Source: Phycisphaerales bacterium (GTDB lineage Bacteria > Planctomycetota > Phycisphaerae > Phycisphaerales > SM1A02). Taken from it: DNA of 51,971 bases. Below are positions 1 through 51,971 of this stretch, one piece after another. The stretch covers positions 1 through 51,971 of the forward strand of contig JAKVBU010000027.1 in assembly GCA_022446885.1 (NCBI GenBank). The letters are read 5' to 3'. The notes under the pieces are model-generated. The model had not been told where the DNA came from, did not search any database, and saw only the letters and a list, made by a program, of their open reading frames with translations. The translations under genes were made by a program, and so were the position numbers. How positions within the stretch are numbered: position 1 is the first letter of the stretch; each line of letters opens with the position of its first letter.

Positions 1-3
1 AAG

Positions 4-678
4 ATGAAGACCACAGTCTTCGCAGGAAGCGTTGGGATGCTCGCCATTGCAGCAGCTTCGGTAGCCAGCCCAGTCACTGGGATGTCCATCGAGACAGTTG
101 CGTACAACGATGCTGCAGCCCCATTGATGGATGGATACACAACGCACCGCATCTACGCGTACCTCGAAGCAGGTGCTCGACTCGATGCCGTCTATGGAAA
201 CGCTGCTGGCGCCCTATCGATCTATACGAGCGATGGGTCCGGTTTCTATCAGAATGTCCTTGGCGGTGACAACTCGCTGCAGATCAATCCAGGTCTGTTT
301 GGGTTCTTCCCGTCAGTTGAATATGACTCATTTGTCACCATCGGCCTGCTTGACTCAACTGACAACGCATTGTTGGTTGCTGGCTTCGAAGATGGTGGTG
401 GCTGGGGCGACTTCAACAATGCCGGCATGCTGGCCACGAGCAATGGCTCTTGGCTTGTCACGCCAGCCGATAGTCAGGGCGACCCGGTCGATGGTCGTGT
501 GCTGATTGGTCAGTTCACCACCAACTCCGGCGTTGAAGTGCTTGGTCAGGTCAACCTTCAGGGCTCCGGCGCTGATGGCGAGACGTATCAGGTCGTCGGC
601 GCCACGTGGGTGCCCGCACCTGGCGCATTGGCGCTGCTCGGCGTAGCTGGCTTGGCCGGTCGCCGTCGTCGTCGCTGA
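4..678 (+). CDS. Secreted protein with PEP-CTERM-like sorting tail
   Basis: The 224-residue product is predicted to be exported. It begins with a lysine and a hydrophobic segment ending near Ala-Ser-Pro (residues 1-24), which fits a Sec signal peptide. It ends in VPAPG, a hydrophobic run and RRRRR, the tripartite layout of PEP-CTERM-type sorting signals that are common in Phycisphaerae. The middle is rich in Gly, Asp and Asn with no cysteine and matches no domain I recognise, so the specific function is unknown; cell-surface or exopolysaccharide association is inferred from the tail only. The ATG at 4 is close to the window edge and its ribosome-binding site cannot be judged. A strong intrinsic terminator follows about 70 bases after the stop. 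Confidence 0.8.
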   Translation: MKTTVFAGSVGMLAIAAASVASPVTGMSIETVAYNDAAAPLMDGYTTHRIYAYLEAGARLDAVYGNAAGALSIYTSDGSGFYQNVLGGDNSLQINPGLFGFFPSVEYDSFVTIGLLDSTDNALLVAGFEDGGGWGDFNNAGMLATSNGSWLVTPADSQGDPVDGRVLIGQFTTNSGVEVLGQVNLQGSGADGETYQVVGATWVPAPGALALLGVAGLAGRRRRR

Positions 679-748
679 GTCAGCGACACTAGTCCGAACG
701 GGTCGGGACTGCTCCGACCCGACCTGACGGACCACGTAGTACTCGAAT

Positions 749-788
749 GCCGCCCCGATCCAACTGGATCGGGGCGGCTCTCTTTTTC
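749..788 (+). terminator. Intrinsic terminator of the first gene
   Basis: A perfect 13-bp stem (749-761 with 766-778) closes on a 4-base AACT loop and is followed by TCTCTTTTTC. It lies 71 bases after the stop of the sorted protein. Confidence 0.9.
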
Positions 789-807
789 AGGTTCCCCAGA
801 TCGGCCA

Positions 808-1000
808 ATACTGGACACCCATCAAATGCCACCCTGGGAGGCTGGTGGCCCACCGTCTCAACCAGGGGGAGGGAGGTCATTCATCCGTGGTTGGGTCTGG
901 CTGACCCCCTCTCTGACCATGTTTGATGGGTGTCCAGTATCTGCTGGCTGGGGGGAGGGGAGGGCCAATTGATGGGTGTCCAGTATTGGCAGTATTGGCC
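808..1000. repeat. GGACACCC repeat cluster 1 (-,+,+)
   Basis: Three copies of the dispersed core occur at 813-825 (minus), 923-935 (plus) and 969-981 (plus). The first two form a perfect 19-bp inverted repeat (808-826 with 922-940) around a 95-base spacer. The third copy carries a tandem duplication of its outer module (AGTATTGGC at 982-990 and 991-999, differing in one base). The cluster fills the convergent gap between the sorted protein gene and the TPR-sulfotransferase gene, so this 411-base interval holds no gene of its own. Confidence 0.85.
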
Positions 1001-1089
1001 AGCGTCGGCCCGGCAACGGCTAGAGAGGGCACGATGTCCGATGGCAGGGTGGCCTGTATGGCTCCGCCGCTGGGCCGCGGTCAAAGCCC

Positions 1090-2544
1090 TCAGTGGGCCT
1101 CGTAGGTGGCCACAGCATCGCCAAGGGCATCGGCCAGTGGGGCAAGCAACTCGCCCCAAGCCTTGTGCCGCCCTACAGCCGAGGCGTACAGCGGCCGACG
1201 CACCTGATCGTGGCTCAACGTCAGCACCGTTCGCTCCGTCTCCCAGAAGCGCAGGCACTGGGGCTCGAACTCAAGCCCCACGAACTCCAGAATTCGCCGC
1301 ACCTGGCCATCCAGATCCGCCACCAACTCTTCGTACCGCACCTCAAGCATCGGCAGGGGTCCAATCGCCTCCCACCGCTTCAGTAACTCCTGTGAGCGAT
1401 GCCAGGTTCCAGCAATCCCCTCGAAACTGTTGGCCCATCCATTCGTGCCCGGCGGGAACTTCTGCGTCCAACACGAAAGCCCCAGGTCCATCGGATGGCG
1501 GGTGCAGTGAATCACCCGTGCGCCCGGCACCAACAGGCCAGCCAGCCCAAGAAACAGGATGTTCCCCAACTGCTTGTCTACCACTCGACTCGCCTTGGGA
1601 TCCACTCGAGCCAACTCCCGCACATACGCCTTGGCGACCGAAGCCAACTGCACCTCGTTGATCTCACCAAGGCAGGCGGGAAACGGCAGCGTGCCCCCAA
1701 GCGACCCGGCCAATTGAGGCAGCGTCTCCAACTCACCCCCGCCCGCGCCTTGGCTGTGCGATGCGATGATCTGCTCCACCAAGGTCGATCCACAACGAGG
1801 AAGCCCCACAATCAGCACCGGCCGCTGATCGTCATTGCCTGACCTGGGCAGCCCTGGCCAGGCCTCGCTCGTGAATGTCTCAAGTAGCGTGTCAAGCACC
1901 CGCTGCGACGCCTCGGGGTCATCCACATCTGAAATGCCATTGGCCTGTCTGTAGGCCTCAGCGGCTCCAGCATGGTCCTGCATGGCCAACCGGGCGTGCC
2001 CCGCCTCGTACCAGAGCAACCGACGCGTCTCCAGCGGCGCATCTTCACAGGGCAAGTGCCCCTCAAGCACCTGAGCGGCTCCAGCGTGGTCTCCAGCCCG
2101 CCTCAGGGCCCGAGCCCGAATGCCTGCCAGCACCGGCGTGTCCGGACCTGCCTCAGCCGCCTCGACAGCGTCCTCGTAGCGGCCAAGTCGAAGCAAGGCA
2201 TCGGCCCGTCCGGCAATCGCTGCGTCATATCCCGGGTGCGCCCTGAGCGACTCGTCGAACCGGCCCAAGGCCTCGTGCGTTCGGCCTTGCTGAATCGCCA
2301 ACTCGCCAGCTAACGCGAGATAGTCCGCCCGCTTGCGGTTTGCCGAAAGCGCCCGCCGCAGCAGTGGGGCGGCTTCGTCGAGCGCCAGGCGCCGCATGAG
2401 CACCTGCGCCAGCATCGCCATCGCCTCATGGTCGGATCGATGTCGCTTGAGCAGGTCTCGCAGCAGGGCTTCAGCCTGATCAACCAGCCCCGCCGAAATC
2501 AGGTGGCCGGCCTCCGCTCGTCGATCCTGCGCGCTCTTGGCCAA
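1090..2544 (-). CDS. TPR-repeat sulfotransferase
   Basis: This 484-residue protein joins an N-terminal TPR solenoid (about residues 1-225) to a PAPS-dependent sulfotransferase domain. The 5'-phosphosulfate loop GLPRCGST is at 247-254 and the 3'-phosphate motif CTRHPMD at 347-353. The family transfers sulfate from PAPS to sugars, lipids or protein tyrosines, and the substrate cannot be told from sequence. The start is a TTG at 2544, one base after the rho stop, with GAGG five bases upstream, so it is probably translated by coupling as the last gene of the helicase-psuG-rho operon. PAPS could come from sat and cysC at 17.0-18.9 kb. No signal peptide is seen. Confidence 0.85.
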   Translation of the reverse strand: MAKSAQDRRAEAGHLISAGLVDQAEALLRDLLKRHRSDHEAMAMLAQVLMRRLALDEAAPLLRRALSANRKRADYLALAGELAIQQGRTHEALGRFDESLRAHPGYDAAIAGRADALLRLGRYEDAVEAAEAGPDTPVLAGIRARALRRAGDHAGAAQVLEGHLPCEDAPLETRRLLWYEAGHARLAMQDHAGAAEAYRQANGISDVDDPEASQRVLDTLLETFTSEAWPGLPRSGNDDQRPVLIVGLPRCGSTLVEQIIASHSQGAGGGELETLPQLAGSLGGTLPFPACLGEINEVQLASVAKAYVRELARVDPKASRVVDKQLGNILFLGLAGLLVPGARVIHCTRHPMDLGLSCWTQKFPPGTNGWANSFEGIAGTWHRSQELLKRWEAIGPLPMLEVRYEELVADLDGQVRRILEFVGLEFEPQCLRFWETERTVLTLSHDQVRRPLYASAVGRHKAWGELLAPLADALGDAVATYEAH

Positions 2545-2545
2545 C

Positions 2546-3676
2546 TCAGCCTCGCACCAGCGCTTCGTTCGTCTCGAAACGACTCATCGCATTGAGCAAC
2601 TGTTCAATCTGAATCGCCGGCTTCATCGTCATCAATCGACGCCGCAACGCAGTCACCGTCTTGATCTCGGTGTCTGTCATCAGCAAGTCTTCGCGACGGG
2701 TGCCTGAAGCAGCGAGATTCATCGCCGGGAACAGGCGTTGCTCTGCTATCGACCGATCAAGGATCAGCTCCATATTGCCCGTGCCCTTGAACTCTTCAAA
2801 GATGACCTGATCGGCCCTCGAGCCCGTGTCCACCAAACATGATGCGAGAATCGTCAGCGATCCGCCTTCTTCTGCCTTTCGAGCGGCGCCGAAGAGTTGC
2901 TTGGGAATCTCCAGTGCTTTGGAGTCGAGCCCGCCACTCATCGTGCGGCCGCTATTGCCGTACTTGCGTGAGTTATTGAATGCTCGCCCCAGTCGTGTCA
3001 GCGAGTCCAGCAACAGCACGACATCGCGGCCCGCCTCCAGCAACCGCTTGGCCCGATCTACCGCGAGCATGCCCAATTCGATGTGACGATCGACTGCCTC
3101 GTCGTTCGAAGATGCCAGCACTTCGGCGGGCACATTCCGCCTGAAGTCGGTCACCTCTTCCGGTCGTTCGTCGATCAACAAGGCGACCAGTTTCACATCA
3201 GGGTGATTGTGATGAATGCCCTTGGCGATCTGCTGGAGCAGCACCGTCTTGCCTGCTTTGGGGGGTGACACGATCAGCCCTCGAGTGCCGTATCCGATGG
3301 GGCAGAAGAGGTCGATCAACCTGCAGGCAGGAGGGCAACCCTTGTGCTCTAGCGCCATCCGAGGCTCCGGATCGATCGGCGTGAGCTCCATGAAAGACTT
3401 GCGATTGTCCCACTCCTCTGGGGTGAGCCCTTCAATCTCGACAAGCGTGTCCACTACCGGGCGGGCCGCGCCGCGTGGCTTTCCTGAACGACGTCTGGGC
3501 CGCCGCATGGTGACGGTGGCTTCAACCCGCATGCCCTCACGCAGCGCATGAGACTCGGCCAGCTGCGGTGGAACGAGCGGGTCGCCATCTGAAGTGACGA
3601 CGCCGTTGTCGAACTGCCTGAGCCGGCACTCCTGGGACGAGACCCAGTTGAGGATGCCTGTGACCGTGTCTGACAT
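2546..3676 (-). CDS. rho: Transcription termination factor Rho
   Basis: Rho is the hexameric RNA-dependent ATPase that terminates untranslated transcripts. At 376 residues this copy is shorter than E. coli Rho (419) because the N-terminal helical Rho_N region is missing; a cold-shock-type RNA-binding fold occupies about residues 15-85. The Walker A motif PPKAGKT is at 138-144. The Walker B segment LLLDSLTRLGRAFN, the Q-loop region (DTGSRADQ, EEFKGTGNMEL) and the R-loop SGTRRE are all intact, so the enzyme should be active. It follows psuG after 100 bases and is followed one base later by the sulfotransferase. A small hairpin lies in its leader. Confidence 0.97.
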   Translation of the reverse strand: MSDTVTGILNWVSSQECRLRQFDNGVVTSDGDPLVPPQLAESHALREGMRVEATVTMRRPRRRSGKPRGAARPVVDTLVEIEGLTPEEWDNRKSFMELTPIDPEPRMALEHKGCPPACRLIDLFCPIGYGTRGLIVSPPKAGKTVLLQQIAKGIHHNHPDVKLVALLIDERPEEVTDFRRNVPAEVLASSNDEAVDRHIELGMLAVDRAKRLLEAGRDVVLLLDSLTRLGRAFNNSRKYGNSGRTMSGGLDSKALEIPKQLFGAARKAEEGGSLTILASCLVDTGSRADQVIFEEFKGTGNMELILDRSIAEQRLFPAMNLAASGTRREDLLMTDTEIKTVTALRRRLMTMKPAIQIEQLLNAMSRFETNEALVRG

Positions 3677-3690
3677 GGTTGTCTTGGAAT

Positions 3691-3707
3691 CTGTGGTTGC
3701 TCCACAG
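3691..3707 (-). promoter_or_regulatory. Leader hairpin upstream of rho
   Basis: A perfect 6-bp stem (CTGTGG with CCACAG) with a five-base loop lies 15 bases upstream of the rho ATG. No T-tract follows, so it is not a terminator. Many rho genes are autoregulated in the leader, but a role for this hairpin is only an inference. Confidence 0.3.
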
Positions 3708-3776
3708 CCGTCGTTCGATCCGATGATCGATCACCACTGCGAGGCGGGTCTATTGGAACAGGAGCAAGCCTGCAGG

Positions 3777-4724
3777 TCAACCTGCTGCGATCGCCCCGGC
3801 CTTGGCCGCATTTGCCAGTAACAGGGCGATGTTTGCACGCAGGGTGTCGCCATTTGATGATCTGGCCATCCAGTCAAGGAGGGCTGGCGTCCGGGCGGCA
3901 CCTGTTTCAGACACGGCCTGCTCGGCAGCCTCTGCAAGCGCATGTGACTCCAGCGGGTCCAAGGCCGACGCTCCCGGCGGATTCTGCACGAACAGCATGC
4001 CACCGCCCCCGAGCGAGAAGTGCGCCTCCATCAGTTCGTTCGCGGACCCATTCAATCGCTCGATCTGAGGCGAGTCTTCTGATCCGGCCGCGGTGAAGGC
4101 CGGGAGGCGATCGCAGTCAATCCCGAACACCGGCACACCAAGCGACTGCAACGCTTCGTAGGTTGCGGGGCCATCCAGAAGCGACTTGCCACCGGCGCAC
4201 ACCACTGCGCATGGCACGCGAGACAGCATCGCTAGATCGGCCGAAATGTCCGGGTGTGACTGCCATCCACGGTGCACACCGCCAATTCCCCCTGTGGCAA
4301 ACACACGAATCGGAGGCATGTCGGGCAGGTCAGACGCCGCCTTGATGAGTGACAAGGTGCCACCAACTGTCGTCCCAGCAGACGTGCCTCGAGCTACGTG
4401 CAGAGCGAGCGTGTCTGGCGCGGCCTTCGAACTGGCCTGGGCCAGCTGCGTCAGTTCTGAGGTGGAGAGCCCGATGCGAGCTTCGCCCTGAAGTACACCG
4501 CACAGCGCCGGCTGGGCGCCTGTATCACGTACGGCCTGCACCATCGCTCGGCACACGGCCAGATGCAGCGGTGTGTGAGCATCAATCTCATCGGGGCACA
4601 GGCCGTGGGCGGGGTTCCAAGGGCGCTTGGGTAGCCCGCAGGTCAGTACGGCGCTCTCAAGTGCAACAACGCCTCGACCATCCTGAAGGGCCTCAGCGAC
4701 TTGTGGTGACAACCGGATGGTCAC
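3777..4724 (-). CDS. psuG: Pseudouridine-5'-phosphate glycosidase
   Basis: The 315-residue product matches the PsuG/IndA family, which cleaves pseudouridine 5'-phosphate reversibly to uracil and ribose 5-phosphate, a cytoplasmic step of modified-nucleoside salvage. Family landmarks are ALESAVLTCGLP near the N terminus, the glycine-rich ATGGIGGVHRG followed by DISADL, and CAGGKSLLD, whose lysine corresponds to the Schiff-base residue of characterised members. The ATG at 4724 overlaps the stop codon of the upstream helicase gene in an ATGA arrangement, which implies translational coupling. The partner kinase PsuK is not seen next to it. The pairing with an RNA helicase and rho suggests an RNA-turnover operon, which is inference. 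Confidence 0.92.
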   Translation of the reverse strand: MTIRLSPQVAEALQDGRGVVALESAVLTCGLPKRPWNPAHGLCPDEIDAHTPLHLAVCRAMVQAVRDTGAQPALCGVLQGEARIGLSTSELTQLAQASSKAAPDTLALHVARGTSAGTTVGGTLSLIKAASDLPDMPPIRVFATGGIGGVHRGWQSHPDISADLAMLSRVPCAVVCAGGKSLLDGPATYEALQSLGVPVFGIDCDRLPAFTAAGSEDSPQIERLNGSANELMEAHFSLGGGGMLFVQNPPGASALDPLESHALAEAAEQAVSETGAARTPALLDWMARSSNGDTLRANIALLLANAAKAGAIAAG

Positions 4725-6064
4725 GATCGGCGGGTACGCAGGCGGCCACCCATACCTTTGCGTGGCAGGGCGGTGGGCACGATGCCACCGGGGAACTTGC
4801 TTGCATCGGCGGCTGCACTCTTGTCGGGCAGTGCGTTGACTTGCCTCGACTTGCTCTCGACTTCTTCAGCCTTGGCCTTGGCCTGAGCCTCTTGCCGGCG
4901 GCGGTCCTTCTCTGGAGGCGGTGACGGCTTGAAGTCGTCATACCCGTCCTCGTGGATCTCGACATTGGTCAATGCCATGATTCCGTCGACCAACGCACCC
5001 TGCTCTGGCGTGACGAACATGATCGCCTGCCCATCGCAGCCCGCACGTGCAGTTCGACCGATCCGATGCACGTAGACCTCCGGGTCGTCAGGCACGTCGT
5101 AGTTCACCACGTGGGAGATGCCTTTGACGTCAATGCCGCGAGCCGCCAGATCGGAGGCCACCAGCACGTGCACTTTGCCTTCGCGCAACTTCTCCATGAC
5201 GCGGTCACGCTTGTTCTGGGGCATGTCCGCGTGCAGTGATCTGGCGTCGATGTTTTTGCGGCCCAGATACTCGGTGACCTTGTCCACGGTCGCCTTCGTT
5301 CGGCAGAAGACGAGCATCAGGCCCGGCTTCTCGCGGTCAATCACCATCTTGAGCAGGCCACGCTTGTCCCAGGGTTGAACCGGCATGAACCGCTGGTGCA
5401 CCTGCGACACGGTCAGGCTCTTGGCCTCGACTGTTGACAGGTCCACGGCGTTCTTCATGTACTGCTTGGCGAGTTTTTCGATCTCGGGGGAGATCGTCGC
5501 TGACACGAAGATCGTCTGGTGGGCCTGCTTGATCGATCCCAGGATGCGGCGGATGTCTTCCCTGAAGCCGATGTCAAGCATGCGATCGACCTCGTCGAGC
5601 ATGGCCACCTTCAGGTGCTTGTAAGGGAGGAGCCCGCGTTGATTCATGTCCATGACGCGGCCAGGGGTGCCCACAATGATCTGCGGCTTCCGCTCAAGCT
5701 TCTTGGCCTGAATGGTGATCTTCTGGCCGCCGTACACCGGCACGGTTCGCAGCCCGGTGTACTGACCCAGCACGTCGATTTCACGGGCAACCTGCACCGC
5801 GAGCTCTCGAGTCGGCACGAGTACTAGGGCACCGAATTGGTCCTGTTTCTCCAGCAGATGAAGAACCGGAATGCCAAACGCGGCTGTCTTGCCCGTACCG
5901 GTCTTCGACTGGCCGAGGATGTCGCGACCTTCAATCGCCTGTGGAATCAGTTTCGCCTGGACATGCGTGGGGTGCTCAAATCCCGCCTCGGTGATGCCCT
6001 TGAGCAGCTCCGGTTTCAGATCGAGCGACGCGAAGGTCGTGTCCGTATCGAAGATTTCGTGCAT
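4721..6064 (-). CDS. DEAD-box-family ATP-dependent RNA helicase
   Basis: From the ATG at 6064 the product is 447 residues. All core helicase motifs are present in order: motif I SKTGTGKT (53-60), PTRELA, TPGR, motif II DEVD (157-160), SAT, ASDLAARGID and HRIGRTARAG. Motif II therefore reads DEVD rather than DEAD; the two acidic catalytic residues are kept. The C-terminal tail is Lys/Arg/Glu-rich and ends in RLRTRRS, a likely RNA-binding extension. A longer frame opens with TTG at 6154, but the 30 extra residues are Pro-rich and unlike the family, so 6064 is preferred. It is the first gene of the leftward operon and diverges from alr across a 186-base gap. Confidence 0.93.
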   Translation of the reverse strand: MHEIFDTDTTFASLDLKPELLKGITEAGFEHPTHVQAKLIPQAIEGRDILGQSKTGTGKTAAFGIPVLHLLEKQDQFGALVLVPTRELAVQVAREIDVLGQYTGLRTVPVYGGQKITIQAKKLERKPQIIVGTPGRVMDMNQRGLLPYKHLKVAMLDEVDRMLDIGFREDIRRILGSIKQAHQTIFVSATISPEIEKLAKQYMKNAVDLSTVEAKSLTVSQVHQRFMPVQPWDKRGLLKMVIDREKPGLMLVFCRTKATVDKVTEYLGRKNIDARSLHADMPQNKRDRVMEKLREGKVHVLVASDLAARGIDVKGISHVVNYDVPDDPEVYVHRIGRTARAGCDGQAIMFVTPEQGALVDGIMALTNVEIHEDGYDDFKPSPPPEKDRRRQEAQAKAKAEEVESKSRQVNALPDKSAAADASKFPGGIVPTALPRKGMGGRLRTRRS

Positions 6065-6250
6065 GGATGTTCCGTCGTCCCCTCGGGGCGTGTCCCCGGG
6101 CGGCACGCGAGGTTGTTGAGGCAGCGGCTCGGTCGGGTCTGGTCGATCACGCAAGTGATGACGGGCAGGGCGGCTGCGAGTGAGTTGAACCGCTCATGAT
6201 AGGATCGGCGTCGCCCCGATACAACGAGGGGCTTCCCCCTACGAGCACGG

Positions 6251-7411
6251 ATGCACGCTGACAGCACTCTCGACATCGATCTGGCCGCCATCGGCCGCAA
6301 TGCGGCGCGATTTCGTCGCGCTTTGGGGCATCGCCGCGACATCTGCGGTGTCGTGAAGGCTGACGCCTACGGGCTGGGTGCACACGCCATCGCCCCGGTG
6401 CTTGAGCAGGCAGGTTGGAATCTGCTGGCTGTTCACCGAATCGACGAGGCCCTCGCGCTGCTGGATGTTGTTGAGGTGCCGCTGTTGGTACTGGGCCCTG
6501 TGAAGCACCTGTCTCCGATGCACCCGCTGGCATCGGCTGCAATCACCGGGCGGGTGCATCTGACCATTCAGGACCGCGGTTCCTTTGATGACGCCTGCAG
6601 ATTGGCCCAGTCGATGGGGCGACCGGTAGGCGTACATCTGGAGATAGACACGGGCATGGGCCGTGGTGTGTCGCTGCAGGAGGGCCCTCGTTTGCTTCGT
6701 CGGCTGCTTGCCGAGCCGAGACTGGTGGCCAAGGGCATCATGACGCACTTCACCGCGGCATCGAATGCGCAGTTGACACGTGATCAGTTTGAGGCCTTCG
6801 ATCGTGCAATGCTGACAGTTCGCCGACGGCTTCCCAAGAGTTGCCCCAGACACTGCGCCGCAACTACCGCGACGATCGAAGATGAGTCGCTCTGGTGCGA
6901 CATGGTGCGGATTGGTTTGGGATGGGTGGGGCATGCCTTGGGCGTGCAGTCACCATGTATCGGTGGAGAAGCACTGGAGGGTGCTGTGACCTGGTCATCG
7001 CGGATCGCCTGGGTTCGTGATGTGCCAGCGGGAACATCGCTGGGCTATGGCAGCACATTCACCTGCCATCGAGATTCCCGCATCGCGATGGTGCCGGTGG
7101 GCTACGCCGACGGGCTTGGACCATCGGCAACCGGTTGCATGCTGAAGTTGCTCGGAGTCGAGGGCCAGCCTCAGTCGGAGGCGCCCATTGTTGGGACAGT
7201 TGCGATGGACCAGGTACTGCTCGACGTCACAGATACACCAGCAATGGCGCCAGGCATGCGTGTCGAGGTGTTCGATGGCCAGTCGCTGGGGGCGTTGTCG
7301 AGCAAGATGGGATTGCAGCCCCACCACTTGCTTACGGCGATTGGGCCGCGGGTGCACCGAAGGCTGCGGGGGCAGACAGGGGCTCTGCCGCGTCAGGCTG
7401 CGGCCAGTTGA
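6251..7411 (+). CDS. alr: Alanine racemase
   Basis: This PLP enzyme interconverts L- and D-alanine and supplies D-Ala for peptidoglycan. The 386-residue length is normal. The PLP lysine sits in VVKADAYG (K36), the segment LEIDTGMGRG matches the barrel core, the second catalytic tyrosine lies in SLGYGSTF, and VPVGYADG and VGTVAMDQ match the C-terminal domain. The ATG at 6251 directly precedes the first conserved strand and is preceded by GAGCACGG. Finding alr together with anmK (42.7 kb) supports a peptidoglycan-containing wall. It diverges from the helicase operon; a separate promoter near 6190-6230 is likely but not clear enough to mark. Confidence 0.95.
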   Translation: MHADSTLDIDLAAIGRNAARFRRALGHRRDICGVVKADAYGLGAHAIAPVLEQAGWNLLAVHRIDEALALLDVVEVPLLVLGPVKHLSPMHPLASAAITGRVHLTIQDRGSFDDACRLAQSMGRPVGVHLEIDTGMGRGVSLQEGPRLLRRLLAEPRLVAKGIMTHFTAASNAQLTRDQFEAFDRAMLTVRRRLPKSCPRHCAATTATIEDESLWCDMVRIGLGWVGHALGVQSPCIGGEALEGAVTWSSRIAWVRDVPAGTSLGYGSTFTCHRDSRIAMVPVGYADGLGPSATGCMLKLLGVEGQPQSEAPIVGTVAMDQVLLDVTDTPAMAPGMRVEVFDGQSLGALSSKMGLQPHHLLTAIGPRVHRRLRGQTGALPRQAAAS

Positions 7412-7566
7412 GTCCTCAAGTGGCAATCCAATCTCGGGTCGGGTAGAACAGATGGTCCGTGGGGTGGCTCTGTCGGTGGCCGCCTGCATGGTTTCGATGC
7501 ACCGACAATCACCCAGCGAGTTTCCTCGGGGACATTCCTGACGAAGCTGATGAAAAGGAAGACGAC

Positions 7567-8550
7567 ATGCGCTTGACGAATCTCTATCGGGCCACCGGCG
7601 CCCTTGGCCTGTCTGCCGCCATAGCGTTGACGGGTTGCGGGTCTGACAGTGGATCGAGTGCCGCAGCGCCGACCGGGCCTACTGCATTGCCCGAAGCGAT
7701 CAAGATCGCGGCAAACACGAACAACCCCACGGTGGTTTGGAACACCTTGCCCGCGCAGTGGCACACACAGGCCGATGGTCTGGTGCACGCCGTTGCGGAT
7801 GCTGTTCCTGCGCCGCTCTATGACAATGTGATGGGAACGATCAAGAAGCTCTCGTCTGTTCTCAAGACGAAGAAGCAGTTCGTGTTGGGCTCCTCCTTCA
7901 TGCAGGAAGCCCTCAAAGATCCTGATGCCCCGACCAAGGCCCAATTCGACAAGCTCTACGACGCGATGACCGCAGTTGTGACGGCTGTTGCCGACAGCGA
8001 TCTCAAGAGCGTTGCGGCATTGAAGAAGACCACGGTTGCGAGGCTCCTCACCGAGATCGGGCCCACCGCGCATACATCGATGATGACGATCATGGAAATC
8101 GCCGCGCAGCAGGGTGGGCTTGATGGAATGCAGGCCAAGCAGGCGTTGGCCATGTTCGATGCGTTCAAAGGGCTCAAGGCGAGCGTGGTGAGCCAAGACA
8201 AGACCACGGCGGTCATCAGTGTCGAGATCTCGGGGTTGCCTGCAGAGTTGGTGTCTGAGTTGCCGCCTGATCTGAATCACCTGGCCGTGAGCAATGTTGA
8301 CGGCAAGTGGGTTCCGACAATGATGACCCTCGTATGGCCTGCGGGAATCGCAGAGGTCCAGAAGAACATCGCTGAGATGAAGTCTCAATTCTCAGCGGAC
8401 AACCCTCAGTCGCAGCAGATGCAGATGGGCGTGCAGATGGCGATCGGTATGGCGTCGCAACTACTTGACCAATTGGAGAAGGCCGACAGCCAGGAAGCGT
8501 TCGACAAGGCGTTGGCGAGCGTTGAGGGGCTCATGAGCGGGATGATGTGA
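7567..8550 (+). CDS. Predicted lipoprotein of unknown function
   Basis: The ATG at 7567, preceded by AAGGAAG seven bases upstream, gives 327 residues. Residues 1-24 form a lipoprotein signal ending in the lipobox LTGC, so Cys24 should be lipidated. A Ser/Ala/Thr-rich linker follows, then a largely helical body rich in Ala, Lys and Met with a Met/Gln-rich C-terminal region. I recognise no domain. The frame is open upstream to 7459, but that part lacks a start with a ribosome-binding site. It stands alone between alr and mqnA and has its own terminator. Confidence 0.8.
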   Translation: MRLTNLYRATGALGLSAAIALTGCGSDSGSSAAAPTGPTALPEAIKIAANTNNPTVVWNTLPAQWHTQADGLVHAVADAVPAPLYDNVMGTIKKLSSVLKTKKQFVLGSSFMQEALKDPDAPTKAQFDKLYDAMTAVVTAVADSDLKSVAALKKTTVARLLTEIGPTAHTSMMTIMEIAAQQGGLDGMQAKQALAMFDAFKGLKASVVSQDKTTAVISVEISGLPAELVSELPPDLNHLAVSNVDGKWVPTMMTLVWPAGIAEVQKNIAEMKSQFSADNPQSQQMQMGVQMAIGMASQLLDQLEKADSQEAFDKALASVEGLMSGMM

Positions 8551-8608
8551 TCTTCCCGATCTGAGAGAGGGAGTCCCCCCCGGGGGGCTCATTTGATTCA
8601 GTTTGCAG

Positions 8609-8646
8609 CAGGGCCGAGTGTGCATCGCTCGGCCCTGTTCTTGTTT
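8609..8646 (+). terminator. Intrinsic terminator after the lipoprotein gene
   Basis: A perfect 10-bp stem (8609-8618 with 8628-8637) with a 9-base loop is followed by TTCTTGTTT. It lies 58 bases after the lipoprotein stop. Confidence 0.8.
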
Positions 8647-8823
8647 CGATCCAGCGCCTGACGTGGCATTTCGATGGACCGCCGCCGTACCTGTGTGCTT
8701 CGCCTGGTGGTCGGCTCATCCAGCGGAGGTCATGTCCTGCACTGCCCCAGTTGACAACTGAGCGGCCAGGCCGGCCCAGGATGAATGAACACGACGAGAT
8801 GCCGGCGATTGGCAGGACAGGTC

Positions 8824-8829
8824 TATACT
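8824..8829 (+). promoter_or_regulatory. -10 element of mqnA, leaderless geometry
   Basis: TATACT ends six bases before the ATG at 8836, which would place the transcription start at or next to the start codon. No good -35 is present at 16-18 bases. The same layout recurs upstream of four other genes in the window. Confidence 0.5.
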
Positions 8830-8835
8830 CCGGTG

Positions 8836-9702
8836 ATGACCACGCTGATCAGGGACCAGAGTGCCCAAGATGAAGGGGCTCCCAGCTGCGCAGCTGAAGT
8901 ATTGCGGGTCGGGCTGGTGCCGTATCTCAATGCTTGGCCCGTTTGTTGGGGGTTGCAGCAGTTGAGCAATTGGCGCACATCGCCGACGGTGCCCAGCGCC
9001 TTGGCCGGTCAGTTCGAGGCCGGAGAGATCGACTTGTCGCTGGGGTCGTCGATCGATGCCATGCGTCTTGATCCCCAGCCGGTTGTACTGCCAGTTTCAC
9101 CAATTGCGAGTGAGGGTTCGACGCTCACAGTACGAATCGTCTCGCAGGTTGATCCAGTTGACATTCAAGCGTTGCACTGTGACACCGACAGTCACACAAG
9201 TGTCGCGCTGGCCAGGATTCTGCTGCAGGATGAGTGGGGGGCGTCGCCGGAGATTGTCCCGTTTGATGCCCGCAGCCATGTCGGAGACTGGCCTAACTCG
9301 GTGCTGCTGATCGGTGACAAGGTGATTACGGACGCCTCATCGGAGGCCCATTGGCCTGTGCAGATCGATCTGGGTGAGGTCTGGACACGAACCACCGGTC
9401 TGCCGTTTGTCTATGCCCTCTGGATGCTGCGGCCCGAGCAAGTGCATCGGGCCGACTCGATCTGCGCCGTGCTGGATCGTCAGCGCCGGGCAAATGCACT
9501 TCGATTTGATGCGATGGTTGCTCGAGGGGCAGATGCACATGGATGGCCCGTGGCGTTAGCCCGAGAGTATCTCTCGCGGCATCTTTCGTATCGGTTCGAC
9601 GAGCGGCACGCACAGGGCCTCGACCTGTTTGTAGAACGGTGCCGGGCCCATGGTCTGGTGGATGCAGGTCGAATGCTGCAGGTGCACGACTGGCAGGGAT
9701 GA
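8836..9702 (+). CDS. mqnA: Chorismate dehydratase MqnA (futalosine pathway)
   Basis: The 288-residue product resembles MqnA/MqnD-type periplasmic-binding-fold enzymes. MqnA dehydrates chorismate to 3-[(1-carboxyvinyl)oxy]benzoate, the first step of futalosine-dependent menaquinone synthesis. Characteristic segments are RVGLVPYLNAWPV at the N terminus, GEIDLSLGSSIDAM, the DSHTSVALARILL loop, and GLPFVYALW. The ATG at 8836 is preferred because it lies six bases after a TATACT box; a more distal ATG at 8785 adds 17 non-conserved residues. The stop overlaps an ATGATG stretch, and the next gene starts five bases on, so the two are probably cotranscribed. Other mqn genes are not in the window. Confidence 0.85.
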   Translation: MTTLIRDQSAQDEGAPSCAAEVLRVGLVPYLNAWPVCWGLQQLSNWRTSPTVPSALAGQFEAGEIDLSLGSSIDAMRLDPQPVVLPVSPIASEGSTLTVRIVSQVDPVDIQALHCDTDSHTSVALARILLQDEWGASPEIVPFDARSHVGDWPNSVLLIGDKVITDASSEAHWPVQIDLGEVWTRTTGLPFVYALWMLRPEQVHRADSICAVLDRQRRANALRFDAMVARGADAHGWPVALAREYLSRHLSYRFDERHAQGLDLFVERCRAHGLVDAGRMLQVHDWQG

Positions 9703-9706
9703 TGCC

Positions 9707-11287
9707 GTGCCGCCGCGTCCGTCATTTCGAACGCGTGCGATCGAGGAACTGAATCGCCACCTCTCATTCGCGCCGGAAGCAGCGCGGGTGAGCCGCCTAG
9801 AGGCTGCCGAGGCGTTGATTCGGGAGATTGACTCAGACCGCGCGTATCCAATCGACTTCCTCGTGTATCGATTGACCGGATACAGGCCGGAAGACGTGGT
9901 TGATGAGCAGGTAGTCGGTTCGGCGCTGCGTTGGGATCTGGTCACGATGATCCAAAACGCTTCACGAAAGTGCCCGCTGCCTTGGGATGGACCACGTGGG
10001 CAACCGCTGGACATGGATGCGGTTGCGGCTCGTTTAGGTTGTGCCCGGCGGACCTTGCGCGGCCTTCGGCGTCGCGGTTTGGTGTTTTGGTGGATGTCGC
10101 CCACCGATGGACCGCCGCGTTTGGGATGCCCCCCGGACATGCTTGAGTGGTTCATCGAACATGTTGGTGTGCCTGATGTGGTGGGCGTAGACTCGCAGCG
10201 ACGCCACAAGATCATTGCGACTGCCTCCCAGTTGGAGCCCGGGAGTGGGCTGGCTGATTTGGTGCGGAGGGTTGCAGCGGAGTTAGGGATTGGCGAGTCG
10301 ATCGTGCGTGGTGTGTTGCGGCGGGCCGTGGATCGAGGAGAGGTGGCGTTGCCCAGTGCCCGTCGGTTGCAGCGTCGGGAAGCGACCGTGGCCCTTCGAT
10401 CACTGAGACAGGGGGTTGCAGTGGTGGACATTGCTCGAAGGCTCAGGGTCGGTGTGCCCAGTGTGCACCGAGCGTTGCGGCGGCAACGGCTGGCTGTGTT
10501 GGACCGATGTCTGGCACGGGGGTGTTTGAAGGTTGACGTTGGGCAGGAGGGGTTGATGGATGCGGCGCCTCCCTTGTGTTGGGATGCCACTGTGGTTCCG
10601 CACGTGCACCATGCCGGGGGTGTCGGGGGGGCTGCAGGGCTTGTCGAGACACTGGCAGCCGCTGTTTCGACGCTGCGGGTATGTCGTGAGAAGGTCCATG
10701 CGCGATCAAGCGAGGAGGTCTTTGCTTGCCTCGACAGGGCGCTTGTGGACATGACCCGATGTTGGTGGGCGTTGCTTCAGCAGCTTGGGGCGGCCATGGG
10801 AGCGGCATTGGCTGGGTGGGCTCGTTGTGCGGTGGGAGAGATACCATCACCGGTGCTGGCGGGTGTGCTTGGTCCGATGGTCGATCGGGTGATCGAGACG
10901 GTTCGCAAGTCGAGTGTGTCGGACGGGCCGCGGCTGCAGGATCGGGTGCGAGTGGTGTCAGATAGGTTTCTGGTCGATCCACCTGAACGAGGGGGGATGC
11001 CAATGGGGGCCAGCGAAGCCCGTGGGGTGTTCCTGGTTCGGCACACCCCCTGGCGATGGTTGTTGCCGGATCCGCGTTGGGAGCGAGTGATGGGGGGGTT
11101 GCGTGGGGACGATGCCCTGTTGGCGAGTCAGCGGTTTGCTTTGGAGGGAGAGCGATTGCACGCTGCGGGGGAGTGTGCCCGGATGCGGGGGTGTTCGGTG
11201 CAGGCGATTGCGGCTCGGACGGGGTGGCTCCGTCGCCGGCTGCGGGAACTTGTGCGGACTCAGGGAGCGGCGGCGCGGGCGGATTGA
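9707..11287 (+). CDS. Multi-HTH regulator, possibly degenerate planctomycete sigma factor
   Basis: A GTG at 9707 with GGCAGGGA seven bases upstream gives 526 residues. The segment DRAYPIDFLVYRLTGYRPED and the MerR-like helix-turn-helix (DMDAVAARLGCARRTLRGLRR, about residues 102-122) recall planctomycete sigma-factor-like proteins that open this way. Further Arg-rich HTH candidates lie at about 200 (ELGIGESIVRGVLRRAV), 245 (VVDIARRLRVGVPSVHRALRR) and at the C terminus (CSVQAIAARTGWLRRRLREL). A hydrophobic helical region separates the last two. I cannot identify a clean sigma region 2, so promoter recognition is uncertain. It follows mqnA closely, and repeat cluster 2 lies directly downstream. 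Confidence 0.55.
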   Translation: MPPRPSFRTRAIEELNRHLSFAPEAARVSRLEAAEALIREIDSDRAYPIDFLVYRLTGYRPEDVVDEQVVGSALRWDLVTMIQNASRKCPLPWDGPRGQPLDMDAVAARLGCARRTLRGLRRRGLVFWWMSPTDGPPRLGCPPDMLEWFIEHVGVPDVVGVDSQRRHKIIATASQLEPGSGLADLVRRVAAELGIGESIVRGVLRRAVDRGEVALPSARRLQRREATVALRSLRQGVAVVDIARRLRVGVPSVHRALRRQRLAVLDRCLARGCLKVDVGQEGLMDAAPPLCWDATVVPHVHHAGGVGGAAGLVETLAAAVSTLRVCREKVHARSSEEVFACLDRALVDMTRCWWALLQQLGAAMGAALAGWARCAVGEIPSPVLAGVLGPMVDRVIETVRKSSVSDGPRLQDRVRVVSDRFLVDPPERGGMPMGASEARGVFLVRHTPWRWLLPDPRWERVMGGLRGDDALLASQRFALEGERLHAAGECARMRGCSVQAIAARTGWLRRRLRELVRTQGAAARAD

Positions 11288-11298
11288 CCCTGCTGCCC

Positions 11299-11474
11299 AG
11301 CCAATAGTGCAGCCAATAGTGTGCAGCCAATAGTGGACACCCACCCATTTGGCCGTCGCAGCCGCCAATAGTGGACAGTCACCCGTCTGCCCTTCGCTTC
11401 CTCCTCTCAGGGGCCGACTTGATGGGTGTCCGCAATCAGACTCGAGAATTGATGGGTGTCCGAAATCTGACTCG
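11299..11474. repeat. GGACACCC repeat cluster 2 (-,-,+,+)
   Basis: Cores occur at 11335-11347 (minus, ending CCCA), 11373-11385 (minus, degenerate), 11419-11431 (plus) and 11449-11461 (plus). The outer module of the first copy, CCAATAGTG, is repeated three times in tandem between 11301 and 11334. The two plus copies are direct repeats with a 30-base period. The cluster fills the convergent gap between the HTH regulator and rpsI. Confidence 0.85.
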
Positions 11475-11491
11475 TCTGACGAAACAGCGGG

Positions 11492-11530
11492 CCACAAATC
11501 AAACAGCGGCGGCGAAGGCCGCCGCCGCTG
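11492..11530 (-). terminator. Intrinsic terminator of rplM-rpsI
   Basis: A perfect 11-bp GC-rich stem (11504-11514 with 11520-11530) with a five-base loop is followed on the minus strand by TTTGATTTG. It lies 24 bases beyond the rpsI stop. Confidence 0.8.
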
Positions 11531-11554
11531 ATGTAACTCTGATTCAGAACCAGA

Positions 11555-12136
11555 TCAACGCTTGGAGAACTGGAACCGCTTTCGGGCACCAGGCTGACCA
11601 GGCTTCTTCCGCTCGACCCGCCTTGGGTCTCGTGTCAGGAATCCGTGCTCGCGGAGCGTGGCGTCCAGCGTGGGATCGTAGTTGCGGAGGGCCCGTCCCA
11701 AGCCAAGCACGATTGCACCTGCTTGTCCGGTATACCCGCCGCCACGAATGTTGACGGCCACATCGACCGATCCATCCGTTCCGGTCGTCTTAAGCACATG
11801 GTTGATGTCGTTGTGATCACGTTCTTGACTGAAGAACTCCGTCAGTTCCCGGTTGTTCACTTTGAAGCTGCCTGAGCCAGCCTTTACACGAACGCGGGCC
11901 ACCGCTGCCTTTCGGCGTCCAGTGCCCCAGAACCAACCGCCGGAGGCTGGCTTGGTGATCGGCGCCGGTGCAGTTTGTGTGACAGGTGCAATCGTCTCTG
12001 ACTCTGAAACCGCTGCGGCACCAGGAGGCTCAGTCTCAACGGCCGAATCAGCCGGCAGATCAGCCGCCGGAGCTTCCGGTGCTTCGACCGCTGGTACTTG
12101 TTCTGCGGTCGGATCGATGGTGTTGTCGTCGCTCAT
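11555..12136 (-). CDS. rpsI: 30S ribosomal protein S9 with long N-terminal extension
   Basis: The C-terminal 125 residues are a normal S9: GTGRRKAAVARVRV opens the fold, GGGYTGQAGAIVLGLGRAL lies in the middle, and the basic tail ends KRFQFSKR, which reaches the P-site tRNA in known ribosomes. Ahead of it lies a 67-residue extension rich in Ala, Pro, Glu and Val (three APA/PA-rich stretches), probably disordered. The whole frame is open from an ATG at 12136, 25 bases after rplM, so the extension appears genuinely translated. Total length is 193 residues against about 130 for most S9 proteins. It forms the usual rplM-rpsI pair. Confidence 0.96.
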   Translation of the reverse strand: MSDDNTIDPTAEQVPAVEAPEAPAADLPADSAVETEPPGAAAVSESETIAPVTQTAPAPITKPASGGWFWGTGRRKAAVARVRVKAGSGSFKVNNRELTEFFSQERDHNDINHVLKTTGTDGSVDVAVNIRGGGYTGQAGAIVLGLGRALRNYDPTLDATLREHGFLTRDPRRVERKKPGQPGARKRFQFSKR

Positions 12137-12161
12137 CGTTGGAATCGTCTCCGAGGGGTCG

Positions 12162-12596
12162 TCAGACGGCCAAGGCCGCTGGCTGTTGGGCGTGGTGCGG
12201 GTGCTCAGCGCCTGCGTATACCTTGAGTTTGCTCATCATTTGCCGACCGAGCCGATTCTTTGGAAGCATCCGACGTACAGCGCTCTCAACAACTCGCTCG
12301 GGGTGCTTCTCGAGCACCTTCTCAACCGGCCGCTGCCGCAGGCCGCCGGGATATCCCGAGTACGACTTCACCATTCGCTGCTGCGCCTTTCGGCCGGTTA
12401 GCACGATCTTCTCGGCATTGGTGACAACGACGAAATCGCCGCAGTCAACATGCGCCGTGTAGTCGGGGCGGTGCTTACCCATGAGGATGCGTGCGATGCT
12501 GGTGGCCATTCGACCGAGCACCTGACCATCTGCATCAACATGGTGCCAAGCACGCTCGATGTCCTCGCGGGTTCGAAATGTGGTTTGACGGGGCAT
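12162..12596 (-). CDS. rplM: 50S ribosomal protein L13
   Basis: The 144-residue product has the family landmarks WHHVDADGQVLGRMAT, ILMGKHRPDYTAHVDCGD, VVTNAEKIVLTGRK, YSGYPGG and RRMLPKNRLGRQM. L13 is an early-assembly protein of the large subunit. The ATG at 12596 follows GAGGCAGGG and starts at the expected place; the frame extends upstream to 12692 but that part is not L13-like and overlaps the promoter. A promoter of the form TTGAAT-N16-TATCCT lies at 12692-12665 on the minus strand. It is the first gene of the rplM-rpsI operon and diverges from the CPBP protease gene. Confidence 0.97.
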   Translation of the reverse strand: MPRQTTFRTREDIERAWHHVDADGQVLGRMATSIARILMGKHRPDYTAHVDCGDFVVVTNAEKIVLTGRKAQQRMVKSYSGYPGGLRQRPVEKVLEKHPERVVESAVRRMLPKNRLGRQMMSKLKVYAGAEHPHHAQQPAALAV

Positions 12597-12664
12597 GGCC
12601 CTGCCTCTCTGCTGTCCAGACGACATGAAATCGGTGGCCACGTACGGCCATCGGCGAACCGAGC

Positions 12665-12692
12665 AGGATAGCGAAGACCGGCCAAAATTCAA
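12665..12692 (-). promoter_or_regulatory. Promoter of rplM-rpsI
   Basis: On the minus strand TTGAAT (12692-12687), a 16-base spacer and TATCCT (12670-12665) form a sigma70-type promoter. The same two hexamers and spacer length occur upstream of rpmE. Confidence 0.7.
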
Positions 12693-12737
12693 GGCACAGG
12701 GGTATAGGAGCGGCGTTTTTCACCCCCTCAGCGGGGA

Positions 12738-12743
12738 TACAGT
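12738..12743 (+). promoter_or_regulatory. -10 element of the CPBP gene, leaderless geometry
   Basis: TACAGT ends seven bases before the ATG at 12751, and no ribosome-binding site fits between them. No clear -35 is seen. Confidence 0.4.
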
Positions 12744-12750
12744 CTCGGCC

Positions 12751-14130
12751 ATGTCCCACCTCAAGATTGATGATCGCCCCCCTCGTACCAAAGTGGGTCC
12801 TCAGCCGCTGCTGGCCTGGCTGGTGGTGTTGATCATTGCTGCGGGCACGATTGCGATTCAGTCGGTCGATGTGAATGGCAAGTCAGGAGACGCTGAGCCA
12901 ACCTCTTCCGAATCGGCCGGTCTGGGCGACAGCGAAATGGTGACGGTGCTTGGGCGTCCACTGCTCGGGCTGTCGAGTTGGACATCTATCGATAGCGACC
13001 TCCAGAAGCTCATAGACAACCCACAGTTGGTCCAGCAGATTCGCGGTTGGATTCTCATTGGAACGACTCAGCGCGATCGAGCTATCAAGGGGTTGGAGCA
13101 GATTTCAGCGGAACAAGGCAGAGACTCGGACCTCGGAGCGGCAGCGCACTTGGCCGCGACTGCGATGGCGGGTGAGCCTGTGGACGCAACTGAACTGAAG
13201 TCTCAACTGGGTTGGTTTGGCAAACTGGCAATGGCGGTGGGTGGTTCGGGGAGCGAGCTTGATGCTATGCGGGCGAGTGCAGCATCAATGCTCATTGTGT
13301 TGGTGATTGGAATAGCCGCTGTGGGCTTTGCCGCGCTCATTGGATTGATTCTGGGGATCATCGCGTTGACGCAGATTGGGTCTGGGCGAGTCAGATCCTC
13401 GCTCTCTGAGGCGGATTCGATTCACGGGTTGTATGTCGAGACATTCGCTCTGTGGTTGGTTTGCCTGAATGTGATGACCATGTTGGCGGGGGTGTTGGCT
13501 TCTAGCTTGAACGTGACAGGGTTCACAGCTTTGGTTGTCTGCTTTCCCGCCTCACTGATCGCCTTGGCCTGGCCCAGCCTGCGTGGGTCTTCGTTTGCAC
13601 GTACCGCCTGTGACATCGGACTATCTAGAGGGAGAGGGATCTTGCGTGAAGCTGGCGCGGGCGTGATCGGGTGGATGGGCATGCTGCCTATTCAGGGGAT
13701 TGGCATCGTCGGCACCTATGTCTTGATGGCAATTGCAGGTGTGTCCGAAGGAGACGCCGAGGCTCCAAGCCATCCGATCATTGATGCACTAGGAGATCCG
13801 CTGGCTGCTGTTTCAGCGTTCATTGTGGCTGTGGTCATGGCACCGCTGGTGGAGGAGATTGCCTTTAGGGGGTTGCTCTATAGGCAGTTGCGTAGTTGGA
13901 GTGCGTTGGGGCGTGGTTCTCTTAGTGTTCTTGTGTCGGCAGTGCTTACGGGCTTGCTGTTTGCGGCGGTGCACCCTCAGGGTTGGATGGCGATCCCCTC
14001 ACTGATGAGCATCGCGATCGCCCTCGCTCTAGCCCGTGAGTGGCGAGGTTCGTTGATCGCGCCGATGGTGATGCATGGCATCAATAACGCCTTGGCTGTG
14101 GCGGCACTCTTGATCATCATCAAGAGTTGA
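12751..14130 (+). CDS. CPBP-family intramembrane metalloprotease
   Basis: The 459-residue product is a membrane protein with one N-terminal hydrophobic segment (about 20-38), a soluble insert of some 130 residues, then several membrane spans. The C-terminal third is the CPBP (CAAX protease and bacteriocin-processing) domain: EEIAFRG (about 366-372) gives the glutamates and arginine, FAAVHP (about 404-409) the first histidine, and MVMHGINNA (about 438-446) the HxxxN motif. All active-site residues are intact. Substrates of bacterial CPBP proteins are mostly unknown. The ATG at 12751 lacks a ribosome-binding site but lies seven bases after a -10-like TACAGT. Confidence 0.88.
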   Translation: MSHLKIDDRPPRTKVGPQPLLAWLVVLIIAAGTIAIQSVDVNGKSGDAEPTSSESAGLGDSEMVTVLGRPLLGLSSWTSIDSDLQKLIDNPQLVQQIRGWILIGTTQRDRAIKGLEQISAEQGRDSDLGAAAHLAATAMAGEPVDATELKSQLGWFGKLAMAVGGSGSELDAMRASAASMLIVLVIGIAAVGFAALIGLILGIIALTQIGSGRVRSSLSEADSIHGLYVETFALWLVCLNVMTMLAGVLASSLNVTGFTALVVCFPASLIALAWPSLRGSSFARTACDIGLSRGRGILREAGAGVIGWMGMLPIQGIGIVGTYVLMAIAGVSEGDAEAPSHPIIDALGDPLAAVSAFIVAVVMAPLVEEIAFRGLLYRQLRSWSALGRGSLSVLVSAVLTGLLFAAVHPQGWMAIPSLMSIAIALALAREWRGSLIAPMVMHGINNALAVAALLIIIKS

Positions 14131-14212
14131 GCAGTACAGAAGGCCGGACGATGCCAAAGGGCATCGGCGGTCCTGGCCGAGCTTTAGCAGCCGAATCGAA
14201 ACTGAGTCAAAT

Positions 14213-14306
14213 CTGGACACCCACCAACTCAGCCTGCGCGATCCAGCAGCAACCTGGCAACTAGGCCAGATTTGGTGGGTGTCCGCAACTAGCTCACAAC
14301 TAGCTC
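14213..14306. repeat. GGACACCC repeat cluster 3 (-,+)
   Basis: Two cores, 14215-14227 (minus) and 14272-14284 (plus), form a 13-bp inverted repeat with a 44-base spacer. The plus copy is followed by a tandem duplication CAACTAGCTCA at 14286-14296 and 14297-14307, allowing one mismatch. The cluster lies in the convergent gap between the CPBP protease and mrp. Confidence 0.8.
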
Positions 14307-14412
14307 AACCTGGCTGTAATGACGCTGCCACAGCCATCTAGTCCAGTGCAGCCAGATCTGTGCAGCCCAACCAGTGCCTGTGGCCCGTGTCAACAGAACA
14401 TGGTTGCTCTCA

Positions 14413-15480
14413 TCAGCCTTTGACTGAAATCGTCGGCTGCACCATGCCCGAGGCAGTTGCAATTGCAACCTGTTGGGCCAGTGCCCCAGCCAACTGACCA
14501 ACGGCATCAGTAATGGCCCGGTGCCCGTCGATCATCAAGTCGAGATCACCGGCATCGCCGCCAGCCCGAACGCACGTGTGCATCGGCAATTCGCCCAACA
14601 CCGGCAGGGCCAGTTCCTCAGCGAGCGCCTTCGCCCCGCCACGGCCAAACAGGTCATGCTCGCCGCCCACGTCATCGATGAAAACGGACATGTTCTCGAC
14701 CACCCCAAGCACCGGCACCTCCAATTGACGGAACATGCCCACCGCACGCCTGGCATCCAGCTGGGCGACCTTCTGCGGCGTGCAGACGATCACACTGCCC
14801 GCCAACGGCAACGTCTGTGCGAGGCTCAGCGGCACATCGCCCGTACCCGGCGGCAGATCTACGATCAGGTAGTCGAGCTCCCCCCAATTGGTCTGAAGCA
14901 GAAGCTGTTGAAACGCCTTGTGCGCCATCGGTCCCCGCCAGATCATCGCCTTCTCTGGATCAACCAGTTTCGCAATCGTCATCGCCTTCAGTCCGCTCAC
15001 ATCGAACGGGTCGAGGATGTTCCCCGAAGCGGTCGCTTGCAGGTCATCAAGCCCGAGCATGGTCCCCAGCGACGGTCCGTAGATGTCACCATCCAGGAGC
15101 CCGACACTAGCGCCGGCCCGCGATAGGCCCAGCGCCAGCAGCGTTGCAACTGTGCTCTTGCCCACCCCCCCTTTGCCCGCACCCACAGCGATCACGTGTG
15201 TCACGCCCGGCAACTGCTCACTCGCTCCACCTCTCGCCCGAGCCGTCAGTACCACTTCAACCAACGCGTCAGCGTCAACGCCCTGAATGGCCTCCACCAC
15301 GTCGGCCTTGATTCGATCCTTCATTGGGCAGGCAGGAGTCGTCAGTTCGATCTGCACCTGCACATCTGCACCGTCAATAGAGACCCCCTTGACCATGTTC
15401 AGTGACACCAGATCGCTTCCAAGATCCGGGTCGGGAACTTTGCCAAGGGCTTCCAGGACGCTCTGTTGGGTCAAGGACAT
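14413..15480 (-). CDS. mrp: Mrp/ApbC/NBP35-type iron-sulfur carrier ATPase
   Basis: The 355-residue product has the Mrp two-domain layout: an N-terminal MIP18/DUF59-like domain (about 1-85, TTPACPMKD) and a P-loop ATPase with GKGGVGKST at 102-110, DGDIYGPS, WRGPMAHKA, DLPPGTGD and CTPQKVAQLDARRA. The family carries and transfers [4Fe-4S] clusters as a dimer. The usual CxxC between ENMS and FG.GG is absent here: the stretch reads ENMSVF-IDDVGGEHDLFGRGG. Related Mrp proteins without CxxC are known, so this may be a natural variant rather than a dead copy. The ATG at 15480 fits the family start; an upstream TTG at 15519 would add 13 residues. It diverges from the cytochrome gene. Confidence 0.93.
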   Translation of the reverse strand: MSLTQQSVLEALGKVPDPDLGSDLVSLNMVKGVSIDGADVQVQIELTTPACPMKDRIKADVVEAIQGVDADALVEVVLTARARGGASEQLPGVTHVIAVGAGKGGVGKSTVATLLALGLSRAGASVGLLDGDIYGPSLGTMLGLDDLQATASGNILDPFDVSGLKAMTIAKLVDPEKAMIWRGPMAHKAFQQLLLQTNWGELDYLIVDLPPGTGDVPLSLAQTLPLAGSVIVCTPQKVAQLDARRAVGMFRQLEVPVLGVVENMSVFIDDVGGEHDLFGRGGAKALAEELALPVLGELPMHTCVRAGGDAGDLDLMIDGHRAITDAVGQLAGALAQQVAIATASGMVQPTISVKG

Positions 15481-15557
15481 GATCGGGGATGGGCTCCGGG
15501 CCCAGTATCGTAGGATCAAGCGGTCACCATCTGTTTGAATTGACTTGGAGGACCCAA

Positions 15558-16529
15558 ATGATCCTGTTCACTGCAGTTTCCGCACTCGTGCTGGCCTTCC
15601 AAGATGCTCCTCCCGGAAACTGGGATCCAACCTCTCCGGAAGATGTCGCTCGTCGGGCGGCCGAGTCCGATGGTGGCTCCAACTCCAGCACCTCCGACGA
15701 TCCCCTCAAGGGTCCAGATGTGCCATCCCAACCCACAGGCGGGCGAGGTCGTGGTGGCGACATGCAAATGACAATGCAGCCGACCGTCGAGGGGCTACTG
15801 GAGGCCCGATGTGGGTCTTGCCACGGAGTAGACAAGCAAAAGGGCGGGCTTCAGATCATTCCTATTGCACGTCTTCACGAGGGGCCCGAGAAGTTTCGAG
15901 TCGTCAAACCAGGTGACCCGGCCGGAAGCCTGCTGCTGCAGCGAGTCAAGTTGCCCAAGGGCCACGATGACATCATGCCACCGACGGGTGACCCGCTCAC
16001 CGCGGCAGAGGTCAAGGCGATCGAAGACTGGATCAATGGTGGCGCGACGCAACAGAAGGCCAAAGAGCACGTCGCTGCACTGAACTCAGGCAGTAAAGGC
16101 AGAACCCGAACGACAAGTGCACGCGACTTTCTCCGCGCCTACATGTCTCTCAAAGACCTGACGAGCGAACAGAGAAAGGCCGGTATCGATGCAGCTGCCG
16201 AGGCGAGGAAGTCGCTTTCGGCGGAAGACAAGAAGGCGATGGAGGAGTTCCGCCAAATGCAGCGTGCGATGCAGGATGGCGACGAGCTTCCAGCAGAACT
16301 CGTGGCCCGGCGGCAGGCGATTCGCTCCAAGATTCAGGAGATGGAGGCTCGTGCGGCCGAACTGCAGAACCAACTCTGGTCAAAATTGACGCCGGAGCAA
16401 CAAGCCACACTGCGGGCGGCTCTGGAAGAACGCAAAAAGGCGGCTGGCAGACGAAACGGTCGCGGTCAGGGCCGTGACAAGGGCCCAGGTCAGGACGCTG
16501 GTCAAGGTGGGGGCAAGGGCCAAAGCTAA
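15558..16529 (+). CDS. Exported single-haem c-type cytochrome, planctomycete type
   Basis: GGAGG lies eight bases before the ATG at 15558, giving 323 residues. A signal peptide (MILFTAVSALVLAF) is followed by a low-complexity linker and a planctomycete cytochrome domain with the haem motif CGSCH at 85-89; the segment KPGDPAGSLLLQRV and IMPPTGDPLTAAEVKAIEDWI match the conserved region and a likely Met ligand. The C-terminal 140 residues are charged and helical (probable coiled coil) and end in a Gly/Arg/Lys-rich tail. It is probably a periplasmic redox or sensing protein; the partner is unknown. It diverges from mrp. Confidence 0.85.
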   Translation: MILFTAVSALVLAFQDAPPGNWDPTSPEDVARRAAESDGGSNSSTSDDPLKGPDVPSQPTGGRGRGGDMQMTMQPTVEGLLEARCGSCHGVDKQKGGLQIIPIARLHEGPEKFRVVKPGDPAGSLLLQRVKLPKGHDDIMPPTGDPLTAAEVKAIEDWINGGATQQKAKEHVAALNSGSKGRTRTTSARDFLRAYMSLKDLTSEQRKAGIDAAAEARKSLSAEDKKAMEEFRQMQRAMQDGDELPAELVARRQAIRSKIQEMEARAAELQNQLWSKLTPEQQATLRAALEERKKAAGRRNGRGQGRDKGPGQDAGQGGGKGQS

Positions 16530-17046
16530 GACAGAGCGTGATGCCGCAGTCGAGGGACGGCACTTGAGGCGGGGGGAGACAAGGAAGTGTTGGGCCGACC
16601 TTGCATCAACCGCCGCCGCACTTAGGCACTGAGTGAGGCACCGGCAGTTTGAGCCGCTCACACTGGCTGCCCTGCATCATGGCGTCTCGGGCTTCTGGCC
16701 CTGCCAAGCATTGAACGTGTGGACTTGGACGCCACTGGATTCCCATCCCAAGGCGTGCCTTGGACCGGCTATTGGGCGCTCGCAGAGGGCGACTGGGCTC
16801 GTGCCATTCTGGCAACCAGCCGACCTCCACCAGGATCATGGAATCAGGCCTTGCTCAAGTGTCTTTGAGTGCCTACGATCCTCGTTTAAATAGTGTTTTT
16901 GGCCATCAATGGCCCGCCTGTTTGGGCGGGTCCGGCGGCGAACCTGCCTGACAAGCAGCCATTGCCACAGACAAGCACCCAGGCCGACGCACCCGCTTTC
17001 GACGTTGAGTTTCGGGCCCTCAATTGGCCCAAGGAATGATCGACCC
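16530..17046. other. Long intergenic region and sat leader
   Basis: No supportable gene lies in these 517 bases; the open frames have no ribosome-binding site and no recognisable product. The right part holds a sat promoter candidate and a leader of about 145 bases with two small hairpins: GGCCAT-CA-ATGGCC at 16901-16914 and CCCGCC-TGTTT-GGGCGG just after it. No known sulfur or SAM riboswitch pattern is recognised. No copy of the dispersed repeat is found here. Confidence 0.6.
16865..16892 (+). promoter_or_regulatory. Candidate promoter of sat-cysC
   Basis: TTGAGT (16865-16870), a 16-base spacer and TAAATA (16887-16892) form a reasonable sigma70-type promoter about 150 bases upstream of the sat start. 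Confidence 0.45.
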
Positions 17047-18237
17047 ATGTCCAGTTCACTGGTTTCTCCGCACGGTGGTTCGCTCGTCAATCGTCTGGTC
17101 GATGAAGGACAAGCCCAGACGCTTCGATCCGAAGCCCAGTCACTTCCAAAGATCGAATTGTCAGCCAAGCAGGCCTGCGATCTTGAGATGATCGCGATCG
17201 GCGCATTCAGCCCGCTGACTGGATTTGTCAAGGAGGCGGACTTTCGTGGTATCTGTACAGACATGCGGCTGGCGGACGGCACCTTGTGGCCGATTCCCGC
17301 AACATTGGCCATCGAGGACGACGTCAAGGCCACGCTGACTGTCGGCGGCCGCGCTGCTTTGCATCACTCTGATGGAACGCTGCTCGCTGTGATCGACGTT
17401 GAGGAGATCTACGCTCACGATCGCGACATTGAGTTGCCGGGTGTGTTCCGGACGTCCGATCCGTCGCACCCGGGTGTGGCTCAGGTCCTCGCTGAAGGTG
17501 ATTGGCTGGTGGGTGGAACGGTGCATGTGATCACCGTTGTTCCAGAGCATGAGCCTGGAGAGCAATTCACCGAGTACCGACTGACGCCGGCTGAGACTCG
17601 CGCTGAGTTTGCCGCTCGTGGTTGGTCTTCAGTTGCGGCGTTCCAGACTCGAAACCCGATACATCGGGCCCATGAGTACCTGTGCAAGTGCGCTCAGGAG
17701 ATTTGCGACGGCCTTCTCATTCATCCATTGGTTGGTGAGACGAAGGAAGGCGATATCCCCGCCGATGTCCGAATGCAGTGCTATGAGACGATCATCGACC
17801 ACTATTTCGTGGCTGATCGAACTTGCTTGAGTGTGATGCCTGCAGCCATGCGATATGCGGGGCCGCGAGAGGCGATTTTGCATGCACTCGTGAGGCAGAA
17901 TTACGGTGCAAGCCACTTCATTGTGGGGCGCGATCATGCCGGTGTTGGTGATTACTACGGCACCTACGACGCTCAGGAGATCTTCGATACCCTCAAGGCG
18001 GGTGACATTGAGGTCGTTCCGCTGAAGTTCGAGCATGCCGCTTGGAGTCACAAAGCACAGGGGATGGTCTCGGCGAAGACATTCCCGAAGCTGGAGGGGG
18101 ATCAGGTCTTCCTGAGTGGAACGAAGGTGCGTGCGTTGTTGGCGGAGGGGCAACGCCCGCCGGCTGAGTTTTCCCGTCCAGAGGTTGCTGATGTCCTCAT
18201 CGAGTGGGCGACGGCGACTGCTACGGCGGCGTCTTGA
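17047..18237 (+). CDS. sat: Sulfate adenylyltransferase (ATP sulfurylase)
   Basis: The 396-residue enzyme makes APS and pyrophosphate from sulfate and ATP. The PUA-like N-terminal domain contains LEMIAIGAFSPLTGF; the catalytic domain has QTRNPIHRAHE (about 199-209), GRDHAGVGDYYG and the late motif LSGTKVRALLAEGQRPP. It is the homomeric Sat type rather than CysDN. The ATG at 17047 is preceded by AAGGA 12 bases upstream; the upstream frame (to 16909) is not family-like. cysC follows 76 bases later, so the pair makes PAPS, which can serve reductive assimilation or sulfotransferases such as the one at 1.1-2.5 kb. Confidence 0.97.
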   Translation: MSSSLVSPHGGSLVNRLVDEGQAQTLRSEAQSLPKIELSAKQACDLEMIAIGAFSPLTGFVKEADFRGICTDMRLADGTLWPIPATLAIEDDVKATLTVGGRAALHHSDGTLLAVIDVEEIYAHDRDIELPGVFRTSDPSHPGVAQVLAEGDWLVGGTVHVITVVPEHEPGEQFTEYRLTPAETRAEFAARGWSSVAAFQTRNPIHRAHEYLCKCAQEICDGLLIHPLVGETKEGDIPADVRMQCYETIIDHYFVADRTCLSVMPAAMRYAGPREAILHALVRQNYGASHFIVGRDHAGVGDYYGTYDAQEIFDTLKAGDIEVVPLKFEHAAWSHKAQGMVSAKTFPKLEGDQVFLSGTKVRALLAEGQRPPAEFSRPEVADVLIEWATATATAAS

Positions 18238-18313
18238 TCGGCCGCTGTCGAGCGGGTCGCAGACAAGTTGAATAGTCAAAGGTGCCGCCGAGCGGCAGAA
18301 TCGAGATCAGATC

Positions 18314-18928
18314 ATGGCCGAACAGGTCGCAACGAACATCACATGGCATGAGGGCACTGTCACGCGTGAAGAGCGGACGGGTTGTCTGAAGCAGACAGGT
18401 GGCACAGTGTGGTTCACCGGGTTGTCTGCGAGTGGCAAGAGCACGATTGCTGTGGCACTGGAGCAGGTGCTGATTCAGCGTGGGCACGCTGCGTATCGTC
18501 TCGACGGTGACAACATTCGAATGGGCTTGAACAAGAACCTCGGATTCAGCGCTGAGGATCGGGCCGAGAACATTCGACGAATCGGTGAGGTGTCAAAATT
18601 GTTCGCGGACTCAGGCATGCTTTGCCTGTCGTCTTTCATCTCGCCCTACACGGCGGATCGCGATGCCGCTCGTGCAGTGCACGATGAGGCGGGGGTGCCC
18701 TTCATCGAGTGTTATGTGGAGGTTGATCTGGCGATTGCTGAGGAGCGAGACCCCAAGGGCCTGTACAAGAAGGCGCGTGCGGGCGAGATCAAGGGCTTTA
18801 CGGGGATTGATGATCCCTACGAGGCGCCTGAGAACGCGGAACTCGTGGTGAATACGGGGGAGCAGTCGCTCGAGGCCTGCGTTGGAGCAGTGCTGGCTGA
18901 GATGGAGGCCCGGGGAATGCTCGGCTGA
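18314..18928 (+). CDS. cysC: Adenylylsulfate kinase (APS kinase)
   Basis: The 204-residue product phosphorylates APS to PAPS. The P-loop GLSASGKST is at 36-44, followed by [37 protein letters not shown] and SFISPY, all typical of CysC; the [23 protein letters not shown] segment is also conserved. It lies 76 bases after sat on the same strand and has no terminator between them, so a sat-cysC operon is likely. Repeat cluster 4 begins about 130 bases downstream. Confidence 0.97.
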
Positions 18929-19055
18929 CTGGCTTGGGTTGAGGGGCTGATTGTCGGCTGCGGCTCTGGAGCGATCCAGGGCCGTGGTCAATTTTGGGGG
19001 GCGGTTGGTCTCCTTGGGCAGGAAGGCCAGGCTTTGGGCAGGTGTCGGGTAGATG

Positions 19056-19285
19056 TTGGGCACCCACCAGTTCGCGGGTAGGCAGCGGGCAGATAGTGGG
19101 GCAGATAGTGGACACCCACCAGTTCAGGTGCCCTATTTGAAGTAGGTGACCAGGGCCATCTAGCTTGTTTGCCCTTCGAGCACTGAGCGGCCACCATTGG
19201 CGGAGGCCAGTGACCGGGGCCGGCGGGTGTCCAACAATGGCCAAGGCCAGACGGAACGCCGAGTTTGGTGGGTGTCCACAAATCT
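19056..19285. repeat. GGACACCC repeat cluster 4 (-,-,+,+)
   Basis: Cores lie at 19058-19070 (minus, GGGCACCC variant), 19110-19122 (minus), 19221-19232 (plus, CGGCGGGTGTCC) and 19265-19277 (plus). The outer module of the second copy is tandemly duplicated (GCAGATAGTG at 19089-19098 and 19101-19110). The cluster fills most of the 506-base interval between cysC and rpmE, which otherwise holds only the rpmE promoter. Confidence 0.8.
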
Positions 19286-19341
19286 CCTCCACAGGAGGGC
19301 ACCGGGGGGCCTGGGCCTCGACAGCGACAATGTGCTGTGAC

Positions 19342-19377
19342 TTGAATCTGGCTGAGAAGCCCCTATCCTATGGGGCT
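19342..19377 (+). promoter_or_regulatory. Promoter of rpmE-prfA with a dyad over the -10
   Basis: TTGAAT (19342-19347), a 16-base spacer and TATCCT (19364-19369) match the rplM promoter exactly. An inverted repeat AGCCCC/GGGGCT (19358-19363 with 19372-19377) brackets the -10, which could be an operator or a start-site hairpin. Confidence 0.65.
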
Positions 19378-19434
19378 CTGCAGCAGGCCCCCAGTTGGCC
19401 TACAGGCTTGTCAGAGGCCCTAGGAGCGGATCCG

Positions 19435-19668
19435 ATGAAGAAAGACATCCACCCCGAGTTCTATCCGGAAGCCAAAGTCATGTTCCGCGGTGAGCAGGTC
19501 ATGACTGTGGGCGCAACCGTGCCGGAACTCAAAGTCGAAATCTGGTCAGGCTCGCACCCCTTCTACACCGGCAAGAGCTCCTTCGTTGACACAACCGGCC
19601 GTGTGGAGAAGTTCCAGAAGAAGTTCCAAGGCAACTACTTCAAGAACAAGGGCAAGAAGGACAAGTAG
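19435..19668 (+). CDS. rpmE: 50S ribosomal protein L31, zinc-free form
   Basis: The 77-residue product begins MKKDIHPEFYPEAKV and contains SGSHPFYTGK and GRVEKFQKKF, the L31 signature. The four zinc-binding cysteines of the C+ form are all absent (the CxC site reads MFRGE and the CxxC site reads WSGSH), so this is a C-minus L31 that should not need zinc. Seven of the last twelve residues are lysine or arginine-like, giving a basic tail. TAGGAG precedes the ATG by nine bases. It is followed 85 bases later by prfA on the same strand. Confidence 0.94.
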   Translation: MKKDIHPEFYPEAKVMFRGEQVMTVGATVPELKVEIWSGSHPFYTGKSSFVDTTGRVEKFQKKFQGNYFKNKGKKDK

Positions 19669-19753
19669 CCCAACAACTGAACCTCAGCGGCGACCACTTC
19701 AATGGATGTGGTCGGCTTTCGCGCGTCAACCGACCGATATCACTTCAGTTCAG

Positions 19754-20836
19754 ATGGTCGACATTCACCCAGCACTGGCAGAACGCCTCACCGCACTTGA
19801 ACGGGAGTTCGAGGCAGCCGAAGCTGCACTGCTTGACCCAAGCGTGTTGGCGAATCACACGCTTGTGCGTGACCACTCTCTCAAGCGATCGTCACTTTTC
19901 CCGCTGGTCAGAGCATGGCGGGCCCTACAGTCAGCTCAGGCCCGAATTCGGGAGTCCGACGCACTCTTGAAGACCGAGTCTGATGAGGACCTGAGAGATC
20001 TCGCGCGAGCCGAGCGTGCGGAGGCTCTTCAATCGCTGAGTGACCTAACTGAAGAGGTGAAGCAGAGGCTTGTCAGGAGCGAAGATGACGCTGTCGGAGC
20101 GCTGATTCTCGAGATTCGGGCCGGGGTGGGGGGCGATGAGGCGGCTCTGTTTGCCGGTGACTTGCTCGACATGTACTCGCAGTTTGCATCAGGTCGGTCT
20201 TGGCTCATGGAGTCTTTGGAGCAAGTCCCCGGTGAGCAAGGTGGCGTTAGAGTTGCAATCATGAGTGTTGAGGGCGAGGGCGCATGGTCAAGCCTCGGTT
20301 ACGAGGGCGGGACACATCAAGTCAAGCGTGTGCCGGCTACCGAGACCAAGGGCAGAGTGCACACGTCCACAGCAACAGTTGCGGTTCTACCTCAGCCTCG
20401 GGAGGTGGAAATCGATCTGAATCCTGCTGATGTCAAGGAGATGATCACGACGGCAACCGGTCCAGGAGGCCAAAACGTCAACAAGGTGTCGACTGCGGTG
20501 CACCTGATTCACGAACCCACAGGTACGGAGGTTCGCATGCAAGACACAAAGAGCCAGTCGCAGAATCGACAGAAGGCTTGGAAACTGTTGCAGGCGAGGT
20601 TGTTTGAGTCGCAACGCAGAGCAGATGAAGCAGCAAGAGCAGCGGAGCGATCGGCCATGATTGGCACCGGCTCAAGGGCGGAGAAGATTCGGACCTACCG
20701 TTGGAAGGAGAGTTTGGTCATGGATCACAGGTTGGGACGTTCATTCCCCTTGCAGCCGGTCTTGTCGGGGGGGCTGGACTCCATCGTCGAAGCCCTGACG
20801 GAACTCGATGTGGCACGGCGGCTCGAGTCCATGTGA
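19754..20836 (+). CDS. prfA: Peptide chain release factor 1
   Basis: The 360-residue product is a class I release factor. GPGGQN places the peptidyl-hydrolysing GGQ at 238-240, and VKRVPATETKGRVHTS carries the PAT tripeptide of RF1, so it reads UAA and UAG. DTKSQSQNRQKAW and EKIRTYRWKE complete the family pattern. The ATG at 19754 begins VDIHPALAERL, which fits the usual start; the frame upstream overlaps rpmE out of frame and is discarded. rpmE-prfA adjacency is common in bacteria. The prmC methylase that usually follows is absent here. Confidence 0.97.
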   Translation: MVDIHPALAERLTALEREFEAAEAALLDPSVLANHTLVRDHSLKRSSLFPLVRAWRALQSAQARIRESDALLKTESDEDLRDLARAERAEALQSLSDLTEEVKQRLVRSEDDAVGALILEIRAGVGGDEAALFAGDLLDMYSQFASGRSWLMESLEQVPGEQGGVRVAIMSVEGEGAWSSLGYEGGTHQVKRVPATETKGRVHTSTATVAVLPQPREVEIDLNPADVKEMITTATGPGGQNVNKVSTAVHLIHEPTGTEVRMQDTKSQSQNRQKAWKLLQARLFESQRRADEAARAAERSAMIGTGSRAEKIRTYRWKESLVMDHRLGRSFPLQPVLSGGLDSIVEALTELDVARRLESM

Positions 20837-20947
20837 CAGCCACGGTTGCCAGGTGGCTTGACTGCTTTGGAGAGGCTTGAGGAGGGCTTCAGAGAAGAGC
20901 TTGCGGCTGCGGCTACCCCAGCCCGTTGCGAGTTCTCGGGGTGAGTG

Positions 20948-21035
20948 TTGGACACCCATCAATCTCACTCCAGAGGTGCCTGGGTGAGGATTGGACACCC
21001 ACCAACCTCAATACAAGGGGTGCTTATAGGTGAGT
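20948..21035 (-). repeat. GGACACCC repeat cluster 5 (two tandem minus copies)
   Basis: Cores at 20950-20962 and 20993-21005, both minus, form a direct repeat with a 43-base period. Between the cores an imperfect stem (CTCAC-CCAG with CTGG-GTGAG) can form. The cluster lies in the 440-base interval between prfA and the prepilin gene; the rest of that interval (to 21276) holds only the upstream region of the prepilin gene. Confidence 0.8.
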
Positions 21036-21276
21036 CGAGGAGACCTAGGAGCCCTGAGTGGCAAGCACAGGGATTCAACAGATCAATTGTGGCCAGGCCG
21101 AGGCGGGGTGCGCCAGGGGCCACATCGGGCCAATCGGCCTCTAGCGGAACCGGTCTGACTTGACCTATCTGCTGCCGCTCGGGCCTTCTGGCGCTCTACA
21201 GCACCGATCCTGACCAATGATCGCAACCTGAAGCGACGCGCACGGGTATCTTGAAGTACCCCCGTGGAGACTCCAA

Positions 21277-22374
21277 ATGCCCAGTTTCAGCCCGACAAGA
21301 CGTTTCCAGCAAATCAGAGGCTTCACACTCGTAGAGTTGCTTGTCGTCATAGCGCTGATAGGCATTCTTGCCGGCATTCTGCTCGTAGCGGTCAGTAGTG
21401 CCACGACTTCAGCCCAACGGGCACGAACATCGGCAAGCATCAACTCTATCGCTGCCGCCATTGATGGATTCGTGCTGGAACATGGCAATCTTCCAGGGTT
21501 GATCCCAGCGCATCTCTTGGACGATGGTTCCGTACTGACACAGTCGCAGAACATCATGCTGAGTCTGGCCGGAGGCGCACGAGTGTACGCATCACGGGCC
21601 GACAGCAATGGTGACGAGATCCCGCTCGACCCTGCCGCCAAGGCTGAGTACGATCGCTACGCCAATCTGCCAGGACCCACAGTTGAAGTGGACCCAATTC
21701 AGGATGGTGATCTGACTTGGTATCTGGTGTTCAAGCGAGATCGAGTTGGCGAAGGTCCTTGGATTGCCGGGAGGCCATACCCACCATATCTCTCGCCCAA
21801 GGACGATGAGATTCGATATCCAGAGTCTACTGGTCCTGATATGGATCCCCTGACGTATGGTCACAACGCGTTACCAGATCTGGTTGATGCATGGGGCCAG
21901 CCAGTGTTGATTCTGGCGAGGCAGTCTCGTACTGGTCCGATCGTGTCAACTTCGACAGATCCGGATGCTGAGACCCCACAGTTCAACACGAATGGCATCG
22001 ACATCTACTTGTCGGCGGGGACGCTTGGGGACATGGAGCAGGCACAACGGCAGAATCAGTCTTCTGCAGGCGGCCGGACCGGTAGCCGATTGGCGAGCAC
22101 CATGAATGGTGACGCTCAGGAGGGTGAGCGCGAGCACTGGTTGTATCTCCTGCTGTCGCATCCGACTTTTACCGAACTGAATGCCTCTACATTTGCGGGC
22201 CAGCCAGCAGGGGCCTACTTGGTCCACTCAGCAGGGCCTGATGGTGTGTTCTTGAGCCACCAAGATGGTCCGCTTGCTAGTAATGGCCAGTTCGATCCAA
22301 GTTTCGCAGGGATGGACTTTGAGGATCTGGAGGAGTTCGACGACATGTACGCCTCCGGTGGCGCCGTACGTTGA
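21277..22374 (+). CDS. Type II secretion/pilin-like protein with prepilin leader
   Basis: The ATG at 21277 follows GGAG by nine bases. The first residues form a class III leader: a basic stretch ending RG, then FTLVELLVVIALIGILAGILL, so prepilin peptidase should cleave after Gly15 and leave Phe1 and Glu5. The mature part (about 350 residues) is hydrophilic, with several Pro/Asp-rich stretches and no recognisable minor-pilin domain. It lacks the H-X9-DG motif of DUF1559 proteins. It is probably an inner-membrane or periplasmic pseudopilin; the assembly machinery is not nearby. It stands alone. Confidence 0.8.
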   Translation: MPSFSPTRRFQQIRGFTLVELLVVIALIGILAGILLVAVSSATTSAQRARTSASINSIAAAIDGFVLEHGNLPGLIPAHLLDDGSVLTQSQNIMLSLAGGARVYASRADSNGDEIPLDPAAKAEYDRYANLPGPTVEVDPIQDGDLTWYLVFKRDRVGEGPWIAGRPYPPYLSPKDDEIRYPESTGPDMDPLTYGHNALPDLVDAWGQPVLILARQSRTGPIVSTSTDPDAETPQFNTNGIDIYLSAGTLGDMEQAQRQNQSSAGGRTGSRLASTMNGDAQEGEREHWLYLLLSHPTFTELNASTFAGQPAGAYLVHSAGPDGVFLSHQDGPLASNGQFDPSFAGMDFEDLEEFDDMYASGGAVR

Positions 22375-23125
22375 ATTCTGGCCAGAGTGTGGCTTCTCAC
22401 GTTGCAGTGCTCGTAGCCAGCCCCGCCAGGTAGGGTGGGGCGATTGCTCTCCGATGCGTGGCTCGTGTGGATTGGCTAACTGACGGTGCGTACTTAGAGC
22501 GTCACAGTCTCAGCCCTCCTGGGGCGAGGCTCTCAAGTTGAACAGAACGAAGTGGTCGGTGAATCAGTGGCCAGCCGCGGATCTGATCTTGGTCGGTGCA
22601 ACTAGTGTGCAGTTAGCGGACACCCACCTATTCGCCTGCTGTTGCATTCTGGCGACGTCGACGCTCAAGGTGCGTTACTGACTTACCCACAGTCTGGCCG
22701 TGGGGACTGATCGGTGAAGGCTCATCAAGGTGAAAGTCCGAGTGGCTGTGAGACTTTTGATCGCGTGTGCCAGAGTCAAGACAAGGATTGATCACAATGG
22801 CAGGGGGTGTGCGTCAGACGAGTGGCGCTTTTCTGGGCCGTAGTGGTGTATTGCAAGCACTGGGGAAGCTGCGCGGGGTGTGAACTCTCAGCAGGCAAGT
22901 CTGATCAAACAGAGAATCGGTGGGCCGTGGAACTGAAACTGCCCAGGTGGGATCAGTAGGGGCGTTCTAGCCTGACACCTGCATCTCTGAACCGCGTTAG
23001 TGCTGTTGCAAACTCTCTACGCCGAGAGTGGGGCGGTGTCCAGACTCTGACCTGTCTCAGCATGTCCAGAATTGGTGGGTGTCCAACATCTGCAGAGATT
23101 GCGATCTCTGACGTTGAAGAGCCGC
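22375..23125. other. Gene-poor convergent interval with repeat cluster 6
   Basis: These 751 bases between two convergent genes hold no supportable coding region. Two cores of the dispersed repeat occur at 22618-22630 (minus) and 23072-23084 (plus), and a degenerate third is possible at 23031-23041. The minus copy has the duplicated outer module (GCAACTAG and GCAGTTAG). A stretch near 22732-22742 (GTGAAAGTCC) resembles motifs seen in group II intron and RNase P RNAs, but no wider structure supports either. Confidence 0.55.
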
Positions 23126-24568
23126 TCACGCCAACAACTCCCCCACAACTCGCGCCGGCTCCACACCCGTCAGCCGTACATCCAACCCTTGATGTCGCAC
23201 CGCCAGCTGCTCATGGTCAATGCCCAACTGGTGCAACATCGTCGCGTGCAAGTCACGCACATGCACCACATCCTCAACCGCGTGGTACCCCATGTCATCC
23301 GTCGCACCTATTGAAGTGCCACCGTGAATGCCACCCCCAGCCAGAAACATCGAGAACCCCTTGATGTGATGGTCTCGCCCTGGGTCATCGCCTCCGCCCT
23401 GTGACATCGGTGTGCGTCCGAACTCGCCACCCCACACGATCAAGGTGTCCTCAAGCAATCCCCGCTGCTTGAGATCCTTGATCAATGCCGCCGTAGGTTG
23501 ATCACATGCCTTCGTGCAGATATCCATGTACTGCCTGAGTCCACCGTGATGATCCCATCCCCGGTGATAGAGATGAATGAACCGAACACCTCGCTCTGCC
23601 AATCGCCGCGCCAACAGGCAGTTGCTCGCAAATGACCCATCCCCTGGCACCGCCCCATACATCTCCAGCACTTCAGGTGACTCGTCGGAGAGATCCATCA
23701 ACTCCGGCACCGACATCTGCATCTTGAACGCCAACTCATACTGGGCGATACGCGAGTCGATCTCCGGATCGTGAGTGACATCCCCGCGAAGCCGATTCAG
23801 GTCTGCCACCGCGTTGATGAAGTGCTCCTGCCGGTCGCGGCTGATGCCCTTGGGATTGGAGATGTAGTGCACCGGATCGCCCTTGCCCTGAAACTCGACT
23901 CCGGCCAATCTGCTTGGCAAGAACCCGCTCGACCACTGCCGCTGTGCAATGGGCTGCGGATTTCGCCCTGCAACACTCGTCAACACGATGAAGCCCGGCA
24001 AGTCGTCACTCTCACTACCAAGGCCGTAATTGACCCACGACCCCATGCTCGGTCGCCCAGGAATGATGCTCCCTGTGTTCATGAACGTGTGAGCCGGATC
24101 ATGGTTGATCTGCTCGGTCACCATTGAACGGACAATTGCGATGTCATCTGCAACAGATGCGATGTGAGGCAAGTAGTCACTGATCAGCTGCCCGCTCTTG
24201 CCGTGACGTGCGAATGTCGCCGGCGAACCAAGCACTTTCAGTTGCGCCTCTTTCTGCAGCTGTGCGAGCGGCATGCCCTCTGTAAACGAACCGGGCATGA
24301 TCTCGCCGTGCATCTTGTGCAGCAGCGGCTTCTCGTCGAACGTCTCAAGTTGACTGGGACCGCCTGCCATGCACAGAAAGATCACCCGCTTTGCCCGTGC
24401 CATGTGGTGGCCGAGCCCGGACGCCACTTGCGGGCTGCTGCCGGCGATCGCCGACATCCCCGGCAACTGAGACAGCGCCGCAGCACCTACACCCATCGAC
24501 AACGAGCCAAGAAACTGCCGTCGATTGATGCGTGCCAACTCGGCTTGAAGCGGAAGAGACTCAGTCAC
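23126..24568 (-). CDS. DUF1501 protein, Tat-exported sulfatase-like
   Basis: This 480-residue protein belongs to DUF1501, a planctomycete-rich family in the alkaline phosphatase/sulfatase superfamily. A twin-arginine signal (NRRQFLGSLSMGVGAAALSQ) starts at residue 15. GGPSQLETFD, HDPAHTFMNTGS, YHRGWDHHG, VWGGEFGRTP and GRDHH supply the predicted metal ligands. The start is a GTG at 24568, overlapping the end of the upstream DUF1553 gene by eight bases, which implies coupled translation. DUF1501 and cytochrome-DUF1549-DUF1553 genes occur in pairs across planctomycetes. They are thought to act at the cell envelope, perhaps on sulfated polysaccharides, but the reaction is not established. Confidence 0.93.
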   Translation of the reverse strand: MTESLPLQAELARINRRQFLGSLSMGVGAAALSQLPGMSAIAGSSPQVASGLGHHMARAKRVIFLCMAGGPSQLETFDEKPLLHKMHGEIMPGSFTEGMPLAQLQKEAQLKVLGSPATFARHGKSGQLISDYLPHIASVADDIAIVRSMVTEQINHDPAHTFMNTGSIIPGRPSMGSWVNYGLGSESDDLPGFIVLTSVAGRNPQPIAQRQWSSGFLPSRLAGVEFQGKGDPVHYISNPKGISRDRQEHFINAVADLNRLRGDVTHDPEIDSRIAQYELAFKMQMSVPELMDLSDESPEVLEMYGAVPGDGSFASNCLLARRLAERGVRFIHLYHRGWDHHGGLRQYMDICTKACDQPTAALIKDLKQRGLLEDTLIVWGGEFGRTPMSQGGGDDPGRDHHIKGFSMFLAGGGIHGGTSIGATDDMGYHAVEDVVHVRDLHATMLHQLGIDHEQLAVRHQGLDVRLTGVEPARVVGELLA

Positions 24569-27500
24569 GGTTGATTGTCTCGTGCAGATTCAAGATAGTC
24601 CGGCACACGTGGGTCCACGCCGCTTTCTTGGCGGCCTCTTCACGGCCCCCGGAAACCAACGCCGCTTCCGCGGGGGTCTGCCGCCAGTGCTCCAGACTAC
24701 TTCCAAGTAGTTGCTCCAGACGGTCAACTTCAGCGTTCGAGGGTCGTCTTCCGGTTGCTTCTCGCATGGCCCAAGCAAGTTGATCTCGGGTTGACCCGGG
24801 CGCGTGCTCCAGCACGCGCTGGGCCATGGCTCGTGCAGCTGCGATGGCGACCGGGTCGTTCATCATCGCCAGTGCAGCCAGCGGCGTGTTTGACACGGGC
24901 CGCTGGGCCGTGCACTCAACTCTGGAGGGAGCGTCAAATGCCTTGAGCATTGGGTGCAGGAACTGGCGTTGCCAGTGCACATAGACCCCTCGTCGCCACT
25001 GGCGTTCATCTTGGTCCGCCTTGTACTTCCGCGGTGGGAAGTTCAAGTGCTGATACAGCCCCGGCGGCTGGGGGGGCTTCACACTCGGACCGCCAACCTT
25101 GTCCACTAACAGACCGCTCACAGACAGCAATCGGTCGCGAACCAACTCCGCCGGCAATCGGCTTCTGCTCTGTCGCGCGAGGAGCAGATTCTCCGGGTCA
25201 CGCTCTACAGACTCAAGTGAGGGGACCGAAGACTGACGGTATGCGTCTGACATCGCGATCCGCCGGAGCATCGCCTTGATGTCCCACCCTGACTCAACAA
25301 GATCAATCGCAAGTGCATCAAGTAACTCCAAGTGCACAGGCGGGCGGCCCTGTCCACCAAAGTCATCTAGTGAGGGACAGAGCCCGACGCCCATCATCAT
25401 CGTCCAGAGTCGATTCACGAGCACCCGCGCCGTCAACTCGCCCACGCCACCTTCTGCGATGGGTGTTGTCAGCCAGCGGGCAAAGTCGAGCCGGTCGGGG
25501 CGATCCTCCACCTCGAGTGATCCCATGAATGCTGGAATGGCAGGCTCAACGAGTTCGCCTGACTCGTCCAGAAAGTCGCCCCGGGGCAGGATGCGTGTGG
25601 GGCGGGGGGTTTTGAGTGTCCTTGTATAGACGGTCTTGGGCAGAGATTTATCGTGTTGAGCAAGTGTGCGCTCAGCGGACTTCACTGCTGCTCGATGCTG
25701 TTGCACCTCGGGTGAATGGGCTGATTGGAGGGTGGCCAGCAACGCCTCTTGGGCCTCGGAACGGTCCGTCGCTCTGAGGGCGGTTTGAACCTCATTGGTG
25801 AGTCCACCTGACTCCACACCGGCGCGATCCCACCGAACCGTTCCACCATGTTGAGTGAATGCCCACCCATTGATCGTCGCGTCCTCTGCGAGGCCGACTT
25901 CGCTTGCCATCACTTCCAGGCGAACCCACTCACCCAGAGGAGGGAGGTCGCCCTTTCGCTGGTAGCCGGTCCATGAGTTCCCCCGCCTACCGTAGCCAAT
26001 GCTTGAGTCTCCCCAAACGGCTCGGTGCTCCCAGTCGTCGCCGTCAGCATTGAATTGGAGCATGACTGCGTTGGGTGGGTCTTCTTCAGACAAGTAGACC
26101 CACGTGTACAGCAGGTCGTCACCTTTGAGTTTGATCTCCCGATCAGCCTCGCTTGTGTAGTGCTGAATCAGGCCTTCCGACTGTTGCAGCCGGTAGGCAG
26201 TGCCCGAGTGGGGTAGGGGATCCGTGCCACTTTGGAAGTTCCAATCGCCTTGAACATGGCCTCCAGTGTCTGCCAGGTCGTCAACCCAAAGCGTGTCCTC
26301 TGTATGCCTTTGCTCAACGTCGGTGAGCAGGTCTTGAGCCCACTGTTCTCTGTCTGTGGTGAGCGCTGCTACGGCTTCACTCATGGCGTTTCGAGCCGAC
26401 TCGATTTTCATCTGGATGGCTGCACGCTTGCGGTTGGACTCATCGGTGGCAACCTGCATCTCCGGTACGCGCCTTGTTGGCGATGTGTTCAGGCCGTTGT
26501 ATGGGTCTTCCAGATGTTCTTCGTCGTCGATGTCTGCAAAGAATGCGCCCATGGCGTAGTAGTCATGCATGGTGTACGGGTCGTACTTGTGGTCATGACA
26601 CTGGGCGCAACCAACTGTGGCACCCATCCAGACGGCTGAGGCGTTGCGGATGCGATCACCCATGTAGATCGCGCGGTATTCCTTGAGTTGCACGCCGCCT
26701 TCATGGGAAGTCTGAATCAGGCGGTTGTATGCGGTTGCGACTTTTTGACTCTGCGTTGGATTGTCGAGCAGATCGCCGGCAAGCTGCGCCTCCGTGAATT
26801 GGTCGAAGGGCATGTTGCTGTGGAAGGCGTCGATGACCCAGTCTCGGTACGGCCAGATGTGCTGAGCTTGATCGCCGTGATAGCCGACGGTGTCAGCGAA
26901 CCGGACAAGGTCGAGCCAGAACATGGCCATGCGTTCAGCGTAGTTGTGACTTGCCAAGGAGTGATCAATGGCGCTCGCCCAGGCTGCCTCGTCGGGGTTC
27001 TTCAGGTAGGCATCTAGTTGCGCTGTGGTGGGTGGAAGCCCGGTTAGATCTGTGGTGAGGCGGCGGAGCAGGGTTGCGGAATCGGCCTCTGGGGCAGGTT
27101 GCAGGCGCTCCTGTTGAAGTCGGTGGCTGATCCAGCGGTCGATCGGGTCGTTGGACCAGGACGAGTGTGTTGGGGGGGGGACGGGGACGCGTTTTGGTGG
27201 TACATACGCCCAGTGAGGTTCGTAGCTTGCGCCTTGTTCGATCCAGGTGCGAATGAGGTGGCGCTGCTGGTCGGACAGGGCGTTGTGGACGGCCTTTGGG
27301 GGCATCGGATCGCCGGGGTCAATGATGCGGATCCAGGCTCTGCTTGCCTCGGGGTCGCCGGGAATGATGGCTTGTTGGCCTCGCCGTCGTGGGGCGGTGG
27401 CAGACTCGAACGTGGTCAGGTCGAGATCGGCTTCGCGTGCGGCGGCGTCGAGGCCGTGGCAGGCGAAGCAGTGATTGGAAAGGATGGGGCGGATCTGGCG

Positions 27501-27608
27501 GGTGAAGTCGATGGGGGGGGATGTGTCTGGAACTGCCGCCTGAACGAGGGGGCTCAAGGTTGCGGCGGTCAGGCTGGCCGCGAACAAGGCAAGGGCCGAG
27601 GGGATCAT
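24561..27608 (-). CDS. PSCyt1-DUF1549-DUF1553 envelope protein
   Basis: The 1015-residue product has a signal peptide (residues 1-25), then a planctomycete cytochrome C domain with haem motif CFACH at 47-51. DUF1549 follows (FWLDLVRFADTVGYHGD, then WMGATVGCAQCHDHKYDP, which holds a second CxxCH). A middle region of about 200 residues has lectin-like beta-rich character. The C-terminal DUF1553 domain includes LVNRLW, DDFGGQGRPP, LAIDLVESGWDIKAML and TAQRPVSNTPLAAL. The set is typical of planctomycete envelope proteins of unknown reaction. The ATG at 27608 is the first of this two-gene operon. Repeat copy 18 (27637-27649) lies just upstream. Confidence 0.92.
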   Translation of the reverse strand: MIPSALALFAASLTAATLSPLVQAAVPDTSPPIDFTRQIRPILSNHCFACHGLDAAAREADLDLTTFESATAPRRRGQQAIIPGDPEASRAWIRIIDPGDPMPPKAVHNALSDQQRHLIRTWIEQGASYEPHWAYVPPKRVPVPPPTHSSWSNDPIDRWISHRLQQERLQPAPEADSATLLRRLTTDLTGLPPTTAQLDAYLKNPDEAAWASAIDHSLASHNYAERMAMFWLDLVRFADTVGYHGDQAQHIWPYRDWVIDAFHSNMPFDQFTEAQLAGDLLDNPTQSQKVATAYNRLIQTSHEGGVQLKEYRAIYMGDRIRNASAVWMGATVGCAQCHDHKYDPYTMHDYYAMGAFFADIDDEEHLEDPYNGLNTSPTRRVPEMQVATDESNRKRAAIQMKIESARNAMSEAVAALTTDREQWAQDLLTDVEQRHTEDTLWVDDLADTGGHVQGDWNFQSGTDPLPHSGTAYRLQQSEGLIQHYTSEADREIKLKGDDLLYTWVYLSEEDPPNAVMLQFNADGDDWEHRAVWGDSSIGYGRRGNSWTGYQRKGDLPPLGEWVRLEVMASEVGLAEDATINGWAFTQHGGTVRWDRAGVESGGLTNEVQTALRATDRSEAQEALLATLQSAHSPEVQQHRAAVKSAERTLAQHDKSLPKTVYTRTLKTPRPTRILPRGDFLDESGELVEPAIPAFMGSLEVEDRPDRLDFARWLTTPIAEGGVGELTARVLVNRLWTMMMGVGLCPSLDDFGGQGRPPVHLELLDALAIDLVESGWDIKAMLRRIAMSDAYRQSSVPSLESVERDPENLLLARQSRSRLPAELVRDRLLSVSGLLVDKVGGPSVKPPQPPGLYQHLNFPPRKYKADQDERQWRRGVYVHWQRQFLHPMLKAFDAPSRVECTAQRPVSNTPLAALAMMNDPVAIAAARAMAQRVLEHAPGSTRDQLAWAMREATGRRPSNAEVDRLEQLLGSSLEHWRQTPAEAALVSGGREEAAKKAAWTHVCRTILNLHETINRD

Positions 27609-27838
27609 CTAGGTGATGGTAGTGGGGGGCATTGTTGGACACCCACCAACCAGTCGACGACGAAGGCTGCGTCCTGCCTGAGTCCGGCGTTGGCGACGAA
27701 CCGGGCCGCCCCGCGCGCGAGTATGCTCCGAGTGGATGAGATTGACGCAAAGTGCTCGCTGGCCTGGGCCAGCATGCCGGTGGTGCCGAGGCCGAGGTAA
27801 TGCTGGCAACGGATCACGCTGTTCACGAGTCTCGCCAT
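27605..27838 (-). CDS. Doubtful small open frame running into a repeat copy
   Basis: A frame of about 77 residues from the ATG at 27838 reads like protein (amphipathic helices, GC-rich third positions) and ends by running through the repeat core at 27637-27649, which would encode LVGVQ. It overlaps the first bases of the DUF1553 gene. I see no ribosome-binding site and recognise no family. It may be a chance frame or the remnant of a gene whose 3' end was replaced by the repeat. Confidence 0.2.
   Translation of the reverse strand: MARLVNSVIRCQHYLGLGTTGMLAQASEHFASISSTRSILARGAARFVANAGLRQDAAFVVDWLVGVQQCPPLPSPR
27637..27649 (-). repeat. GGACACCC repeat, single copy (site 7)
   Basis: One core (GGACACCCACCAA) in minus orientation lies 28 bases upstream of the DUF1553 gene start. 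Its outer flank AACAATGCC is a loose match to the module seen elsewhere. Confidence 0.75.
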
Positions 27839-27907
27839 CTGTGGGAAAGTCAACGACGGGCACACGAATCGCAGGCCGACGGTGTGTTGGTGCCAGCCTC
27901 CGGTCCA

Positions 27908-28810
27908 CTACGAGTCTCCCTGCTCGTTACAAAACACGCTGACCAGGGCTGAGATGTCATGTTGCCCTAGGCCTACTTGCTTCGCCTCCTGAAACACAGC
28001 CTGAACTGCGTCCTGCAGCACGAGATTCGTTCCGAGTGACTTGGCTACGGAGTGAATCGTCTCATGCGCGGCTGCCCAGGTATTCAGTGACGCTTCGGTG
28101 GACTTGGTGTCGTCGTCCCGAATAGCCTCGAACGCTCTCACCTGTTCGCCCATCAAGACGCCGTTGACCGTGCTGCTGTGCTGCATGAAGAGATCGGCCG
28201 GAATCCCGGCCTTCAATGCGATCGCCATGCCGTTGACGAAGCCAATCATTGCGGTTGCGAATCCTGCCACAACTGCTCGGCTTAGTGCGGCGGGCTGTCC
28301 AATGTCATCACCCAGATTCATCCACTCGGGCGCAAGCACGCAACAAACATCTTCACACGCCGCTAACACTTCGGGCTGTCCAGCCATCAACAAAGACGCT
28401 GCCGAAGTCCCGAGTTGGCTGGGATAGCACTGCACCTTGCCTTCGGCGATCCGACCGCCGTGTTCATGGATCAGTGCAGCGTGTTGCCTCACTTCTTCAA
28501 TTGTGCCGGTGGTCAGTTGCAAGATGCACACGCCGTCAAAGGCAGTGTGCAAGCCATGCTTCTCGATGAGCTCGTGCCAGGCTGCGTAGTCAGTGAGGCA
28601 GATCACTACCTTCGTGCTGTCCTTGAATGCGTCGGCAGGCCCATCGCAGGCCGAAGCGCCCATAGCCACAGCCGCATCCACCTTCTCGCGGGAGCGATTC
28701 CACACGGACACGCTGTACCCGGCCTCAAGCAGGGTACGAGCAATACTCAAACCCATCGCACCAAGGCCGATGACGGAGACTGAACGGCCCAGATCACCAT
28801 GTTCATCCAT
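27908..28810 (-). CDS. NAD(P)-binding imine-reductase-like dehydrogenase
   Basis: The product (about 300 residues from the ATG at 28810, which follows AGGAG by nine bases) belongs to the beta-hydroxyacid dehydrogenase superfamily. The Rossmann motif GLGAMG is at 15-20, with VWNRSREKVDA matching an NADP-preferring pattern. The segment GGRIAEGKVQCYPSQLGTSA resembles the inter-domain region of imine reductases more than that of 3-hydroxyisobutyrate dehydrogenases, whose catalytic lysine motif is not evident. The helical C-terminal domain forms the dimer. The substrate is unknown. An in-frame ATG at 28876 would add 22 residues but has no ribosome-binding site. It stands alone, downstream of the tRNA-Asn region on the same strand. 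Confidence 0.78.
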   Translation of the reverse strand: MDEHGDLGRSVSVIGLGAMGLSIARTLLEAGYSVSVWNRSREKVDAAVAMGASACDGPADAFKDSTKVVICLTDYAAWHELIEKHGLHTAFDGVCILQLTTGTIEEVRQHAALIHEHGGRIAEGKVQCYPSQLGTSAASLLMAGQPEVLAACEDVCCVLAPEWMNLGDDIGQPAALSRAVVAGFATAMIGFVNGMAIALKAGIPADLFMQHSSTVNGVLMGEQVRAFEAIRDDDTKSTEASLNTWAAAHETIHSVAKSLGTNLVLQDAVQAVFQEAKQVGLGQHDISALVSVFCNEQGDS

Positions 28811-29053
28811 GCGGACAGTCTCCTGCGACTCGCAACGTAGGTCAATTCCATTGACTTTGATGCGGCACCCAAGCATAGATGGTCCGACGAACCTGTTAAC
28901 TGGTTTCTGAGAGCGCGAGAGTTTGGGGGCAATCGACGCCTTTGAGCGCGTTCGGATCGGGGCTCGATCAGAACGACTTCAAAGCCGAGAGCGCCCAACC
29001 CCCGCGACAGGGTCGCCAAGGTCCTATCTCTCCGCTCTCTCCTGTTAACGACA

Positions 29054-29180
29054 CGGCCCCCTTCGTCTTTGAAGGAGGCCGGAAGATCAGGAGAGCAGTC
29101 GAGATCGCTCTGGCTACGCCCTCGCTCTCCTGCTCTGTTTGGTCCTCAAGCCCGCCCTGCGGGCGGGCTTGAGGACCAAA
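29054..29180. other. Cluster of three hairpins between tRNA-Asn and the dehydrogenase
   Basis: Within 127 bases lie three inverted repeats: CGGCC.CCTTC with GAAGG.GGCCG (29054-29081), CAGGAGAGC with GCTCTCCTG (29088-29132), and a perfect 20-bp stem with a three-base loop (29138-29157 with 29161-29180). The last directly abuts the 3' end of tRNA-Asn and could stop its transcript, although no T-tract follows. The 28811-29180 interval holds no supportable gene. Confidence 0.7.
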
Positions 29181-29253
29181 CTCCCCCGGCTGGACTCGAA
29201 CCAGCAACCTAGCGGTTAACAGCCGCTCGCTCTACCAATTGAGCTACAGGGGA
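29181..29253 (-). tRNA. tRNA-Asn (anticodon GTT)
   Basis: The 73-base cloverleaf is complete: acceptor TCCCCTG pairs with CGGGGGA, the D arm has AGCTCAATTGGTAGAGC, the anticodon loop CTGTTAA carries GTT, and the T arm has GGTTCGAGTCC. CCA is not encoded. A promoter of the form TTGATC-N17-TATCCT lies just upstream on the minus strand. Confidence 0.97.
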
Positions 29254-29269
29254 TTGGGTTGGACCGAGC

Positions 29270-29298
29270 AGGATACCGCCCCAATCTGGCTCGATCAA
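29270..29298 (-). promoter_or_regulatory. Promoter of tRNA-Asn
   Basis: On the minus strand TTGATC (29298-29293), a 17-base spacer and TATCCT (29275-29270) precede the tRNA by 16 bases. The -10 is identical to those of rplM and rpmE. Confidence 0.7.
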
Positions 29299-29690
29299 GG
29301 CGACTGGAGGTCGGCAAGCGTCGCCCGCCGCAGGGCCCGGTTCATCAGGTCATGGTCGTCGCGTGACCAACCATCAGCCCGCATGATGTTGATGACCACC
29401 ACGGTGGTGGTCTCGAGCTCGCCATTGAAGCGGGCCAACGCCTCGTGCATGGCAGGTGCCCCGTCGGCTGCCTGCGGTCGCTGCGACGCCTTAAGCCGAA
29501 CCGCAACCAAGGCCTCACGAAAGGCGTCAAAGCGGGGGGCCTGAATCGCCTCGACATCAAGGGGATCGAGCCTCACAACACGCATCCGCTGGTGAGGGGG
29601 CGTCTGAGGCTCAGCATCGCCACTACCACAGCCGGGCAGGGACAGCCCCTGAGCTACTAGAGCAACCCCCAGCAGCGTCTGCCGCCACAT
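29295..29690 (-). CDS. Small predicted lipoprotein
   Basis: From the ATG at 29690, with GAGG six bases upstream, the product is 131 residues. Residues 1-21 form a lipoprotein signal ending LPGC, so Cys21 is the predicted lipidation site. The rest is a short Pro-rich linker and a helical domain with no recognised family. The stop at 29295 overlaps the -35 box of tRNA-Asn on the same strand, so the two transcription units abut. An alternative ATG at 29702 has no proper ribosome-binding site. Confidence 0.7.
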   Translation of the reverse strand: MWRQTLLGVALVAQGLSLPGCGSGDAEPQTPPHQRMRVVRLDPLDVEAIQAPRFDAFREALVAVRLKASQRPQAADGAPAMHEALARFNGELETTTVVVINIMRADGWSRDDHDLMNRALRRATLADLQSP

Positions 29691-29740
29691 CTTGGGCCTC
29701 ATCCTGTTGCAATAGGCCACGGTATCTGGATGATACAGAC

Positions 29741-30520
29741 ATGCCGACGATGCGCCGATCTCAGCTGAGTAGGTCTTTCAGAGGGTTCTCCCTCGTCGAG
29801 ATCCTCGTCGTGATCGCAATGATCGGCATTCTGGCCGGACTCATTCTCGTGGGCACAGTGGCCATGGAGAACAAGTCGATCTCGCTGCTCGATGCCAGCA
29901 CACACAACGATCTGGTCAAGGCAAATATCGCCCACACCGCCGACCACAACGGCAGGTGGCTCAATCCCATGACGTATGGCGATTCAGATACATGGGTGGA
30001 CTGTGGGGGAAACAACCTGATTGACGGAGTCGAACAGCCAGGCTCACTCAGGCAGGGGGAGGCGTGGGCCTACATCGGCAATCTCGCCACCTACAAGTCT
30101 CCCGAAGACAAGTCTGCACGCATTCGTAGTTACTCATACAACGCACAAGTCGGCGTCCGCTGGGACGGATACCACACCCAGCAGGGCTACGGGCCCGGCA
30201 CCCAAACCATGGGCACAGTGCCGATGCCTTCCAGCACCATGCTGACCGTGTCCGAGCACTCCGAGTATGGCTACAACCCACAGGGCTTTTACGTGGGCTT
30301 TGCTGGATCGAGTTGGGAAGGATGCTGGGTGGACTTCCCCGCCTATCACAATCCCATGGGCGTCAACATCGGCTACGTAGACGGCTCCGTACGCTTCTAC
30401 ACATTCGCAGATCCCAATCTGTCGGAGATGGTGACACACGCCTACACATGGGGCGTCGAAGGCCCTGATCTGGACTTCTTCGCCAGCATCATGTTGCCCG
30501 GCTGGGATCGTGAATGGTGA
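29741..30520 (+). CDS. Prepilin-like protein with H-X-DG-type C terminus
   Basis: The 259-residue product has a prepilin leader (basic residues ending FRG, then FSLVEILVVIAMIGILAGLIL), so cleavage after Gly15 is expected with Glu at mature position 5. The C-terminal part carries AYHNPMGVNIGYVDGSVRF, close to the H-X9-DG processing-associated motif of planctomycete DUF1559/prepilin-like proteins but with ten residues between His and Asp-Gly. Many Trp/Tyr/Gly residues suggest a beta-rich surface domain. The ATG at 29741 is used; an in-frame ATG at 29750 is also possible. It diverges from the lipoprotein gene 50 bases away. Confidence 0.82.
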   Translation: MPTMRRSQLSRSFRGFSLVEILVVIAMIGILAGLILVGTVAMENKSISLLDASTHNDLVKANIAHTADHNGRWLNPMTYGDSDTWVDCGGNNLIDGVEQPGSLRQGEAWAYIGNLATYKSPEDKSARIRSYSYNAQVGVRWDGYHTQQGYGPGTQTMGTVPMPSSTMLTVSEHSEYGYNPQGFYVGFAGSSWEGCWVDFPAYHNPMGVNIGYVDGSVRFYTFADPNLSEMVTHAYTWGVEGPDLDFFASIMLPGWDREW

Positions 30521-30733
30521 TTCGCGGGCAGGGGCGCATCAATTCCGCAGCAGGTCCGCGCCGCTGAAGCGCTTCAATCGTCTCCAGAACTGGCCGTTCA
30601 GCCCAGTTCCGGCCGATCAATATCCATCTTCGAAGGTACTTGTATCTGTCCCGGCGAGCATCGATTCTGGCGGAGGCTTGCCATCAGTAGTTGATGCGGC
30701 GGCAGTGAAGAGCAGCATGCTTGAGCGCAGCCA

Positions 30734-31879
30734 TCATGGCGACTCCTCACACACCAGCGATTCCACAATGCCCTCCATCGCCTTGTCGGGAATGTGGCTG
30801 AACTTCATGTCGCGGAGCCACGCCTTGAACCGGGAGTGACTTGCTGACATGTCCAGGCCATTGCGTGACTGCTTGATCACGGCGTCGGAAATGGGCTTGC
30901 GGCGGTCTTGAAAGGCCTGCAGCGTGGTTGTCAACTCGCCATCTTCAGCCAGCATGTCTGCGAGCACCACTGCGTCGCGAATGGCCGTGCACGCACCCAT
31001 GCCCGCATACGGGCTCGTGGCGTGAGCGGCATCGCCCAGCATCACGATGCGATTGTCGAACCAGGGGTCAAGGGCAAGCAGGTCACTGGCCTGCGTGAGC
31101 ACGAGTTGATCATCGGACGTTGCATCGATCGCAGCCTGCAAGGTGGGGTGAGCGTTGGGTATGGCTGCCCGAACATCGTCGATGCTTGGTGGCGCCTTCA
31201 TGTCGGGCACGGTGCCATTCATTGCCACATACCAACGACACTCACCATTGCCGATGTCCGCCAGGCCGGCCTTGATGCCCGGTTGCCAAAACTCCATCTG
31301 TCGATTTGGTTCCAGACCCGGTGGATGTTCATCGAGCACGGCAATCCAACCACCACTGCCGAACAGTTCCAAGTCGGCCTCCGGATGGAGCACCTTTCGA
31401 ATGACACTGTGGGCGCCATCGCAGCCAACAATCAGATCACCTGCATCTGAACCGCCACCTTCGAACTGCGCTATGGCCCGATCGCCATCCACGGCGGCGC
31501 CAATGCAGCAACTGGGCCGCACCAGTGCATCGCCCAGCATGTCGCCCATCGTCTGGGCCAGACGCTTGCGATTCACCTCATAGCTGTCACAGCCGTGCGC
31601 TCGAGAGATGCGGCCCACCGGCATCTGGCAGATCGTCGAGCCTTTGCGGCCATGCACTTCAAGCACTTCCAGAGGCGCTGCTACCGACGCCATGGGCACG
31701 CCCAAGTTGGCCAATTCCGCTGCCGCGTAACTCCAAATCAGGAAGGCCGTTCGATGGCTCTGGTAATGACCATACTTCTCATGCACAACACACTCGATGC
31801 CCCTCTGACGCAAAGCCAGCCCCAGCGTCATGCCGCCGATGCCTCCGCCGATGATGATGACTCGATTGACCTGTGCCAA
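30734..31879 (-). CDS. FAD-dependent monooxygenase (PHBH fold)
   Basis: The 381-residue product is a class A flavoprotein monooxygenase. It has the dinucleotide motif GGGIGG (11-16), the DG motif VGCDGAHSVIRK that contacts FAD and NAD(P)H, and the GD motif VMLGDAAHATSPYAGMG. Such enzymes hydroxylate aromatic or polyene substrates; the substrate here is unknown. The start is a TTG at 31879 with AAGGAG eight bases upstream, and no ATG is available in frame before the Rossmann strand. It diverges from the dockerin-like gene only 52 bases away. Confidence 0.88.
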   Translation of the reverse strand: MAQVNRVIIIGGGIGGMTLGLALRQRGIECVVHEKYGHYQSHRTAFLIWSYAAAELANLGVPMASVAAPLEVLEVHGRKGSTICQMPVGRISRAHGCDSYEVNRKRLAQTMGDMLGDALVRPSCCIGAAVDGDRAIAQFEGGGSDAGDLIVGCDGAHSVIRKVLHPEADLELFGSGGWIAVLDEHPPGLEPNRQMEFWQPGIKAGLADIGNGECRWYVAMNGTVPDMKAPPSIDDVRAAIPNAHPTLQAAIDATSDDQLVLTQASDLLALDPWFDNRIVMLGDAAHATSPYAGMGACTAIRDAVVLADMLAEDGELTTTLQAFQDRRKPISDAVIKQSRNGLDMSASHSRFKAWLRDMKFSHIPDKAMEGIVESLVCEESP

Positions 31880-31931
31880 ATGGTGTGCTCCTTGTTTGGG
31901 GTGCAGATGGGCAGCCTAGGGCTCAGAATCG

Positions 31932-32618
31932 ATGACGGCAATCGCACCAGCACAGGCAGATGTTGCTGGTCTGACCCAAGCCCAGCAGGGCGTTGTCACC
32001 AGTTGGTCCTGCTGTGGCCAGGACCTGTTCCAGTCAACGACCACGATGGAAGTACAAGACTGCAACTTCAATCCCTACGGCTGCGTGTACGGTCGGCAGG
32101 GGCCCATGTGGCGATTCGACATGAGTGAGGTGCCCGAGGGATCGCAGATTCACGCTGCCGAACTCACCTTCACGGTCGGTGGGTACTGCACCGCAGATGA
32201 AGTTGACGTGAACCTCAAGGCAATCAGTGGCACACTCAGTTCCGGCATGGTGTCAGGCATCGTGAATTCGCCGGATCAGTCACTGACCATGTCGGTGAAC
32301 TGGTCGGCCAACACCGCAATCAGCGCTGCCGCTGTCCAGTCGGCCCTCGAAATGGGGTCGTTGGTCGTCTACATGCATCTGGATGATGATGTCTGCCTGA
32401 TGGGCACCGACGCAAACTTGGAAATCGACTCCACACCACCGCCGCCTGTTTGCACCGGCGACTTCAACGGCGATGACATGGTTGGGGCCACCGATCTGCT
32501 GGTGCTGCTGGCTGTCTGGGGCGACTGCGATGGATGCGATCAGGACATCAGCGGCGACGGCATGGTCGGCGCCGACGATCTTCTGGCCTTGCTCTCAGCT
32601 TGGGGCCAGTGCGACTGA
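31932..32618 (+). CDS. Dockerin-like calcium-repeat protein lacking a signal peptide
   Basis: The 228-residue product ends in two EF-hand-like repeats, GDFNGDDMVGATDLLVLLAVWG and QDISGDGMVGADDLLALLSAWG, of the dockerin type I pattern that is frequent in Phycisphaerae secreted proteins; in these bacteria it probably binds calcium rather than cellulosomal cohesins. A beta-rich domain with several cysteines precedes it. The frame is closed by a stop 15 bases before the ATG, and the N terminus (MTAIAPAQADVAG) looks like only the end of a signal peptide (AQA). The gene may have lost its 5' end. A terminator follows. Confidence 0.7.
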   Translation: MTAIAPAQADVAGLTQAQQGVVTSWSCCGQDLFQSTTTMEVQDCNFNPYGCVYGRQGPMWRFDMSEVPEGSQIHAAELTFTVGGYCTADEVDVNLKAISGTLSSGMVSGIVNSPDQSLTMSVNWSANTAISAAAVQSALEMGSLVVYMHLDDDVCLMGTDANLEIDSTPPPPVCTGDFNGDDMVGATDLLVLLAVWGDCDGCDQDISGDGMVGADDLLALLSAWGQCD

Positions 32619-32642
32619 TCGATGCACCCAATAGAAAGTGAC

Positions 32643-32682
32643 CACGGCGGCACGTGTCCAGCACGGGCCGCCGTGTCGTTTG
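32643..32682 (+). terminator. Intrinsic terminator after the dockerin-like gene
   Basis: A perfect 9-bp stem (32643-32651 with 32667-32675) encloses a smaller 4-bp stem and is followed by TCGTTT. The T-tract is weak. Confidence 0.6.
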
Positions 32683-32693
32683 CGTCAAGGCGG

Positions 32694-32699
32694 TAGGAT
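32694..32699 (+). promoter_or_regulatory. -10 element of the membrane-protein gene, leaderless geometry
   Basis: TAGGAT ends seven bases before the ATG at 32707. It could also contribute AGGA to ribosome binding, so the call is tentative. Confidence 0.35.
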
Positions 32700-32706
32700 C
32701 AGCGTC

Positions 32707-33930
32707 ATGAACAACACCAAGTGCTGCGGTGGAGGGTGTCCTTCTGGAATGATCGTTCGGGCCGTGGGATCAGCCATGCGGCCCGGGCGAGTACTGCTGG
32801 GGGTGTTCTGCCTGGCCGTGTTGGTTGGCGGTGGCCACATTTGGGACGCCATCGTCGGCTCGTGGATCACCGCTGAGCAATTGCCAGCACAGGTTCAACG
32901 CAGCGGCGCCGTGGCGCCCTTTGAACTGACACTGCTGCTGGTGGAGTCTTCATTGGCGTCGATCAAGTCGGGTGTGCTCACCCTTTCGTGGGCGTCAATT
33001 GTTGAGGGCGGGCTTGGACTCACTGTTGGAACGCCGATGACCTTGTGGGGGGTCGGGGCGATTTGGTACATCGTGTGCTTCGGGCTATACAGCGTTGTCG
33101 TGCTCTCGATTTCGATCGGTCTGCAGTCTCGATTTGAAGCGATCACCGTGGCCGAAGGTGAACCCCCGTCGATGAATCGGCTCACGCACGAGGCGGGTTG
33201 GTTGTCGGGTGCATGGGTCTGGTCCTGGCTGACGCCCTTGTGCATCATTGCCGTGCTGGCGCTGGGCATCATGGCGGCGGGCTTTGTGCTGCTCAACATT
33301 CCCGTGTTGAACATGGTGGGTGGCATCTTGTGGGGCGTGGTGATGTTGCTGGCGTTGGGGCTTTCGATCGCGCTGCTGGGGCTGGGCGTCTCCGGAGCGC
33401 TGCTCATTCCCGCTGTTGCGGTTGATGGATGTGCTGGCCCCGATGCCATGCACCGTGCCTTTACGGGCGCAACATCTCGACCGCTGCGGTGGCTCTGGTA
33501 TGTCGTTGTGATCATCATCTCGTTGGGGCTCGGGCTGCTGGTTGTGGAGACGGTGGCACAAACCACAGCTCGCGTGTCCACCGGCCTCGGTGGCGCTTGG
33601 GTATTCAACGACGTCATGCTTGAGGCACAAGGGGATTTGGGCGAGGCGTCTGACGCCGGTTGGACCACTCGCACGACAGGCGAGTTCATCGGCTTCTGGC
33701 TTGGCCTGTTGACCTGGCTCGTAGCAGGGTGGACGCTCTGCTTCCTTTCGGCCGCAACCACCCGCGCCTGGATGGCGCTTCGATCAACCATCGAGGGGCT
33801 TTCGCCCGAGCACATCTGGCGACCAGGCCTGATGCCCGGGACGCTGGCGCCAGTGCCGGACGGGGCTGCCAGTGATGAAACTGCGGGCGATGACGCAAGT
33901 GCTGGCGAGGGCACCGAGCCTGAGGGCTGA
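32707..33930 (+). CDS. Multi-pass inner-membrane protein of unknown function
   Basis: The 407-residue product has about six hydrophobic spans, the first near residues 25-43 and others near 112-130, 170-190, 195-225 and 255-275, with the last near 320-340. An N-terminal Cys/Gly cluster (CCGGGC) precedes the first span, and the C-terminal 60 residues are acidic and probably disordered. I recognise no family; it may be a planctomycete membrane protein of the DUF4013 or ABC-accessory sort, but this is a guess. It stands alone. Confidence 0.65.
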   Translation: MNNTKCCGGGCPSGMIVRAVGSAMRPGRVLLGVFCLAVLVGGGHIWDAIVGSWITAEQLPAQVQRSGAVAPFELTLLLVESSLASIKSGVLTLSWASIVEGGLGLTVGTPMTLWGVGAIWYIVCFGLYSVVVLSISIGLQSRFEAITVAEGEPPSMNRLTHEAGWLSGAWVWSWLTPLCIIAVLALGIMAAGFVLLNIPVLNMVGGILWGVVMLLALGLSIALLGLGVSGALLIPAVAVDGCAGPDAMHRAFTGATSRPLRWLWYVVVIIISLGLGLLVVETVAQTTARVSTGLGGAWVFNDVMLEAQGDLGEASDAGWTTRTTGEFIGFWLGLLTWLVAGWTLCFLSAATTRAWMALRSTIEGLSPEHIWRPGLMPGTLAPVPDGAASDETAGDDASAGEGTEPEG

Positions 33931-34073
33931 TTGAGCCGCGGCCGCTTCCTTGCAGTTCAGGCTCAACTGCCTGATGGACACCATGTGGCCCGCTGCCACT
34001 GCCAATTGAATACCACTGGCCTCAAGCCAGGGTGTTGGAAACTTGCCTGTTGAGTTGAATCGCGCTGGGGCGA

Positions 34074-34640
34074 TCAGTCCATCGGGTGAGTGCCAGCCTG
34101 CAGAATCGACTGGGTCCGCAGCACATGGCCACCCTCGCCCGCGAGGTGGTAACTCTGGACGTGAATCTGGTCGGAGTATCGCTGGAACTCAATCAGTGAG
34201 AGGCTCGGCAAGCCCTTCTCGCCCGGGGCGAGCGGCGCGTCGAGCACGAGGCCGTCGCTTTGCTCGCCGTGTTCAAGCATCTCGGCGTAGCAGCCCATGT
34301 AGAGATGGTTGCTGAGCGTCTCCGTTTGGATCGAGGTCACGTAGGTGATGCGATCGGAGAAGACCTCTTCGAAGTCTTTCTCGCCAACGCAGGGGATCGT
34401 GCTGAGCACGCCACGCTCCGGCAACTCGGCAGCATCGGGCACGACGACCTCGGTCAGCGTGGCACCATCAAACTCGAATCGAAAGGTGTGCCCACCAGGG
34501 TGGATCCAAGCTTCGAAGTCGTACTTGGGCTGCTCCATGTGCTGCCGCCCGCCGATCTTGAAGAACTCAGGGTGGACCGGGGTTCTGTAGAGAACCAACT
34601 GGTAGGTCTGGAGGCCGATGTCTCGTGGTGAACTGGTCAT
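34074..34640 (-). CDS. DUF2617-like protein
   Basis: From the ATG at 34640 the product is 188 residues. The opening LQTYQLVLYRTPVHPEFF with KYDFEAWIHPGGHTFRFEFDG and LTEVVVPDAAELPERG recall planctomycete members of the uncharacterised family DUF2617. No catalytic motif is evident and the function is unknown. An in-frame ATG at 34658 would add six residues, with no better ribosome-binding site. It is convergent with the membrane protein gene and divergent from the uracil-DNA glycosylase. Confidence 0.6.
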   Translation of the reverse strand: MTSSPRDIGLQTYQLVLYRTPVHPEFFKIGGRQHMEQPKYDFEAWIHPGGHTFRFEFDGATLTEVVVPDAAELPERGVLSTIPCVGEKDFEEVFSDRITYVTSIQTETLSNHLYMGCYAEMLEHGEQSDGLVLDAPLAPGEKGLPSLSLIEFQRYSDQIHVQSYHLAGEGGHVLRTQSILQAGTHPMD

Positions 34641-34867
34641 GGTGTGCTTCGGATCCATCCTGTCTGTGACTCGTTAGGAGCCGTCTCGGTGGCTCGTTCT
34701 TGCCGGTGGCATCCTGCCTGCTCCGGAGGGAAACGAACCACTGTCCAATCAGATTGCACCCACGACCGTGCGGGTAGCAGGCGGTATTCTCGCGTTCTGA
34801 ACTTCGCTCGCAACCCCGATCTTTCAAGATTGCAAGCAAAGACGACAATCCTCAGAATGGCCCTTCA

Positions 34868-35581
34868 ATGACCGAGATTCCAACCACCCCGGCCCAGCGA
34901 TTGCGAGCGATTGATCAGTCGCTGGGCGTGTCATTTCGGCCTGTAGCGGCCCAAACAACTGGCGGGCAATCCACCAGTTCCACAGCGGCGCCTGCGTCTC
35001 TTGAGTCGATCGAAGCGAAGGCCCAGCAAGCATTTCCATTCACAAATGGGCTGGCTTCTGCCAGCCAACTCGTATTCGGGGAAGGCAATCCCGAGGCCGA
35101 TTTGGTGTTTGTCGGCGAGGCCCCAGGGGCAGATGAAGATCGCACCGGGCGGCCCTTTGTCGGGGCAGCAGGGCAGAAACTCGATGAGATCATCGCTGCG
35201 ATGGGGCTACGTCGGGATGCCGTCTATATCTGCAATGTCCTCAAAGCCAGGCCACCCAAGAACCGGGCGCCCCTGCCAGATGAAATCGCAGCCTGCGCCC
35301 CCTTTCTGCATGCCCAGCTCCAATGCATTCAACCTGCTGCCATCGTCGCACTTGGCGGGCCGGCAGCGAAGTTTCTGCTGGACACCGATGAGGGCATTTC
35401 TCGCCTCCGGGGCCGCTGGGGTGCCTGGCGGAATCCTCAAACCGGCCATGACACGCCGGTGATGCCAACCTTCCACCCGGCCTATCTGCTGCGGCAGTAC
35501 ACACCCCAAGTGCGTGGGCAGGTGTGGCAAGACATGCAACAAGTCATGAAAAGGCTTGGACTTACGTCTGCCTCAAGCTAG
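34868..35581 (+). CDS. Family 4 uracil-DNA glycosylase lacking most Fe-S ligands
   Basis: The 237-residue product removes uracil from DNA by family assignment. It has the active-site motif GEAPGADED (83-91), FVGAAGQKLDEII and the late FHPAYLLR. Family 4 enzymes bind a [4Fe-4S] cluster with four cysteines: a CxxC before VFGEG, the Cys of KCRPP, and one about 16 residues later. Here the first two are absent (FPFTNGLASA), KCRPP reads KARPP (Ala127), and only Cys143 remains. Family 4 members without a cluster would be unusual. The N-terminal 50 residues are a Ser/Thr/Ala-rich linker. A strong terminator lies about 120 bases downstream. Confidence 0.9.
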   Translation: MTEIPTTPAQRLRAIDQSLGVSFRPVAAQTTGGQSTSSTAAPASLESIEAKAQQAFPFTNGLASASQLVFGEGNPEADLVFVGEAPGADEDRTGRPFVGAAGQKLDEIIAAMGLRRDAVYICNVLKARPPKNRAPLPDEIAACAPFLHAQLQCIQPAAIVALGGPAAKFLLDTDEGISRLRGRWGAWRNPQTGHDTPVMPTFHPAYLLRQYTPQVRGQVWQDMQQVMKRLGLTSASS

Positions 35582-35702
35582 ATTCGCGGTTCAGGACCGA
35601 AAAAAATGTGCCTGAGGTGCAACCGGGCCCGAAAACCGGCGAATACTCACATGCAACGAGGGCATTTGCCCGCCGGAGTTGCCCAAACAGCCCCCCCACA
35701 AG

Positions 35703-35746
35703 GAGCTCGTTTCACTGACGGTCAGTGGCGGGCTCTTTTTTTTTTT
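35703..35746 (+). terminator. Strong intrinsic terminator after the uracil-DNA glycosylase gene
   Basis: The inner stem CACTGAC/GTCAGTG closes on a single G and is flanked by GAGC/GCTC; eleven consecutive T follow (35736-35746). The 35582-35927 interval between two convergent genes contains this and no other supportable feature. Confidence 0.9.
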
Positions 35747-35927
35747 GCGCTCTTTGCGCTCCTCAATGCGACCTGTCTGTGCGGCTCCCGTTGGGCCCCT
35801 GAGGGCACTCGCCTCTGAGTTGCTTGCAGCGAGTGGGGTCTGAGCGTGGACCAGTTTGAGCACAGTGGCCGCTCACACGGGCCCACTGCTGTGTCGGGAC
35901 TGTTGTGCTCAGGCAGGCGTGTTGTGC

Positions 35928-36374
35928 TCAGGCGCGCGAGTCGATCCAGATGGTGACCGGCCCGTCGTTGACGAGTTCAACCTCCATGGATGCGCCGAAC
36001 CAACCGGTTTGCACGTTGACGCCGTGCGCCTCTCGAAGCTGCTTGATGAGCGCTTCAAGATGCGATCGGCCAACCTCTGGGTCGGCCGCTCGTACAAAGC
36101 TGGGCCTGAACCCCTTGCGGCAGTCGCCCGCCAATGTGAATTGCGACACAACGAGCATGGCATCGTCAGGGCCCATCGGTTGGTTCATTCGACCGGCATC
36201 GTCGGGAAAGATGCGCAGCCCCGCGAGCTTGTTGGCCATCCAGACCATGTCGCGTGGCTCGTCATCTCCCACGGCGCACACAAGCACCATCAGACCACGT
36301 CCGATCGAGGCGGAACGTTGCGGATCGTGCGTTCGCACAGTGGCACGCTGCACACGCTGCACGCAGGCGAGCAT
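35928..36374 (-). CDS. dtd: D-aminoacyl-tRNA deacylase
   Basis: The 148-residue DTD homodimer hydrolyses D-aminoacyl-tRNA and recycles mischarged tRNA in the cytoplasm. The catalytic motifs SQFTLAGDCRKGFRPSF and NDGPVTIWID correspond to the SQFTL and NxGPVT signatures, and the N terminus ACVQRVQRATV is typical. It begins four bases after the stop of the MEMO-like gene, so the two form an operon. Confidence 0.96.
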   Translation of the reverse strand: MLACVQRVQRATVRTHDPQRSASIGRGLMVLVCAVGDDEPRDMVWMANKLAGLRIFPDDAGRMNQPMGPDDAMLVVSQFTLAGDCRKGFRPSFVRAADPEVGRSHLEALIKQLREAHGVNVQTGWFGASMEVELVNDGPVTIWIDSRA

Positions 36375-36378
36375 GCGA

Positions 36379-37620
36379 TCAGCCGCCGCCAGCAGCGATG
36401 CCTGCAGCCGTGATCATGGCGCTGCCCTGATCGTCTACCAACTGCTGCCGATAGTCGATGAGTTCCAGTTCGGTTGGTTGCGTCAGCGCAAGCATCGTCT
36501 GGACGGCGCCGACACACGACCAGCGGGTTGGATTGCGGTGCCACTTGATGGCAGAGTCGAATGCCTCTGCATCACCTTGCAGCAGGGCGCCGATGAACTC
36601 ACGATCGTGGCGCTCCACATCGGTTTGGCGTGCTTCATCTACCGGTCGAGGCTCACCGAATCGAGGCCCGACGTGGCTCAGGTCGCCGGTGGCGATGACG
36701 AGCGTCTTGCCAGGTGCCTCGGCGAGAATCTGAGCTGCAACGGTGTTGAATCGGTCGGGTGTGACTCTGGCAGCTTCGTCATCGTCGATCGGGTCCTGCA
36801 GCGGATCGGGGAGCAGTACGCCCACCACCGGCACATCGCCGAGTGTCGCTGTGATCCAGGGTGCCTGCATTTCGGTGCCGTGATCTGCCAGATGATCGAG
36901 CTCATCTACCACGAGGCGATCGCCCAACTCGTTGACCAGTGCATCGATCACTGGTGTATCCGGCTCGAGCCGACCAAGGGGTGACTGCACGCCCGCTCGA
37001 GACAGCACCACGCCATCGCCAACCCCGTAGTGGTTGTTGCCCAGCAGAACGACCCGATCGGCACCAGTGTGTTTGGCGGCGTGATACACGGCCGCATAGA
37101 CCGGCCACATGACGTGGTGGTCCAGCCGGGGCGCAACAAGGCCACGCACAGGAAACTCGATCTCGGGGTCTTCGGTTTGTGAGAGCCAATCGTTGATCAG
37201 GCCGCCCACGTCATCCGTGTGCTGGCCGATCAAGCCGCCCTGTCGCAGCGGTAGAACGCCCTCCGTATGGACGGCCTGCTTTCGGTCCTCTTCCATCTTG
37301 GTGCAGGTGGGGCCCCACAGGAGGCCAACCTCGTCGAGCGACTGCACGAGTTTGAGCACCTGCTCCGGGTCGGCGCCACCATGCTGGGCAATCTGCTCGA
37401 TGGTCCATTCGCCGTTCAAATGGCCCAGAGCCTTCATGACCGGCGGGGCCACGACCATGGTTCGGTCGGCCAGACCAAGTGGATCACGCAGGGCGATGCC
37501 CTGTTGCTGGCCCTGCTGAACCGGCTGGGGCAGAATGCGGCGCAAATGTGGCCGGGCGATGTGCTCTGGAAGGCCCTCAAGGGCCGTCGAAGCGGGGATA
37601 TCGGACGAATCGTCAGGCAT
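36379..37620 (-). CDS. MEMO-family protein (AmmeMemoRadiSam component B) with N-terminal extension
   Basis: The C-terminal two thirds (from about residue 145) matches the MEMO1 family, a metal-binding fold related to extradiol dioxygenases: LLGNNHY, LDHLADHGTEMQAPWI, ATGDLSHVGPRFG and a Cys-containing loop supply conserved histidines and an aspartate. The N-terminal 140 residues contain a winged-helix-like segment (WTIEQIAQHGGADPEQVLKLVQSLDEVGLL) that is unusual for MEMO proteins. The ATG at 37620 follows GGAG by six bases; another at 37626 is two codons earlier. Its biochemical role is unknown. dtd follows four bases later. The radical-SAM and AMMECR1 partners are not in the window. Confidence 0.85.
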   Translation of the reverse strand: MPDDSSDIPASTALEGLPEHIARPHLRRILPQPVQQGQQQGIALRDPLGLADRTMVVAPPVMKALGHLNGEWTIEQIAQHGGADPEQVLKLVQSLDEVGLLWGPTCTKMEEDRKQAVHTEGVLPLRQGGLIGQHTDDVGGLINDWLSQTEDPEIEFPVRGLVAPRLDHHVMWPVYAAVYHAAKHTGADRVVLLGNNHYGVGDGVVLSRAGVQSPLGRLEPDTPVIDALVNELGDRLVVDELDHLADHGTEMQAPWITATLGDVPVVGVLLPDPLQDPIDDDEAARVTPDRFNTVAAQILAEAPGKTLVIATGDLSHVGPRFGEPRPVDEARQTDVERHDREFIGALLQGDAEAFDSAIKWHRNPTRWSCVGAVQTMLALTQPTELELIDYRQQLVDDQGSAMITAAGIAAGGG

Positions 37621-37843
37621 TGTCATCTCCGAGTGAAGGTGGGCAGGGTATCACCCCGATTCCCTCCTTCTGGGCGGCAATAGGAGGCTGCCGGGGCCGT
37701 TTCGCTTGTGCGCAAGAGGTCCACCCACAGCCCGTCCAAGGGTACACTCATCGACCCGGCCTTCCGCCCAATGGGGCCACCGGGTTCCAATCAGATTCCC
37801 GATCAGGGTGCTGGGGGAAACAGCACCTCGGAGACCACGACCG

Positions 37844-39574
37844 ATGCATCGACTGCTCACCAACTCACTGTGCCTCGGGGCCATTGCCCTGGCTGTGGCG
37901 CTCAATGGCATGAGTGCCTCTGCCTTGGCTCAGGCCGCCCCAGAGCCTCCGGGCAAGGGTGATCCGGTCAAACCTCAGCCAGTCAAGCCCCAGCCGGTGA
38001 AGCCAGCTCCGCCTGTAGCCACACCCGGCAAGGCCGGCCCAGCGATTCCTCCGGGATTGGTGCGGCCAGGTGCGGCCGGGGGCTCTCAGGCTGCGGTGCC
38101 GACCAAGCCGCAGGTGATTCTCGCTGAGCCTCCGGCGATCGAGTTGGGTGAGTTCTCCACATCAGAGACCAAGGCCGGCAGCGTCACGCTGACCAACAGC
38201 TCTGATGAACCGGTCACCGTTCGCAGCGCCAAGGCATCTTGCGGATGCACCACTGCTGACTTCAAGCGCAACACCGTGCTTGGTCCCGGTGAGTCCACCG
38301 AGGTAACTGTGCGAATGAAGGGTGGCCCGACGGCTCGTGTTCTCAACAAGACCGTGACCTTCACAATTGACGGCTATCCCCAACTCAAGGTGCCGGTGAA
38401 GGGCAAGTCCATTTTGTACGTGGACATGAAGCCCAAGAAGATCGGAACCGAGCTCAACCCTGACGGCAAGATCGTGCTGGAGTCCATCGACGGCAAGCCG
38501 TTCAAGATCACGTCGGCCAATCCGCCCGTCATCGATGGCATCACAGAAGAAGCCAAGGCCAAGCACGAGGTTCACATCGACTGGGATCGCTTCTTCGACG
38601 AGGCTCGGAATGCCCGGATGACGTTCTATTACGATCACCCGCTGTGCGATCAGTACTACACGATCGTCGCTCTGACCCGCGAGCAGCGCACCGCCCTCAA
38701 CGAGAAGATTCGCGGGGACAAGCTCAAGAACGGCCAAGGGCCGCAGGCAGGCCCCAAGCCGCCGCCAGTCGCTCGTAACAACGACCTCGCCTCCATGGTT
38801 GCCACCGGAAACGTTTCGGGCGCCAAGGCTCGTCTGGAAGCGGGCGAGTCGGCCGATGCCACCGACGGCAATGGGCTGTCGATGCTGGCGATCGCGGGCA
38901 AAGAGGGCAATGTTGAGATGATCGAATTGCTGCTCGACAAGGGCGCCGATGTCGACGTGCGTGATCGTGTCGGTCGCACGCCCCTGATGCACGCAGGAAC
39001 ATCTCGTAGCCCCGAAGCGATCCGCCTCTTTATCGATCGCGGCGCCGATGTGAATGCCCGCGACAGTTTCATTGGTGGCCCGCTGTCATGGACCTCCGGC
39101 TTCGGCACGGCCGAGTCGGTGCAGGATCTACTTGATGCCGGAGCGCAGGTGGAGACCATCAGTGGTGCCACCGGCTACACGCCATTGATCTGGGCATCAG
39201 GCTTCGGTGATCCCGAGTCGGTGCCGATGCTGCTTGAGGCTGGCGCCAACATCGAGGCCAAGGGCTCGATCGAAGGCAACACGGCGCTCATGCATGCGTC
39301 CAAGACCGGCAAGATTGAAGCCATGCGAACGCTGTTGGAAGCAGGCGCTGACAAGTCGGCTCGCAACAGTCTCGGCCAAACGGCGCTGCTGGTTTCCGCA
39401 GCCCACCCAGCCGGATCGCGTGAGAAGATCGAACTCTTGCTCGATTCGGGCTGTGACATTTCAGCCGTCGATAACAGCGGCCGCTCAGTGCTCGATCTGG
39501 CCAAGGCCCGCACAGATGCGGGTTCAGCAGCCGTGGTGGCTCTGTTGGAAGAGCGCATGCCAAAGAGCGAGTGA
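37844..39574 (+). CDS. Exported DUF1573-ankyrin repeat fusion protein
   Basis: From the ATG at 37844 the 576-residue product begins with a signal peptide (residues 1-28) and a Pro/Lys linker containing repeats of KPQPV. DUF1573, an Ig-like fold, covers about 85-185 (FSTSETKAGSVTLTNSSDEPV, SCGCTT). After a 140-residue region come at least six ankyrin repeats to near the end (IELLLDKGADVDVRDRVGRTPL and following). Combining DUF1573 with ankyrins on the outside of the membrane is unusual; a scaffolding or binding role is inferred. A 7-bp hairpin (37807-37827) lies in the leader. A terminator follows the gene. Confidence 0.85.
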   Translation: MHRLLTNSLCLGAIALAVALNGMSASALAQAAPEPPGKGDPVKPQPVKPQPVKPAPPVATPGKAGPAIPPGLVRPGAAGGSQAAVPTKPQVILAEPPAIELGEFSTSETKAGSVTLTNSSDEPVTVRSAKASCGCTTADFKRNTVLGPGESTEVTVRMKGGPTARVLNKTVTFTIDGYPQLKVPVKGKSILYVDMKPKKIGTELNPDGKIVLESIDGKPFKITSANPPVIDGITEEAKAKHEVHIDWDRFFDEARNARMTFYYDHPLCDQYYTIVALTREQRTALNEKIRGDKLKNGQGPQAGPKPPPVARNNDLASMVATGNVSGAKARLEAGESADATDGNGLSMLAIAGKEGNVEMIELLLDKGADVDVRDRVGRTPLMHAGTSRSPEAIRLFIDRGADVNARDSFIGGPLSWTSGFGTAESVQDLLDAGAQVETISGATGYTPLIWASGFGDPESVPMLLEAGANIEAKGSIEGNTALMHASKTGKIEAMRTLLEAGADKSARNSLGQTALLVSAAHPAGSREKIELLLDSGCDISAVDNSGRSVLDLAKARTDAGSAAVVALLEERMPKSE

Positions 39575-39598
39575 CGCTCAGTTGAGTTCAATCCACGT

Positions 39599-39636
39599 CG
39601 CCGGCGGATTCGATCCGCCGGCGGCGTTTGCTTTTT
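39599..39636 (+). terminator. Intrinsic terminator after the DUF1573-ankyrin gene
   Basis: A perfect 11-bp stem (39599-39609 with 39613-39623) with a three-base loop is followed by GCGTTTGCTTTTT. Confidence 0.85.
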
Positions 39637-39666
39637 GGGGTATGGCCTCTTGGCCGCGAGGGGCTC

Positions 39667-39672
39667 TACAAT
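39667..39672 (+). promoter_or_regulatory. -10 element of the M32 carboxypeptidase gene, leaderless geometry
   Basis: TACAAT, a near-perfect -10, ends six bases before the ATG at 39679 and leaves no room for a leader. No -35 is evident. Confidence 0.55.
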
Positions 39673-39678
39673 TCAGGG

Positions 39679-41208
39679 ATGACCACAGCCACCACAACAA
39701 ACAGTGCGGCCTGGACTTCGCTCGCCGAGGCGTCCCGCCGCTGGAACACAATCAACTCCATCGCTTCTCTCCTGCATTGGGACCAGGAGACGAAGATGCC
39801 GTCCAAGGCGATCGACCATCGTGGACGGCAGGTGTCGCTGCTGGCCCGCATGGGGCACGAAGAGGCGACGAGTGAGCGGGTGGGCGACTTGATCAGCGCG
39901 TGTGAAGACGACGCGGCCGTGTCAGATGATCCGGATGCCGCCGTAAATGTGGAGCGGCTGCGTCGCGACTATGACCGTGCGACACGCATTCCAGCATCTC
40001 TGGTGGGAGAAGAAGCTGAGTTGGCAACGCAGGCCCAGCACCATTGGGCGAAGGCTCGCGGGAGTAACGACTTCGGGGCATTTGAGCCGTGGTTGACCAA
40101 GGTGATCGATCTGATGCGTCGCAAGGCTGAGTGTTTCGGCTGGGATGATGGCTGCGAGCCATGGGATGCGCTGGCGGAAGACTACGAGCCTGGCTGCACG
40201 GCGGCATGGGTGGAGTCGGTGTTCACGCCATTGCGTGAGCGGCTGCAGGGCTTGCTCGATCGAGTCATGGGTTCACCAACGCCGCCGAGCAACGCTTTCA
40301 ATGAGGTGTGCCTGCCTGTCGATGCGCAGGAGCGATTCGTGCGGCTGATTGCAGATCGCATTGGCTTTGACTTTGATCGGGGGCGCTTGGACACATCGAC
40401 CCATCCCTTCTGCAGTGGGTTCCATCCCACCGATGTGCGCATTACGACGCGATTCCATGAGAACAATCTCAATGACGCCATCGGATCGACCATGCACGAG
40501 TGCGGGCACGGCATCTACGAGCAGGGGCTCCGCAGTGACATGGCCGGGTTGCCGCTGGGTACGTCTGTGTCGCTTGGCATTCACGAGTCGCAAAGCCGAA
40601 TGTGGGAGAACCAGGTCGGTCGTAGTGAGTCGTTCTGGCGATGGTGCCATGGGGAGTTGCGACGGGAGTTTGGCGATGCTGTCGCCCACCTGTCGTTCGA
40701 AGATGTCTACGGTGGGGCCAACATCGTGCGGGCCGATCTCATTCGTGTGGAGGCCGATGAAGCCACCTACAACATGCACATCATGATTCGCTTCGAGTTG
40801 GAGCGGGCCATGCTCAGGGGTGATCTGGAGGCGGCCGACGTGCCTGGGGCGTGGAACGAGCGGTACCGCGAGTATCTGGGTGTTGAAGTGCCAGATGATG
40901 CTCGCGGCTGCATGCAGGACATTCACTGGTCAATGTGTGCGATGGGCTACTTCCCGACCTACACGCTGGGCAATCTCTATTCGGCCCAGTTGTACGAGGC
41001 TGCTTGTCGAGCGGTGCCGGATCTGGAAGCGGGCTATGCAGAAGGTGTGTTCGAGCCGCTGCGTGTTTGGCTCAACGACAATGTGCATGTGCATGGCCGC
41101 CGCTATCAGGCTGCTCAATTGTGTGAAGTTGCTACCGGTGCACCTTTGAGTGCGGATCCTCTGATGCGGCACTTGGAGCAGAAGCTCTCAGCAATCTACG
41201 GGCTGTGA
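39679..41208 (+). CDS. M32-family metallocarboxypeptidase
   Basis: The 509-residue product is a zinc-dependent carboxypeptidase of family M32 (Taq/Pfu type), cytoplasmic and usually homodimeric. The zinc site HECGH is at 273-277 in STMHECGHGIYEQG, with SLGIHESQSRMWENQVGRS and IRVEADEATYNMHIMIRFE as further family motifs. The start at 39679 lies six bases after a TACAAT box and begins the first conserved helix properly; the upstream frame (to 39628) overlaps the preceding terminator. It is a single gene, convergent with the DegP-like protease. Confidence 0.95.
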   Translation: MTTATTTNSAAWTSLAEASRRWNTINSIASLLHWDQETKMPSKAIDHRGRQVSLLARMGHEEATSERVGDLISACEDDAAVSDDPDAAVNVERLRRDYDRATRIPASLVGEEAELATQAQHHWAKARGSNDFGAFEPWLTKVIDLMRRKAECFGWDDGCEPWDALAEDYEPGCTAAWVESVFTPLRERLQGLLDRVMGSPTPPSNAFNEVCLPVDAQERFVRLIADRIGFDFDRGRLDTSTHPFCSGFHPTDVRITTRFHENNLNDAIGSTMHECGHGIYEQGLRSDMAGLPLGTSVSLGIHESQSRMWENQVGRSESFWRWCHGELRREFGDAVAHLSFEDVYGGANIVRADLIRVEADEATYNMHIMIRFELERAMLRGDLEAADVPGAWNERYREYLGVEVPDDARGCMQDIHWSMCAMGYFPTYTLGNLYSAQLYEAACRAVPDLEAGYAEGVFEPLRVWLNDNVHVHGRRYQAAQLCEVATGAPLSADPLMRHLEQKLSAIYGL

Positions 41209-41439
41209 TTCGGGGGGCGTCGCGGCGGTGTCCGTGACTCCTCTTGTGCGTGCTGGCGATGTTCGCGGAGTGATCTGCCTGCCTGGCAGGCTCCCTCTTT
41301 CAGCAGATGTCTGTGCGAATGTGGCTGTCTGACTGTAGGCGCCCGTGACCTGTTCAGTGGCTGACTTGTCGTGGAAACTGGTGCAAGGCTGAGGTTGCTG
41401 CGGCCCCGCTCGACGGTGGCGAGGCGGTGGTGGGGGCAG

Positions 41440-41452
41440 GTGATGGGTGTCG
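41440..41452 (+). repeat. GGACACCC repeat, single degenerate copy (site 8)
   Basis: One plus-orientation core (GTGATGGGTGTCG) lies in the 277-base convergent gap between the M32 peptidase and the serine protease. Its outer flank is AACATTGAG. Nothing else is recognisable in the gap. Confidence 0.5.
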
Positions 41453-41485
41453 AACATTGAGTGCACATGTTCGTGGTGATTCAGT

Positions 41486-42541
41486 TCAACGGCGAGGGCG
41501 CTGTTGCATCGTGACATTGAACGTCCGGTTTATGCCGCTGCGGCGCAGGCGAATTGGGTAGGTCCGGCCCGGCTGAAGCAGTGCGACGACGTGCCGTAGA
41601 TCTTCGCTGTCGAGGATGGGGCGTTCATCGATGGTCTCGATGATGTCGCCCATGCGTAGGCCCGCTTGATGTGCTGGAGAGTCAGGTACAACGCGGGTGA
41701 GGATGCACGCATCGGCATTGGTTGATTCGTCGTAGTGGTCGTTCGACAGGACGCCAAGCCAGCCTCGGGTAGCTCGGCCGGTGTTGATTATTGAGTCGGT
41801 GATGCGTTGCACCGTTTCGCCCGGAATGGCGAATCCCACGCCGCTGCCGTTGCCGGTCAACGATCGAATGGCCACGTTGAGGCCGATGACGCGGCCGTGG
41901 AGATCGACGAGTGGTCCGCCGCTGTTGCCGGGGTTGATGGCGGCGTCGGTCTGGATGAGGTGTTCGTATTCGCTGATGCCAAGCCGCGTGCGACCAGTGG
42001 CGCTGATGATGCCTGCAGTGACGGTTTGGTCGAGACCAAAGGGGCTGCCCACGGCGAGGACCCACTGGCCCACACGGGCGCTATCGGGGTCTGCGAAACG
42101 GGCTGCTGGTGGGCGGGCGGCGTCTATCTGAAGGACGGCCAGATCGGTGGGGGTATCGCGGCCGATGAGGCGTGCGCGGTGGCGGCGTCCGTCGTCGGTC
42201 TCGATCACGACCAGGGTGGCGCCTTTGATGACGTGGGCATTGGTGACGATGTGTCCCTCGTCGGAGATCACGAGCCCGGTGGCGTAACCCTGGAGGGGGT
42301 CGTCTGCGTCGAGCAGATTGGATGGGCGGGCGTGGCCGGGGCGGGCGACCCCGACGCGTACCACCGATGGGCGGATGATGCTCGAGCCATGCTCAAAGGC
42401 GATGGCGAGTTGGTCGGCTGCTGAGATGGCGGCCTGAACGGCAGGTGGAGGCGGGGCGGCGGAGGGCTCACTCGCGGGGGTGGCTGCAGATCCACCCAGC
42501 AGGGCGAGGGTGCTGGCGAGAGCGGTTCCGGGGAGGGGCAT
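41486..42541 (-). CDS. Periplasmic DegP/HtrA-like serine protease
   Basis: From the ATG at 42541 the product is 351 residues: signal peptide (1-21), Pro/Ala linker, trypsin-like domain and one C-terminal PDZ domain (about 260-345). The catalytic triad is His103 (TNAHV), Asp133 (PTDLAVL) and Ser207 (NPGNSGGP). It has only one PDZ, as in DegS. An upstream frame to 42637 would cross repeat cluster 9 and is discarded. It follows anmK on the same strand after cluster 9, which may separate the units. Confidence 0.92.
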   Translation of the reverse strand: MPLPGTALASTLALLGGSAATPASEPSAAPPPPAVQAAISAADQLAIAFEHGSSIIRPSVVRVGVARPGHARPSNLLDADDPLQGYATGLVISDEGHIVTNAHVIKGATLVVIETDDGRRHRARLIGRDTPTDLAVLQIDAARPPAARFADPDSARVGQWVLAVGSPFGLDQTVTAGIISATGRTRLGISEYEHLIQTDAAINPGNSGGPLVDLHGRVIGLNVAIRSLTGNGSGVGFAIPGETVQRITDSIINTGRATRGWLGVLSNDHYDESTNADACILTRVVPDSPAHQAGLRMGDIIETIDERPILDSEDLRHVVALLQPGRTYPIRLRRSGINRTFNVTMQQRPRR

Positions 42542-42623
42542 CGTGGTGCTACGGGGCGACCTGTCGGGAGGATCGCGCTGTGCTGGGAATCTGCTGACAC
42601 TGCTGATTCTGCCCTGCTGATTC

Positions 42624-42699
42624 TGGACACCCATCAATCTTGGCTGAAGCCCCTTGGCGGCCTATCAAAGCGGGGAATCATCTGATTGATGGGTGTCCA
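42624..42699. repeat. GGACACCC repeat cluster 9: 76-bp unit with 16-bp terminal inverted repeats
   Basis: A perfect inverted repeat of 16 bp (TGGACACCCATCAATC at 42624-42639 with its complement at 42684-42699) bounds a 44-base interior. The left outer module is tandemly duplicated (AGAATCAGCA on the minus strand, 42605-42623). The unit is nearly identical to the one at 44935-45009. Confidence 0.85.
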
Positions 42700-42728
42700 C
42701 TATTGGCCTCAACACTGGCCTCGGGGAT

Positions 42729-43865
42729 TTAGAGCATCGGGCGCATCCAGAGGCTCCCCGGCATGGGACCAGGGCTACGACCAGTGACCTGAACCAAAGA
42801 CGGAGCAACGCCGTCCAATTCAAGCAGGCCAAGCGTGGCCATTGCCGCCGCCTCTCTTGCCGGGGCGTTCGGGTACATCTCTACCGGCCGCGGGGATGCC
42901 TCCTTGATCGTTTGAACCAACGCAACATGGTGCATCGAGCCACCGGCCAGCAGCAGCGGACCATCACCAAGTTTGCTCGCCTCTATGCCGATGATCGTCC
43001 CCAAGACCATCGCCAGCGTGGCGGCAGCGTGCTCGGGTGGAATGCCTTGAAGTGAGTCCAGCACATCATCATGGATGTCGGCTTGTCCCATTGCAGTTTT
43101 GCCTGCGGTTCGACTCACCAACGTACCCAAGAGCAACCTGGCCAAAGGCGCATCTGGTGTGCCGGACATTGCAGCGGCTCCATCCTTGTCAAAGGGCACC
43201 CCCAGGCGTGTGCTAGCGAGCGTGTTGAGCAGATGATTGCAAGGCGTCAGATCTCGCCCAGCCACCGAGTCGACATGGCGGTTCGACCCCAGGGCGGTCG
43301 CATTGGCGAATCCGCCAAGGTTGACAATGACGCAGGGCGCCAAATGGCGACAGGCGATCCAGTCAGTCAGTGGAGTCAGCGGAGCCCCTGAGCCCCCACG
43401 AGACATGTCGCCCAGCCGCTGACCAGTCACGGCAGGCACTTGGAACGCCGCGACGATTGGGGCGAGATTGATGAGCTGCCAGGTTGATGAAGGGCCATGG
43501 TGCACGGTCTGCCCATGCACAGCGATGCAGGTCAACTCTGGCAGATCGCCCAGTTCCCTGATGGCTTCAACGATCTGCTCTGCAAGCAGGTTCCCTGCTT
43601 CCGCGATCGCCTCGGCACGAACCCGCTGGCCGGCGGCAAGCAATCTGAGCGTGTGGGCGCTGGCGCCCATTGGTGTGTGGGCGTGCGTCACCGTTTCGAC
43701 CTCGAGGTCCAGGCCACGATTGTTGCCCCTGATCAGGGCTGCGTCGATGCCGTCCAAGCTGGTGCCTGTCATCACGCCCACGGCGAACCGCTCCGAGGGT
43801 GATTCTGGTACAACTCCGCCGTCAAAGGCGTCGATCGGTGCCTGGAGATCAGTGGACATGGGCAT
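42729..43865 (-). CDS. anmK: Anhydro-N-acetylmuramic acid kinase
   Basis: The 378-residue enzyme phosphorylates and opens 1,6-anhydro-MurNAc from peptidoglycan recycling to give MurNAc 6-phosphate. The N-terminal ATP-phosphate motif [11 protein letters not shown] (31-41) is typical; [25 protein letters not shown] and LLAGG follow the ASKHA pattern. Two ATG codons at 43865 and 43859 are possible starts. They overlap head to head with the start codons of the divergent decarboxylase gene. It supports peptidoglycan turnover in this organism. The downstream MurQ etherase is not nearby. Confidence 0.94.
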
Positions 43866-44847
43866 GCGTATCGTGGTGACGGGTGGGGCCGGGTTTATCG
43901 GGTCGCATCTGTGTCGTCGCCTGCTTGATCAGGGGCACGACGTTGTCTGTGTGGACAATTTCTTCACCAGTTCCAAGCAGACGATCGAGCCATTGGAGGC
44001 CGAGGCCGGGTTTTCGCTGGTGTGTCATGACATCATTGATCCGTGGTTTCCCGATGGGCCTGTGGACCGCATCTACAACATGGCCTGCCCGGCTGCTCCG
44101 GGACATTACCAATACAACCCGGTCAGGACGATGAAGGCTTCAGTTTCCGGCCTCATCAACATGCTGGGCATGGCCAAGGCGACGGGCGCGAGGATTCTGC
44201 AAGCCAGCACCAGCGAGGTGTACGGCGATCCTGAAGTGTCTCCCCAGACGGAGGCCTATCGAGGCAATGTGAACCCGATCGGGCCGCGTGCCTGCTACGA
44301 CGAGGGTAAGCGGGCAGCGGAGACGTTGTGCTTCGATTATCACCGCGAACACGGCGTGGACATTCGCGTGGCGAGGATCTTCAACACCTTCGGGCCCCAC
44401 ATGCATCCCTTTGATGGTCGGGTGGTGAGCAACTTCATTCGCCAGGCGTTGGCTGGTGAAGACATCACGCTCTTCGGAGATGGGGGCCAGACTCGGTCGT
44501 TCTGTTTCGTCTCGGATCTGGTTGATGGGCTGATGCGACTCATGGAAGTTGATGACTTCACCGGCCCTGTGAATCTAGGCAACCCACATGAGCGCACCAT
44601 TCGCGACTTGGCTGAGCACGTGATTGCCCTGACCGGCAGTGGATCTGAGCTCGTGCATCGACCTCTGCCTCCGGACGATCCAAAGCAGCGGCGGCCGGAC
44701 ATCTCGCTAGCTCAGGAGACGTTGGGGTGGTCCCCGGAAGTTGCGCTCGAGGATGGCCTCGGTGCGACCATCGAGTACTTCAAGGGGCTCGATTTGGACC
44801 AGTGGGCACCCCCGACACCGTTTTGGGAAGCCCCGCCGCAACGGTGA
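43858..44847 (+). CDS. UDP-glucuronic acid decarboxylase (UDP-xylose synthase)
   Basis: The 329-residue SDR-family enzyme makes UDP-xylose from UDP-glucuronate for glycan synthesis. The NAD motif GGAGFIGSH is near the N terminus, and [43 protein letters not shown] and [15 protein letters not shown]-like CYDEGKR (YxxxK) are hallmarks of UXS rather than of dehydratases. The ATG at 43858 or 43864 is forced by the Rossmann strand [10 protein letters not shown]. These codons overlap the anmK start codons, so promoters must lie inside the other gene. A transcript would run into repeat cluster 10. Confidence 0.92.
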
Positions 44848-44934
44848 GCGAGCATTGAGACCCGTGGCCACCTTGGCGGCAGCGCTTGTCAGTGCGGCGG
44901 TCGTGGGGTGATGGTGACAACAGAGTGCCAATCG

Positions 44935-45086
44935 TGGACACCCATCAATCTTGGCTGAGGCCCCTTGGTGGCCTATCAGGGCGGAAATGTTCTGATTGAT
45001 GGGTGTCCACTATTGGCCGCGAGATCGACCTGGCGGGCTGCCGCAGGCCGAATTGATGGGTGTCCAATATTGGCCCAATATTGGCC
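44935..45086. repeat. GGACACCC repeat cluster 10 (-,+,+)
   Basis: A 75-bp unit (44935-45009) has the same perfect 16-bp terminal inverted repeats as cluster 9 and a very similar interior. A third core lies at 45053-45065 (plus), followed by a tandem pair of palindromes CCAATATTGG (45065-45074 and 45076-45085). The cluster lies in the 741-base gap between the decarboxylase gene and recA. Confidence 0.85.
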
Positions 45087-45183
45087 GGAGGCACTTTCAA
45101 AGCGGGGAAGACGATTTTCAGAAAATGTGCTTGTTCGGGTCTTGTCAGGACGATGATGACCCGCAACACTACCCGTACGACAC

Positions 45184-45201
45184 CCGAACATCGGCGTTCG
45201 G
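45184..45201. promoter_or_regulatory. Palindrome upstream of recA
   Basis: CCGAAC-N6-GTTCGG is a perfect 6-bp dyad. It resembles the Gram-positive LexA box CGAAC-N4-GTTCG but with two extra spacer bases. It lies about 390 bases before the recA ATG, so a role is uncertain. Confidence 0.3.
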
Positions 45202-45303
45202 AGCTGGCACCAAGAGCCAGCACGTCATGGGGCCACTTCAGGCCCTGACATCCAAGACCCTCAACGGCCCGGGCGAGCCCCTGGCGACCCGATTTCGGAC
45301 CAA

Positions 45304-45336
45304 CCCGCGACCCGCGACCCGCGACCCGCGACCCGC
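45304..45336. repeat. Heptanucleotide tandem repeat upstream of recA
   Basis: The 7-base unit CCCGCGA is repeated four times in tandem (45304-45331), with a partial fifth copy CCCGC. The period is not a multiple of three, which argues against coding sequence here. Confidence 0.9.
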
Positions 45337-45588
45337 TCCCGAACTCAGTCACCAGAAAGCACGACCGAATGACACAGGGTCCACTCCGGCAGGCCAGAGA
45401 CGGCCGGCCAAGGCATCTGGATCAGACATCAGAAGCCCAAGCGAAAGGACTCCGCCAAGATGGTCAAGAACAAGAAACGACTCGACGCCACGCAGAACAA
45501 ATCCGCCCAATCCAAGGGGCGAAACAGCAGGTCCTCGGCAAGTGGGGCTGGGCGTGCTACCGTTCCCAATGAAGGAAAGGAATCCACC

Positions 45589-46704
<1,116 letters not shown>

Positions 46705-46828
46705 CGTCAAGCCCAGCCAGTCTCTGCGATCGGGCATCTGGCTCAGAGCTGCGCATCAGGATGCTGCCTGACAGGGCAAACATGGCACAGTGTGGCTGAG
46801 TACGGTAGGCTGCCCCGTTCCCAATCCT

Positions 46829-46914
46829 GCGGCTGTGGCGGAATTGGCAGACGCGCTAGATTCAGGTTCTAGTGGGAGTAAAATCCCGTGGAGGTTCGAC
46901 TCCTCTCAGCCGCA
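46829..46914 (+). tRNA. tRNA-Leu (anticodon CAG)
   Basis: The 86-base tRNA has acceptor GCGGCTG/CAGCCGC, the D arm GGCGGAATTGGCAGACGC, the anticodon loop TTCAGGT with CAG, a long variable arm (class II) and the T arm GGTTCGACTCC. CCA is not encoded. A strong terminator follows. Confidence 0.97.
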
Positions 46915-46930
46915 CGTTGATTGAATTCGT

Positions 46931-46974
46931 CCGGGCTCCAGCCTTTTTCAGGCTGGAGCCCGGCGACTTTTTTT
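46931..46974 (+). terminator. Intrinsic terminator of tRNA-Leu
   Basis: A perfect 14-bp stem (46931-46944 with 46950-46963) with a TTTTC loop is followed by CGAC and seven T. Confidence 0.95.
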
Positions 46975-47510
46975 GACAGCCGAGGTGCCCAGGCACCGTC
47001 CCCCTGCAACGGACATCTGCACGGACCAGATGCACGGGTCACTCATCGAGCACATCTGAGTTCCCCACTGAATCAAGCATGTATTCAGGGCCCTTGAGGC
47101 GGGCGGCAGAGCGGCCAACTGCACCCTTTGGCGGGGGTGACCAACCTGAGGTCGGCAGTCCATTGCGTCGCGCGGCCATCTGCACCCGTTGGGGCGGGCG
47201 GACACCTAGACACTGCACCGTCTGGGCAGCGTGGCCAACCGGGCAGCGCCGCCCCCTGCGGTGCGTGTCGCGTGTGTCCACGTATCAAGCGGAATGAGAG
47301 AAGATGATCTCGTTTGTTCCCAAGCGGGGACACACGACTGATTGGCATCTAGAGGCGTGATGCCCTTTGACTGCTGATTGGGAGGCGACACCTACGCTGA
47401 GTGCACCCCTCAGGCCACGGTGGAGTCCGCCCAGAGGTCGGGAGCCTGCTTCCTGGCCCCCAATGGGAGAATCAGGTTGGCTCGGTCAATGCCCGGGATA
47501 CACTGAGCAC
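46975..47510. other. Gene-free interval with minor repeats and inverted repeats
   Basis: No supportable gene is present. A perfect hairpin GGTGCC-CA-GGCACC lies at 46984-46997. A short motif GCGGCCAWCTGCACCC occurs twice (47111-47126 and 47172-47187), each followed by a TTGG and G-rich stretch, with a weaker third match near 47205-47240. CGTGTGTCC (47271-47279) and GGACACACG (47328-47336) form an inverted repeat. The right end carries the promoter of the cysteine desulfurase gene. Confidence 0.5.
47477..47504 (+). promoter_or_regulatory. Promoter of the cysteine desulfurase gene, leaderless geometry
   Basis: TTGGCT (47477-47482), a 16-base spacer and TACACT (47499-47504) form a full promoter whose -10 ends six bases before the ATG at 47511, so the mRNA would start at the start codon. 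Confidence 0.6.
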
Positions 47511-48725
47511 ATGAGCCCTCGGGAGCAGCGAGAACGCCTCTATCTCGATCATGCAGCGACCACCGGACCCGCCCGGGAGGTCATCGCTGACATGCTCGAG
47601 ATCATGGCGTCGCAGTGGGGGAACCCCTCAAGCATTCACCGAACAGGCCAACTTGCTCGCCGCCGTGTCGAGACGGCCCGCGAGGCGGTCGCTCAACTGC
47701 TCGGTGGCCAACCCAATGAAGTGATCTTCACATCAGGCGGAACCGAGGCTGCAAACACGGCCATCTGGTCAATCCTCACCGCCGCCCCGTCAGCCCGTCG
47801 AGTCGTCGTGACCTCAGCCGTCGAGCACGCCGCCGTCAAGGCACCACTGGGCAAGCTCGATCAGAACCAGTGGGAACTAGTCCAATTGGAGCATGATGCT
47901 GCAGGCCGGGTCATTCCCGAGTCATTGCGCGAACTGATCATGCAGCGAGGCGACGAAATCGCGCTCGTCTCGGTCATGTGGGCAAACAATGAAACCGGCG
48001 TCATTCAGCCCATCGAAGCAATTGCCACGCTCTGCGCGGATCACGGCATTCCAGTGCACACTGACGCAACCCAGTGGGTGGGCAAGATGCCTACCGATGT
48101 CACCGCAGTGCCGGTTGACTTCCTCACCTTCGCCGGCCACAAGTTTCACGGCCCCCAAGGCGTGGGTGTGCTGTGGGTTCGCCCCGGGCGGCACGTCGAG
48201 CCTGCCGTCATTGGTGGGGGGCAGGAACGCGGCACCCGAGGCGGCACTGAGAATGTGCCCGCCATCGTGGGCATGGGCACAGCCTGCAATCTTGCCAGTG
48301 CCTGGCTCGAAGGCGAAGGACCAGCCGGCATGGCACAGCAGCACGCGACATTCGAATCAAATCTGACAACGGCTATCCCCACAGCCTGCATCAATGGGGC
48401 ATCAGCTCAGCGTGGTTGGTCCATCACCAACGTCGGGTTCCCCGAGGTCGAATCTGAACTGCTCCTGCTGGCGCTGTCCGAACGCGGTCTTGATGTCTCT
48501 GCCGGCTCAGCCTGTTCGTCTGGGGCGCTGAAGGGCTCATCTGTCCTCAATGCCATCGGCCAGCAACCTTGCCAGGCAACTGGCGTGCAATACGGATCAG
48601 TTCGGTACTCCTGGAGCCGAGACACTTCAGCAGCTGAGTTGGACACAGCCATCGGCATCACGGCCGACGTGCTGGCACGCCTGCAGGCCCTACAACCTGG
48701 CCCTCAGCAGATGCAGCAGGCTTGA
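47511..48725 (+). CDS. Cysteine desulfurase (NifS/IscS class)
   Basis: The 404-residue PLP enzyme takes sulfur from cysteine for Fe-S clusters and tRNA thiolation. YLDHAATT opens the fold; FTSGGTEAAN, the VEHAAV histidine, NNETGVIQPI, HTDATQWVGK and FAGHKFHGPQG (PLP lysine K211) follow. The catalytic cysteine is in SAGSACSSG (C335), in the short-loop class I context. The ATG at 47511 is preceded by a promoter with leaderless geometry. iscU and other Fe-S genes are not adjacent. It is 46 bases upstream of tRNA-Lys. Confidence 0.95.
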   Translation: MSPREQRERLYLDHAATTGPAREVIADMLEIMASQWGNPSSIHRTGQLARRRVETAREAVAQLLGGQPNEVIFTSGGTEAANTAIWSILTAAPSARRVVVTSAVEHAAVKAPLGKLDQNQWELVQLEHDAAGRVIPESLRELIMQRGDEIALVSVMWANNETGVIQPIEAIATLCADHGIPVHTDATQWVGKMPTDVTAVPVDFLTFAGHKFHGPQGVGVLWVRPGRHVEPAVIGGGQERGTRGGTENVPAIVGMGTACNLASAWLEGEGPAGMAQQHATFESNLTTAIPTACINGASAQRGWSITNVGFPEVESELLLLALSERGLDVSAGSACSSGALKGSSVLNAIGQQPCQATGVQYGSVRYSWSRDTSAAELDTAIGITADVLARLQALQPGPQQMQQA

Positions 48726-48755
48726 GGCTGCCCTGAATCGCCCCCCAAGTCTCGC

Positions 48756-48761
48756 TACAAT
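48756..48761 (+). promoter_or_regulatory. -10 element of tRNA-Lys
   Basis: TACAAT lies 10 bases before the tRNA 5' end. A clear -35 is not seen. Confidence 0.5.
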
Positions 48762-48771
48762 CCCCGTCTCA

Positions 48772-48844
<73 letters not shown>

Positions 48845-49001
48845 TTTTGTACGGCTGGGCAGTGTCCAAGTCTGGACATGGCCAGAACTGGGCAGGTGCA
48901 GTCAAGGGCATCGCCAATGTGACGGCGAGCCCCCTGCAGAATGGACCGCTGGAGCGAGGCCCCGGCCTCAAACAGACGTAGGCCACACGAAGGAGCGCAG
49001 C

Positions 49002-49118
49002 ATGAAAGACGAAACGACATCGGGATTGATCGTGCTGACCTTCGTGGCAGTCATCATCACCGCGTTGAGCGCCGTCGTTGCCTGCATTCAGGTCTTCACC
49101 GACGGTCTGTTCGGTTGA
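49002..49118 (+). CDS. 38-residue predicted single-span membrane protein
   Basis: A short frame from the ATG at 49002 has AAGGAG six bases upstream, the best ribosome-binding site in this part of the window. The product begins MKDETTSG, then a hydrophobic segment of about 22 residues (residues 9-30) and a short tail (QVFTDGLFG). It would be a type I or II single-span membrane microprotein. I recognise no family. It lies between tRNA-Lys and the 18-bp tandem repeat; a downstream partner gene is not apparent. Confidence 0.6.
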   Translation: MKDETTSGLIVLTFVAVIITALSAVVACIQVFTDGLFG

Positions 49119-49470
49119 ATTCGTCTGAGGCAGTGTGAACCGGGTCAGAACGCGCCCAGCTGAGGTCCAGGACAAACCGGGCGTGAGCCTGTCTCCGGGC
49201 GTGAGCCTGTCTCCGGGTGTGAGCCTGTCTCCGGGTGTGGGAGGGCACGCCGCTGCAGGACCCACTCGCCCCCTCTCCTCCTGAAGTTTTGTCTTGGCGA
49301 CTAACCACAGCGGTTTCAGCCGCTTGCACACGCAGTCAGACGCACCCCCTCCAGCGTCGCTTGTAGAGAGGCGTACGAGCGCCTAGCATCAAGACGGCTC
49401 GTGATCAGAACCTCATGACCTCAGGGTTCATGTGCGTCACGGGCGCGTTCTCGCTGGGAGACGATGCTTC
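49119..49470. other. Intergenic interval with an 18-bp tandem repeat
   Basis: The unit GCGTGAGCCTGTCTCCGG is present three times in tandem (49181-49198, 49199-49216 and 49217-49234, the third with one change). The period is a multiple of three, but no supportable gene covers it. The rest of the interval holds no clear feature. Confidence 0.7.
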
Positions 49471-49686
49471 ATGCCCACAGGCACCATCACTCGTGTCTTT
49501 GAACTGCGGGGGTTCGGGTACATCACACCAGACGAGGGCGATCGGGATCTCTTCATACAGAGCCTGCGCCATGACGGCGACGCACACACGAACGCAGTTG
49601 AGCTGCGTGAAGGGTCGCGCGTCTCATTCGAAGTGAGAGACTCTGAGATCGGGCTTCAGGCAGTGTCGATCTCACCACTGCACTGA
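49471..49686 (+). CDS. Cold-shock-domain protein
   Basis: The 71-residue product has the compact cold-shock fold: GTITRVFELRGFGYI holds the RNP1-like aromatic patch and DLFIQS the RNP2-like one (usually VFVH). It binds single-stranded RNA or DNA by family. It is divergent from CspA, with weaker aromatic residues, so its affinity may differ. The ATG at 49471 starts at the expected place. It is followed three bases later by the RNA methyltransferase gene, so the two are cotranscribed. Confidence 0.85.
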   Translation: MPTGTITRVFELRGFGYITPDEGDRDLFIQSLRHDGDAHTNAVELREGSRVSFEVRDSEIGLQAVSISPLH

Positions 49687-49689
49687 TTC

Positions 49690-50643
49690 ATGTCCGCCCC
49701 ATGGAGCAGTCTTCCAGAGGCGTTTCGTCAACGCGTCGAGCAGATTCTGTCTCGGCTCGACTTGCAACATTGGCAAGCCACCTTTGAGGACGCCCCGCCA
49801 ATGGCCGTCCGTTGGACGGGGCCAAGGGAAAACCTGGCTCAGTTCGAACACGTGCTCCATGAGGTCGGGCTTGCCCCGCGACCTGTTCCCTTTCTGGATG
49901 AGGCCTTCCATCTCGATGCCGGGAGTCGAGCGTGTGTCCGCGCTCTGCCAGCTGCCATGCGAGGTGAACTTGCCCTGCAGTCTGCAGCAAGTATGGCTGC
50001 GGCCTGCGCCTTGACACCTCAGCCAGGTGAAGACGTCCTCGATTTGTGCGCTGCGCCGGGTGGCAAGACGGCACTGCTGCATCGTCTCATGCAGGGACAG
50101 GGCCGCCTTGTTGCAAACGACGCTTCACGACGCCGGCTCGATCGGCTGCGCGACCAGTTGCAACAGTTGGGTATCGAGGGCGTGCAGATCCTCAACCGCG
50201 AAGGCGCGGCCTTGGCGAATGAGTTGCCCAACTGTTTCGATCGAGTGCTCGTCGATGCGCCTTGTTCAGGATCCGGACGGTGGCATGGCGGCGATCCAAC
50301 AGCCTGGTCTACATGGACGCCATCCACCCCCAAGTCACTGGCGCGACGTCAGGTAGGTCTGGTGTCCGCGGCATGCACCATGGTTCGACCCGGCGGCCGA
50401 GTGGTCTATTCCACCTGCACATTGGCGCCGGAAGAAAACGAGGGCGTACTTGATCGTCTCCTCTCCAAGCCACCAGTGCCCTTGCGGATGGTGGCATGCC
50501 CGCTGCACGTGCCCGGGGAACGGCCGCCTCTGAGCAGTTGGTTGGACGTCACGTTTGATCCTCAGATCGCCGCTGCCCGGCGGATCGTGCCTGGTTGCGA
50601 GGGCATGACAGGTTTCTTCATCGCAGTCCTTGAGCGATGTTGA
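49690..50643 (+). CDS. NSUN/RsmB-type RNA (cytosine-5)-methyltransferase
   Basis: The 317-residue product methylates cytosine C5 in rRNA or tRNA by family assignment. SAM binding is by DLCAAPGGKT (about 118-127), and the two catalytic cysteines are in VLVDAPCSGSG (motif IV) and YSTCTLAPEEN (motif VI). No PUA or NusB domain is evident, so the target is not assignable. It follows the cold-shock gene by three bases, an RNA-centred pair. Confidence 0.92.
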   Translation: MSAPWSSLPEAFRQRVEQILSRLDLQHWQATFEDAPPMAVRWTGPRENLAQFEHVLHEVGLAPRPVPFLDEAFHLDAGSRACVRALPAAMRGELALQSAASMAAACALTPQPGEDVLDLCAAPGGKTALLHRLMQGQGRLVANDASRRRLDRLRDQLQQLGIEGVQILNREGAALANELPNCFDRVLVDAPCSGSGRWHGGDPTAWSTWTPSTPKSLARRQVGLVSAACTMVRPGGRVVYSTCTLAPEENEGVLDRLLSKPPVPLRMVACPLHVPGERPPLSSWLDVTFDPQIAAARRIVPGCEGMTGFFIAVLERC

Positions 50644-51029
50644 GCACGTTCGAAGGTGGGGCGTCCATGACATCCGGGATCGGGAGCCCGCGGCCTTTGG
50701 GTGCTTACAACGAAGGGCAAAGCAGCAACAGGGCGTGCAAGGACAGCCGACGCATCGGGCCCGGTCAAGTGGCTCAGAAGATCACGTCTGGGCCAACCCG
50801 CTGAATCCCTTTGCGAATTTGCATCCCAACAGGTGATTGCCCAGGCGTGCGTCCGCGCCGTCTGTAGCTGCAGTTGGCGATTTGGTCGAGCCCGCGGCAG
50901 TGAAGACCCCGCAGCGATTGACGTACACGGGCCAATCGAAGGCCAGAGCAGCCACGCATTGGGTTCTGCGATTGGGAGACCCTTTGGCGATCTGTTGCAG
51001 GCCCATTCATGACACCGCTTCATCTGTAG
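50644..51029. other. Intergenic interval without a supportable gene
   Basis: Weak open frames exist on both strands, but none has a ribosome-binding site or a recognisable product. No copy of the dispersed repeat and no tandem repeat is seen. Confidence 0.5.
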
Positions 51030-51075
51030 AAAAAGAGGGGGCGCCGCACCCAATCTGATCGAAGTGCGGCGCCCC
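51030..51075 (-). terminator. Intrinsic terminator of the second sorted protein gene
   Basis: A perfect 12-bp stem (51038-51049 with 51064-51075) with a 14-base loop is followed on the minus strand by CTCTTTTTC. It lies 24 bases beyond the gene stop. Confidence 0.88.
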
Positions 51076-51099
51076 AAGAAAGCAAGCGCATGGGGAGAC

Positions 51100-51699
51100 T
51101 CAGGCTCGTCGTCTGCGGCCCCGCATGCCCATCGCAACAAGCCCAAGCAGGGGGAGTGCTCCCGGCGCGGGAACGGCTCCATGTTCGAGCTTGCGCTGCC
51201 CCAGGGCACCCGTGTCCGGGAGGCAGAAGCCTGGCAGCTCAAGAGGCCTCCAGTTGGGATTCAGGGGTGTTTGACTATCCCAGGGGGCGTCTTGTGGCCC
51301 TCGGGCACCTTCTGGTAGTCCCACGTGCTGAGGTGGATGCCATTGGGGAGACAAGCTCAGTTCAAGCGCCTGACCCAAGTCAACAGACGGGCGCTCACTG
51401 AAAGGCAGGCCCTCATCAAGAGGCAGGCCCCAATCTTGAGAGAGCGCCGATCCAGCATTGACTCCGCCACCTGTCTGCAGCGTCGGATGCTCAATCATCA
51501 GGCCCGGCATCCACTTCGGGGCGCCGCCTCGGTCTTCCAGATCAATCAGCGGGTCGCCCGGTGACAGGGAACGTACCGGGCCATCTTGATTCGAGTGTTC
51601 GAAAATGCCCGCGTCCAGAGTGCTGTAGTTTGTTCTGGCCCAGCTCACGCTCACAAGCGTCAGTGCGCCAAGATGTGCAAGAAGTGTCGTGGTGTTCAT
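51100..51699 (-). CDS. Secreted protein with PEP-CTERM-like sorting tail
   Basis: From the ATG at 51699, with AAGGGAAGAG upstream, the product is 199 residues. A signal peptide (MNTTTLLAHLGALTLVSVSW) and a C-terminal VPAPG, hydrophobic run and GRRRRA tail match the first gene of the window. The interior is Pro/Gly-rich with no recognised domain. It is 14 bases downstream of the partial gene at the right edge, so both are in one operon. Confidence 0.8.
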   Translation of the reverse strand: MNTTTLLAHLGALTLVSVSWARTNYSTLDAGIFEHSNQDGPVRSLSPGDPLIDLEDRGGAPKWMPGLMIEHPTLQTGGGVNAGSALSQDWGLPLDEGLPFSERPSVDLGQALELSLSPQWHPPQHVGLPEGARGPQDAPWDSQTPLNPNWRPLELPGFCLPDTGALGQRKLEHGAVPAPGALPLLGLVAMGMRGRRRRA

Positions 51700-51713
51700 G
51701 GTTGCTCTTCCCT

Positions 51714-51971
51714 TCACGATTCGGCCTGGACGCCGGCCTGCTGCAGCAGGGCCCATCCGGTGCTGCGAAACTGTGGAAACCGCCCCATGGTTCCCGTGAT
51801 CAGACGTGCGTCTTCGGTGTCGATGAGCATCGGCGGGGAACTCGTCGAGTTCTTCTGAGAACTGCAGTACTGCAGAGAGAAGATCCGCTCACGCATTGAC
51901 CAGTTGTCCAGTCGATCAGCGATCTCAATCGCCTTGTTGGAGAGCATCGCCAGCAGTCGTTGCTGCTCCGA
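51714..51971 (-). CDS. C-terminal part of an unidentified protein, cut by the window edge
   Basis: The frame is open from the right edge to a TGA at 51716-51714, giving at least 85 residues. It contains an amphipathic helix (LSNKAIEIADRLDNWSMRER) and a mixed C terminus ending LLQQAGVQAES. The start lies outside the window and I recognise no family. The stop is 14 bases before the ATG of the sorted protein, whose ribosome-binding site falls in that gap. Confidence 0.65.
   Translation of the reverse strand, partial: SEQQRLLAMLSNKAIEIADRLDNWSMRERIFSLQYCSSQKNSTSSPPMLIDTEDARLITGTMGRFPQFRSTGWALLQQAGVQAES

Follow-up and report, generated by a model that had tools for sequence, protein, structure and literature searches.

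Two short, nearly identical units in a 51,971-nucleotide stretch of DNA from a Phycisphaerales bacterium (the window; contig C29 of genome G000) raise the question of whether they belong to a mobile element and, if so, which enzyme would have spread it. The first-pass annotation had described a pair with perfect 16-bp inverted ends and near-identical interiors that differ by one indel. Both units were present at 42624-42699 (76 bp) and 44935-45009 (75 bp), with the inverted ends TGGACACCCATCAATC, and were 91% identical over 85 alignment columns. The common block reached from TGGACACCC on the left to the tag CTATTGGCC on the right and measured 85 bp in the first copy (42624-42708) and 84 bp in the second (44935-45018); immediately outside it, the left flanks of the two doublets diverged. 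In doublet 1 (42624-42708, plus strand), a plus unit (42624-42639) was followed by a spacer (42640-42683), a minus unit (42684-42699), and the tag up to 42708. The spacer between the inverted units was 44 or 43 bp long. Doublet 2 was accompanied by a third copy that had not been annotated, in minus orientation at 45051-45066, and the whole group occupied 44926-45075 on the plus strand. Folding as single-stranded DNA gave -20.8 and -22.4 kcal/mol for the two doublets (z = -5.25 and -5.51), and none of 200 shuffled sequences folded as well. Each doublet consists of two inverted copies of a short extragenic unit around a spacer and can form a long hairpin, which is the structure of a REPIN as defined by Bertels and Rainey (2011; PMC3116915).

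The annotated neighborhood, in which the units flank anmK and a gene putatively named UDP-glucuronate decarboxylase, was broadly correct. The neighbors of the first unit are the gene for a trypsin/PDZ protease and anmK; those of the second are an epimerase-family gene and recA. A block before recA (GTTCGGGTCTTGTCAGGACGATGATG; window 45133-45180, and near the end of G002:C91) was kept in both species and may be the recA promoter or an SOS operator.

Column counts gave a repeat unit of approximately GCCAATAS-TGGACACCCAYCAATY, which is not palindromic. The putative recognition unit comprised about 25 nt, namely the core GGACACCCA and a CCAATA-like 5′ tag. With up to three mismatches, the 16-mer matched the window 20 times, whereas 100 dinucleotide-shuffled versions gave 0.61 matches on average and never more than 3. 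Nine arrays were found in the window, seven of them in addition to the two units annotated first, and eleven were found genome-wide. Those without an overall strand were an array at 803-990 (plus unit 812-827; minus units 921-936 and 967-982; common tags GCCAATAC and CAGATAC), an array at 11298-11470 (plus unit 11334-11349, degenerate plus unit near 11371, minus units 11417-11432 and 11447-11462), a doublet at 14206-14293 (plus unit 14214-14229, minus unit ending at 14285; folding z = -4.12), an array at 19048-19283 (degenerate plus unit near 19057, plus unit 19109-19124, minus units at 19233 and 19278), and a loose array at 22609-23093 (plus unit at 22617, minus units at 23042, which is degenerate, and 23085). 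The plus strand carried paired plus units at 20941-21007 (20949-20964 and 20992-21007), with no minus unit seen there, and a single plus unit at 27627-27651 (27636-27651). In all eight arrays with both orientations, plus units preceded minus units and thus pointed inward, with a chance probability of 7e-6 given their make-up, a count based on a table compiled by hand, degenerate copies included. The other three of the eleven arrays had one orientation only.

With a crude ORF selection, six of the nine window arrays overlapped no ORF and three overlapped one or more. The array at 27627-27651 lies in an 86-aa frame (27605-27865), and the doublet 2 array touches a 135-aa frame at 44945-45352. Doublet 1 touches two frames, that of the protease gene in its long, TTG-started form, which reaches 42637, and one of 120 aa from 42693. 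Because these overlaps spare every Pfam-matched part of a gene, all nine arrays were taken as intergenic, a position that is presumed for the three ORF-touching arrays. A locus-specific 5′ tag was tandemly repeated before the unit at 11298-11335, where CAGCCAATAGTG occurred in three tandem copies, and at 19087-19110 and 42600-42625. Just TG, TGTG, or TGCC of the core stood between the tandem tags, a pattern that resembles backward slippage of copying where the core begins.

Two single units folded no better than shuffled sequences (z = -0.96 and -0.22), and the unit is therefore not a classical REP. A hairpin inside each single unit was considered, since the outer stems looked compensatory by eye, and was dropped because the flank-permutation tests were weak: P was 0.02-0.06 over elements and 0.09-0.23 over loci for the 5′ versus the 3′ flank, and 0.06 and 0.31 when the stems were anchored. 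No conserved GTAG (or GTRG) foot was apparent in the column counts, which covered 30 own units and 16 related ones.

Further copies, for which the annotation had proposed a search, were found in the window genome and in its family. A sequence-only model of the unit (R1) was scanned against 181 family genomes (E ≤ 0.1). Its 28 matches in the window genome were confined to three contigs, with 20 on C29, five on C37, and three on C22. Outside the window, one array lay at C22:707-731 and another across the junction of C22 and C37, whose ends overlap there by 19 nt. R1 matched 39 of the 181 genomes, many with a single and weak match, and 12 of the 181 had four or more: in addition to the window genome, these were G246 (53), G319 (31), G357 (15), G058 (14), G182 (11), G064 (9), G260 (7), G333 (6), G218 (6), G029 (5), and G100 (4). 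The same-genus genomes G001 and G002 had one match each (E = 0.0099 and 0.057). Judged from these matches, the distribution of the unit in the family is patchy. Of 400 genomes of the order, four contained the exact sequence TGGACACCCATCAAT. Inverted pairs of the form GACACCCA-N40-70-TGGGTGTC were found in the window genome (3), G246 (4), G319 (3), and G357 (4) and were absent from G182 and G002 among the six genomes searched, versus none for the reversed control. A pattern scan gave no match in the genome-contig collection and one match each in 34 stretches of viral contigs. In G319:C48 (L163), a second pair of block-wise copied, near-identical doublets was observed at 3300-3357 and 3996-4053, 0.7 kb apart, with one mismatch inside the units.

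The annotation had also pointed to empty sites in close relatives. At the sole junction open to comparison, the stretch from the uxs stop to the conserved block before recA was 45 nt in G002 versus 285 nt here, and thus 240 nt shorter. The exact empty site was not found at this junction: the G002 stretch ends in AATTGATGGATGTTC, which resembles half a unit, and the site may not be quite empty. Identical placement of the units in distant relatives, the result that the annotation named as evidence against mobility, was not seen in the little that could be compared.

A RAYT with matching ends, the other item suggested for a search, was present in relatives, with three full-length genes in G246 and two in G357. 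In G246, a Phycisphaerales MAG (Arabian9_MAG_11), all three full-length RAYT (HUH/Y1 transposase) genes lay between inward arrays of the unit; the arrays at C15, C58, and C3 bracket a 312-aa gene, with plus units before and minus units after it. In G357, the core pointed inward on both sides of both full-length RAYTs, and in G182 a RAYT fragment had a unit adjoining. The G246 protein scored 23.4 bits against Pfam Y1_Tnp, barely above the cut-off of 23, and 38.1 against NCBIfam REP_Tyr_transpos, below the cut-off of 80. A family search with this protein gave 75 places in 31 of the 181 genomes. Matches of at least 50% identity occurred in G246, G357, G064, G058, G182 (the fragment), and G112, and five of these six genomes were among the 12 with four or more R1 matches (Fisher, 3e-6, with both the 50% and the four-match cut-offs picked after viewing the data). 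Comparison of the RAYT profile with solved structures gave a best E of 0.13 (putative transposase 2f4f), and a single-protein structure search gave no match; the AlphaFold model had a mean pLDDT of 43 and was not used. Neither the protein scan of viral contigs nor the search of phages yielded a relative.

The window genome had no match to the G246 RAYT in the family search, and no RAYT remnant was detected in C22, C29, or C37 (best tblastn E, 0.2). It is one of seven motif-rich genomes without a RAYT of at least 50% identity, as is G319 with its 31 R1 matches. The RAYT matches in G058 and G064 stop at contig ends; assemblies of this kind can therefore lose a repeated RAYT. The genome's own Y1 transposases, on C65 and C51, were rejected as drivers: their loci contained no TGGACAC, and the C51 frame has a stop. 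Near position 275922 of C65 (L021), an inverted repeat lies just upstream of the Y1 gene (approximately 1306-1410 of L021, GACCCGTCGGGTCATTTATCTC ... GAGATAAATGACCCGACGGG); it is possibly another repeat family, and few copies of its word turned up in a sample of about 507 kb. The Y1 frame on C51 (2467-2763; L022), a 3.8-kb contig, has an internal TGA and is probably a decayed RAYT.

The structure, the copying, and the link with RAYTs point to mobility, and we consider the units to be REPIN-like non-autonomous mobile elements of a RAYT system, with a probability of roughly 0.84. The first-pass annotation had left the choice between a MITE and a REPIN; the latter is favored here, with the caveats that the unit is non-palindromic and that no matching RAYT was found in this genome. 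The best of the alternatives is that the hairpins are regulatory or terminator structures fixed in place and kept by selection rather than spread by a transposase. Their intergenic position, between convergent genes in some cases (680-1090, 14131-14413, and 22375-23126), and the ability of the doublets to fold would suit this explanation. However, no T-tailed terminator was found at 42500-45200, and no Rfam family was found at the array places. In addition, the two units share the whole interior and spacer, the orthologous uxs-recA gap is shortened in G002, and the motif also surrounds RAYTs. We therefore regard selection-kept hairpins as improbable.

One point against the REPIN reading is the regional placement of the arrays, nine of eleven of which were found on a single 52-kb contig in an assembly of 2.87 Mb, an odd distribution for a genome-wide mobile element. 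The other 2.8 Mb gave two, a contrast that is inflated because the window was chosen for showing arrays. Pieces with arrays may have dropped out during assembly, the element may have hopped locally, or part of C29 may be foreign. Mis-binning of the contig was considered unlikely. The recA on C29 is the sole recA match of the genome, and outside this genome it scored best against the same-genus G002 (77%). When cut into 10-kb pieces and compared in composition with 38 background pieces, C22 fell within the background range in all six pieces and C29 in three of five, whereas C29 10-30 kb and C37 were outlying. The G+C content of C29 and C37 was slightly lower (0.60-0.61 versus 0.612-0.628 in 19 sampled stretches). 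Synteny with G034 was too poor for placing the contigs. The stretch at 10000-30000, which stands apart from the remainder of the genome in tetranucleotide make-up, carries a planctomycete cytochrome (PSCyt/PSD1) gene with a best match of just 47% in G001 and G002. Binding sites of a chromosome-organizing protein would also account for regional placement, but the R1 matches in G246 are spread over ten or more contigs, the spacers were copied together with the units, and the arrays are linked to RAYTs; we give this explanation very little credence.

Derivation from a DDE insertion sequence was considered because the unit contains CAATAGTGGACAC, which we take to be part of the E. coli IS3 end, although the matching entries bear no such label; a 39-mer taken to represent that end occurred in 3918 of 5426 E. 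coli genomes. However, the rve domain (PF00665) was not found in G000, G182, or G319, nine of ten genomes lacked it (G058 alone has it), and the arrays flank a Y1 transposase instead, which makes an IS3-like MITE highly improbable. Local segmental or slippage duplication without transposition would fit a pair 2.3 kb apart and the tandem 5′ tags, but it is hardly credible because the shared sequence ends at the unit's own edges and the unit is also present near RAYTs and at unrelated sites in other genera.

For the REPIN-like reading, the following course of events may be envisaged. The repeat is probably unable to move by itself. The RAYT, a Y1 single-strand transposase, would most likely recognize the core in single-stranded DNA, in which the doublet would fold into its long hairpin. 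By analogy with IS200/IS605 and RAYT biology, the Y1 tyrosine would nick the DNA and the folded unit would be transferred in trans, so that the RAYT would copy or move it to other intergenic sites. Later tandem growth at a site by slippage would produce the arrays. The RAYT that served this genome would have been lost or would be missing from the assembly.

REPIN-RAYT systems are common in bacterial genomes. In PMC3116915, REPINs are, as here, inverted extragenic doublets that fold as hairpins and form tandem clusters, with RAYTs that have units adjoining; here, in contrast, the unit is non-palindromic, the RAYT is of another group, and none such was found in the genome. The GTAG-tagged REPs and REPtrons (Di Nocera et al. 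2013; PMC3733652) are likewise extragenic repeats tied to RAYTs and, according to the abstract of that paper, are recorded in Planctomycetes too, whereas the single unit here has no 6-9 bp stem and its consensus has no GTAG foot. The closest arrangement, described in the same paper, is the TIRYT/TIRtron, a Y1 transposase flanked by non-REP inverted repeats, some of which are dispersed as dimers or clusters. Here, the transposase lies between such repeats in relatives and copies are dispersed elsewhere, but the majority of TIRYT repeats share GGGGWSAS, a word that the core does not contain. In a 2018 survey (PMC6006769), 20 of 26 TIRYTs belong to TnpA_Y1 subclass 2.1 and the other six to 2.2 and 2.5, with none in 2.3, and no REP-like sequences are reported for subclass 2.3.

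The RAYT of the relatives resembles this subclass 2.3. As described for it in PMC6006769, the proteins have approximately 312-325 aa, NHxH, WE, and Y[IV]DLN motifs, and a large HuH-Y spacing, several dissimilar copies occur per genome, and there is kin in Alteromonadales. NHxH, W161-E162, and Y182-x-D184-L185-N186 were invariant in 13 of 13 aligned sequences. The HuH-Y distance (H65 or H67 to Y182) was 115-117 aa; it is near 110 aa in subclass 2.3 and 58-67 aa in most other subclasses according to the same survey. G246 differs in having NHLH and YIDLNA where the subclass motifs are NHYH and YVDLNP, and the host here is a planctomycete (Planctomycetota). Among the matches listed in the open-licence literature, there was no further relevant paper on such RAYT, REPIN, or TIRYT repeats, and an earlier description is possible.

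For 41 of the 75 RAYT places, picked as long matches, one script scanned the flanks to at most 450 bp on the upstream side and 700 bp on the downstream side. The word class GG[AC]CA[CG]NC[AC] was defined after viewing 15 loci (13 analyzed and two without a recognized frame), mostly from the same genomes. A class so derived is not independent of them. It occurred 183 times inward versus 12 times outward, the outward count serving as the control. Two or more inward cores were found in 32 of the 41 loci. Without the five discovery loci (G246 and G357), the counts were 143 inward versus 12 outward, with two or more inward in 27 of 36 loci. Among the nine loci without two inward cores, G345C245 had GGCCATGC four times, G015C14b and C18b, with identical proteins, had GGCGTGCC, G345C488 had GGACTGCG, and G061C3 had TCGGGACA; G106C73 had no downstream flank, and no clear word could be made out in G112C55, G142C29, and G106C69. 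When 33 labeled rows were mapped on a tree of 50 transposases, 11 changes of core word were counted, versus 17-22 in 300 shuffles; the labels are our reading of the flank counts, rows without a clear word were omitted, and the Pseudoalteromonas labels CuT4-3 and Bsw20308 rest on one copy each. The core word thus follows the RAYT tree. G015 had three core words adjoining different transposases, and GGACACCCA also adjoined two G216 RAYTs of a distant branch.

A tblastn search with the RAYT gave 13 records from a plasmid collection, all from Gammaproteobacteria, at 33-38% identity. Around these, GACACCC occurred 21 times inward versus three times outward (Markov mean, 0.46; maximum, 5 in 2000), with gene ends estimated in three unannotated plasmid records and ten of the 21 inward copies from two Pseudoalteromonas shioyasakiensis loci. 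The 7-mers read inward in most loci (10 of 13) were GACACCC, ACACCCA, and the A-rich AAAAAAT, versus 3, 1, and 7 outward. A GACACCC copy lay 70-78 bp before the start in seven loci. Photobacterium, Vibrio, and Catenovulum had no GACACCC, and the first two had GGACAG words instead. Free inverted pairs were found in one of nine plasmid records searched (P. piscicida, two pairs, 4-9 kb from the RAYT examined) and not in the other eight; the P. piscicida record has two more RAYT matches. The gammaproteobacterial copies often had TAA before and TTAA after the core, e.g., TAAACAGACACCCACCTTAA (L258, L264, L265, L267, and L268).

These results suggest, and we hold it to be somewhat probable, that subclass 2.3 transposases do have repeats in two phyla, in the form of inward arrays of the short non-palindromic core GG[AC]CA[CG]NC[AC] (GACACCCA in Gammaproteobacteria), the word following the transposase clade, with up to three words per genome. 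A hairpin-based search may have missed the repeat because its single unit does not fold. The window would represent the passenger side of the system, its genome having the repeats but, as far as was found, no transposase to match. The rule by which each RAYT is paired with its repeat has, to our knowledge, been worked out in few groups. If the proposal is true, a group reported as repeat-less would gain a repeat family in which the core varies together with the transposase across dozens of pairs. What the enzyme reads would then be a word, not a self-contained hairpin, as in a repeat-enzyme code, and the pairs of core and transposase would offer ready material for working out how recognition is governed.
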